A DNA stretch of 64,000 nt from Crambe crambe. Lineage: Eukaryota; Porifera; Demospongiae; Poecilosclerida; Crambeidae. The first letter of the stretch is position 1. Each line of letters begins with the position of its first letter. The DNA is taken from the NCBI GenBank assembly GCA_963924555.1, contig OZ004593.1:3964480-4028479 (forward strand). Reading direction: 5' to 3'. The notes beneath the pieces are model-generated. The model saw nothing but the letters and a program-made list of their open reading frames with translations. It did not search any database and was not told the origin of the DNA. Position numbers and translations under genes: made by a program. Below are positions 1 through 64,000 of this stretch, piece by piece.

Positions 1-17
1 AAAAAGGATAGAAATAA

Positions 18-260
18 ATGAGCACAAAAAATTTCTTCTAAAAAAGTAGGGATAGCCTAAAATCTAGCTGGGCTGTAGCTATAATGTACTTCAGCCTTGT
101 ATGAAGCAATCCCTGCATTTACATAGCTAGCTATAGGCAGTGGATGCAAATGTAGGGATTGTTTTCATACAAGGCTGAAGTACATTATAGCTACAGCCCA
201 GCTAGATTTTAGGCTATCCCTACTTAGCCTTTTTATTTAGAAGAAATTTTTTGCGCTCAC
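18..260. mobile_element. Fold-back MITE, about 240 bp
   Basis: The two halves are near-perfect reverse complements. The left arm runs from about 18 to 118 and the right arm from about 147 to 260, with a short spacer. The arms begin with TGAGC(A/G)CAAAAAATTTC and carry GTAGGGATAGCC/GGCTATCCCTAC further in. There is no ORF. The TTTTTATTTAGAA block near the right end and the GTAGGGAT motif recur in the hairpin elements at 14109-14432 and 17080-17375, so this looks like one non-autonomous family. No clear target duplication was found. Confidence 0.8.
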
Positions 261-1006
261 TTGTTATAATTACATGTGTATGTATTATGCATTATATTCT
301 AGGGTTAAAGCTTGATCACTCTTGTGAACCAACCTGAAGTTTCTACAATTTGTCCATTATTATACTGGGTGCACAAGTTATTGTATTAGCCATAGGAAGC
401 AGCCAAAATTTAACACGATGAGATAGCCTTTGCTGGACTACAGCTATATATTCATGCCTGTCATAGTGAGCAAAGAAAGTAGCCCTAGTAACTTTGGGAG
501 GTAGTCATGGACAAGACTTGCATAAAGGCTTGCATGCAAAAGGATAACAGATATAAGTACGTAGTTGTAGTGTTACAATGCATGTAGCAAGTAATCTTTA
601 TGTGTTAGCATGCAGTGCTACCTTTGATTCTGATTTCTAGCCAGAGTGGCCTGTATTAAGTGTTAGCCTCATTCCCAATCCATGAGTGATGTATCTAGTT
701 AGTAATCTTGATGTATGTCACAGCTGCTTGCTCATAGTACCAAGAACAACCTAATTAGCTTGTGATCCATTGCATATTATGTATGACAACAGCACATTCA
801 GGTCATTAACATGCAAAATCAAAGACTAGAGATTTTCGTAATGGTTATGCTAAAAAAGTACAAAGGCAGTATTATACGTTACATACATGTATAATGAGCA
901 ACCACATTGCAAGTAGGAGCTACTTTGATGTAATATCCCACGCACTTATATTGCTTGGATGGTACAATATTTCTTGCTTTCCATATACCTCAAAAGTGAC
1001 TAATAG

Positions 1007-3686
<2,680 letters not shown>

Positions 3687-5152
3687 TCAGGGATCATGGA
3701 TATAAAGGTGTGCATAGTTTGACCTCCAATTTCACGGGACCTATAGCTAGGACCCCAGTTGTATTATATATTATATATTTGAGATGGCTCCTGCTGAGAG
3801 AAGCCAGCCACCATCAATACTGAGAACTTGGTATACCTAGGAGTGGAAACTAATAGATGTTTTTTATTATGTAGGTTGTATGATAATTTGTGCTGTTCCT
3901 GCAGTTTCAGTAACAATGTATATACTATGTTCTTTTTTTAATTTTTTTATTTTACTGAGAATAAGTTAATTAACCAGATTACATAAAATATTACATGTCA
4001 AGCACACAGATCTTGACCTTCTCGAGGCTGCCATTTCTCCTTGAAATGAAGTTTAGTACAAGTCTGGTAAACAACTGCTATAGGATCTTGGGGTTGATAG
4101 TAACAACTTGACTGGCACGTGCATGGAAACTTTTTGATAAAGGACCTTTTGCTTGGATCCAGTTAGCTCCCCAGCTGGTAATAAATCATTGCTACAAGAG
4201 CTATGTATGCGTGTGACCAGGAGTTATTGATGCTCTCAACTAAATTCACAACTCATTAATATTGTGGTTTGAAAAAATTCATCATAAACTAACAACTTTT
4301 CATGTTTTGCATGGTAAGGTCCCTTTGGTATTTAGCATTATTTTATACAACAATTACTACAGTACTCTGGGTACATCCAGAATTTCCATAGTAGTCATTG
4401 TTGGAGTTTGGGACCTCATTATCTTTGCTAATTTTCTCAGTAAAAGTACAAACTCCATATATCACCCTGACCCTGGAATAATAATTGCTCTCTATGTTAT
4501 AGTTAAATAACAGCTTAGTTAGAGAAAGTCTTTGTTAGTTGGCAACTTGCTACTCTCTTTTTCTATGACAGTGGTGTATGAAAGTCATTGCATGACCGTT
4601 GCTATAGACAGAAGATCAGAAACTATAGGTGGTGCCTTTGATGTATGGCTTCACTATAGTTATGATGGATAGTTGACAGGTGGCCAATAGAGAGATGTGT
4701 CACCATGTATAAAAGTTTAAGCTCCTTGAGTCCCTCCTCTCAATACAGACACTACAGCTTCTTTATGTACTCATCCGCTTGGCCTGTGTCTGTAGCTAGA
4801 GAACATACATCAGAGCTAGATTTGCTTACCTACCGGTAACTACATTAATTTTACTAACGAAGATCTGGCTTCACTAACCATGACTAATTCAGTACATCCA
4901 GTATAATTATGCAGAGCATGCAGCTAGCTAGCTAGCTAGAGACATAATTATTGCCGACCCTTTACCTGCAGACATACCCGGCCGACCGACCGTCGGTAAA
5001 TCGTTGCTATGTGGGCAGGACAATCGCGCGACGTTGCATCATACATTCTATATAATGCCTACTCTTATCATGTGAGTGTGCATCCGTTTTCCTGTGTGTG
5101 GCCTGGAGAGAGGTATTGGTACCGAGCTAGCTGAAAATCAACTTTCGGGCAG
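3687..5152. other. Intergenic region between NAMPT and cytochrome c
   Basis: No gene was recognised in these 1.5 kb. The stretch close to cytochrome c holds a run of the 4-bp unit GCTA (about 4921-4940) and a GC-richer patch with ACCGACCGTCGGT near 4985, which probably belong to the promoter side of the next gene. The open frame at 4262-4510 has no recognisable motif. Confidence 0.5.
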
Positions 5153-6701
5153 ATGGGTGATATATCAAAAGGTGATTCCAAGAATGGGGCTAAAATTTTC
5201 AAACAGCGGTGTGCTCAGTGTCATACTACTGAAAAGGTAAGATGCGTAGAACGACTTGAAATTCAGAGGAGTAGTTAGTTTTCCCATTAATTCTTGGGTT
5301 GGAGGAGAAATTTCACAAGCTGTTAAAAAATAACTTGTAAGAGATCCCATTCTAAAGACCTAATTAGAGGTTTCACAGCAATAAAAGTTATGGTGAAGGA
5401 GGATTGAAGAAAAACTGGCAACCCAAGCGACCCCGCAACCCACCAGTTGAGTTTGAACCTGCAGCATCTGACTTTAGCCGTCATAGCCACAGGACCCAAC
5501 CGAATGAGCCACCAGGCACCCAGGAACCAGCTCTCTCCAATCCACCTTATATACTGCATTGATGGTACTGCAATACTGCAGTCTCACACCAGTGCAAGCC
5601 ACTTAACATGCCTAGATGAGAGATAACCATCGTTTGTGGATTTTTGTAATAAAAGTTATGTAGAAACTCCTGTTATCAGATATGTAGACTGAGTCTGTAT
5701 CAATGCTAATGACACCTGGTTTGGCCACACATTCTAAAGTAAAATGACTATTCAATGGCCACACATTCTAAAGTAAAATGACTATTCAATGGCCACAAGC
5801 TCACTTTTTTCTCCCTTTTGTTCCCCACTTGGTATACAATCTTCCCCAAAGGGTCACTGTAGATCTTCTAAATACTGTCACTGAGCCTACAATTATCATG
5901 CAGGGAGGTAAGCATAAAACTGGTCCCAACTTGAATGGTCTCTTTGGGCGCAAGACTGGTCAACAGCCAGGGTTCTCCTATACAGATGCAAATAAAAATA
6001 AAGGAATTACTTGGGGTGAGGATACATTATGGATCTATTTGGAAGCACCAAAAAAGTACATTCCTGGTACCAAAATGGTATTTGCTGGCTTAAAGAAAAC
6101 CAAAGAAAGAGCAGGTATAGTTTATTAATTTTTAAACCATCTACCTAATATCAGTATGATACTGTATAGCAGTTATTTTCAAGGAGTAAAACAATTGTGC
6201 TTTGGCATTGTTCATAGTTAAATTTTTGTGGATGGTTGGTCTGTGCAGCATACTCAGCTATAACCATCTAAGCATAAAATGAGTTATAAGAGTGACAGGT
6301 GACTGTGCTAGAAGTAGAAGCGACTATGACTACCTCATTCGAGGTAGAAGCCAGTATGGGGATCATACTAAGTTAACCTTCTGATGTGCCCATATTAGAC
6401 TTCCTTCGTTTTTCGATTATTGTTATCTACCATAAATGGGGAAATTCCTTTGAGATATCAAATAAAAGTCAAGACTAAGCATCAAGGGAGATATCAAACA
6501 TGAAAACTTCTCAGCAGCCATTGTATGCATCTCCAAACGACTTGTTCAAAAATTCAAATGTAAATCTAAGCATTCTTAGAGAGCTTGAGAAGAATAAAAA
6601 TTAATATTGTACTCCAAGTTTCAAGTGAGTATCTAATTCCATTGTTATTTTTTTCTACTTTAGATCTCATCGCTTACCTTAAAGAAGCGACTAACTCTTG
6701 A
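5153..6701 (+). CDS. CYCS: Cytochrome c
   Basis: This is the soluble electron carrier between complexes III and IV in the mitochondrial intermembrane space, and also an apoptosis trigger in animals. Three exons (5153-5236, 5904-6114, 6664-6701) join in frame to 110 residues, close to the usual 104-105. The haem-binding CAQCH is at residues 20-24 and the axial Met at 86 in [27 protein letters not shown] and [12 protein letters not shown] are also diagnostic. The ATG at 5153 gives the standard MGD start. The N-terminus is a few residues longer than in vertebrates ([13 protein letters not shown]). Intron 1 carries a SINE (5391-5556). The gene is convergent with POLRMT. Confidence 0.97.
5391..5556 (-). 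mobile_element. tRNA-derived SINE in cytochrome c intron 1
   Basis: This 166-bp segment is about 95% identical to 8485-8650. Read on the minus strand it has the layout of an RNA polymerase III promoter: an A-box-like TGGCTCATTCGGTTGGG (rc of about 5493-5511), then a B-box-like AGGTTCAAACTC (rc of 5449-5460) some 30 bp downstream. That places its tRNA-like head at the right end. Flanking target duplications are not clear for this copy. Confidence 0.8.
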
Positions 6702-7701
6702 ACAGACTTAGTCACAATCTAGGTATCATTAAATTTTTATTTATTTCCATAGCTGCTTTCATTAACACACGTCATTATTTTGTCTTATCTGATGTCATTT
6801 CAAAAAAAGTAGAATTCGTATGTCAACAATAACTTTTCGCTTCCATTAAATGTCATCATATAGATGAAGGTGGATTTAAACCTAATTATGTACAGGCAAT
6901 TCTGTGAAACCATTATGGAGCCGGAGCAGTTTAATGTACCATAATTAGAAAGCTCATATCATTAAATGTATACTTGAGCATTTGTTCCACAGCTTGTGCA
7001 GCTTTTTTACAGTTACTTGGCTGAGTTACTGGCAGTACTGACACCATTTATTGTGTTGTGTGTGGGACCCTTACTAGAAAACTTGCATCAACCTATTAGA
7101 GAAGGTTCAGTATAATGGCTGCAAGGATCATCTCCAAAGACTGGTTTATTTCTCCTGGTGTGCTCAAGTCCAGTCTGGACTGGCCTTTGCTCCAAAAGTG
7201 AGTGATCCACCTATCTCAGGCTATGTGTTATCGAGAGGATCCTTGATGGGTCTTTTCTCATCCCAGCATATACTTTCACTTCAAGACTGCTTCCCTATAA
7301 TATTTTGCCAGAACAGCTTCTTGCCAGACCTTTAATGTGGCTAAGTCACAGAATACTATCCCTGATGAAGTTGGCCTTAAGCTCCATATATTATACCTCC
7401 ATTTACTAGCTTTGTAGCTAATATGAAGGCCACCAGAACAGAAATACACAAACTCTACACAGCATACAGTACGATGCAATATAGTAAGACACAGCATGAA
7501 GGAGTTAACATGGAGTTAGTGGCAGGTGGCTTAGCCAGATACTATTCAGCATTGATTAATTAACAACAACAAAAACCCTAAACATTAATGGGGAAGAGGA
7601 GAGTATAATTATAATTTCTCTATTTTTATGTTGACAATATTAATAGTGGTTGCCCATGAAAGTGTATGGCTTCTCACTGGTTCATTCCAAGTTAGTGCAG
7701 T
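6702..7701. other. Intergenic, no gene seen
   Basis: This is AT-rich sequence between the cytochrome c stop and the TIR element at 7709. It presumably contains the cytochrome c 3' UTR and polyadenylation site. Short open frames here (for example 7276-7497, minus) carry no recognisable motif. Confidence 0.5.
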
Positions 7702-7708
7702 GCTATAG

Positions 7709-8986
7709 CATAGATATGAGGTTTTATGGGATTGGAAACGCCCAATGAACTGCACAACCGTGGCGCATTGACAGATGCGCACGCGCATGCAGCATTAATT
7801 ATATTAATGGTTATCAATATTCACTCCTTTCAAGGCAGTTAAAGTGATGTTCTGCCCGTACAGCTCACAGAATAGTACAAGTAAGCTAAGGGGAAGGTAT
7901 TGAAGAAGTGAAGAGTTAGAGAGTTGAAGTTGGAGAGTCTGAGGAAGGAAGTTATTAATTATTCATAACTTTTTCCCTTGTAATTATAACTATGAGTACC
8001 TCTCATTGCTCATTATACATTAATTTTATGTGATTGATTTGAAAGAAAGGCCAGAATGACTTTTGGTATTAAAATTAGACATAGATTCATTATTATTATA
8101 GCTAGATAATTTTGCCCCGAAGTTATCCACCAGTTTCTGCATCATCAGCATTATTGCAATACTTCCAGCTTTTGGCTGTTGGATTTTGACACCATCCACC
8201 TCAAGAATTCAGCTCAGTCAGCTGTCCTGTGGACCCTATGGATATTAGGGGGGAAATATAGTAGCTTGCCATATCCATAAGATGACTATTGTATAGAAAA
8301 CAAATGCACCAATTCCATTTACTGTTCTATCCTTTCCCTGAAATAACTAATACAGTTTCAATATTGTTAATCTTTTTCTTGGGAGAGGGATTACAGTTTT
8401 AACACCACTTGCAAATGCTAGAGACAATATATGTCAGCTAATACATTATTATTCCATGTATAAAGGTGTTATCATGTAATGAGATGGTGAAGGAGGATTG
8501 AAGAAAAACTGGCAACCCAAGTGACCACGCAACCCACCAGCTGAGTTTGAACCCGCAGCATCTGACTTTAGCCGTCATAGACACAGGACCCAACCGAATG
8601 AGCCACCAGGCACCCAGGAACCAGCTCTCTCCAATCCACCTTATATACTGCTATTCCATGTAGCTAAAATTTACATGCCTTTTGATCAGAAAATGGGCAA
8701 CAGCAATTGATTCCATCAAGCGTGAGAGGGAATACAGTCCCATTAACCACTAAAGTAGTATTTGTAGGAATAAACTTGAAGTTCTGAGCTAAAATTTATT
8801 TCATACAGTAAATCTATGCCCTAGTGTATTATAGTATCATTGGCATAAGTCTTACCTCACGGATCTTGTCAGAACAGCAACTTTGACGAAAGTGCTATGT
8901 CATTCAGCTGTCAACGCGCCTCGGTTGTTAGTTGCTAACGAGAGCACGTGATCCGTTTCCAATCCCGTAAACCTCTTATATCTATG
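7709..8986. mobile_element. Non-autonomous TIR DNA transposon with 7-bp target duplication (copy 1)
   Basis: The ends are inverted repeats of about 32 bp: CATAGATATGAGGTTTTA... on the left and, reverse-complemented, CATAGATATAAGAGGTTTA... on the right, both continuing into GGGATTGGAAACG. Perfect 7-bp direct repeats GCTATAG lie at 7702-7708 and 8987-8993. There is no transposase ORF. A second copy lies inverted at 34399-36285. Without the SINE (8461-8662 with its target duplication) this copy is about 1.1 kb, matching copy 2 without its own nested insert. It ends only about 100 bp from the POLRMT stop codon. Confidence 0.9.
8461..8651 (-). mobile_element. tRNA-derived SINE inserted in the TIR element
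   Basis: The insertion is flanked by an 11-bp direct repeat, TATTCCATGTA, at 8450-8460 and 8652-8662. The corresponding place in the sister TIR element (about 35530-35545, inverted) has one uninterrupted copy of this site. The body 8485-8650 matches the SINE in cytochrome c intron 1. The A- and B-box-like motifs lie on the minus strand, and the left 24 bp (8461-8484) is the 3' tail. Confidence 0.88.
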
Positions 8987-9092
8987 GCTATAGTGACTAT
9001 GCCTCTAACTTTGCAGATTTAATAATCATAACAACTCATGGTTAAAATCTGAAAACATGATTAGCATAAAAATTAATTAATATGATAGGAAC

Positions 9093-9338
9093 TCAGTTAA
9101 AGAAGTACACTGATTTCAAGACTTCATTTAGGTCCAGGTCACCTGTAGACAGAAATGATCAATACTCTCCTGCAGAGAGAGGTATAGCTGGACATCACCT
9201 AAAATCCTGTTACACATAATCTATAGGATTGATGCTGCCTCAGTGTTATTCTAAAATGGAGATGTCTAACTAATAGAGCCTACTTACTGCTAAGAAGGCA
9301 CAACTGAGAGCAAATACACCCCCCCAATAAATAAATAA

Positions 9339-9373
<35 letters not shown>

Positions 9374-12300
9374 ATTCCCTTTATGGACCACCTCTTTTAA
9401 CTTTTTTAAACAGATACTAGTTCAAAATAGGGCAGACCAATTAAGGAGATGCCCACTGGGAGTTGTTTGCTCTTGTGATTTTCTGACTCAAGTACAGTTG
9501 TCACCACTTTCTAGCACACACATGGTATATAAATCACGCAATAAACATGCTCAACTGTCCAGATGACTAAGATTAAACCACTTTTACTGCTACAGAAATG
9601 CATGTATACACCAATTTTCCCTCACCTCTGGATGGAAAGGAAACATTGAAGTTGCAACTCTTAACCTCTCTTGACTTAGGATCTTTATACCTAATAAAAA
9701 AAAACTGATCACCTACACTGACTAAATGATTATTGACCTGCTTACCTCAATCTTCCATATTTATCTGCCCAAAAATTTTCCAAGTCACACAGAATTGGTT
9801 GATTATGCAAGTTAACAAACTGCTCTCGACATATCTGGAATATATAAGCATTTATTACAGTACTCCACACTAATATGTCAGGGAAAAAGTACTACAACAT
9901 CATCTGATAGGTTGATTGGTTGTTGGACCATGCTAATATGTTACGTTTAGATACTAGGGTCATGATTCAATAAAAGGAAGTCAGTATGCTAGCTAAAGAT
10001 CTAGGTGATGAATAAAACAGAGTTCCCCCTTTTATGTGATACAAACCATGTTAATAAAAGGAACCTACCTCGTTCATCTTATTGATGAAACAAGCATGAG
10101 ACCAGTAACTGTCATGAACTGATACGAATGGAACCCCATCTCTATGAAATAGGACTGAGGTTAGTTTTATATTAAATTTCCTGTTAAGACCACAAGCAGG
10201 GAAAACATAAAAGTGGATCCTGTGCAGCAGAAAATAGATTGCTTGATTGACTGATAATTATGTCATGCTACTGAGCATGTGCACACCAGCTCTAAACAAA
10301 ACCTTTAACGAGATAGAAGGAATATATATATATATTTTATATATATAGAAGAGCACACAAAATTTTGTGGGATTCTGGTTAAAAGATCAAGATCGAGAAT
10401 GACTAGAACTGGGCACTAAGCCTGAAGATTTGCATCAATGGAGGTAGGTTACTGATTCCAAAGATATGGAGTTTGCCATTTTGATTATGAATGAAATCAG
10501 TTTAGCAAAATCTATTCTGTGTTCCACCCTAGCTTGAGAATCATCTCCAGGGTGTAATTATAATGGTAGCTAATAACATTGGATCAATACTAGCTGCTTA
10601 TATAGAGTACATTACCCTTCAAATATTATCATACCTTGCACAGTACAGAGCTGTTAACATCATATGAGTAGAATCAAGGGAATGAACATAATTTGGGGGC
10701 ATTCCCATTTTTTGCTTTCGAACATTAGGAGGACCTGAACTTTCAGAGAAAGATTTATCTTCTAATGATTGCAGTGGAGTTTTAATCTGTAATAAATCAT
10801 GAAATTTTGAATTTTGTTTGAGGCTTTCTAAACTCCCACATGCTTTCCACTTCTTTATACTGTATGTTATACATCACAGAGAAAAGGTGAAACTACTTGT
10901 CCACAAAAATGCCTCCAGTATGTAATCGCTAATGTTAATATTTATAAATAAAAACTCTATGGTGAGTCTAGCTGCAGCATGTGTGTGTGTATATATTTTG
11001 TGTTTAAAATATTACATGTCATAATCTAAGATGGTAAGTAGCTACAAAGTAGTATTATAACACCACCTAGTACATTTATTCCTATAGGAGGGCTGGATAT
11101 TAACTGTAATACCGGCCTCCCCCAGGTGAAACTGCAATACCGGCCTCCCCCAGGCCAAGTGAAATGCATCTCTATGCCATCTATAATGGCCTCTTTTCTA
11201 AAAATTGTCTTTTCTATAGCTAGTTATTCTTTGAGATAATAAAGAGAGCATGATAGTGATGGAGCTCACAGTATGGCAAAATCTAGTTCTGCCCTCAGCT
11301 AGCTTTGCTAGCTCTTTCTCAGAGGCACATTCAAAATGTAGTAACTCAGCTGTAGCTGTGGACTTGGGGCCGGGGAGCTGAGGAGCTTGTTGCTAGCAGC
11401 ATGCGCACGCTCGCCAAGGAGGGCGTCAACCATCGCGCGTCAGTAAGTGGTTGTATATATAATGACTGCAGATGTGGGCAGAGACTCGCCAAAAGAGTCC
11501 ACTCGCACATACGTACATGCCTAGGCGCTAGGCAGTACCTTTCGTATGGGCATGCAAGGATACTCAGAGGTAGAAGTGGATTCTGCCATGATTGTTGCTA
11601 CGGCTAGCTAGGTGTACATGTCTATGGTAACTGCGGTGGATTCTAGCCAATCAGGTGGGATATATAATAGTTATAGTACGGTTGCCTTGGAAATTATGGC
11701 TGTGAACGGCCCGAGTCTGAGGGCGCAGCCCGAGGACAAGGCCGTTCACAGCCATAATTTCCAAGGCACCATACTATAACTATTACAAATACAAGAGAAA
11801 TATGAAATAGAATGCACAAGGGTGGAAGAATCTGTGCTCATGCTGTGCAGAAAGGTAAGGTTGGTGTAGTCAGAAACACTTGTAATAAAGGGGAGAACCA
11901 AGAACACTAAGTAATAGTCTTCAGGGGACATGCCATATAGCACTTTATTTTCAAGGTTTTTCTCAAAAAAAATTGTATGCCCCTGAATAATTTTGCCTAA
12001 GTAGCCACTTGTCATATCATGTGTGCGCATGAGCAATGCGTAAACTGTAGTACAGTGCAGCTGTCAGGTCTCTCTGTTAACCTTTGAAGCAACCTACAAA
12101 TCTTCCACTACCAGATCCTAGTGGTATAATGTCACTGATAGTTCATCCTCTTCTATTGAGGCAGGAGTCTCTACTGTGTTGAAGCAGCGATTATGTAATT
12201 GTAATTATGGTACTTACATGAGTGACAGTGGGTTTATGATATGGCTGAACAACTGGTAATCCCAATGGTGTTACCCACTCTACTGGTCTGCCTGCAAGAC

Positions 12301-15300
12301 TTATTTTACGAGCACTGTCAGCTAACCAGTCCTATAGAGAGAAATGGAGGCCATATTATTAGGAATATTAGGTAGTTTATTGCTAATTAACTAAGTCACA
12401 TTCTATATAATTATGCTTACAGTAGTCTGAACCTACTTGAATGTCTCTGGCATTGTGAAACATTTCATTCAGTACTGCAAATATTTGTCCAGTTACATAG
12501 TTCGAACAGTCCCACAACTGATCATCTTCACAAGTAATTCGTAGCTGTCGCTATTAATAATCATTATATTGATAACTAGGGCAATATGCACCATTAATTA
12601 CCCCACGCACGCATGGGGAGCAAGGAGTTATATGATCACGCATGGCAAGCAATTCTGCAATTTCTTTTAAAGCATACTGCAATACACGTGAAAGGCCACA
12701 CCCATTCATCAGAATTACAGGCATGACGTTAACATAAACGTAGTCTGGCATAGCCAACCCTTTACTATATTTCCCTCTGGGAGGTTAGCTAGCTAGTTCT
12801 GATGTAACCAGACATGTAGTGCAAGCAACCTACGGTCACAGCTCTAGTGTATATGCTATGTATCTAGCTATGATCACAAAATGTTCAATGCACAGGGTTA
12901 GAACTCTAGCTTGATAATGAGATAAAGCAAACCTTCTCAGGCTATGTAATAAATTACAATCAGTACAAACTGATAAGTATGTAAAAGATTGAAGAGCAGC
13001 TAGCAAGCAGCATACCCATTGCAGTACAGCTGGTGGGGGTTGCTATGAGCCCACATGCTAGTCATAAAATATTAATTCAAGGATTAACTTTTAGTACCAG
13101 TAATTCTATTAATAAGCACAATAAACATGTATAAATCATATAAGGGGAAAAGATGGAAAGTTAGGAAGTAGGGTGTTTTAAAAACCTGTATTTTGGGTGC
13201 ATTTATATAATAATCTTTACCTCAACTTGTAAACGTCCTCCAATTCTGGTAACACCATAGACAATTGTCATAACAGTTTGCTTCACAACCTAGTAAAAAA
13301 GGCAGAGTTCTTAATATATATCAGAGAGTACGATAGTTGGTACTCTCTATGTAGGGATGGCACAGATTGCCCCATTGCACCAATACAAAACATTTTTTTC
13401 ATTATGCAGGAATTCTTCTCTTCTACTATCAACAACTCCTGTCTTGAAGACAGAACACCTTCAATGTGCCTGGACTCAAGTATAAAGAGCAGAAGATAAA
13501 GCAGTATCATTTTACAGTGATTTCTAAAATCTCTGTTTTCATCTGGTTGTTTATCTTTCACATCATTATTTCCGAACTGGTTCATTCAAATGCTTATACC
13601 GCACTACTCAAAATTGACTGCGGTATACTCCTTTACCTTTTAACTCGAAATGTTTAAAAATAAGTCGTCATTTTCCAACCTGCTAGCTTTCAACAATTTC
13701 AACCTATGATGTGGCAGACATTTTTATAAAATGTGCCCCACCCCCGTGCAAGTGATTCTTGGCACATCGTGCATATGATTCTTGGACCTTGACCTCACAT
13801 CTGATTGCCAGACACGGCACTGGTCTGGTTATGAAAGCCTTGATGCAACACTAAAGGTCTTAAATTTATGGTCAAGACAATAAACTGTAGATACGAGCTC
13901 CATCAGCATTTATCCTTCCTTTTGGCTCACAATTATGATGAAAGTCAAACCTCCGATGAACTGTATAGCTAAAATACATGTTTGAGATGGACAGGAGGAT
14001 CACAGCATCCAGTTGCAATATAGTTACAAAGTACTGAGACTATAATTATTCTAGATACATGTTTTCGTTACAGCTATCTGCATTACATCAAAAAAGGTGA
14101 TGAACAAGTAAAGGAAATAATATTTATTCTAAAATATTATTATATTATATAACAAGAGTCAAAATGAGGCTATATGGGAGTAACCAAGAAGGACACAAAG
14201 TAAATAAATAAACCTGAGGTGGGGATCCAGAAACATGGAGAATTAAAAAATAAAATGTCCATCTTAGCCTATCATGGGAGTGAAGTAGGAATAGTTAGCT
14301 TGTAGTTTGGTAATATTGGTGATGGGTAAGGGGTTACTTGACTGAAGTTCACTCCCTTGTTGCTGAATTTTTTTGAACCACACACAGTCATCCCTACTCC
14401 TCCTTTTTATTTAGAATAAATACTTTTCCTTTATAGATTATTACATTGATACCACCAGATGAATCTGTTGGCTAGTATTCACACGAGTGATACAGGCACA
14501 AGTGTGAATACCACCCAATTAGACAGAGTGGTATCTATGTAATAATCGAGTATCAACTGAGCATGATTCAGATCAGTGAGTGAATTTGAATTGTTACAGT
14601 TGTAATTGATTTCTGACTAGGTGTATCTAGGATCATGTAAGTGCTATGTGGCTAGCATTACAGCTTCCTCTGTATGCAGCTGCCTGGCTGGCTGAACTGC
14701 CACTTACAACTACAGCAGCTAGCTAAGAAGTTGAGATACATCTACAAGGTATAGTTGCCATATGTTGTCAAATGTTTTACTTGCTTCACTTGCTGTCAAA
14801 TGTTGCACATTCCCCTAGTATAATTGGATACAGGATTTTTCCCTAAGAGTTCAGCAGAATGTTGTAAAGTACATATATTATGGCTATAAAGTAAATCCTT
14901 ATGCAAAGATTGCCTAGGGGGGCATAATATGATATGACCCTAGTAGTGATACTACTATTCTCTACGGGATATACTCAGTAGCTACATAATAATCATCATA
15001 ATTATGTTCTGACAGTATACCTTTCGATTAATCTTGCCTTCTAGTAACTTGGCTATATTGTTCCCACTTTCAGCATCTTTCTTTCTTTTTTCCTCTACCT
15101 AGACACAAAGTGTACAATAAAGATTACAAAGGTGACAGTGGATGCACAGGAATCCTATACAGTATTGCTAATTGACTCTCAGCTCATAATATTGTATGTA
15201 CCATTGTTGCAACACCTGCATAGGTATCTTCCGGTTCTTCAGATGGCAGCAAATTCACCTGATTCAAAGAGAACATATCAGTGGCATATTCTGCAGGGTC

Positions 15301-18300
15301 ATGAAGTTATTCAGCTGTGCTTCAGCCCTTTGCACATAATTATGTGTACATGGAATCATTTCTTCTCTCAATGCTTACTCTTTAATGTATACTCTAAAGT
15401 GTTCCAGGCTGAGAATTCAAAGGTCATGCACCCTTCAGTCTATGGGATTTTAATTGTAAAGTTATAAAATTCCTATACAAAATTTGTGCTATATGTACAA
15501 GGTTTAAATATGTTCCAATTTTTCACTTATGAAATAATATTCACCCCATGCATTTATGCTGTTAGGCATGTCATGCACTGAGGAAAGCTTGTAGCATACT
15601 GATGGCTCAAGGACAAGCACTTGCAAAATGCATGCCATACTTATAACTGGTTCATATCAAATCACTTCCTTTTCAACTGCTAAAAAGTTGTACCAACCTT
15701 TTGTCCACCAAGAAAGTCTCTTCCAAGTGCAGAGTAATGTTGTAAACCATTACAAGAACCATCCTGGCAATAATTATACAGAATACAATGTTTGATTCAA
15801 ACAATTAATGTTTTCATAGGGCGTGTTATATGCATTTTCAATGACTGTACCTGATGCACAGGAAGATGAGAAATATAAGCATCAGGGTTTTCTGAATGTA
15901 CTGCATTAGCTATTTCCATACAGCAAGCAAGAACTTGCCATGGATCATCACCACTCATCCACCATCGGTTTCCCTGCACAATAAATAGTAGGGAAGGGCA
16001 TGCTCATTACAGCATAATGGGTTGGCAAGCTGGCTCAGCATGAAGCCTAATCATACACTAAAGGAGCTGAATTTTGATTTCTCAAAATGAGAAGGATTCC
16101 TACAATCATCCTTTTGATCAATCAAGTGACTTATGAGAAAAATGCCATGCACTGAGCATTAACACCTCAGTGCCTTTTATTATCTCTGCAGTGGAGAGAA
16201 CTGGTAAGTTTGAGCATGTGAACAATGGAGGCCACATTATAAATTACAAATGACACGTGGTCTTAGCAATAAAAATAACCTATCCAATACATTCCTTGTG
16301 ACCAATGTCCAACACATCCTTCACACACTCATAACCTATATATAATTATACTTACAGGATTAGTCATCTCCACATCAGAGTGTACAATAGTACTCTCTAA
16401 GTAGGGTGGCATGGATCGCCCCATTGGGCTAATACTTAGTTTTCTTTCATAACTCCAGAATACTTCCCTCCTACACAGTCAGCAACTCCTAACTTGAAGA
16501 TAGAACACCTTCAATGTGCTAGGACTTAAGTACGAAGAGCAGAAGACAAAGCAGTATCATTTACAGCGACTTCTAAATTGCTGTTTTCATCTGGTCGTTC
16601 ATCATCATCATCAAACAACTTATTCAGAAATGCAAATGCTATAATTTTTATACCACACTACTCAGAATTGACTGCCCTATAATCCTTTACCTTTAATTCA
16701 ATATGTTATATCATTTTCCAACTTGCTAGCTTGTCAACCTACAACGTGGCAGACATTTTTTATGCCCCACCCCCGTACACGTGATTATTGGACCTTGACT
16801 GACTAACGAATCTCTCATTAGCTTTCATTGGTCTCTCAATGCTCAGAGTGTAAACCCTAGGCACTAGTCAACCCTTGATGCAACAGCATATCAGGTACAT
16901 ATCAGTAAAGGCCACACAAAATCAGGTCAATGGCAATCTTATTATAAACTGTATAGATAGCATTAGTCCTTCCAGATCAGATTCATTTTGGCTCATACAA
17001 TATTATGATGAAACCTCCAATGAACTACATCAATACATGAACTTTAACTTGGATAGCAGGATCATAGCATCCAGTTGACAAAAAAAGGTGATAAACAAGT
17101 ATTTTAAATAAAAAAAATAAATGTAGGGATGGCTGTGTGTGGTTCAAAAAAAATTAAGCAACAAGAGAGTGAAATTCAGTCAAGCAACCCCTTACCCATC
17201 ACCAATATTACCAAACTATGAGCTAACTATTCCTTTTGGCCTGTCATGGGGAATAGTTAGCTCGTAGTTTGGTAATTTGGTGATGGCCACTCTCTTATTG
17301 CTGAACTTTTTCAAACTACACACAGCCATCCACAGCCATCTTTTTTATTTAGAATAAATATTTTTTTCCTTTATCTTTATGTATGTAAGTTGATATTATC
17401 ACCCAGGGATTGGAAACAGAACCAATTCCACAGCATTATGAGCTCAACGCGCATGCGCAAATTTTGCATATAGCAACTGCATGCAACAGTGATGCGATGG
17501 CATCTTCTTCCTCTCCTTCTTGTTCATCAGCCAAGAAATAAAGTAGTCATAAAAAAGCGGATGTCCCTGCTCATTCACCTACCAAAGAAATCACATATGA
17601 GGAGATCAATGCGCTTAGGTATGTTACAGGATGATACTCATAGAACCTGTACATAAATAAGTAGAGATAGGAAACACGCAAGCAATTACATTACAGCAAA
17701 GGAAGTTTTAGGTGGTCTGAGCTGTCTCTGTCCAAAAATGTTATGGAGGACTATTAATGCCTAGTAAGTGTTAAGTGTCATAGTTGGCTTTGAGGTTCTG
17801 CACATACATGAAATGCTGAGGATAAATACTTTGCAGGGATGACATTAAAAAGATACAATAGTATTGGTATTCTCAACAGGCAATTTCTACACAACTACAT
17901 GCCATTATTCCATTTAGAATGATAGGTATTATGTTTTTCCTTAGTGATATTCTAGGTAGAGTTTGCAGGATTCTTTTTCAAGGGTGGTAATTATGGTCAT
18001 AGGTACCAAAAATATTGTGTATAGGTGAATATGAGTGAGTTCAGAATGGAACATTCACAAATGAAATATCTGCCTTGCCATCAAAAGTGATAGCTTGGAC
18101 TGTTCATGTGTATGGACAACTGTTGAAGAGCACTTGATACAGGGTTGATCACAACTCAATATCATCTTCATTGGAAATTCTTGACAGTTCAACATTAAGC
18201 TGTGGTAATGTTTATAGATGTGATTGCTAAGTGTAAAAGAATGCTGTCTTGTCAGATGGTAGAGTAGTGGCATATCTAGGTAATATACCATACAAATGCC

Positions 18301-21300
18301 CTGCATTTTAAAAGCTATACAGTACATACTGAACATGGCAGGCACTCCCGTTAGAACCACTTTGTGTATCTAAATTATTTCCTTCATTATTTGCAAGCCT
18401 AAATTCCTAGCAACAACATTAATCAATATTATCACGAGCATAACACAGATTTCCTATCCCTACTCATGTACAGTATCTATGTTATATTAGAAGGCTGATT
18501 GATAACCTTTACATGATGGAGATGAAATATATGATGAGAGTCAAGATTGGATTACTTAGTAAATCATTGTTACATTAGAAGTATTCTTGGTGATTGAACA
18601 AAAGCTAAGAGACATAGCGTCACAGGAATGTATCCCACAGAATTAACTGATACAGTAAAACAGGAAATTTTAATGTGCAATTATCGTATACGAGTTAAAT
18701 TTGGCGGTGTGTTAAATTTGACGGTTTGGCGGTCTGTCTTGGAACCGCCAATAATAATGTCCGCCAATATCATATCTATAGCTACGGGCCCGGGGGTGGG
18801 GCTCGAGTGTATCTTGCGCGCGCAGCAAGCAATGAGCTGCACGCTCAAGATCAAGACTATTTGATTAGCTAGCTAGTTTCATTTCCAGCTGTTTTGCGAT
18901 CGTGATGGCTCTTCGAAAGTTCTTGAAGAAGGAGGAAAGGGAGTGTTTCCTTGATGGAAGCTCAGTTAAAAGAGATAAATCGTGAAGTGAATAAGACTGA
19001 GCAAACTAGCCAAAGAAAAAGAATGCGCCGCCGCCAATAATAATGTCCGCCAAAAGCCTTCTTTGGTACAAACACCAAATAAAACTCCCGCCAAAATTAA
19101 CTCGTATACGGTATGTTGGTAGTTTGTTAGTGCAGAGTCGGAGGAAGAAAGCGGCAAGGTTCTACAAGAAATAATTATTAGTCAATACAAGAGGTTTTTC
19201 GTATGAAGTGCATGGCTAAAACAGTTTAAGCAGACAATGAAGAAGACCACACAAAAGTCAAAAGGTGTACAGAAGCAACTCTGTGGTAACTGTAAAGAAG
19301 ACACTGATCATAAGCAAGAATAACAGTATAACAATGTGTACAGCTGGTATATACGGCTTGCTACTTTTGTTACTATGCCTTCTTTTTGGCAATGGTTGAG
19401 AGTTTTCTGCATCCACACAAGTGAATGTGTGCTTATTGCCTCCACAATAATTCCCACATGTTGGTAACCCTCAGAAACTGTGTATTATTGATAAACTCCC
19501 TGACATTTGGGTTTTCATTTACACCACTGGCATCCAAAGAAATTTCCAGTCATATTCTCTGACTTGAAGGAATATAGGTAATGAAACAACACAAGGAATA
19601 GTTACACATTTAGACTTCCTCCTCTTCAAGTACTTCCTAGTACATAGCCAATGCTTCCTTCCTCCCATGAATGGAATAAGAAATTGGTTTATGCAGTAAC
19701 ATGCATCTAATGCCACTCATGCTATGAAAGAAGAATGATTCTAACAGAACTAGATAAAGTAAGTTATGAACACTACCATTCCCCCAACAAATTTTCTTCT
19801 AGTTTACCCATTGAACTACTAGTAGGAATAATTGAAATTGTGCACGGAAATTATTAATACTAATCGCCACTTGCAGTTTCCTTGTAGAAGAGCAGCTACA
19901 TGCCTCTTAATAGACCACTGCAACCCGTTGCCACCCACATAACTTGGTCACAAACCATAACATGGAGTGCCCGTGGAATTTTCGATTAGCCTATACTACC
20001 ATTTCCAATCCTGGGGCGGTAATATACTATCTATGGTTCAAACTCCTGATACATGGTTTTTCACTTACTTTTAGTGGGTTATTTGCTGAGTCTATTATTT
20101 CTTCCATCATTTCATTAGCATACTCTAGTCTCTTTTTTAAGGACACTCTATACAATTATCATAAAATTATTATGATATTAATTTTAATTAACAACAAATC
20201 ATGCACATAATTATTACAAATGAACAATCTACCTTACTTCTTTTTTAAGCCATGTAAATTCACCAGATGTATTTTAAGCCAATCCAAACCATTAGATCCT
20301 AAAGGATATCCTGTAGCAAACGTCATTAGTGACCTTCCCACATCCATGGCTACACCAAACATAAGATTCTTTTGATGAAGACAGCTTTTCTACCTTCAAC
20401 TTACTTAAATGAGATAGATGTGGAGGAATTGGATAAACTCTTCCTCTGAAATCCATATTGTGAGGTAACCAAATGATATCATCTTTATACTGCAAAGAAT
20501 TAACAGTAAGTCAAACTAGGATATATTCATTAAGCATAATTATAGGTGGGTGAGCAAAGCATGTATCTAATGCACATTCATGCTTTGGTCATGGGCTGAT
20601 ACAGGTACCAATCATGATCTACTTGCTGTATTAGTGAGCTAAACCATACATATATTTTGTTTCTTTTTCCCACGAACAGGATCACCCAATTATATGATTG
20701 ACTAAAACAAAACCAAACCAAAAAAACAACAAAAAACAAAACAAAAAAACAACAACACCTCAATAACTAGTTATGCTATACTCCTCCCTACAATAAAATT
20801 CTATCCCATAGTTAATTTAAGTACATAAGTCCTTTATTTCCTTCCCCTGGAGATATAACTGCATGCATCTATTGAGTACACTCAGTCTCTGGCATGTAGC
20901 CTTAATGCTGCTCGCTTGACTACTTACATGATTACACAAGGATAAACGATATAACATATCCATCCATAATGAATACTGTTCATTTTTTTCCTTATTGCTA
21001 AATTTCTGGTTCTTTGTCGGTTCACTATTAAACAACAAACAAAAACACAATAATTTGAGTGGTATTATTTCATTATTCATATTAAATTAATATGTACGAA
21101 GCACATTTAGCCTTGCATTCATAGGCAACCATAAGAATAACATTATGTATACATAGTATTCAGCATCTCTTAGTTGGGGAGTATCCAGATTTAGCTCTCT
21201 GGTTACACCTTTTAGACTTGGGATATTGATAAGTATCTTTAATAATTATGTCAAGTTTATCCTTGAAGATTTCTCCCCCCTCCCCCCTAAAGTTGATAGA

Positions 21301-24300
21301 CAACTAATGTGAAAAATGCAGTGTGTGCCTAAGGCAGGGTGTATAAGTGCTGGCTAGTGGTATAAATCACATGATTTACACCATTTCCAGCTCTGGTGAT
21401 TCCAATGTCTCAATAAAGCATTATGAGGATATGATTTTTTTAAAAGAAGCACTGTACAGAACAGCTTTCCATTTAGCAGAGCATAATTATATGATATATG
21501 CTATTAGACTATAGCTAGTCACAATCATTGGTCCATTTGTTCACTTAGAATCATCCCTTATGGCACTTAAAATTCACTTGCCCTAGGATGAAAATCCAGT
21601 AAAGATGGTCATTCCAATTGGTCCAATTCTAGTATCGCAGTAGCCATGGTTATTGTTTCTAGGTGCGCTCTGATTCACGTTTGTTGCATTTAAAAACCAT
21701 GGTTATTGTTTCCAAGTGTGTGTTGAGGTAAGTTAAATAACTCCAGTGATTGGCTATAGTCTAAATAAGTTCGACACCTTGACCAACGGAATCTACGGTC
21801 TGTTTAGAGACCTTCGGGACGCTACAGCCCAGGGCTCTCAGGTTTCTAAATAGACTGTAGATCCCTTGGTCTCGTTGTCTAACTATTATTTAGGATATCA
21901 AATTGTTCCTCATGTGGGTTTTTCTACTAAGCTATGATGTAAGGGGCAAGGCTAGTCTATGGGATAAATGTATTAGTGGGCACAGCTTGTAAGAATAAAT
22001 ATGTGATAGTCCATAATGTATAACTCTTATTTTTTATTAAATTGGCTATTTTGCATTGATGCATTAGTTCCAAACTTCTGTCATTTGTTCTACAATGATT
22101 AGACTATCACCCAAATGACCACTAGTAGTCATGAGTTGTGGTGAGCCACTTAAAAAGTGGCGAAAAGTGAATGCATCTAACATTTGATTTCTACTTGGGA
22201 CTGTTACATATATTTTTAATCCAGCATCAAATTTAGTCATATATTCAAAGTTTATAAGAAGATTATTGCTGATAATATTATAGTACCTGCAATAATAGTG
22301 TCTTTTTATAAGGAAGCATTGTGCTATAAAATTATCATATTAACCTTAATATTGATTCTTCAAAAGGATAGCTAGGAATCTTAAGCTTTTCATCCCCACC
22401 ATCATTGAAGATCTCTATAACCAGTCTCAAAATCTGAAACAATATAACACAATACTCATGACTGTACAAATGGACATCATGCTTCGTTCATGACACAAAA
22501 ATATTATATTCTGGGACTCAGGGAACCATTGAGTACCTCGACAACACCATCTGAGTGGGATAAGATTCTTGAGTGGCCTCAATTTTTGAGGGGGAAACCT
22601 TTCAGAGCATAAAAAGCCATTACTTAATTTACAATTACTGGTCAAAAGGTTCCAAGTGAAATTGTACTTGGTAGTTTTACCTTCTTATTTATCTTCCATG
22701 GACAAGTTGAAAGATAATTCAAAGAATCATATATAGGATGCAGGTTACTTGCTGTTTCCAGGAGCAGTTGGTGTTGATATGCATCTTCCTTGCAACGCAC
22801 AAGGAAGGCTAGCATTAAAAAAAATAAAAATAAAAAAAGAAAAGAAAAGAAAAGAAAAGAAAAGACAAAAGGAAATTTAGCCCAATATGCCAAAGAGGGA
22901 AGGAAAAAATAGGACTACCCTCATACATATAAAACATACAATGAAATATGCTATGTTCCAGAAATACAACTAGAGTTACCAACTATCACCTCAATTTTTC
23001 CTACTCAGTCTAAAACTCCTCTCTTGAAAAGAATCCCCACTAAAAGCAAAGGATGCCAGACCAAGACTAAAGACTTAATGGCAAAACTTAAATTGATCAA
23101 ATTAACTTCTATTATCCCCTCAATTCTATCCTTTCAGCCCCATCCCCATATCCTCTATCTCAGCAATCTTAAATAAAGAAAATATACATATTTGTGTACT
23201 AGTATTGAAGGACATACTTGGTGTTATGAGATAACCTCCACATTCTGGGGATATCCAAGGTTTAGGTGGGACTAACATAGGTAACAGTGCGCTATTAATG
23301 GAGAAATATTCCTCCTACATTAAAAATAAACATTGCATGACAGTTGCAGAATTCAGTATGAAGTTCTTATTACATTTTCTTTGTTGTATGATTTCTTAAT
23401 GAGGTCATATAAATGCTTGGTTGGGCGAATATACCCTAATTTCTTGTATCCTTCTTCCACTTTGATTATATGTTCAAGTCCTGGCTCCCACTCAGCACTG
23501 GGGGAAAAAAAAACAGAAAAAGTGGTAACCCTAACTACCTTTCATGTGTATTTATACACTAGTTTGAACAGAAACTGACTCACTTTGAACCCTGCCTAGG
23601 AATTGAAGCAACTTCCAATAACCTCTCTAATGCTGCTGCTACAGTCTAAAAAAAGGAGAGCACAGCATTAATATAACGATTTAAGCCACACTGAATATGC
23701 AAACAAAACCTTCACATGGATTGCATTATAAGCAGTTGTAATTAATTAGTTCATGTTTAGTTTTGCCTTCTTGCTGCTACCCAAACTGCTATCTTTTAAA
23801 TGAAGTTTAGTGAATACATACATACCTCTCAAAGGATAGTTTTCACCCATATAAACTCACATGATAATACACACTCTTGCTCCATTTCGGAACACAGATA
23901 TCCTACAGTGATCAACAAAGAAATCAACAGTACTTATGGCTGGCCATCTTATTTTAATCAACCATCCACAACTTACATATGCATAAGTTACATATTATAT
24001 GTACCTTGGTTCAAAACCCCTAGTTTCCAGTCATGTTCAGAATGAATGGAAGCAACTAAATACTTACCACAGATCCCATCTTGACGAACTTCAATTCTAT
24101 TTCATTCCATACTTTCCTAGTTGGTTTAGTTTCACAGTCTAACATCCTTTTCATAAATTCTTTGTATACCGTTTTTATCTATTGAGATGAAATTAATCAA
24201 ATAATGTTTTATGGGGAAAAATCCAGTCACTCTGTATGGATTATGATAGCAGTAAGTTAATCTCATGACAGTTACACACATGATAATAGTCCTTACCTTA

Positions 24301-24432
24301 TCTATATAACCATTTCGTGCACATAGAGATAATGCATACTTAGTCCTAGCTGATCTTCCTACTGATATACATATATATTGAACTGGTAATCCATTTGGTT
24401 GCTTCATAAGTTCTGGTAGAATCTAGAATTGG

Positions 24433-24480
<48 letters not shown>

Positions 24481-27400
24481 CACAATCAACATAATCATCA
24501 GAGATTAGAGTTACCTCATCCATTATGATACTAGCCCATTTTTCAGCTGGAAGGAGTGCCAAGAAAGGGAACTGTTTTGGAGGTTGGACATCATTATCTA
24601 AAATAGTATAAGTAATCTAAGGTGATATAAGATTTATAGTGTATCACATTTTTTGTTCAAGCCACCTGTTCATATAAATATTACTTTCAATGGAAAGGTG
24701 TATGTATGTATGCATGCACATGATCATTGATATCACTAACAGCTACCGTAAAGTAGGCCATAGTTTTCTAAATCGTTAAGAAAATCAGCACAAAGATTTT
24801 ATCCAGAAATATGTAACATTCCATGATTATCACCAAATGCTATAGACTATGTAACCAGGATTGGAAATGCAATATAAACTTCCCAGCCCACTCCTCGTTG
24901 CGCTTGCCCACATTAATTAATACAACGATTCAAATTTGGGTATCAAGTGTGCAGCCATTGATCCTGGTGACTTGTTCTCTGCCTGAATCTATGAGTGAAG
25001 ATGTTGAAGCCTCTCTCTAAGTTGATCATTCTTTAGGAATAGAATCTAACCATTGAGCTTTTCTTGGCAAGGGAATGCATAGATTTTATAATACTTACTG
25101 TGGGATGGAGCCTCACTTAAAAAGGTATCAATGATATGCTCAGTGAGAACCAACAGAAAATTGTTAAAATGAAGAGGCAGCAGGTACCAGATGTACTATT
25201 TAGAGTGACAGCAGTAAAATTTCCTTCAGTCTCTTCTTGACCTGCAGTTTCTTTGACGGGGCACAACTAGGATTGTGCAAAATGAAATGTATTGGAATCC
25301 CAGGTACATGGTCTATGATATTATGTACATAGGTACTTGTGAAATATTCCTGTGATATGTGAACCTTGAGTGATTGAAATACATAGTTGTCCAATAGTAG
25401 ATGTATTTAATATCTAAATATGATTTACTTGAAAGAAGCTGCATCACAGACATAAATTCTTGACAATCTTTGTTCAGCACACTAATTAGATCTGATTTCC
25501 ACTGGCTAAAAAGATTAGAAACCATGTCCTATGAAATGAATAATTGTGTGTACTAAGTAAGTTATGCATGGTCCAGGAGGTCTATGACTTACATTGGAAG
25601 CTTCAGTACTTTGCCTCTTAGTGATGCCATTTGAAACTGAACGAATACGTTCATATCCCTAACACATCAAAAAAATTAAATTGTATTCTAATCATCTACC
25701 AATAATCTTGACTATACTCTGACTCCCAACACAATTTTCCAAGGTACTCTAGTACTCTAGTCTTTTCTCTTATTGGCAATGCTATAAGTATGTATGTAAT
25801 CTTAAAACTAATTAGAAATCAAAGGGCTATAATGATACTTTGTGTAAATAACTATTTACCTTGCATTCAATATCCAATTGTCGCTCCATGGCTTTTATAG
25901 CAACATCTTTGTCCATTAAAATATGTGGCTTCTCAGCCTTTAGATAAAATTAAAGAGTGGTGATCATACATACCAAATTCTGTGCACATTCGCCCTTTCG
26001 ATATTAGTATACACATAAATTTTGAGTAAAAAACAACTTTTTACATATGTTTACCTTGGACTTGATCTTGTCAATTTCTGTTTTTGAGCTGTTTCTTATA
26101 CCCCAAGTTTTGTACAAATGATTAATGAAGTTGGGATAAGTTAAACCCTTAACAGGAGGAGGTACTGAAGGTATATCACAGTACCTGAATACCTATGGAT
26201 TGAGGAGACACAGGGGATTATTTACTAAATTTAATTACATGAAAAAAGCCAAAGCTGTAGTAATGAAAATAACATGGTGATAATTACCCGAGGCTTCATG
26301 CTAGGAATCAATAATTAAATATTTGCTCACCTTTAAAATTTGATCAACATGGTCCTTAGAAAAGGATGTCTGATACAGAATATGTTCCAATTTATAACCC
26401 TATTATAAATAGTTTTATTTTTATCACACACTGTGTAGCTAATCAGTCAAAATTAATGAAACCAGGACCCGATAATTAGATATCCAGGTTGAAGTCCATT
26501 TGATAATAATCTACATACTTTGATTCTATTACTCACAATTTCTTGAAGCATTAGAAAATTATTAGATCTATATTAGTTGCTTGCTCTAATATATTTAATA
26601 ACTAACCTTACTTCTCATTTGGTTAATAATGCCATCAACTGATTTCCAATCCCCACATCTAAATAAAATAAATAAGAATTGGTATGGAGCCCATAGGCAG
26701 AAGGGAAAAGTATCATTAATGCAAAGTGCTGCTTAGGAATTTATAAATACGTAGGTGCAATATTCAAACGATGAGCAAGCAAAGCTAGTGTCCAATGATA
26801 GGTGGGTAGTGCTTCAGTCGGTGCAGCTGAATGTGATCCATGTTCCTTTAGCAAGGGTGAAACAGTGAGAATGTGAGACAGTAAGAATGTATTGGGAGAG
26901 GCTAATTTTGTGTATGTGCTTTAATTATTATTATTATTACTGTGTAGGATGACTATGACTCCTATCTGTGATCTGTAACTGTGTGCAGGATGTATTGTAT
27001 TATTAGTTTGCACGTGCGTAATGTAGATGATTGTCACAGAGAAACATCACATATGATATTATAATAGAAACTCCTGAGCCGACCCACTAGTGTGAGGCTT
27101 GCTCAGGCTCCCCTCAATCATTTGTCATCAATTCATGATATGACTTCTACTGATTGGTATGGATATCCAACTAGGTACGCTTTCCTTGGGAGGTATCCTC
27201 AAAGCTATATGATGCCTTTTCTTTTTTTCTTTTTTTAAATACCCATAACATCACAATCTGATAAAAAATAATCTCTCTGCTGATTCCTGAAACACACAGA
27301 ACTGTCTCTGCACACGAGTAATAGAGACCCCAGTTTTCAAACATCAAACAACAGAAAAGCAAATGTGCTTGACATACTGTATGGCCTGCAGCATTACAAT

Positions 27401-28019
27401 TCACTAATTTTAAAGGAGCTCACTTGCTACACTCGCTCAATGATATTACCTTGAAAACAATCCCAGCATAATACCATAGGTCTGAAAATTTGGAGATAAT
27501 CCATCATTTACAATATCTTCAAAAAAGAGCATTGCTGAAGTATTATTTCCCTACAAATAATTATTATTACATGCATGAGGCTTGTTACTATAAATCATAT
27601 TGCTCTATAAGAGACCCTAGCCCCATGCCTGTTACCTTCTGCATCCAAGACTGAATGATGTTATTGTAGAGGTCTATATCAAACTGATGTCCATGTCGTC
27701 TGTATTTATTAAATAGTGACACTGCTTTATTCACCTGGGAGAGGGAAGCAAAACTAATAATATTAATATAGATTAGCACAAGATAACTTACCAATCCTAC
27801 AGAAAGAAACCCATTAATAACAGACACTACATAGTATTCTTTCCTTAGAGAATCAAATTTTTTACATGTTTGAGATGTATGAGATAGGAAACGATGATCC
27901 CAATCTAAATTAATCAGAGTGAAAAAAGTTTGGTGTAACAATCTAGATTGTCTGGGCAAGCAGACCTTTTGACCTTTGGGGGGCAGGGTGGGAGGGAAAG
28001 GATCTGGAGACTCTTGACA
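9093..28019 (-). CDS. POLRMT: Mitochondrial DNA-directed RNA polymerase
   Basis: Single-subunit, T7-like polymerase that transcribes mitochondrial DNA. Exons in reading order: 27974-28019 (tentative), 27792-27904, 27636-27734, 27450-27550, 26607-26658, 26331-26399, 26055-26192, 25860-25937, 25593-25658, 25429-25528, 25242-25312, 25099-25195, 24515-24597, 24297-24422, 24068-24178, 23584-23645, 23374-23497, 23218-23314, 22681-22808, 22345-22433, 21142-21198 (tentative), 20928-21024, 20405-20489, 20238-20349, 20069-20147, 15851-15973, 15698-15763, 15202-15258, 15021-15098, 13221-13289, 12437-12550, 12218-12331, 10635-10786, 10069-10141, 9746-9834, 9626-9690, 9093-9142. All phases agree, giving about 1,110 residues (human 1,230). 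Seen: PPR-like repeats near the N-terminus, PHNMDFRGRVYP, motif A HQDGSCNGLQHY with catalytic Asp, O-helix RKVVKQTVMTIVYGVTR, motif C FVSVHDSYWSH, and the YFFN C-terminus. The first exon is unresolved: a presequence-like start (MKLTLIANYSRS...) lies on this strand from 28658. The long introns are transposon-rich. Confidence 0.96.
9326..9375. repeat. (AAAT)n microsatellite
   Basis: About twelve slightly imperfect AAAT units lie in the last-but-one intron of POLRMT. Confidence 0.9.
11665..11785. mobile_element. 121-bp hairpin element in a POLRMT intron
   Basis: The left arm starting TAATAGTTATAGTACGG and the right arm ending CCATACTATAACTATTA are reverse complements over about 46 bp (one or two mismatches), around a GC-rich loop of about 28 bp. 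It is likely a very short fold-back MITE. A near-duplicate pair ATACCGGCCTCCCCCAGG (11111-11153) lies half a kilobase upstream. Confidence 0.7.
13318..14440. repeat. 1.1-kb interspersed repeat, copy A (POLRMT intron)
   Basis: It matches 16375-17375 in the same orientation over most of its length with roughly 80-85% identity. Shared blocks include GCCCCATTG, GAACACCTTCAATGTGC, AAAGCAGTATCATTT, CTCAGAATTGACTG-like text and the terminal hairpin. It begins with an AGAGAGTAC...GTACTCTCT hairpin. Its last 330 bp (about 14109-14432) form a MITE with TTTATTCTAAA-type inverted ends. Open frames in it, on both strands, are not shared with copy B and look spurious. Confidence 0.75.
16375..17375. repeat. 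1.0-kb interspersed repeat, copy B (POLRMT intron)
   Basis: This is the second copy of the repeat at 13318-14440, in the next large POLRMT intron (15974-20068). Its right part (about 17080-17375) is a clear inverted repeat: GGATGGCTGTGTGTGGTTC on one side and the complementary CACACAGCCATCC on the other, with a second nested inverted pair around AATAGTTAGCTCGTAGTTTGG. No coding capacity is shared between the copies. Confidence 0.75.
17376..18681. other. Intronic sequence with a possible decayed gene fragment
   Basis: This is a non-exonic part of the 4.1-kb POLRMT intron. On the plus strand at about 17493-17620 an ATG-initiated serine-rich stretch stops after 14 codons. It is followed in another frame by a segment reading EITYEEINALR up to a GTATGT. 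This may be a fragment of a retroposed or passenger gene, but nothing identifiable remains. Confidence 0.3.
18684..19111. mobile_element. 428-bp TA-flanked MITE (Tc1/mariner type)
   Basis: The terminal inverted repeats read TCGTATACGAGTTAAATTTG on the left and, reverse-complemented, CCGTATACGAGTTAATTTTG on the right, both continuing GCGG. They are bordered by TA at 18682-18683 and 19112-19113, the target duplication of the IS630-Tc1-mariner group. The subterminal motif CCGCCAATAATAATGTCCGCC occurs near each end. There is no ORF of its own. It lies inside a POLRMT intron. Confidence 0.85.
24434..24480. repeat. (TTA)n microsatellite
   Basis: About fifteen TTA units lie in a POLRMT intron. Confidence 0.9.
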
Positions 28020-28738
28020 CTAGAGGAAATCAATGTAACATGCAAAGAATGCACATGCACTCACATCCCCAAACCAAAGCTAGCTAGCTCAAGCCTAATC
28101 GAGAGACAAGTTGTCTTTGTGTCAGGTTGTTACCCATAAGAAGGCTGCTTACTTGCTTTATGCATGTATTGTGGCACATACATGCAGGCTTATTTTCATC
28201 TGGTCATGCGACTACTTGAATCTGATTGACCTATTGAAAATCCTGCAGAGAACACAAATCTGTCTCAGGAGTGTCAGAACGTGCCTTTCCCCCGAGGTAA
28301 TTCAATCACTACTACTACTACTAAATTCTACAAGACTTGAACCAGATGTGTTTAAGCCAACATGTATGGTTTGTACCATTCCAAAAAAGAAACACTGCCG
28401 ACACATTTGTAGGTAATGATGTGCCTAATGATTAAACACTTGAGCCATTTATGTACCACAAAAATATTTATTTCATGCCCCTACTACAGTATCATGGCTT
28501 GCAGGGGCACTATTTGCACAGGTCAGTTAGACATACATCCCATCCTGATCCCTCTGATGATCAATATTCTCCACATTATACTTATCTGGCGCCACCGACC
28601 CTTTACCACACGTACGTACGTGACTTCGACTGTAGTTGGCAATGAGCGTCAGTTTCATGAGCATCAGTTTCTCACGAGCATGCGCATATGCATGCAGCTA
28701 GCTTCGCGCGTGCGCGATCGATTGCATGATAATCGAAA

Positions 28739-31488
28739 TTACGAGTACCAGTTGAGAAATAGTAATGACACTGATAAAACAATCAATATGAATAGGATCC
28801 ACACCCTAAGAGTAGCTTTGTTCCTTATAGCCTATAGAAGAAAATAAGTTCCCTGGACTTATGATCCTCGAGGCATAATTAAATTACGTACCTCCCTGAT
28901 CTCTTGATTTCCATCTCTTATATTTTCAAATGACTGTACTGTGTCTTGAACTATGTCATCTAACTGATTAGCCTGAACATTTAATTTTGAGTAATTCCTG
29001 ACTATTCTGTTAGTGGATTTATAATAATACCTGATCTAACACTTTCTCGGAAAATATTTCTTGGAGTCTCGATATCTCTATTACTTTACCCTCAATTTGC
29101 TTAATTTCACTGGTCATTAAACTCATTTCTGCAAACATCAATTGATTTTCTGCTGCAAACTTTTGAGGGAAGGAGGGTGGGAGGAAGGAGAGAGAGAGAC
29201 CTAAATCACCTGTACCCAGTTCCATTACGGTTTGTTAGCATTACCTGTGTCTCTTCTTCTCTAGTAAGCTCTGCCATATTATTTGATTGGGTACTTTGAG
29301 TGTTGGATACATGTGCTTCTCCTATTTGAGCCAACAAAAAATTAATAATGCATAAACTCTGTATGCTGTACATACTCCCATCCTCTTGGACTTCAGTGGT
29401 CAACTGTTGTTTATCAGCTCTTGATTGAAGACAACGCCTGCATAGAAAATTCATCGCATAAATAGAAGCCTGAAAACTTAAGTAGCCACATTCAAGTTCA
29501 GTTTAGTCTCTTGCTATTTCCCAACTAAAACCACAAAGTGAATTGCACACCCCCAACAGGAGTGGAGCAGAGAGTAATGGCTTACCCAATCAATAATGGT
29601 AGAAAGTCATGTAAGATTCCTTGACTATAACAATCCATAAAAACATGTCTTTTATTCTTACATTTTCCTCCTTTCCACAATCCTTTTTACTCTTACTGCC
29701 TTTTGCTCACTATATAGTTTGCACACACCTGGAAAAGTAGTCCTCAGATAAATCTGGCTATACACATATGTACCTGCACACATACTCTTTAAGTACTCTT
29801 TGAGTGATTCACAGATTAGTGTTCTATGCAGGTGTAACTGGGGTTCTTGATTAACTAATACACAAAAGATAAGTTTAAGGTTAATCCTAACTATACCTGT
29901 TTTTAAATCACTTTCATTAGCCTTCTCATTTAATAGCACTTGTATTTGGTCAGCACAAGTTCGTATAAAGTTCTGGACTTCAGAGTCTATTTGATCTCTA
30001 TCATCGTCACTCATTGTAGAGCCTGATACCAAAAACCTACCAAACCTGTCAATTATTAATCTTAAATTGTTGAACATATTTAACATACCCAGCTGAGTCA
30101 ATATAGTCTTTCCTGCATGTGAGCAAAAATTCTTTTAACTTCCTTATACTAGAATGCTAATATAAGAATGAACAGAAAAACAATCAAGTGTAGTCACTCT
30201 ACTAAATCAGTTATCTGCTGGAGGTTTCAAGTGGAATTTTGGATAGGGACAGTATGGATGTGTTTTGATGTGCTTGCACACCCAAAAAAATTTTGGGTGA
30301 CCACACCAACTTTAAAGGCTGTTGTGCACTCAAAATTCAAAGCTAAATCCCACTTTATGTACATTATGTAAAATTTACAAGGCTGTAACAGCTATGGAAC
30401 CAGAAATGGAAGATGTTCCTTTTCAGGATCATGTGCTAGAGGTTTTTAATTATAACAACTTAAAATTTATTGGTGTAGGGGAGGAAATTTCAGTCAGGGG
30501 GATCTCCTCCCCCCTCCTCCGTATGTTCTGATCAGACCACCTATTTAGAATAACCAGGATCTACATATTGTATAGCTTGTCATTTGGTGAAGATTTAATT
30601 TGAAGAGGTTCTTGTACATACTATAATCTCAGTGCAGCTACCTACTCAGCTTCAATTGTCATCATTCTTCTGTTGCAAGACTTGCAGCATGGCCTAAACT
30701 GTTTAACCCCTATGCACTAACTACTCCCTTGCTTCTACATGATGATGAGTATTGGCAGTTATAAATCATTATCAGTTTTGACAGTTACAAGCCATCAAAT
30801 CACCAATTTAAAACCCACCAAATAAAATGCTGTACATTCAACGATCTTTTTTTTTCTACTTTGTGACACACCAGAGGCTACCATTTTGATACTCATACAT
30901 AAAGCATCCTCTTGAGTGGCAGCATGAATGAATGTTGGCTCACAATGATGATGGTGGCCATGTTACCTGACCCCGAGGACGAGTCGTCACACAGCTGCAT
31001 TATCCTGCCAGTACCTGAATGTTCTCTTACAGGTATTGTACTTTTTTCCCCACAAACTGTGTGCACTCCAGAACAATACTCATGGGACAAGTCGTGTATA
31101 GATAAGTCACCAGACCCCTTCCTTCTCTTGCAGTTGGTAAAGGGTCAACATGCAAGGCTAACAAAATGGACCCTTAGCTAATTAATTAGAGGCATCTAGG
31201 TCATGTGATCCACCCAGTGGTGCCGACTAATGGAGCTGGTGCTAGCACCATTTTCCATAGACACTTGCCATACAAAATGGAAGTGACCACACCCCCTTCA
31301 AAGTGCATAAATATAGAAAGGGTGAAGGAACTCACCACGATACTAGCTTCCTTGGAGAATTCTGAGGAAGGTCTGGTTCTAAATCTGTCTTTAATACCTT
31401 TGGAAGGTTCATCATCCCGATCGTGACTCGATTTCAAGCGCAAGCGAATAGTTCTAACCGTAGCAAGGAACAATTTTGTCTGATCCAT
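28739..31488 (-). CDS. STX18: Syntaxin-18, ER t-SNARE
   Basis: Qa-SNARE of the endoplasmic reticulum, acting in Golgi-to-ER retrograde fusion with the NRZ complex. Ten exons (31336-31488, 30089-30156, 29892-30045, 29786-29837, 29662-29728, 29376-29437, 29245-29321, 29031-29159, 28892-28972, 28739-28831) join in frame to 311 residues (human 335). Diagnostic blocks are [63 protein letters not shown] (zero-layer Gln in VLDQANQ), and the C-terminal anchor [26 protein letters not shown] at 31488 is chosen because it opens the first conserved exon. The donor of the fourth-exon junction (29892) was chosen by phase; an alternative at 29897 breaks the frame. The stop is followed within 100 bp by the presumed POLRMT 5' end. 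Confidence 0.95.
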
Positions 31489-31537
31489 ATCAACAGTTAC
31501 AAAGCAAAGCCACACCCCAATAGTACTGGGGTTAGCT
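31489..31537. promoter_or_regulatory. 49-bp bidirectional start region, STX18 / PHPT1
   Basis: Only 49 bp separate the initiator codon of STX18 (minus, A at 31488) from that of PHPT1 (plus, A at 31538). The two 5' UTRs must therefore be extremely short or overlap each other and the neighbouring coding sequence, and any core promoter is shared. No TATA box is evident. Both start codons sit at the beginning of family-conserved N-termini, which supports the spacing. Confidence 0.65.
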
Positions 31538-34500
31538 ATGGATGCTATCGAAGAAGTCAACATTGAACAAAATGGAACATTTAAGTATATATTGATCAGG
31601 TTATCTAGAACTTCAGAAGGAAAAGTGGAAGATAAAGTGATTGTCAGGGGATTCCAATGGGCTGAATATCATGGTAAAGACTGTATAAAATTACCTAGCT
31701 AAGATTTTTTTACGCAGTGTCTACAGTGCCGGTACCGGCATCGGAGTTTCAATATTAAATAGCTAATACATAGGCCAGCAAAGCTGGCATGGCTCCTGCA
31801 AGGGAGCGAGCGTTAGGTGTATGGGACGTACTATTCACGCACTGTTGTGACTCCAAGGCTAGGCAACACTCGCCCAAAGGGCTCCCTAAGGCAACCGGTA
31901 AAGAGTTTGAGGTTAAAAGTATAAATATCGCTTTCAAACGGATGTTTGCAGGATCATAGATATACTAGACTACGTAGTCTAGTATATCTATGGCAGGATT
32001 TAGCATAGATACAGTACAGTGGTTTGCAGGTTGCTTACAGGAACTTTCCATAAATTTGCAACTATGCACTTTCAAACGGAAGTTGATGAGCAACTGAATA
32101 TCACGTGAGCCAGTACAGTGCAGCTCAGTTGAAACTTGAAGTAGCTAGTTCTTATGCTAGAGGTATGAGTTCCAGTCAGCATCTAGTGATACCTCCTAAT
32201 GTTTTGCGGCAGTTGCAAGAGCTGCAGCGTGTTATGGGGAACAAGCAGTCTGTTACGCAGTCAATTGTAGTAGGAGACAGCTGTGCAATTCCTGCCTCAC
32301 CTGATCCGGGACCAACTCCAGGCGCTTCATCAGCTCAAGAGCCTACTCCTATCACCTACAGTTACAAGGTTCGTATTATAAATCAAAATAAGAAGAGTGA
32401 TGTGAAAGTATGGATGATCCATCAGAAGAAATTTAGATTCAAGTCTGTAGAAGAATTAAGGGACCACTTGGTCAATGAATTTGAGGATCTCATTATGCAA
32501 AATGATTCATTTGATGTTGGTTTCATGGAAGGCAGCCAGCAAGCTAAGGTTTGGCTTGAAAACTCTGAGGATTTGGATCGTATGTACAAACTTTACCCTA
32601 AAGGTGGAAATATTACATTTTGGTGCTATAGTGCACAGGATACTGTCTCAAGTTCAAAAAGGAAGAGAGATGAAATAAGTACTAGAAGGCAAGATAAGGA
32701 AGAAGAAGTTGATAAGATTTTCAAAGAATTACGTGAGAAACATGGTAAGCTTGAATGTACAAAACTGCGCCTATGGGCTCGTATGATCTGTGGCGGTCTT
32801 CATGATGATTATGACGAGCCACCTGATATGCCTGCATTTAATCCAGACCGCAAGAGGCCAAGAAGAGAAAGTCTCACAGAAGCTTTTACAGGGGCTGCAA
32901 CAGCAATCTGTAAGGTTCTGTCTCCTCATGATCCTCCTAGCAAAGGAACAGAATCTTCTCTAACCGGAAATTCATCTCCTTCAAAGGTTATTACTTTACG
33001 AATGAAGAACTATGAACAACTTAAATACTTGAAACAATTAAATGATGATGGGGTATTAAATGATAAGGAATATATTGAACAAAAGAATGACATTATGATG
33101 ACCCTACGCAAACTATAACTGCTTTCACTAACCTGTTTTTGCTACATAGCTAACTGTCATTATATATTCCAGGATGGTCTATCCAAGCCATGCAGTCATC
33201 TTGAGTGATTTCCAAAATACTCATGTACAATAATGTTTCTAGATCTGTTATGTGAGACAAATTTTGATCAAGTGATTTCAATATTGATTTGATTTTAGAG
33301 AAGCATTCTTCTAGGGGGTTAAAATCTGGGGAGTATGGTGGCAGAAATAAAACCAGTGCACCTACATCTTGTATTGACTTGACAACCTCGGGCACATGGT
33401 GCACTGTACAGTTATCTAGGATAACCACTGAATGTGGGTTTGATCGATTAAATGGCAGGAGATGGGGGAGTAAGTATGTCTGGACAAAATCATAAAATGT
33501 ATCTCCATCAGTTGATCCCCTCACCATTTTAGCATCTAATATGCCAGAAGATGACATGCAGGTAATAGCAGATACTCTATCTCCTCTAACCAAAAGCTGG
33601 TGAGTCAGTGGTGGCTTTCCACGTAAGCTGTAACCGTAACGCCTAATAGAATTTCTATTATCTGCACCAGTCTCATCGATAAATATGAACATATCAATAG
33701 AAAGTAATGAAATATCAGATATAAACTTCTGTCTTTCAAATTCATCCTGTTGCAATGCTCTGATACTCATTTTCTGCCTCGTAAACTTCATTTCATGCAA
33801 ATACTTACACAAAGCAGGCACTTCTACATTGATGCCCAAAGTAGATGAGAGCTCACTCTGAATTTCCTTCAAATAAATGCCTGGGCGATCTAGAACTAAT
33901 TGAAGTATTAGTAACTGAGCAGGCTTAGTCAGCTTACGGGAGGATTTTTCCTTGGGGTATGGTTTCTTGCTGACTTGGCCAGTCTGGTGAAAAACCTTGA
34001 GAGTTCTACTAACAGTAGACTTGTCCACACACAGATTTTCAGCTATTCTATTCTGGGATTTATCTTCAGCTTCATACTTCCACACTATACGCCATCTCAG
34101 GTCATCACTGTAAGCAGCAGTCCTGTTCTTTTCACAAGAGAAAGCCATTTGAATTTGAATTGCCCGCGGCCCGGCCGGCTGACATGCGCACCCCGCCCCC
34201 TATGATCACATGACAGGAAGTGTTGGCTCTGGGTACGACTGTTGCAAAGTTCAGGAAAATTCCTGTAACACAGTACTTCAGTCAGCAAGGTCACATGGAC
34301 CAATCAGATTCATGCTAACATCATTGCCTGCAAATCTGATTGGTCCATGTGACCTCGGTGGCTGCAGTACTAATGTCAAGCAACCTGAAATCTACTGTAT
34401 AAGATGTTTACGGGATCCGGGATCGGAAACGGATCACGTGCTCTCGTTACAACAACCGAGGCGCGGCGCGTTGACAGCTGAATGCATTAACTAGCACTTT

Positions 34501-37241
34501 TGTCAAAGTTGTTGTTCTGACAAGATCCGTGAGGTAAGACTTATGCCAATGATACTATAATACACTAGGGCATAGATTTACTGTATGAAATAAATTTTAG
34601 CTCAGAACTTCAAGTTTATTCCTACAAATACTACTGTAGTGGTTAATGGGACTGTATTCCCTCTCACGCTTGATGGAATCAATTGCTGTTGCCCATTCAG
34701 GGGGAGGTCACTCCCATTCACTCTGTACATACGTTCGCGACCGGGGTCAAAGTGAGGTCAAGGGGTCAAGATCGATTTTCTGTTTCGGTCAAGGGTCAAG
34801 ATATGATTCAGGACTGAAGACTCCCCAATGCTGTTACCGAACAATTAAACAATTAAAGTAGCTAGATACATTTGCTTACATTTAGTCGTCTCTATAACTT
34901 ATTATAATAGCTTAGCAATAACCAAACTGCTGATCGATATCCGCGATCGATATATAATAGTATGACGTCATGATAATAATGACGTAATCATAATAAGTTC
35001 TGCTCTGCGTGCGCGCATGCTTGTAGAAGTTCTGTGAACTGCTGCTATATGTATTGTGTAGCTAGCTACATCTTGGTAGTCTTACATAAGATTCATGACT
35101 GATGATATCCTGTTGAATTATGGTGCTACTCACTTGAATGATTGTCTGTTAAATAATTGCAAGAGCAACACCTCACCCTCAGGAACCTCCCATGATAAAG
35201 GGATACCAAGGAGAATACAAAATGGCTACAACACTGGCCCCTTTCTTATGCATGCTTGCAGTTTCCGGAAATCCCGAATAAAATCAATTTTTTTTTCTTT
35301 TTTTTTTTTTTTTCCTCAATAATTGCGCATGCGTAATACGTAAGGTACCGGTCAAGAAAAGGTACAGTCAACAGGTCAAGGAACATTTCTGTGCACGGTC
35401 AAGAGGTCAACATAGATTTTTGGGTGGTCAAAAACCTTGACCCCGGTCGCGAACGTATGTACAGAGTGAATGGGAGTGACCTCCCCCTGCCATTTTCTGA
35501 TCAAAAGGCATGTAAATTTTAGCTACATGGAATAATAATGTTAGTTTTTGTATTAGCTGACATATATTGTCTCTAGCATTTGCAAGTGGTGTTAAAACTG
35601 TAATCCCTCTCCCAAGAAAAAGATTAACAATATTGCAACTGTATTAGTTATTTCAGGGAAAGGATAGAACAGTAAATGGAATTGGTGCATTTGTTTTCTA
35701 TACAATAGTCATCCTATGGAGATGGCAAGCTTACTATATTTCCCCCCTAATATCCATAGGGTCCACAGGACAGCTGACTGAGTTGAATTCTTGAGGTGGA
35801 TGGTGTCAAAATCCAACAACCAAAAGCTGGAACTATTGTAATAATGCTGATGAGGGAGAACTGAGCAGAAACTGGCGGATAACTTTGGGGCAAAATTATC
35901 TAGCTATAATAATAATGAATTTATGTCTAATTTTAATACCAAAAGTCATTCTGGCCTCTCTTTCAAATCAATCACATAAAATTAATGTATAATGAGCAAT
36001 GATAGGTACTCATAGTTATAATTACAAGGAAAAAAGTTATGAATAATTAATAACTTCCTTCCTCAGACTCTCCAACTTCACTCTCTGACTCTTCACTTCT
36101 TCAATACCTTCCCCTTAGCTTACTTGTACTATTCTGTGAGCTGTAGGGGCAGAACATCACTTTAACTGCCTTAAAAGGAGTGAATATTGATCTCCTTTCA
36201 CGGCCATGCGTGTGCGCATCTGTCAACATGCTTCGGTTGTGCAGTTCATTGGGCGTTTCCAATCCCGTAAAACCTCATATCTATGGATTTAGGAATCACT
36301 AGATTGTATTAATATTGAGGGGGCCTATATCCGCGCACTTGCGCACGGAAAAAAATTTGCCTGGCCACACCACGTTCTTGACCCAACCACACCCTAAAGC
36401 ACCCCCACTTTTTGGCCAAAATGCATCTGCGCACGGATATGAAAGTAGCATAAAATGTGACTTGTAATAGCAGAGCAGCTGACATCAGTAGCATAGCTTG
36501 CATGCGTGCAAGCCACATTTTTATTGTAGCTAGGTAATTTTTAGGGAGGGCCTGGGCCCATTCCTAGATCTGCGCTGCCACCGAGTGCTGTGTGCTATTG
36601 AACGTGCTGTCTCGGGTTCAATTCCTGAATTGGACACTCTTTCAATCTTTGAAAAATTTTCTAAAGAAGAAAATTCCGATGCCGGTGTCACAGTGGATTT
36701 GGTACCCCCAATATTTTGTACCCCCATGCAAAATATCCCAGTGGATTTTGTACCCCATGTAAAATATCGTATGGGGGTACATAATCCACTAGTGGATTTG
36801 GTAGGGGGGTACAAAAAATAGGGGGTGCTGAATTTCCTGTGACACTGGTACCGCACTGTAGACACAGCCATTTTTTATGGTCAGCTACCTATGGAAACTT
36901 GGAAAGATAAATGCTAGAATAGTAGCAATAGATTTTATAATGAATTTATTATTATTTGCAGCTGATATATTGGAAAAAATTGCTCCTAGATTTGATGAAC
37001 TTGGATTGACATATGAATGTCTTGGAGGTGGAAGAATTAAACATAACAACGATGCAAAGAGAATTAAAGTATATGGATATTCAGTAGTAAGTTATTTTCC
37101 ACTTAGCTACTTTTTAGCTATTATTATTATTTTCCTACACAGAGCTTTGGACAAGCCAATCATCAACTAACTTGTGATATATTATCAAATAAGTACAACT
37201 ATCCTAAAGAGAGTATCAGTTGGAGTAACTCTGGCTATTGA
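31538..37241 (+). CDS. PHPT1: 14-kDa phosphohistidine phosphatase (janus family)
   Basis: Removes phosphate from phosphohistidine in proteins; cytosolic. Exons 31538-31673, 36962-37086 and 37143-37241 join in phase (1, then 0) to 119 residues (human 125). Seen: FKYILIRL, then VRGFQWAEYHADI with the catalytic His (residue 45, split by intron 1 just after it), ECLGGGRI, KVYGYS, FGQANHQ and the final WSNSGY. All motifs of an active enzyme are kept. Intron 2 is 56 bp, whereas intron 1 is 5,288 bp and is a stack of transposons: 38-bp palindrome, two-ORF Tc1-like element, hairpin, nested TIR elements and a 163-bp MITE. The stop codon lies 121 bp before the direct repeat that flanks the giant inverted repeat. 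Confidence 0.97.
31785..31950. repeat. Dispersed repeat shared with the giant inverted repeat
   Basis: In PHPT1 intron 1, text such as GCTCCTGCAAGGGAGCGAGC, TATGGGACGTA, TATTCACGCACTGTTGTGAC and AAATATCGCTTTCAAACGGA is found again in the giant element: around 42790-42900 and 45720-45815 on the left, and mirrored on the right. The intron copy is one continuous piece, whereas the giant element holds two partial versions. Confidence 0.75.
31955..31992. mobile_element. 38-bp perfect palindrome with 7-bp target duplication
   Basis: The sequence from CATAGATATACTAGACTAC to its exact reverse complement has no loop. It is bordered by identical 7-bp direct repeats GCAGGAT (31948-31954 and 31993-31999). 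The end CATAGATAT and the 7-bp duplication are the same as in the TIR element at 7709-8986, so it looks like a transposon reduced to two joined terminal repeats. Confidence 0.8.
32165..33118 (+). CDS. Unrecognised transposon protein with PB1-like region and SHOCT-like tail
   Basis: This is a single-exon ORF inside the Tc1-like transposon. The first ATG in frame is at 32165 (317 residues); the frame is open back to 32105 but begins there with GTG. Regions in the 317-residue numbering: a Pro/Ser-rich linker (about 40-62); a PB1-like block from YSYKVRIINQ to ITFWCYSA (about 65-156) with VEELRDHLVNEF in the middle; a basic KRKRDE (165-170) and RKRPRRE (229-235) that look like nuclear localisation signals; charged helix 178-200; and a final segment, NYEQLKYLKQLNDDGVLNDK onward (about 282-317), resembling SHOCT oligomerisation motifs. 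The function is unknown. Its place between the TIRs beside the transposase suggests an accessory role, but passenger status is possible. Confidence 0.85.
   Translation: MSSSQHLVIPPNVLRQLQELQRVMGNKQSVTQSIVVGDSCAIPASPDPGPTPGASSAQEPTPITYSYKVRIINQNKKSDVKVWMIHQKKFRFKSVEELRDHLVNEFEDLIMQNDSFDVGFMEGSQQAKVWLENSEDLDRMYKLYPKGGNITFWCYSAQDTVSSSKRKRDEISTRRQDKEEEVDKIFKELREKHGKLECTKLRLWARMICGGLHDDYDEPPDMPAFNPDRKRPRRESLTEAFTGAATAICKVLSPHDPPSKGTESSLTGNSSPSKVITLRMKNYEQLKYLKQLNDDGVLNDKEYIEQKNDIMMTLRKL
33150..34148 (-). CDS. IS630/Tc1/mariner-family DD34E transposase
   Basis: Intact 332-residue ORF starting at ATG 34148. The N-terminus has a helix-turn-helix (about 16-50, SQNRIAENLCVDKSTVSRTL), then a second winged-helix-like part (70-125). 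The catalytic triad is visible: Asp158 in FIFIDETG, Asp245 in VVILDNCTVHH and Glu280 in LPPYSPDFNPLEE. The Asp-Glu spacing is 34 residues, as in Tc1-like DDE_3 enzymes. It converges with the plus-strand ORF 31 bp away. No intron or disruption is seen, so it is probably active or only recently silenced. Confidence 0.96.
   Translation of the reverse strand: MAFSCEKNRTAAYSDDLRWRIVWKYEAEDKSQNRIAENLCVDKSTVSRTLKVFHQTGQVSKKPYPKEKSSRKLTKPAQLLILQLVLDRPGIYLKEIQSELSSTLGINVEVPALCKYLHEMKFTRQKMSIRALQQDEFERQKFISDISLLSIDMFIFIDETGADNRNSIRRYGYSLRGKPPLTHQLLVRGDRVSAITCMSSSGILDAKMVRGSTDGDTFYDFVQTYLLPHLLPFNRSNPHSVVILDNCTVHHVPEVVKSIQDVGALVLFLPPYSPDFNPLEECFSKIKSILKSLDQNLSHITDLETLLYMSILEITQDDCMAWIDHPGIYNDS
34272..34371. 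mobile_element. 100-bp hairpin beside the Tc1-like element
   Basis: The inverted arms start AGTACT and contain GGTCACATGGACCAATCAGA and its complement, around a 20-bp loop. It begins 4 bp after the right TA of the two-ORF transposon, so it may be a separate minimal MITE that used an adjacent target. No duplication was identified. Confidence 0.65.
34399..36285. mobile_element. TIR transposon copy 2 (inverted), interrupted by another element
   Basis: This is the reverse complement of 7709-8986 at high identity. The right end is intact (CATAGATATGAGGTTTTACG on the minus strand, ending at 36285), while the left end has lost its last bases near 34399.  It lacks the SINE found in copy 1 and instead carries the element at 34698-35489. 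With inserts removed, both copies are close to 1.1 kb. It lies in PHPT1 intron 1. Confidence 0.88.
34698..35489. mobile_element. 792-bp TIR element with 5-bp target duplication, nested
   Basis: Inverted ends of about 50 bp start CAGGGGGAGGTCACTCCCAT. CCATT lies on both sides (34693-34697 and 35490-35494). The uninterrupted site GCCCATTTTCTGATC is present in the sister copy near 8690. Subterminal GGTCAAG heptamers are scattered near both ends, mostly in the same orientation, as expected for transposase-binding repeats. No ORF of note is inside. A poly-T run lies at about 35289-35315. The superfamily is uncertain. Confidence 0.87.
36684..36846. mobile_element. 163-bp hairpin MITE upstream of PHPT1 exon 2
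   Basis: The ends GTGTCACAG (36685-36693) and CTGTGACAC (36837-36845) are inverted, and the interior has further inverted GTACCCCC/GGGGGTAC blocks. It sits about 115 bp before the exon 2 acceptor. Confidence 0.65.
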
Positions 37242-37759
37242 ATAATAATTATCTTATCGTTCGGTAGATATCTAAGTATACTTATTACCTAACTGCTAAG
37301 TTCTGGTAGTTATTAAGTAGCATTAAATGTTCTAGAAAGAGAGCACTCTATGACTCAGGCGTTGCGAAATGTTCAGGTATTATACGTATCAGAAACGCGC
37401 GACTAGGCAGATATTATAATTATACGTATCAGAAACGCGCGACTAGAGGACACACTCGTAAGGACAAATTAACTCCGTCCTCGTCCTGAAGTATAACCTC
37501 ATCAACACTACATTCTAACTACTATACTGGAGGGAGGAGCTAGTATACTGGAGGATGCTCTATAGGTAGGTTTTAGCTGCATGGGTAGCTAGCTATTAGC
37601 CACTCCCTATATCAGAATGGACTGAGGACGTAATTATCAAATTCCAGCATCACTAAATGACCAGCTCTTTTGTTAGTACGGGACTATATTCCACCATTAC
37701 AGTTTTAATTGTACAGTTTAGTCAGCTCTGTTGTAAGTGATACTGGATTAATTAAAGAC

Positions 37760-39400
37760 ATGTTATATTTCACCTTTTAAAACGAGGTAGGGCCTCCATA
37801 AGCGTCACTCTAACAAGTGCAAACTAATCGTACTTAATTTCTTAGTCATCATCTGGCTCTGTTGTATTATCTGACTAAGGACACATCGGTATATTCTACC
37901 TTTTAAAACAAGGTATTCCCTCCCATGAATTGTCTCTAGCATAACTCTAACAAGTGCAAACTAATACAATTTTTTATTGTACAGATTTCTATTTCTTAGG
38001 CTCTATCGTAAGTGCTACCGGACTAAGGACACATTGATTATGTTCCACCTTTTAAAACAAGGTATTCCCTCCATAAATTGTCTCCACCATCACTATAACA
38101 AGTGCAAACGTTTATTGTACAGATTTCTATTTCTTAGTCATCCTCTGGCTCTATCGTAAGTGCTACTGGACTAAGGACATGTCCCTTTTAAAACAAGGTA
38201 TTTCCTCCATAAATTGTCTCTAGCATCACTCTAACAAGTGCAAACTAATCCTATTTTTTATGTAGAGATTTGTATTTCTTAGTCATTCACTGGCTCTATA
38301 GTAAGTGCTACCAGAATAAGATATATTCCACCTTTTAAAACAAGGTATTCCCTCCATAAATTGTCTCCAGCATAACTCTAACAAGTGCAAACTAATCCTA
38401 TTTTTTATTGCACAGATTTCTATTTCTTAGTCATCCTCTGGCTCTATCGTAAGTGCTACCGGACTAAGGACACATGATTATATTCCACCTTTAAAAGCAA
38501 GGTATTTGCTCCATAAATTGTCTCTAGCACCACTCTAACAAGTGCAAACTAATCCTATTTTTTGTTGTACAGATTTGTATTTCTTAGTCATCCACAGGAT
38601 CTATAGTAAGTGCTACCGGACTAAGGACACATCGATATATTCCACCTGTTAAAACAAGGTATTACCTCCATAAATAAGTCTCCACCATCACTGTAACAAG
38701 TGCAAACTAATCCTATTTTTTATTGTACAGATTTCTATTTCTTAGTTATCCTCTGGCTCTATTATAAGTGCTACCGGACTAAGGACACATCAATATATTC
38801 CACCTTTTAAAACGAGGTATTCCCTCCCATAAATTGTCTTCAGCATCACTGTAACAACAAGTGCAAACTAATCCTATTTTTGTTGAACAGATTTGTATTT
38901 CTTAGTCATCCTCTGGCTCTATTGTAAGTGCTACCGGACTAAGGACACATCGATATATTCCACCCTTTAAAATGAGGTATTTCCTACATAAATTGTCTGT
39001 AACAAGTGCAAACTAATCCTATTTTTTATTGTACAGATTTGTATTTCTTTGTCATCCTCTGGCTCTATTGTAAGTGCTACCGGACTAAGGACACATCCAT
39101 ATACGTATTCCACCCTTTAAAACGAGGTATTTCCTCCGTACATTATCTGTAACAAGTCCAAACTAATCCTATTTCATATTGTACAGATTTCTATTTCTTA
39201 GTCATCCTCTGGCTCTATCGTAAGTGCTACCGAACTAAGGACACATCGATATATTCCACCTTTTAAAATTTCTTAGTCATCCTATGGCTCTGTCGTAAGT
39301 GCTACTGAACTAAGGACACACCCGTATATTCCAAGCACAAGCTAATCCTATTTTTTACTGTACATATTCTTAGTCATCCTCTGGCTCTATCAGTGAACCG
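37760..39400 (+). repeat. Tandem array in left arm, about eleven units of 131-163 bp
   Basis: Each unit contains CCACCTTTTAAAAC, GTAACAAGTGCAAACTAAT-like text, ATTTCTTAGTCATCCTCTGG and TGCTACCGGACTAAGGACAC. Unit starts can be followed at about 37772, 37903, 38047, 38186, 38331, 38487, 38643, 38799, 38962, 39109 and 39257. Units vary by point changes and short deletions. The array is mirrored at 54140-55560. Confidence 0.88.
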
Positions 39401-39669
39401 TCACTAATGCAAATAGCCTTACCAGTGATTATTCAGATCAGTAAAAGTTTTGGATTAGCAATTTAATATATCTCATAATGGCTATGAATGTCGTTAAAGG
39501 GTAGGTTGGATTAATGGGGAAATGGATTAAAAGTAGGGTCCACTATAGAACTAGCCAGCTAATTAAAACATATACATGTAACCATAGTAGGTAGACGTGT
39601 TAATGCACTGCAGCAGCTGCATGGTATGTTTATGAATGTAATAATTATTTTATTTTCTAACAAACTCCC

Positions 39670-42076
39670 AATGATTACAAGAGTAACAGTGATGATGCTT
39701 TATTTAGCAGTCGGAAGCGTAAGCTTGAGAGTGAAGACGATGATGATCCAAAAGAAAATGATGATAACATTGAGATTATAAAAAATGACGGACAGGTAAC
39801 TGTAGATAAAGAAATCTTCAGGTGTCATAATAATGATGTATAATATAACATAGTGCTCTAAGAAGGAGAGGCCAAAACGGGATCTAGATGAGGCTCCACT
39901 CCCTGATCCTTTTCCTTTACCATTGCACTATCGTCGTGATATAGATGAAGCACTTGCAATCTAAAAAGTAGACTCAATATTTCATCACTCAAGTAGCTTA
40001 TGCCATGTTACGCATAAAGAAATTTCCTACCAACGAAGACTACATATGTGTGGCAAGACAAGTATCCTTTTTTTAAACCATCAATCGGAAAAGCTTAGTA
40101 ATTCATATTATACCAACTAGCTAAATTCTCAACTTAACCTTTTTTTTTACAGGATGCAATGAAACATAGTTTGATAAACAGGTTTAAAGAATTTCGACAT
40201 GAAAAAAAAACCTAGAATTTCTCCTGCAGAAAAAAGGGTATGTACAAGCTCTTAGGCATTCTGTTTTAGTATTCTTTTATGTTTGGTTTGATTTTATATG
40301 AGTAATGAGCCCTTTGTAAAAAACACTGGTCGAAATCAATCCCTTTTCATTAGATAACTCTTCTAAACAGCTGGTACAGAAGTCACCTGGTATCATGAAA
40401 TCTATCAGCCAACCACTTCCGCTACCTGGAGAGGAATATCACGGCACGCAAAAGCTCTTCAGGTGAGATTATACCTATGTATTAATATTATAAATAATAC
40501 TGTCATTTTTCATAGGTACAGTTTAAGAAGTCTAACAGAAATCCTCGTGTTGAGAAGGACCTCATGATGCGTTTTTTTGCCATGAGGAGAGCTGAGATTT
40601 TAGAGAATTCAATGGACCTCAATGAAATTTTCACCAAATTTCCATTTCTCCAGGAAGCTGATGAGGTATAATTATGATTGCTTATTGAGCTGGAGAAATG
40701 ATGTAGTTTTTTTGTTTGTTTGTTTGTTTTGTTTTAAGTTAATGTTAGAAATGCAGAGGATAATGGGGGGAAATTCTATGTGGGCAACTGCTAGGGAGCG
40801 CTGGAAATCTGTAATTCCACGCATCCTTGCTCGTGTGGAAGTGGAAGTACTGCATAATTCTTGCCTATCTCACGTTATGTTAGAAGCAAAGGTACTGAAG
40901 GTATGCCATGCAGTGCAGTTGAAACTGTTCTTTTAAATATTATTTCATCTTTAGGAAATTTGATTCTTTCATTGTTGATTTTGGCACTTCTAGTGCCTGA
41001 TGCAAGATGCAGGCCAGATCCTAATAAAATAATCGTTTTTGTCAAGGTATGTTAGTAAAATATTATGCCAAGCATTACCCAGTATCCCTAAAACAACTTT
41101 GTATTGGGCTTTATGTGTGACACTTGGTGGCCATAACCTTCAGTCTGATATGTTGGACTAAGTTGGTGTATAACCTTCAGTTAGAAATGTTGAGACTTAG
41201 TCGGTGTGTAACCTTCAGTCTGATGTGTTGGGTTTAGTCAGTGTATAACCTTCAGTCTGACTTGTTGGACATACCTTAAGGTGGGTATTATTGGCGACTT
41301 GTTGTTTTAGCGAATTTAGCGAGTAGACCTTTATTTGCTAATTGAAAATAGCTATTACACAAAGCTCAAAAAATAGCGAAAATTAATACCAGCCAAATAG
41401 TCTATCCCCTTAATGCTAAAATCAGTAGCCGCCAATGATACCCATCTTGAGGTAGTCGGTGTACTACCTTCAGTCTGAGATATTGGCATATGTTGAAGGT
41501 GTCAGTCTGATACACAGTGGACCCTCACTAATAGCCAGGGACCACCAGATTAGTGAAAGTTTCAGATAACTGAATGGGTGCTTTCTAATCCGCCTCGAAA
41601 TGGCCATGAATAATCTTGGTGTTTGTATGGGGGAGGATTCAGATTAGCTAGGGTCCCTTGGCTGGGTCATTGTTATTGCAAAGTTTATCAAGGGGAAGGG
41701 CTGATTTAGTTTTTCTTAGATGGTATCGTGATAATAATAAGGACAACTGTGTTTTAAAATGAATATTTGTACACAGGAATGTTCAAATTAATTTTGTTGA
41801 AGATGGAGAGAATCTCGCCCCCTATATTCTTCTTGTTGGAGATGTGAAATCACATTCTCAGGTCTTCCTGGTTATAGATTAAAAAAAGTAACTGAAATTA
41901 ACAATATAGACGACGTACCTTTTTGTTTAATGTCAGCTTTTTTTGTCTTCAACATTCAGTACCCTATGGGTTGTTCAAATTTTTATACTATTTTGGAAAT
42001 TTGTACCCTAGATTATCCTTTTGAAAAGGCCACTATTACTGTGAAACATTTTATGACTGCTATTAGTAATAATTAA
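39670..42076 (+). pseudogene. SAMD3-like multicopy gene in left arm (probably decayed)
   Basis: Coding segments read in order: SRKRKLESEDDDDPKEN...IIKNDGQ (to 39795); KKERPKRDLDEAPLPDP...HYRRDIDEALA (from 39854); FPTNEDYICVARQ (near 40030); DAMKHSLINRFKEFRHEKK (from 40154); SATWRGISRHAKALQ; VQFKKSNRNPRVEKDLMMRF...KFPFLQEADE (about 40516-40665); LMLEMQRIMGG...WKSVIPRI (from 40739); and a tail PYILLVGDVKSHSQVFLVI...FVFNIQYP ending at 42074-42076. The order and motifs resemble multicopy animal proteins often annotated as SAMD3-like or uncharacterised. Splice signals are mostly present, but the frame is not continuous throughout, so it may be a relic. The right arm has the mirror copy. Confidence 0.5.
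41117..41290 (+). repeat. Short tandem repeat of about 42 bp in left arm
   Basis: Four units contain AACCTTCAGTCTGATATGTT and GACTTAGTCGGTGTGTAAC-like text within the last intron of the SAMD3-like gene. The right arm (about 52320-52435) has only three, lacking the third left-arm unit. Confidence 0.8.
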
Positions 42077-43596
42077 CTGTTTCATCTTTATTCTTTTGTG
42101 TATGCGTTATTTTATTCTTTGAAAAAAAAATTCCCTTCGATAACACCTATTATGGCATAGAATCATGCTAATAAAAGTGTGTAGTGAACACCAGAAAACA
42201 CCTACTATATAGAGAGTGCCTATCATACTGTATAAAGTGTCTGACACACTATGTGAAGTATGCTAGCACACTGGCTACACACCAAAACTAGAGTAAGCAT
42301 TGCAACGGCATGAAAGGTGTGCATTACACGCTAAATTTTTTACAGTGATATAATTAAAATTTAATATTGATCCAGCTCTTCTTTATTTATTTATTTATTT
42401 TATTATTTTGGAAAGGTAGGATGGTTTTCCGTTATACGTCACAGTCGAATGGCCAGTGGTCCAAAACAGTACATTTATTGCAGATCCTGGAAGTTGCCCG
42501 TGCACCATAGTAATTACTAGAGAGTCAGCAAGCTTGCTGCGCTCGCTAGCTGAATTATAATGATATTTTGACCTTGGAAATAGATGTGATAGTTTATGAA
42601 GTGCTGTCTACAGCAAGTAGACAACTGGGCTATGATCTGAGGCCGAACCAAAAAAAAACAAAAAAAAAAAAAAAAAACAACAGAAAAAACAACCAACATA
42701 TTAATCTGCTTTCCTACTGGCAGTGACAAGTATCTGTTATAGTTTGCTAATCTCGCAGGCCAGAATTAATTCTAACTTCAAACTCTTTGGTTGCCATAGG
42801 GAACCCTTTGGGCCTGCCACAACAGTGCGCGAATAGTCTACGTCCCATACTCCTAACGCTTGCTGTGCTCGCTCCCTTGCAGGAGCTATTATAATGCTTA
42901 GTCCGGGTATCACAGATTCTGTCGCGGCGACAAAATATCCTAGGAAATTCCGTGGCAAGTAATCTAATCTCCTAGGATATTTCGTCGCCGCCAGGATATA
43001 TTGTCACTGCATATAAAGTAGCTATTGAAGGTGGTATAGCTATATCTGATTATACAAAGACAATCGCTAACTAATAAATTGCCCTAGAAATAAAAAACCT
43101 AGGTCGTTTCTGTCTTAGTGATGAATCTCTTCTATAATGATAATAGGATAATTTTTCACTAATTACGTTGGTTACTGTTTATAGGTGCATAAAAATCTCA
43201 AGCTTGTTAGCTATTCACCGAACTTTTTTTCCTATATAGCGTCTTGCTTAGCTAGAAAGTTAATATTGTTTGCAAGTGTACAGTGATGGAATATTTATAA
43301 CTGCTCTATATTGATGTGAATGCATGATCGAGCTTTATATAAATCAGTATTGGAAAATATTCTAGATAGTTACTTACGTATGATAGCTAGCTAGATGCTA
43401 CAGAGCAACATGTCTCTTAGCTACTATGGAAAGTAATTTTTTATACTATAACATAGCTCAATAGCTACATATGTAACGACCTAATAATAGAGGTAGATAA
43501 GTAATATCTTATTATACCACAGGAGATTTTATTACTAGCTATAGTAGGTAATAGCTAGTTAGCAATAGCTATAGTGTGAGCAACAATCCTATATTA

Positions 43597-43635
<39 letters not shown>
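43597..43635. repeat. (TTA)n in left arm, about 13 units
   Basis: This is the counterpart of the much longer run at 49812-50032 in the right arm. Confidence 0.9.
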
Positions 43636-43636
<1 letters not shown>

Positions 43637-43910
43637 TACTAGTAATAAGATGACGTTGAGATAAGTTACAAAAAAAAGAAGTTGGGGCAATTAGTCCAGG
43701 CTGAGGATCCACCAAGACTGGCCTAGCAACCAGGAAAGAATAAAAAAATATAAAAAATTGCCACAACAAAGAAATATAAAACAACAACAGAAAAAAGATT
43801 GGTCCATAAACTAGTCAGCTCGTTGAAATATGTAGTGTCTTTGGGAGTTGGAGACGTGAAGAACATATAGCTATCAGAGAGCAACAAAATATGAGATTTT
43901 GTCACTCTAT

Positions 43911-46132
43911 TGCATATGAAGAACATAGGAGAACAACAAATGCACTAAGAGATTTTACTTAACTTGAACTTTACTAAATTTATGGTGAGTGACTATAGAT
44001 CTATACTCCGCTATATGTTCTGGCTATGTAATATCCAATACAGTCATGCATGCAGTGCTGAGCAACAAAATATCCTATAAGAGATGTATCAAGTAGCTAC
44101 GTCTAATGTCTAAATGTCTAATATAGCTAGCTGCGACGAAGTATCCTAGGAGATTTGGTCGCTCTCGACAGAATTTCCTGCACTAACCTATGCGATGCGC
44201 TACAGTGGCAACGCTGCAAATATCCGATATTTAACCTGGTTGCTAGTGCTGCCTAGCCTTGGAGTCACAACAGTGCGTGAATAGTACGTCTAAACTCGCG
44301 AGACTACCTGTATGACAAAAGGCTGTAAATGCCGCGTTATGCCTACCCGGTCACATATAGAGAAAGCGCAAGTCAATAGAATTGACCTCGAAGTGCAACA
44401 TACATCTAACATATTCTTTAAACTCTGCTTAAGTTATCGCGAATCTCAATTTGCATCACAAGTGTGTGGCTCGCTCGCTCGCCCAATATTAAAGCCAAGC
44501 GCCTTTATGACAAAAGGCTGTAGAAACAATTTCATGCACATCATCCACGCGCAAGGCGCAAGTATTGCACGACACGTACCGTACATACGCCTCAGCTCGC
44601 TCGCTCGCCCGCAATGATTAAGTGCGCTCTTTCACGTTCGCAAATCTCTCGCGATAATTAAAAATTTTAAGCTAAATTCCATTTTCCATAGTTAATTTTC
44701 AAGCTTACACTCCCGCTATTACTCTTTCAACTTACTGAACCTCAGTTTTCAGACCGTAAAATTTAACACGTTATCTCTATTATTATACGATGCTGTATTG
44801 CGTGCATCACAGTTTTATGGCCGAATATCTAACTTTAGCGCATTAGTTGAAGCCTTGTAGTCTATATTAGTCAAAGTTCCAAACTTGGTCAGATTTTTTT
44901 CGAGGATTATAGTTTTGATCAATGAGACGACTCACTGAAACTGCTCCTACATAGAAAATTGTTCTACCGCTTTGTTTCGGATTTCCTTTACCATGGTCAT
45001 ATATAAGCTTTGTATCCCTTTTAAGAATTTTAAAATTGCTATCACGAGCCATTAATGCTCTTATGATCAATTGCGAACTTGAAAATTATCAATCAATTTT
45101 AAATAGAGGATCTGAAGGCCGAGTTTTTTTCTGTATCGCTTAGAATTTACAGTAAACTAGATGTTCGCTCACAACCGGAAAAAATTCATTGCCTACGCAC
45201 GAATGCGTACTAGAAATTAAACTATCAAAATTAGAGAAAAATGAGTTGGAATTAAATCTTGAGAGATTACGTTTGTACAATATATTTTAAAAATGTAAGT
45301 TTATACCATATGAAAAATTGTGGCACTGTTATACTGTAATAATAATAGGGATAACCTGTTAAATTTTACGGTCTGAAAACTGAGGTTAGCAAGTTGAACG
45401 AGTAATTCATAATTTAGAATAGTACATCACCTTTTTTTAAATTCTGATCTGGAAGAGCTAGATGTGCATGAAATTGTTTCAAGTCGAAGGTGCTTGGTTT
45501 CTCTATAGGCGCTTGGCTTATTAGGCGAGCGAGCGAGCCACACACTTGTGATGCAAATTGAGATTCGCGATAACTTAAGCAGAATTAGATTGTATGTTGC
45601 CAGGAATAGTAAATGGATGACTTCGAGGTCAATTCTATTGACACGCGCATATGTGACCGGGTAGGCATAACGCGGCATTAACAGCCTTTCGTCATTTTAA
45701 AGGTAGTCTCGCGTGGCCAGACGTACTATTCACGCACTGTTTTGACTCCAAGTCTAGCCAACACTCGCAAGCAGTATAAATATCGCTTTCAAACGGATGT
45801 TTGCAGCGTTGCCCCTGTAGCGCATCGCATAGGTCAGTTCAAGAAATTCTGTCGAGAGCGACCTAATCTCCTAGGATACATCGTCGCCGCCAGGATATAT
45901 TGTCGCAGCTAGCTATATATCAGACATTAGACGTAGCTACTTGATATACATCTCTTATAGGATATTTTATTGCTCGGCACTGCATGCATGACTATATTGA
46001 ATATTACATAGCCAGAGCATATAGCGGAGTACAGATCTCATATAGTCACTCACCATAAATTTAGTAAAGTTAAAGTTAAGTAAAATCTCCTAGTACATTT
46101 GTTGCTCTCCTGTGTTCTTCACATGCAATTGA
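43911..46132. mobile_element. Internal palindrome of the left arm
   Basis: Arms of roughly 800-900 bp (43911 to about 44790, and about 45335-46132) are reverse complements at about 90% identity. Shared landmarks are TTTACTTAACTTGAACTTTA, ATCCTAGGAGATT, CTATGCGATGCGCTACAG, GCCGCGTTATGCCTACCCGG and GTGTGTGGCTCGCTCGCTCG. The innermost 65 bp of each arm (44712-44780 and 45345-45412) look like terminal repeats of a 700-bp element: CTCAGTTTTCAGACCGTAAA. The 550-bp spacer holds two short ORFs of unknown kind (44867-45070 minus, and its overlap). The mirror copy is at 47319-49545. Confidence 0.75.
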
Positions 46133-46718
46133 TGGGAAATACGTCTAGTGATACGAAAGACGCAAGGTTTTTATAACCTCTGTCAGAATATTGGCATAGC
46201 TATATCCAAGATTTACAAATTCTCAATTCATTACACATAGTACTAGGGCAAAGTGCAAGTGTTCTTATGACTTTTTAAGAGTGAGCAAGAAGCAACCTGT
46301 AGTTTAGAGCTGATAGGCTTGTATTTCGCTGTTTAGTCATGTAAGTGGCAGGTAGCTGCATGCATATAGAAAGCTACCACAAAACAATTAGATAAGCTAG
46401 CGCCTACAATCCAACCTCAGGCGTAGGGCGCTACTGTTGCTTTACACGTACGTACGTACGTATTCCTGAGAGCGGAACTGAATTTAATAGTGTAATTTTA
46501 TTTTATCCATTAACTTTCTCTTTTTTATACGGAGTAAAGAACGCGCTTATGAATCAGTGCTGTAGCTAAGCTGCTCTTCTGCTTCACAGTGGTATAAGTT
46601 TGGTGGCCGAGTGACCTTGCAGAGCTACGTGAGTGTTCTGTTTCTAAAGACAGGCTCTGAAGTACGAGCTCAAGAAAAAGTGGGCAGAAATTTTTTTGCC
46701 TGGACAGATTTCTATTCA

Positions 46719-46728
46719 TACAAATAGC
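46719..46728. other. 10-bp loop at the centre of the giant palindrome
   Basis: TACAAATAGC separates CAGATTTCTATTCA from TGAATAGAAATCTG. The 100 bp on each side pair with a single mismatch, and the following 500 bp pair almost perfectly. Confidence 0.9.
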
Positions 46729-47318
46729 TGAATAGAAATCTGTCCAGGCAAAAAAATTTCTGCCCACTTTTTCTTGAGCTCGTACTTCAGAGCCTGTCTT
46801 TAGAAACAGAGCACTCACGTAGCTCTGCAAGGTCACTCGGCCACCAAACTTATACCACTGTGAAGCAGAAGAGCAGCTTAGCTACAGCACTGATTCATAA
46901 GCGCGTTCTTTACTCCGTATAAAAAAAGAGAAAGTTAATGGATAAAATAAAATTACACTATTAAATTCAGTTCCGCTCTCAGGAATACGTACGTACGTAC
47001 GTGTAAAGCAACAGTAGCGCCCTACGCCTGAGGTTGGATTGTAGGCGCTAGCTTATCTAATTGTTTTGTGGTAGCTTTCTATATGCATGCAGCTACCTGC
47101 CACTTACATGACTAAACAGCGAAATACAAGCCTATCAGCTCTAAACTACAGGTTGCTTCTTGCTCACTCTTAAAAAGTCATAAGAACACTTGCACTTTGC
47201 CCTAGTACTATGTGTAATGAATTGAGAATTTGTAAATCTTGGATATAGCTATGCCAATATTCTGACAGAGGTTATAAAAACCTTGCGTCTTTCGTATCAC
47301 TAGACGTATTTCCCATCA

Positions 47319-49545
47319 ATTGCATGTGAAGAACACAGGAGAGCAACAAATGTACTAGGAGATTTTACTTAACTTTAACTTTACTAAATTTATGGTGAGT
47401 GACTATATGAGATCTGTACTCCGCTATATGCTCTGGCTATGTAATATTCAATATAGTCATGCATGCAGTGCCGAGCAATAAAATATCCTATAAGAGATGT
47501 ATATCAAGTAGCTACGTCTAATGTCTGATATATAGCTAGCTGCGACAATATATCCTGGCGGCGACGATGTATCCTAGGAGATTAGGTCGCTCTCGACAGA
47601 ATTTCTTGAACTGACCTATGCGATGCGCTACAGGGGCAACGCTGCAAACATCCGTTTGAAAGCGATATTTATACTGCTTGCGAGTGTTGGCTAGACTTGG
47701 AGTCAAAACAGTGCGTGAATAGTACGTCTGGCCACGCGAGACTACCTTTAAAATGACGAAAGGCTGTTAATGCCGCGTTATGCCTACCCGGTCACATATG
47801 CGCGTGTCAATAGAATTGACCTCGAAGTCATCCATTTACTATTCCTGGCAACATACAATCTAATTCTGCTTAAGTTATCGCGAATCTCAATTTGCATCAC
47901 AAGTGTGTGGCTCGCTCGCTCGCCTAATAAGCCAAGCGCCTATAGAGAAACCAAGCACCTTCGACTTGAAACAATTTCATGCACATCTAGCTCTTCCAGA
48001 TCAGAATTTAAAAAAAAAGGTGATGTACTATTCTAAATTATGAATTACTCGTTCAACTTGGTAACCTCAGTTTTCAGACCGTAAAATTTAACAGGTTATC
48101 CCTATTATTATTACAGTATAACAGTGCCACAATTTTTCATATGGTATAAACTTACATTTTTAAAATATATTGTACAAACGTAATCTCTCAAGATTTAATT
48201 CCAACTCATTTTTCTCTAATTTTGATAGTTTAATTTCTAGTACGCATTCGTGCGTAGGCAATGAATTTTTTTCCGGTTGTGAGCGAACATCTAGTTTACT
48301 GTAAATTCTAAGCGATACAGAAAAAAAAACTCGGCCTTCAGATCCTCTATTTAAAATTGATTGATAATTTTCAAGTTCGCAATTGATCATAAGAGCATTA
48401 ATGGCTCGTGATAGCAATTTTAAAATTCTTAAAAGGGATACAAAGCTTATATATGACCATGGTAAAGGAAATCCGAAACAAAGCGGTAGAACAATTTTCT
48501 ATGTAGGAGCAGTTTCAGTGAGTCGTCTCATTGATCAAAACTATAATCCTCGAAAAAAATCTGACCAAGTTTGGAACTTTGACTAATATAGACTACAAGG
48601 CTTCAACTAATGCGCTAAAGTTAGATATTCGGCCATAAAACTGTGATGCACGCAATACAGCATCGTATAATAATAGAGATAACGTGTTAAATTTTACGGT
48701 CTGAAAACTGAGGTTCAGTAAGTTGAAAGAGTAATAGCGGGAGTGTAAGCTTGAAAATTAACTATGGAAAATGGAATTTAGCTTAAAATTTTTAATTATC
48801 GCGAGAGATTTGCGAACGTGAAAGAGCGCACTTAATCATTGCGGGCGAGCGAGCGAGCTGAGGCGTATGTACGGTACGTGTCGTGCAATACTTGCGCCTT
48901 GCGCGTGGATGATGTGCATGAAATTGTTTCTACAGCCTTTTGTCATAAAGGCGCTTGGCTTTAATATTGGGCGAGCGAGCGAGCCACACACTTGTGATGC
49001 AAATTGAGATTCGCGATAACTTAAGCAGAGTTTAAAGAATATGTTAGATGTATGTTGCACTTCGAGGTCAATTCTATTGACTTGCGCTTTCTCTATATGT
49101 GACCGGGTAGGCATAACGCGGCATTTACAGCCTTTTGTCATACAGGTAGTCTCGCGAGTTTAGACGTACTATTCACGCACTGTTGTGACTCCAAGGCTAG
49201 GCAGCACTAGCAACCAGGTTAAATATCGGATATTTGCAGCGTTGCCACTGTAGCGCATCGCATAGGTTAGTGCAGGAAATTCTGTCGAGAGCGACCAAAT
49301 CTCCTAGGATACTTCGTCGCAGCTAGCTATATTAGACATTTAGACATTAGACGTAGCTACTTGATACATCTCTTATAGGATATTTTGTTGCTCAGCACTG
49401 CATGCATGACTGTATTGGATATTACATAGCCAGAACATATAGCGGAGTATAGATCTCCTATAGTCACTCACCATAAATTTAGTAAAGTTCAAGTTAAGTA
49501 AAATCTCTTAGTGCATTTGTTGTTCTCCTATGTTCTTCATATGCA
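47319..49545. mobile_element. Internal palindrome of the right arm
   Basis: This is the mirror copy of 43911-46132, itself an inverted repeat with a 550-bp spacer. The short ORF 48383-48586 (plus, 67 aa, ...TIFYVGAVSVSRLIDQ...) is identical to 44867-45070 (minus). An 85-aa frame (48160-48417, minus) overlaps it. Neither is recognised, and conservation between arms is explained by the duplication alone. Confidence 0.75.
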
Positions 49546-49811
49546 ATAGAGTGACAAAATCTCATATTTTGTTGCTCTCTGATAGCTATATGTTCTTCAC
49601 GTCTCCAACTCCCAAAGACACTACATATTTCAACGAGCTGACTAGTTTATGGACCAATCTTTTTTCTGTTGTTTTATATTTCTTTGTTGTGGCAATTTTT
49701 TTTTATTTTTTAAATTCTTTCCTGGTTGCTAGGCCAGTCTTGGTGGATCCTCAGCCTGGACTAATTGCCCCAACTTCTTTTTTTGTAACTTATCTCAACG
49801 TCATCTTATTA

Positions 49812-49817
49812 CTAGTA

Positions 49818-49902
<85 letters not shown>

Positions 49903-49929
49903 TAATAATAATAATAATAATAATAATAA

Positions 49930-49976
<47 letters not shown>

Positions 49977-49978
49977 TG

Positions 49979-50031
<53 letters not shown>

Positions 50032-50032
50032 T
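49812..50032. repeat. (AAT)n in right arm, about 220 bp
   Basis: A long AAT run with a few GAT units, five to six times longer than its left-arm counterpart. The long open frames across it encode only Ile or Tyr runs and are not genes. Confidence 0.93.
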
Positions 50033-51522
50033 GTTGCTCACACTATAGCTATTGCTAACTAGCTATTACCTACTATAGCTAGTAATAAAATCTCCTGTGG
50101 TATAATAAGATATTACTTATCTACCTCTATTATTAGGTCGTTACATATGTAGCTATTGAGCTATGTTATAGTATAAAAAATTACTTTCCATAGTAGCTAA
50201 GAGACATGTTGCTCTGTAGCATCTAGCTAGCTATCATACGTAAGTAACTATCTAGAATATTTTCCAATACTGATTTATATAAAGCTCGATCATGCATTCA
50301 CATCAATATAGAGCAGTTATAAATATTCCATCGCTGTACACTTGCAAACAATATCAACTTTCTAGCTAAGCAAGACGCTATATGGGAAAAAAAGTTCGGT
50401 GAATAGCTAACAAGCTTGAGATTTTTATGCACCTATAAACAGTAACCAATGTAATTAGTGAAAAATTATCCTATTATCATTATAGAAGAGATTCATCACT
50501 AAGACAGAAACGACCTAGGAGGTTTTTTATTTCTAGGGAAATTTATTAGTTAGCGATTGTCTTTGTATAATCAGATATAGCTATACCACCTTCAATAGCT
50601 ACTTTATATGCAGTGACAATATATCCTGGCGGCAACGAAATATCCTAGGAGATTAGATCACTTGCCACGGAATTCCCTAGTATATTTTGTCGCCGCGACA
50701 GAATCTGTGACACCCGGACTAAGCATTATAATAGCTCCTGCAAGGGAGCGAGCACAGCAAGCGTTAGGAGTATGGGACGTAGACTATTCGCGCACTGTTG
50801 TGGCAGGCCCAAAGGGTTCCCTATGGCAACCAAAGAGTTTGAAGTTAGAATTAATTCTGGCCTGCGAGATTAGCAAACTATAACAGATACTTGTCACTGC
50901 CAGTAGGAAAGCAGATTAATATGTTTGTTTTTTTTGTTTTTTTTTGGTTCGGCCTCAGATCATAGCCCAGTTGTCTACTTGCTGTAGACAGCACTTCATA
51001 AACTATCACATCTATTTCCAAGGTCAAAATATCATTATAATTCAGCTAGCGAGCGCAGCAAGCTTGCTGACTCTCTAGTAATTACTATGGTGCACGGGCA
51101 ACTTCCAGGATCTGCAATAAATGTACTGTTTTGGACCACTGGCCATTCGACTGTGATGTATAATGGAAAACCATCCTACCTACTTTCCAAAATAATAAAA
51201 TAAATAAATAAATAAAGAAGAGCCGGATCAATATTAAATTTTAATTATATCACTGTAAAAAATTTAGCGTGTAATGCACACCTTTCATGCCGTTGCAATG
51301 CTTACTCTAGTTTTGGTGTGTAGCCAGTGTGCTAGCATACTTCACATAGTGTGTCAGACACTTTATACAGTATGATAGGCACTCTCTGTATAGTAGGTGT
51401 TTTCTGGTGTTTACTACACACTTTTATTAGCATGATTCTATGCCATAATAGGTGTTATCGAAGGGAATTTTTTTTTTCAAAGAATAAAATAACGCATACA
51501 CAAAAGAATAAAGATGAAACAG

Positions 51523-53876
51523 TTAATTATTACTAATAGCAGTCATAAAATGTTTCACAGTAATAGTGGCCTTTTCAAAAGGATAATCTAGGGTACAAAT
51601 TTCCAAAATAGTATAAAAATTTGAACAACCCATAGGGTACTGAATGTTGAAGACAAAAAAAGCTGACATTAAACAAAAAGGTACGTCGTCTATATTGTTA
51701 ATTTCAGTTACTTTTTTTAATCTATAACCAGGAAGACCTGAGAATGTGATTTCACATCTCCAACAAGAAGAATATAGGGGGCGAGATTCTCTCCATCTTC
51801 AACAAAATTAATTTGAACATTCCTGTGTACAAATATTCATTTTAAAACACAGTTGTCCTTATTATTATCACGATACCATCTAAGAAAAACTAAATCAGCC
51901 CTTCCCCTTGATAAACTTTGCAATAACAATGACCCAGCCAAGGGACCCTAGCTAATCTGAATCCTCCCCCATACAAACACCAAGATTATTCATGGCCATT
52001 TCGAGGCGGATTAGAAAGCACCCATTCAGTTATCTGAAACTTTCACTAATCTGGTGGTCCCTGGCTATTAGTGAGGGTCCACTGTGTATCAGACTGACAC
52101 CTTCAACATATGCCAATATCTCAGACTGAAGGTAGTACACCGACTACCTCAAGATGGGTATCATTGGCGGCTACTGATTTTAGCATTAAGGGGATAGACT
52201 ATTTGGCTGGTATTAATTTTCGCTATTTTTTGAGCTTTGTGTAATAGCTATTTTCAATTAGCAAATAAAGGTCTACTTGCTAAATTCGCTAAAACAACAA
52301 GTCGCCAATAATACCCACCTTAAGGTATGTCCAACAAGTCAGACTGAAGGTTACACACCGACTAAGTCTCAACATTTCTAACTGAAGGTTATACACCAAC
52401 TTAGTCCAACATATCAGACTGAAGGTTATGGCCACCAAGTGTCACACATAAAGCCCAATACAAAGTTGTTTTAGGGATACTGGGTAATGCTTGGCATAAT
52501 ATTTTACTAACATACCTTGACAAAAACGATTATTTTATTAGGATCTGGCCTGCATCTTGCATCAGGCACTAGAAGTGCCAAAATCAACAATGAAAGAATC
52601 AAATTTCCTAAAGATGAAATAATATTTAAAAGAACAGTTTCAACTGCACTGCATGGCATACCTTCAGTACCTTTGCTTCTAACATAACGTGAGATAGGCA
52701 AGAATTATGCAGTACTTCCACTTCCACACGAGCAAGGATGCGTGGAATTACAGATTTCCAGCGCTCCCTAGCAGTTGCCCACATAGAATTTCCCCCCATT
52801 ATCCTCTGCATTTCTAACATTAACTTAAAATAAAATAAACAAACAAACAAAAAAAGTACATCATTTCTCCAGCTCAATAAGTAATCATAATTATACCTCA
52901 TCAGCTTCCTGGAGAAATGGAAATTTGGTGAAAATTTCATTGAGGTCCATTGAATTCTCTAAAATCTCAGCTCTCCTCATGGCAAAAGAACGCATCATGA
53001 GGTCCTTCTCAACATGAGGATTTCTGTTAGACTTCTTGAACTGTACCTATGAAAAATGACAGTATTATTTATAATATTAATACATAGGTATAATCTCACC
53101 TGAAGAGCTTTTGCGTGCCGTGATATTCCTCTCCAGGTAGCGGAAGTGGTTGGCTGATAGATTTCATGATACCAGGTGACTTCTGTACCAGCTGTTTAGA
53201 AGAGTTATCTAATGAAAAGGGATTGATTTCGACCAGTGTTTTTTACAAAGGGCTCATTACTCATATAAAATCAAACATGAAAGAATACTAAAACAGAATG
53301 CCTAAGAGCTTGTACATACCCTTTTTTTCTGCAGGAGAAATTCTAGGTTTTTTTTCATGTCGAAATTCTTTAAACCTGTTTATCAAACTATGTTTCATTG
53401 CATCCTGTAAAAAAAAAGGTTAAGTTGAGAATTTAGCTAGTTGGTATAATATGAATTACTAAGGTTTTCCAATTGATGGTTTAAAAAAAGGATACTTGTC
53501 TTGCCACACACATGTAGTCTTCGTTGGTAGGAAATTTCTTCATGCGTAACATGGCATAAGCTACTTGAGTGATGAAATATTGAGTTAGATTGCAAGTGCT
53601 TCATCTATATCACGACGATAGTGCAATGGTAAAGGAAAAGGATCAGGGAGTGGAGCCTCATCTAGATCCCATTTTGGCCTCTCCTTAGAGCACTATGTTA
53701 TATTATACATCATTATTATGCACCTGAAGATTTCTTTATCTACAGTTACCTGTCCGTCATTTTTTATAATCTCAATGCTATCATCATTTTCTTTTGGATC
53801 ATCATCGTCTTCACTCTCAAGCTCACGCTTCCGACTGCTAAATAAAGCATCATCACTGTTACTCTTGTCATCATTG
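51523..53876 (-). pseudogene. SAMD3-like multicopy gene in right arm (mirror copy)
   Basis: This is the reverse-strand duplicate of 39670-42076 with the same segments and splice positions. It differs by scattered substitutions (for example YNYDYLL for YNYDCLL) and small indels. The same discontinuities are mostly shared by both arms, which suggests decay preceded or accompanied the arm duplication, or that arm-to-arm conversion keeps them alike. Confidence 0.5.
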
Positions 53877-54139
53877 GGAGTTTGTTAGAAAATAAAATAA
53901 TTATTACATTCATAAACATACCATGCAGCTGCTGCAGTGCATTAACATGTCTACCTACTATGGTTACATGTACATGTTTTAATTAGCTGGCTAGTTGTAT
54001 AGTGGACCCTACTTTAAATCCACTTCCCCATTAACCCAACCTACCCTTTAATGACATTCATAGCCATTATGAGATATATTAAATTGCTAATCCAAAACTT
54101 TTACTGATCTGAATAATCACTGGTAAGGCTATTTGCATT

Positions 54140-55560
54140 AGTGACGGTTCACTGATAGAGCCAGAGGATGACTAAGAATATGTGCAGTAAAAAATAGGAT
54201 TAGCTTGTGCTTGGAATATACGGATGTGTCCTTAGTTCAGTAGCACTTACAACAGAGCCAGAGGATGACTAAGAAATAGAAATCTGTACAATAAGAAATA
54301 GGATTAGTTTGCACTTGTTACAGACAATGTACGGAGGAAATACCTCATTTTAAAGGGTGGAATATATGGATGTGTCCTTAGTCCGGTAGCACTTACAATA
54401 GAGCCAGAGGATGACTAAGAAATAGAAATCTGTACAATAAAAAATAGGATTAGTTTGCACTTGTTACAGTGATGGTGGAGACAATTTATGTAGGAAATAC
54501 CTTGTTTTAAAAGGTGGAATATATCGATGTGTCCTTAGTCTGGTAGCACTTACGATAGAGCCAGAGGATGACTAAGAAATACAAATCTGTATGATAAAAA
54601 ATAGGATTAGTTTGCACTTGTTAGAGTGATGCTAGAGACAACTTGTTTTAAAAGGGATGTGTCCTTAGTCCAGTAGCACTTACGATAGAGCCAGAGGATG
54701 ACTAAGAAATAGAAACCTGTATAAATTAGTTTGCACTTGTTATAGTGATGGTGGAGACAATTTATGGAGGGAATACCCTAAGATGGAATATATCGATGTG
54801 TCCTTAGTCCGGCAGCACTTACGATAGAGCCAGAGGACGACTAAGAAATAGAAATCTGTACAAAAAAAAATAGGATTAGTTTGCACTTGTTAGAGTGATG
54901 CTGGAGACAATTTATGGAGGGAATACCTTTTTTAAAAATAATGGTGGAATATAATGATGTGTCCTTAGTCCGGTAGCAGAGCCAGAGGATAACTAAGAAA
55001 TACAAATCTGTACAATAAAAAAAAGGATTAGTTTGTACTTGTTAGAGTGATGCTGGAGACAATTTATGGAGGGAATACCTTTTTTTTAAATGGTGGAATA
55101 TAACGATGTGTCCTTAGTCCGGTAGCAGAGCCAGAGGATGACTAAGAAATACAAATCTGTACAATAATAAATAGGATTAGTTTGCACTTGTTACGGTGAT
55201 GGTGGAGACAATTTATGGAGGGAATATAAAATGTGGAATATATCGATGTGTCTTTAGTCCGGTAGCACTTACGATAGAGCCTAAGAAATAGAAATCTGTA
55301 CAATAAAAAATAGTATTAGTTTGCACTTGTTAGAGTGATGCTAGAGACAATTTATGGGAGGGAATACCTAAGGTGGAATATATCGATGTGTCCTTAGTCC
55401 TATAGCACTTACGACAGAGCCAGATGATGACTAAGAAATTAAGTACGATTAGTTTACACTTGTTAGAGTGATGCTTATTGAGGCCATACCTCGTTTTAAA
55501 AGGTGAAATATAACATCTCTTTAATTAATCCAGTATCACTTACAACAGAGCTGACTAAAC
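54140..55560 (-). repeat. Tandem array in right arm
   Basis: Inverted counterpart of 37760-39400 with the same 130-160-bp unit. The unit order and several deletions differ (some units lack the GCACTTACGATAGAGCC part), so the arrays have evolved separately. Confidence 0.87.
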
Positions 55561-56337
55561 TGTAGAATTAAAACTGTAATGGTGGAATATAGTCCCGTAC
55601 TAACAACAGAGCTGGTCATTTAGTGATGCTGGAATTTGATAATTACGTCCTCAGTCCATTCTGATATAGGGAGTGGATTTATTTAGCTAATAGCTAGCTA
55701 CCCATGCAGCTAAAACCTACCTATAGAGCAAGCATCCTCCAGTATTACTAGCTCCTCCCTCCAGTATAGTAGTATAGTAGTTAGAATGTAGTGTCGATGG
55801 GGTTACGAGGACGGAGTTAATGTGTCCTTAGGATCTAGGCTAGGAGTACGAGTAGTATAGTGTGTCCTAATAGTCGCGCGTTTCTGATACGTATGCTGCG
55901 AAATGTTAGGGTACACAATACTTTCACTCTTTCTTATTGAAGGTGAGCTGGTAAGCTTAGCTAGCGTATTTTATGGTTAGCCAAATACTGGCTAGCTGTA
56001 GCTAGCTCACTGCATCGTAATACTGAACTGGGCTTTGCCACAATGGCATTTTGATACCCACAACACAACCCATACTAGCTACTTGCAACTCTGAACTGTA
56101 GCCTTTCTCTCTACCCTCCCATCTCAAGAAACATTGACTTGTTACGTATTAGTCTCACGAGCCAGACGAATTGGGTCTGGCATGCACTATGTGCAAATTC
56201 TCACTCGAATGTAAGAATGCCATGGAGTGTATACTGGTGACATATGAGAGAAAGAGAGAGAAAAAAAAATTATGTAGTGTAAGAGCACAGTGTTGTTGAA
56301 TGCTAGTAATCGAAATGAGATTGTGTTAGTGATTGAC

Positions 56338-56686
56338 CAGTGGCAGATCCAGGGGGGGGTTTGAAGGTTTCCATTGAAACCCCCTTTGGGGCGCTATTCC
56401 AGCAGCGCAGTGCGCTGTACCTACTGAGCATGCTCAGATGTAAGCAGACTAATTTCATCCTCTTTATCGTCTATTATCTCTATCTAGTTATATATATTAA
56501 ATTAAGCTGCCTAACACAGCAGTCAGCCTCAGAAGTAGTCTGGCATAGCCAGCCTCACCCCGAGCGTGTGGCTACGCCAGACTACCTCAGAAGTGGGTGT
56601 AGTCAAGTAAAATGGGCGTGGCTCAACAAAAAATTTTGCATGCACTAATGCGCAACCCCTTTTTTCATATCCTAAATCCACCACTG
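56338..56686. mobile_element. 349-bp hAT-like MITE
   Basis: The left end is CAGTGGCAGATCCAGG and the right end CCTAAATCCACCACTG (rc CAGTGGTGGATTTAGG), the typical CAGTGGCGGATCCAG pattern of hAT-type ends. TTGAC lies directly outside both ends. Inside is a 50-bp hairpin, AGTCTGGCATAGCCAGC... paired with GGCTACGCCAGACTA (about 56534-56586), possibly a further insertion. Confidence 0.75.
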
Positions 56687-56917
56687 TTGACCATGGTATA
56701 CTGGGCTATCTGAAGAAACCTGACTTAGCATGTTTTATCATTTCCATATGGGACAGTTCGTAACAACCAGCAATTACACTAAGCACTTGTAGATTACACA
56801 CTTAAAGAAATGCAGGAGATATTTTGGAAATAAATGCAGTTGGGAGTATTTGGTACAGGTCATCATGCAATAATCCATTGTTGTAAAGGTACCAGGTCAT
56901 CATGTATGTAAATTGCA

Positions 56918-56922
<5 letters not shown>

Positions 56923-57004
<82 letters not shown>
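56923..57004. repeat. (TC)n microsatellite
   Basis: An 82-bp pure TC run lies 130 bp before the first coding exon of the GBP-like gene. Confidence 0.97.
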
Positions 57005-57007
<3 letters not shown>

Positions 57008-57134
57008 TGTACTTCTGTGACTCTGCCTGAGGAAGGAAAATTATCGTACCTTTTTATTCATCTACCTTCTTATTTATGGTCAGTGGGTATAAATTCCACT
57101 CTATGTTTGTCCTCACACAGGCATTGCATACTCA

Positions 57135-60100
57135 ATGAAAATCCAGGATGGTATTGATGGCTTAAAAATTATACCATCATCAAACACATCAAAGAGGGAA
57201 CAGTTTAGCAGCAAAGTGGAATCTGAAGTGCACTCTGAAGGTCTTCCTGATCTTCCAATACAGCTTATTCGCCCTGATCCCTTAGAGCATCGCAAGTTGG
57301 AAATTATCACACAAAACGTTAAATATTTACATCAGATTGGCTCTGTGGTAGCTGTAATAGCAGTGGTAGGTAAATTTCACTCTGGAAAGTCTTTTCTACT
57401 CAACCAGCTTATGAGAAAGCAAGAAGGTTTTGGTATAGGACCTTCAGTGAAGCCACAAACTATGGGCATATGGATGTGGGGAAAAGTAAGTTACGTCCTC
57501 CTATGAATAATTATACTCTTCACTTATTATCTTACTTTACAATGAGCAGCCTATTGAGATGAAACTGCCTTCAGGTGAACAACTCTCTGTTATTTTTTTG
57601 GATACTGAAGGTACTAAATGTTATCTAATGGATCCCAAGTTACATATTAATCTCCCACTCATAATTTCATCTATGTACGCATGTCATTTAGGCTTTTCTG
57701 CCAGTAATATCTCTGAATCATATGATGCTAAAATATTCTCTGTTGCCACTCTGCTGAGTTCTTATCTTATTTATAATTCCGTCAAGGTGATTTAATTCTT
57801 TTGTTGTAGCGATTTTTCCTCAGTTTGATGTATATTATACAGATCATTGATCAGGGTGATATAGATTACTTAGAATTGCTATCCAGGAGAACACAGGTGA
57901 GTTTATATTGTGTGTTTGGGAACTACGTATATGGCTGTGAAATCCTCAATATTCTTGTCAGTCTGGATTTTATTTATTTGGCAGTTATTTGCACTGAGAT
58001 CTCAAATCACACGTTCACAATGGTTTGATCAGTTCAATCATGATCTCCTGAAGTTTCCTCCACTGATGTGGGTAAGTAGTAGTGGTAAATAATTCACCAT
58101 CTTACAAGGGTTATGTCTATACATACAATGACATAGCATCATCCTATTTTTGATAGGTTGTCCAAGATTTTGTCCAAATGACTGAAAATGAGGAGACACC
58201 ACGCCAATGGCTACGCAGAATCATGGAATCTAACAGCAGAGAGTCCAATGATTATGACATCAATTTACTAGGTATGTCTTAGGTAGATTCTGGGGGCATG
58301 GCCATAAATAGAAAATCAAGGACTTAAAAGTATTTAACTGGAGGGACATGGGAGCTCAATACTGTAGGAGGGAGTTAGTTACGTAGCTCTGAGAATTACA
58401 GGAAGGTATTAACCTGCAATGCCTCATGGTAATTTTGCACTGCAATTGCATATTATGTATGAATTCCTTTCTCAGGTATTTTCGAACAGGTTGACTGCCA
58501 CACCATGTTTTTACCAGCTACAAAACGAAACCTTTTGCAGGATTTATCAAGAGTAAATTTCTTATCCTTTGTTGTGGTTATACTGTCAATATTTTTACTT
58601 CGATAGGCAACAGAAGATGATCTAACACCTGAATACAAGGAAGAGAGAGACAAATTATTGAGTCAGCTCATGAATGGACTTGTGCCTAAGGAAAAAAATG
58701 GTCAGTCACTGTAAATAAGGGGCTGTTGACAATTCTCCATATTTTGCCATCTGGAAGTCCAATGTCTCTTACCCACTGTTCAGCAAGCATCAAGATTTAT
58801 GATCAGCCTTATGTACCTTATAAAATATCCTTCTATGCAAAAGAGCATAGTTATGCTTAAAAACCTGTGCATTTCCAGTGAACATGAGCATACAGACTTA
58901 TGCTAATTCTTCATTAATTTAATCAATAAGATTTCATGCATTATACAGTAATTCATACACACTATCTTTAGACTTTGGTTAGCAGAATATCTTAATGCAC
59001 AAGGTAGTGAAATTTCTGATCTGATGTCCATAGCGTAGAACGGTGCTGTAGATGTACACAGGGAAGCTATGCATTCTGATCATTATGTATATTCATAGGA
59101 AAGCCGATATCTGGTCCAGAGTTAGCAACACTTTTAGAAATTCTTGTCACAGCAGCTAATGAAGGTTCCTTGGCAGAGGTAAATTGTTATTTATGTTCTA
59201 GAGCATGTTATGTCATATTATTTTATGCTGATATTTTTCCACATAGATTCCAGGGAGATGGGAAATATTCATCAATGAACTAAAACTCAGTGCACTTGAA
59301 GACTGTGTGACTTTTTATGAATCTGATATGATGTTACTGCATCGTAAACATAATAATGGTATATATGGTGTGTAGTTTCCTAAAATGTGTCTATAATGGT
59401 GTACTCTTTTTAGGTGCTATTAATGAAACTGAATTATCGGTAAGGCTACCAATTTAGTTCTTAGCTAGCAAGAAATCATTACTTTTATAGATTGTATTAT
59501 GGCCAGTACATATTCCCATGGTACCATTTATTGCAATCACCAGGGAACTGCCTGGGCTCTATGTTATCATGTGGTATGCCGAACGATACTTTATTCTGTG
59601 TAGGTATGGCATTCATCAGCAGTTCTTAAAGCTGAAAACCTGCTGAAGCAGCTTCTATTTGGCCTTGAAGCTGCTGTATTAGATAGCATCAGTGAATTGA
59701 ATAGAATAGTGATAGAAAAATATGAGAAAGTGGTCGAGTTAAATGATAAGAAGATTCAATTGAAGTGTATCGAAGCACAGAAAAACATAGAGGTATATAT
59801 TGCATGTGTTGGTACTAATAATAAGTAGGTTGGTATGATTAATTGCTTAGATCAAATCAGAAGAACATTTAAAAGACCTTATTTTTCCGATTGAGACTGT
59901 TAAGTTGAAGGAAATTCAAGCTCACACTGCTGAAAAGGCACTTCAAGATTATGAGTATATTTTATATGGTACTTGTAGCTATCTTTATGATTAATCATTT
60001 TCCAGGTCACAGGTACATGATCTCAGTGATAATTTGGCTTATGAAAGGCATTATGGATATTTGAAGGTGAATCAGGAATATTGTTATTCATGCTCTAAAT

Positions 60101-61621
60101 AATTGTATTTGAATTTATTAGAGTGGACTTGAGCGTATATTTGATGCTGTGATATTGAAGAATAAAGCTGCCTTTGCATCTCTTCTTGAAGAAGCTATCG
60201 ATATGGCAATAGGTTTGTACTTTATTCACTTCAACTACTTTTTAAATGTCCCCTGCAGGAAAATTTCGTGCTTCTTCTGTAAATAATAACCAGATTCCAC
60301 GCACAACTGAAAAATTACAGGATGTGATTCGTGATGCTACATCTGAAGCTAGAAAGGTTCATAAGGCAAACTTTTTGATGCAACATAGTCATTGCTGTTT
60401 TGTTATTCCATCAGGTATTTGAAAGTTCAAGTCAGTTGTGTCGAAATGAAGATATGTACAAACCACATCAAAGTATGCTAGAGGTGAGAATTTCTTTTGA
60501 GCAGGGAACTCCTTAGTTTGGATTTTTTCATCGTTAAGATTTTCAGATGCTTGTTGGTATCTGAAAATTAATGTCAAACTAATCAAGAACCCTGCTGTGT
60601 ACATAATTTGGAATTCATTAATAATTTTGTTTGTTAAGGTTAGATTACAAGAAGAATCTGATCTGTGTAAGACAAAAAATCTTGAACTTATTAAAGATTC
60701 ATGTGAAAGCAAGGTTATATGGTAATATTCTCTTTAGTGTGTATTGGAATATTATTTTGTTTCAGGCAAATGAATTAGCAAATCGATTTTATCAGAACAC
60801 GGGGAGTGCTAAGCTTGTATTGCCTCTTAATGACACTGAACTTGAAAAAAGGTATATTATATTTCCTAGACTCTATCTGTTAAAAGTATCCAGATAATGG
60901 TATAAGTGTCTATTTACTGTTTTTTGTACACATTAGGTTAAGTTCTGAAGTAAGAGCCACAGTTAGTGATTATGCTCAGATAATGGTATGATCATAGTTA
61001 TGCTGTTTATATATGAAATCATTTCAAATGGTTATTTAGGCTGCTTTCGATGATACGACTGCTTTTGCTGAAGTAAAAGCTTATCTCTCTGTATGTTAAG
61101 TTAATATCTTTGCTTTACTTATAGTCATGGTGATCCATTTGTTAGGAAAAAATTAAGAAAATACGTTCACAGAGGAAGGAGGAAAATTATCAAGCATATA
61201 TAAGAGAGGTTGATTAAATAATAATTACTATTTCTACAAATAATCTCTTATCATCCAGGTGGAGACTCCCTTGCGCACTGCTAAGAAATTGATTTTGCTT
61301 TCTGCTGATCGTTATGACACTGTTTTTGCAGTGCACCAGTATGTAAGTTTATGATATGCTATCAGTGCTGTAGCAGTAGCAGTTGGATGGATGGAGATAT
61401 AGGAAGATGTTCTTCATTGTATTTAGATGGTAGAAGTTTGTATGTTGAACCTGGATGAAGGTAAAGCAAAGGATTGGCAAGACTCCCTAAAGTTAATTAT
61501 TGCTAATAAGTTTATTGAAGATTCACCAGAACTACAGAACATTATTGACTCTAAGCATGGACTTTGGTCTTCTTTGAAGGGATTTATTCAATGGATTATT
61601 TGGTGTATCACTAAGAAATAG
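57135..61621 (+). CDS. Large GTPase of the guanylate-binding protein family
   Basis: 24 coding exons (57135-57485, 57550-57610, 57692-57786, 57843-57896, 57985-58071, 58157-58271, 58476-58552, 58607-58700, 59099-59178, 59247-59358, 59414-59439, 59604-59792, 59851-59954, 60006-60066, 60122-60212, 60259-60356, 60415-60483, 60639-60713, 60766-60851, 60937-60985, 61040-61090, 61146-61208, 61259-61342, 61427-61621) join in frame to 788 residues. Seen: P-loop GKFHSGKS (79-86), switch Thr109 in PQTMGIWMWG, DTEG (135-138), LLSSYLIYNS, and VVQDF (217-221) where vertebrate GBPs have TLRDF. A long helical part follows from about 310. It ends in a hydrophobic tail (GFIQWIIWCITKK) without a CaaX box. Human GBP1 has 592 residues, so the helical region is longer here. 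Family members are dynamin-like GTPases acting on membranes, often in cell-autonomous immunity; the role here is inferred. Confidence 0.93.
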
Positions 61622-61739
61622 CATTTTTCTATAAAGCTGTGAATATGCTTATTGTATTGCGCATGTGCATGTGTACAAAAAATGAGCCACACCCATTCTT
61701 TGCAGACGGCAGCTACGCCCTTTTTTGAGCGTTTACAAA

Positions 61740-63946
61740 ATGACTTCGCAGCTAAGAGCAGATTCGTACGGCCAAATTGGACAAATTAGTGAATATATAC
61801 ACAGGTTGCTGTCAGAAAAAGAGTGTTCAATATTTGACAGAGGTAACTATGATCCAGTTAACTAATTTTAAATAGCCAAGTTAGTATATTGACTTTAAAT
61901 AGGTTTAGCCGATTATCACAGACGAAGGAATGTTAAATCCTTTGTGGAGTGCCTCACTTTGGTCCTTACAACTGGTCCCAAGAGGAAACTCTTAATTCCT
62001 ATTAGAGATGCATATGTTAAACCAAGCGATTTATCAAAATTCAATCAGTTGGTACAAGCACATGGTCTTGCTATCTCTCATCGGCAGAAGATGAAGGCAG
62101 AAGAAAAGGGACATACTGATGGTATCCGTAAGGTAGAAGTGAAAAGGGATGCAGATGGGCAGTGGGGATTTAGCATTCGTGGTGGTTCAGAACATGGGAT
62201 TGGAATCTTCGTCTCTTGGATAGAACCAGGCTCGAATGCTGAAAAAAGTGGTCTGAAAATTGGTGATCAAATACTGAAGGTTAATGATATCAATTTTGAC
62301 AAAATCAATCATTATGATGCAGTAACGGTAAGAGAACACTAACCTCAAGACCTTCTTTATGTAGAAATCTTTATTATTGTTTAGCTGATGAGAAGTGCCA
62401 AGAAACTTCGTCTTTTTGTGTTAGCTCATGGACGGATTCCAGGATCACGGATGGCCCACAAAGTTTATCACTGGGTAGATCCTGAAGGAAGGCCAGCATC
62501 GCCTCCCCCTGACCCCTTTGAAATTCAGGATAATTCAAGGAGTGGAGAATACAAGTTTACTAATGAAGCCGATGAAAGAAAAGTAAGAAAACCATTGTAA
62601 GCCACCCTAGAGGCTGTGAATCACCCCCACACGTCCACATAAACGTGTGAATTATGTTCACATTAAATTAGCCAGCGAATGAAGGTTGTTAGTTAGTTCG
62701 TTTGTTTGTTATCTTTGGGGATTATACATGGCTGTCCAAGCATCAGCTGTTCATATTTTTGTTTGCATGTACAAACAGATCACATAATTGCAGATACCTA
62801 ATTGGATGATGTGTGTCATACAACCCTGCATACAAGCTATCATTTATCTAGGTTACGGTGATGATAGATCAAGGAAAAGAGCTTGGCATTTCTATTCGAG
62901 GTGGAATTGAACATGGTCTTGGTATTTACATATCAGCTGTTGAAGAAGATTCAGTCGCTGAATCTCATGGCTTGAAGGTAAAAAAAAACTTGATGATTGT
63001 TAGCCTATGTACTAGCTATGATGCAGGTTGGTGATCAAGTACTGGAAGTGAATGGCATTAGTTTTCTTGGAATAGTGCATGCTGATGCTGCAAATGCTTT
63101 GCGTGCTCAACCATGCATGGTGATGAAAATCAAAGATGTGGGAAAACTCCCTCATTCACGAATCACAACATATGGTCAAACAAAATGGCATAGTCCTCAA
63201 CCTGAAGTAAATAGGCAAGTCAAAGAGAGAATGTGTAGTGATACATAATTATGCTTGTTCGTTTGCAGTCACGAGAGTAGGAGAGCAGAACCATCACCAG
63301 TACGTATGTGAAACATTCGTTATGCTCATTATTTACCATCACTCCTGCAGATCTTTAGGACTGGAATTGGTTCACAGATGATGCTGGGTCAACAGCAGGA
63401 TAATCTGCTGAGAGGGCATGGTCTGCTCAAGGATGTTGCCCAGTCTGTTCTCACTGAACAAGAACTAGCAATGTTTATGTATCACATAAACCAGTATCAG
63501 CAGTATGACTTGCCAGTGAATGAATTGTTACCACCAATTCTCAATTTATTGGATACTCCTGAAAAGGTAACGACAATTTTATCACTGCTTCCACCCTAAT
63601 ATATCAACAATTCTTGTAGCTTCAGCTATTGACGGAATTGAGAAGTTTGATAAAACCTCAAGATCTTGAACAATTCAATGAACTAACTGTTCACAAAGAA
63701 ATCATGGCTAAAAAGGTAAGATGGTAAGATATTAATAGTCATCATCATGCTAATTATTTTCTTTCTAGTATGGGAAATCTTCACAGACTGGTGATAGTAA
63801 CTTGGAGAGAGGTCGTGATAGGATTCCCCAGAAACTGGTAAATTGCAAAATGTTAATCTACTTTTGCTATTATGTCATGACCATATACTTTTGCAGTCTC
63901 CACAAATACCAGCTCATCAATTCAACCTTCCGCCTCCACCGACCAG
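61740..63946 (+). CDS. WHRN: Whirlin-like PDZ scaffold, 5' part (runs off the right edge)
   Basis: Multi-PDZ scaffold of the harmonin/whirlin/PDZD7 group; in vertebrates it organises the Usher complex in stereocilia and photoreceptors. Exons: 61740-61842, 61903-62327, 62385-62582, 62852-62977, 63027-63214, 63269-63299, 63351-63566, 63620-63715, 63769-63837, 63897-63946 (500 residues so far; human whirlin 907). Harmonin-N-like domain about 15-95; PDZ1 about 109-190 (WGFSIRGG); then GRIPG...YHWVDPEGRPASPPP, matching the whirlin PDZ1-PDZ2 linker; PDZ2 about 243-325 (LGISIRGG); DVGKLPHSR...TKW; and a second harmonin-N domain about 375-460 (LTEQE...LIKPQDLEQF). The linker and two harmonin-N domains identify whirlin rather than harmonin. 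The intron after 63214 needs a GC donor. It starts 118 bp after the GBP-like stop on the same strand. Confidence 0.94.
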
Positions 63947-64000
63947 GTACTATCCACCTATGCATCATTAATCTGTTATTGTCATATTACTACACCTTAG

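Follow-up and report, generated by a model that had tools for sequence, protein, structure and literature searches.

A locus of the sponge Crambe crambe raises the question of how 18,523 bp of palindromic DNA, made up of two inverted arms and a short loop, came to be bounded on both sides by the same 11 bp. The window, i.e. the whole stretch of DNA analyzed, spans 64,000 nucleotides (contig OZ004593.1, here C16, positions 3,964,480 to 4,028,479 of assembly GCA_963924555.1; other contigs are designated likewise). With a probability of roughly 0.6, the palindrome is a very large non-autonomous foldback-type transposon, moved by a transposase supplied in trans, the arms of which have since been homogenized in patches.

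Structure of the palindrome

The left arm (37374-46718) measures 9,345 bp and the right arm (46729-55896) 9,168 bp, in agreement with the original prediction of inverted arms of about 9.2 kb around a 10-bp loop. From the outside in, each arm comprises a terminus, T (~350 bp), a minisatellite zone, and an interior of ~7.5 kb:

37363..37373, + strand: putative left copy of the target site duplication (TSD), TGCGAAATGTT, from the window repeat comparison and random-edge test
37374..37724, + strand: left terminus T, beginning CAGGTATTATACGTATCAGAAACGCG; sharp outer edge common to copies on C1 (two), C11 and C17
37725..39268, + strand: minisatellite zone of the left arm, built of ~150-157-bp units; the call at 38184-39268 comprises 7.1 of them
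39269..46718, + strand: left arm interior, coding not detectable; relatives on C1, C10, C11 and partly C3, among the matches listed
41271..41455, + strand: short nested repeat of the left arm (query positions 672-856), with dispersed copies on many contigs
42914..44180, + strand: repeat A, left copy; one zone per contig on at least 12 contigs
43906..44542, + strand: inverted pair within the left arm, member 1 (82% vs. member 2)
45461..46132, - strand: inverted pair within the left arm, member 2 (82% vs. member 1)
46719..46728, no strand: palindrome loop of 10 bp, TACAAATAGC, from the arm alignment
46729..54211, - strand: interior of the right arm, repeating the left interior in inverted orientation
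49273..50706, within the right arm interior: repeat A, right-arm copy
54212..55551, - strand: minisatellite zone of the right arm, with called arrays at 54322-54641 and 54826-55369
55552..55896, - strand: right terminus, reading GCATACGTATCAG from outside, without the first bases of the left terminus (CAGGTATT)
55897..55907, + strand: putative right TSD copy, TGCGAAATGTT, from the same comparison and test

Tandem-repeat calling detected units of ~149-157 bp in both ends (the three arrays above). Long inverted repeats with tandem subrepeats account for most of the element, an anatomy typical of foldback elements and recognized as such in the original prediction. A TAA run in the right arm (49819-50031) counts 71 units; about 15 TAT units are found in the left arm (43592-43635). 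The terminal repeats, previously described as matching, are 90% identical (BLAST), but the right end is altered and misses CAGGTATT; that the right terminus is unlike the left counts against a transposon origin.

Insertion site and flanking DNA

In the window TGCGAAATGTT is found only at 37363 and 55897, both times on the + strand and directly outside the ends of the palindrome. An exact abutting 11-mer was never obtained in 200,000 draws of random edge pairs of the window, and was obtained in 6 of 200,000 draws allowing 5 bp of slack. The abutting direct repeat is not due to chance, and the 11-bp target duplication noticed earlier holds. Its length, seen in one copy only, fits the 8-11 bp range given for MULEs in PMC6446971.

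The two flanks are unlike each other, and each 220-bp flank is single-copy in the assembly. No empty site was found in the assembly, the joined flanks matching only the two sides of the present insertion (2/2 candidates). Host-like Pfam matches were obtained for frames in the flanks, GBP at 57093-57503, 1.2 kb from the element end, and PDZ at 61899-62339; a frame on the minus strand (31204-31668) matches the Syntaxin-18 N-terminal family below the gathering cut-off.

Coding content of the arms

The arms had been taken to be gene-bearing. Stop-to-stop frames of at least 80 aa are 18 in number, the longest reaching 140 aa. Eight of these frames, compared with Pfam, hit no family, nor did any of the six frames of the 39201-46640 region translated with X at stops, and no Rfam match was found in 37000-56300. 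Of the indels between copies, only 14-24% have a length divisible by three, and no codon-phase signal stands out. The presence of genes in the arms was rejected because both Pfam matches and coding signals between copies are missing.

Distribution of the terminus

The terminal 201 bp have 23 matches in the genome. A 456-bp T probe detected T ends on C1, C3, C5, C10, C11, C13, C16 and C17 (19/19 first-look candidates scored). The terminus recurs at several unrelated sites with different flanks, as foldback-type ends do. The sharp outer edge, CAGGTATTATACG, is found at the left end of the C16 element, at ~4,677,612 and ~4,692,833 on C1, at ~4,370,866 and in the mirror copy on C11, and at 6,702,561 on C17; the genome search by terminus suggested in the original prediction has thus yielded further copies. 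The edge is truncated on C10, altered at the right end of the C16 element, at ~4,680,868 on C1 and at 8.454 Mb on C5, and degraded on C13.

A target duplication was seen at the C16 copy only, which counts against the transposon reading. No direct repeats abut the ends of the palindromes found on C11 and C14 (see below), and none was recognized by eye on C1. The right terminus is absent on C10, and only 7-mers were found when a second flank copy was sought on C17.

The six-frame Pfam search revealed no MULE transposase in the arm interior. Genome-wide, MULE matches (54, 53 of which over the cut-off; 96/96 candidates scored) lie at least ~260 kb from any T end. T units on C17, C3, C1 (5.09 Mb) and C13 were inspected for an autonomous partner, and no transposase with such ends was found; on C17, neither the + strand of the DNA beside the T copy nor a 186-aa frame matched any Pfam family. 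The element was not filed as a MULE, because no transposase with T ends was found; a partner with diverged ends is possible. By eye, the C3 T unit adjoins a DDE_3-like frame, similar to the DDE_3-like frame of the window.

Divergence of the arms

The alignment of the C16 arms features 160 substitutions in 8,932 aligned bases and 649 gap columns. Substitutions amount to 4.3-8.8% in the outer 2 kb, values which are rough because the alignment of minisatellites is uncertain. They drop to 1.2-2.0% at 39374-40873 and 0-0.4% at 40874-42373, rise to 0.8-2.0% at 42374-43873, and number 2 in the 2,845 aligned bases between 43874 and the loop. Within 39374-46718, the 49 substitutions in 7,261 aligned bases are unevenly spread (chi-square 57.9 over 15 bins; 0/200,000 simulations as large). 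The left and right termini differ by a 7% substitution distance; C16 and C11 termini are 89% identical.

In an ungapped arm segment the two C16 arms are sisters (99.8% alike, support 1.000). The two C11 pairs are 99.4% and 100% alike, the two C10 arms 92.4%, and segments from different contigs 91.0-94.7%. The C16 arms have probably been re-copied from each other in patches, by gene conversion between arms, the ends being older. Regional mutation rates could account for part of the uneven substitution.

Relatives and other palindromes

Relatives of the arms reside on C1, C10 and C11, and partly on C3, among the matches listed. Two further large palindromes were found. On C11, 4363609-4376828 pairs with 4380829-4394014 at 99.64% (13.2-kb arms, 4.0-kb core), and each arm contains a nested T-to-T junction of ~430 bp. 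On C14, 3158895-3176401 pairs with 3178692-3196197 at 99.914% (17.5-kb arms, 2.3-kb core). A 1.8-kb inverted pair, 99.5% identical, is found on C12. The T-arm / arm layout of C16 is repeated on C10, and is old, because the C10 arms are only 80-82% alike (BLAST).

In the 4-22 kb compared, the inverted repeats of loci on C1, C5, C6, C9, C19 and C20 are all diverged or short, and the T units on C3, C13, C17 and C1 (5.09 Mb) show no large one. Arms larger than 5 kb and at least 97% identical were found on 3 of the 11 contigs with zone loci that were self-compared, the loci being chosen by sequence match and not at random. A core framed by near-identical inverted arms was not seen at each site: it was found on C11, C14 and C16, and as the 1.8-kb pair on C12, but not in the parts compared of C1, C5, C6, C9, C10, C19 and C20.

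These data bear on an alternative origin, in which fold-back replication or repair gave half an element an inverted duplicate, the palindrome itself did not transpose as a unit, and the 11-bp repeat reflects a staggered break with captured DNA. The C11 and C14 palindromes speak for such a segmental event, being larger than the C16 element, near-perfect, and devoid of direct repeats. In C11 the same dispersed-repeat insertion occupies the same place in both arms (query 1018-2517); the arms have therefore been copied, and the palindrome was formed, or converted, after that insertion. C1 and C10 have flanking DNA in common at one terminus, which means that blocks were copied from chromosome to chromosome as well. 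DNA captured at a staggered break would give identical direct repeats, a point against the transposon reading. Yet the two C16 termini, 7% apart and 90% identical by BLAST, about as distant as C16 and C11 termini (89%), seem older than the near-identical interior, and direct repeats exactly abutting the ends in otherwise unlike flanks fit integration better. A purely segmental origin is possible, but we consider it rather unlikely.

Zoning along the contigs

The best 40 of 294 candidates place repeat A in a single zone, mostly mid-contig, on each of 12 contigs. Its 17 sites on these 12 contigs form five same-contig pairs, all within 1 Mb (1.1 expected; p ~4e-4). Sites were merged within 150 kb, and same-contig pairs within 1 Mb were counted. 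B, the outer arm of the C14 palindrome, gives 2/2 pairs (p 0.057; best 40 of 1477), and T 2/2 pairs (p 0.040; 19 of 19 candidates), both weak when taken alone. The arm segment is found at one site on each of five contigs, and hence forms no same-contig pair (best 40 of 96). When repeat A, B, T and arm segment are pooled, 14/18 pairs fall within 1 Mb vs. 4.0 expected, among the matches listed (p ~2e-4, an optimistic value, since members of different families in part share blocks).

Of the three dispersed controls, two are not clustered: a 42-copy repeat (10/39 pairs vs. 9.0 expected; best 40 of 454) and the MULE matches (9/37 vs. 8.4 expected; 96 of 96, one C13 row below the cut-off being kept). 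The third, a short dispersed repeat, is weakly clustered (6/10 pairs vs. 2.6 expected, p 0.026, among the matches listed), and some clustering may be general in the genome.

The test left out rows of C2, C7, C8 and C21, contigs small or of size not known, including B at 3.26 Mb on C21 and the single B modules of C8. Short fragments and short T minisatellite matches (C2 71,707; C1 5,132,329) were also left out. The nested dispersed repeat was omitted from the arm-segment count and used as a control instead. The B count omits a dispersed module (query 311-885; C9 8.45, C16 3.87, C10 6.93, C14 1.72 and C21 3.25 Mb). The inner arm of C14 was discarded as a zone probe because a dispersed MITE-like repeat filled the scored candidates (best 39 of 3052). 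Repeat A was also considered as an element with clean ends, and rejected because its edges are not sharp.

Zones are mostly positioned at 0.37-0.71 along the contig, on C17 at 0.85-0.88. Exceptions are T on C5 (8.454 Mb, 0.89) and C17 (6.7 Mb, 0.99), both outside the A/B zones of those contigs, and an arm fragment on C3 (0.27). Among the matches listed, A or B reside on at least 16 contigs, C21 included, only T on C13, and only single B modules on C8; several contigs carry two or more zone-family sites. The sequence distribution suggests that the zones may correspond to pericentromeric DNA or to another special domain.

The palindromes might accordingly belong to the architecture of centromeres, where recombination would keep the inverted repeats on either side of a core alike, as in Candida tropicalis or fission yeast. 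Besides the clustering of repeat A and its mostly central position, the proximity of A and B fits this idea: of the 8 contigs on which both are among the matches listed, 7 have them no more than 14 kb apart and one has them 160 kb apart, although A and B both belong to the C14 arm. The C. tropicalis figures, 97% average arm homology within a centromere and 82% identity between centromeres in PMC4741521, are also much like those found here. Against it, the C16 element lies 1.2 kb from the GBP-like frame and 0.4 Mb from the other A site of C16 (among the matches listed), the T sites on C5 and C17 fall outside the A/B zones, and in the DNA compared from seven contigs (C1, C5, C6, C9, C10, C19, C20) every inverted repeat is either diverged or short. 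B and T are weakly clustered, the arm segment forms no pairs, and one control is itself clustered. A centromeric role of this kind is improbable. There is a similarly slim chance that (peri)centromeres of this animal are made of giant palindromes seeded by foldback transposons. Elements like that of C16 would insert there, gene conversion within the palindrome would homogenize their arms, and the inverted repeats so formed would act as the platform of the centromere, equivalent, in an animal, to fission-yeast-like centromeres.

Near-identical arms are also a classic sign of fold-back chimeras, but a head-to-head joining of two haplotypes, or a chimeric read, is hardly credible, given that the unlike flanks are each found once in the assembly (2/2 candidates), the left end is a terminus recurring sharply elsewhere, the arms differ by 160 substitutions and in the number of tandem and trinucleotide units, and the layout recurs on C10 with old arms.

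Origin of the element and comparison with known systems

The foldback transposon reading may be outlined as follows. The inverted repeats would constitute the whole element, and the transposase, for which a Mutator type is the best guess, would be supplied in trans. Target DNA would have been cut with an 11-nt stagger, the element inserted between host genes, and the gaps filled to give the 11-bp direct repeats. Later the arms would have paired, each serving in patches as template for the other, most fully around the center, with minisatellites and termini retaining older differences. The family would reside mainly in favored zones, mostly mid-contig and perhaps pericentromeric, in which large palindromes would also have arisen from related pieces. 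The view of the locus as a Foldback relative, advanced in the original prediction, is borne out by anatomy, insertion-type direct repeats and further termini; the genes in the arms have to be dropped from it.

Galileo has long inverted ends, a 7-bp TSD and a P-type transposase. The C16 element is likewise of foldback type with long inverted ends, but neither a 7-bp TSD nor a P-type transposase was seen in it. Galileo is a foldback of the P superfamily, as stated in PMC4168063.

A closer parallel is provided by Tetris of Drosophila virilis, in PMC4079207 described as an apparently non-autonomous foldback with ~220-bp tandem subrepeats in the inverted ends and direct repeats of 8-10 bp, denser in some heterochromatic sites, and assigned to Mutator from its TSDs. 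The C16 element is apparently non-autonomous as well, and has tandem subrepeats (~150 bp) and direct repeats of similar length. Unlike in Tetris as portrayed there, its inverted repeat extends over the full 18.5 kb, leaving only a 10-bp loop and no middle domain; the 11-bp repeat is found in one copy only, and further repeats are nested in the arms. As far as anatomy tells, it would work like Tetris-type foldback elements.

In many MULEs the inverted ends are long and the TSD measures 8-11 bp, and Rehavkus, tabulated from arthropods and annelids, has a minisatellite before the 3' TIR, a 9-bp TSD and TIRs of 26-400 bp, according to PMC6446971 and PMC5225508. The C16 element has a TSD in the 8-11 bp range, long inverted ends and a minisatellite. 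A Mutator-type transposase is suggested because of these three traits (PMC6446971 for TSD length), by the argument made for Tetris in PMC4079207. Unlike MULEs, the C16 element carries no transposase, and none of the 54 MULE matches lies near a T end.

In the C. tropicalis centromeres, as outlined in PMC4741521 and PMC7292649, a 2-5-kb core is surrounded by inverted arms whose tandem groups vary in copy number. Arms near-identical within a locus and more diverged between chromosomes, and variable tandem groups, are common to the sponge loci, as a resemblance only. The sponge loci differ from that account in the 10-bp loop of C16 (C11 and C14 have cores of 4.0 and 2.3 kb), in the insertion signature at the C16 ends, and in that several contigs have two or more sites.

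No description of such structures in sponges or early-branching animals was found among the top-ranked open-licence literature. The one centromere passage noted in the Ephydatia muelleri genome paper (PMC7385117) concerns a split scaffold.

Significance

Foldback elements are known. The C16 element differs from those of Tetris type in its length, the palindromic structure extending to the center, the patchy homogenization, and the zoning of its parts. Measuring 18.5 kb, palindromic to its center, with an insertion signature and arms apparently re-copied, the C16 element is an extreme case. Palindromes of such size are expected to be unstable, and those that persist here, at several loci, provide a natural test of their maintenance. 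If the zones are centromeric, they would provide a sequence handle on centromeres in this animal.

A transposase frame, its neighbour and dispersed repeats in the window

Two adjoining frames and an inverted pair of dispersed repeats lie to the left of the 18.5-kb foldback-like element:
33153-34199, minus strand, DDE_3 transposase frame (Pfam)
32090-33115, plus strand, 342-aa frame, no match in a Pfam search
35524-36285 and 7709-8460, dispersed repeat, copies in inverted orientation, 92% alike

Frames resembling the 32090-34199 pair, related by appearance, are found near a copy of the element terminus (T unit) on contig C3 (L043). The repeat at 35524-36285 looks young, because it has at least 42 long genome matches, itself included, the others being 93-98% alike among matches listed (40 of 454 candidates scored).

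Large repeats elsewhere in the genome

The palindrome at G000:C14:3158895-3196197 (pieces L050, L045, L046 and L051) spans 37.3 kb, with 17.5-kb arms 99.914% identical and a 2.3-kb core, and is mostly dissimilar in sequence to the window element. One arm carries:
L045:5480-6150, MITE-like repeat, about 670 bp, short inverted ends; at least 39 copies genome-wide, 95-96% (39 of 3052 candidates scored)

Roughly 4 kb inside the T unit on C17 is:
L041:2482-3042, 186-aa open frame, no match in a Pfam search

By eye this frame presumably resembles KDZ-type transposases, a candidate likeness. Three MULE matches on C7 (G000:C7:14218, 54174 and 94126), equal in score and spaced by about 40 kb, suggest a 40-kb tandem repeat. 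Several inverted pairs of the C14 outer arm (B repeat) at G000:C17:5734609-5783056, one of them equal-scoring, suggest that a further large palindrome may reside there.
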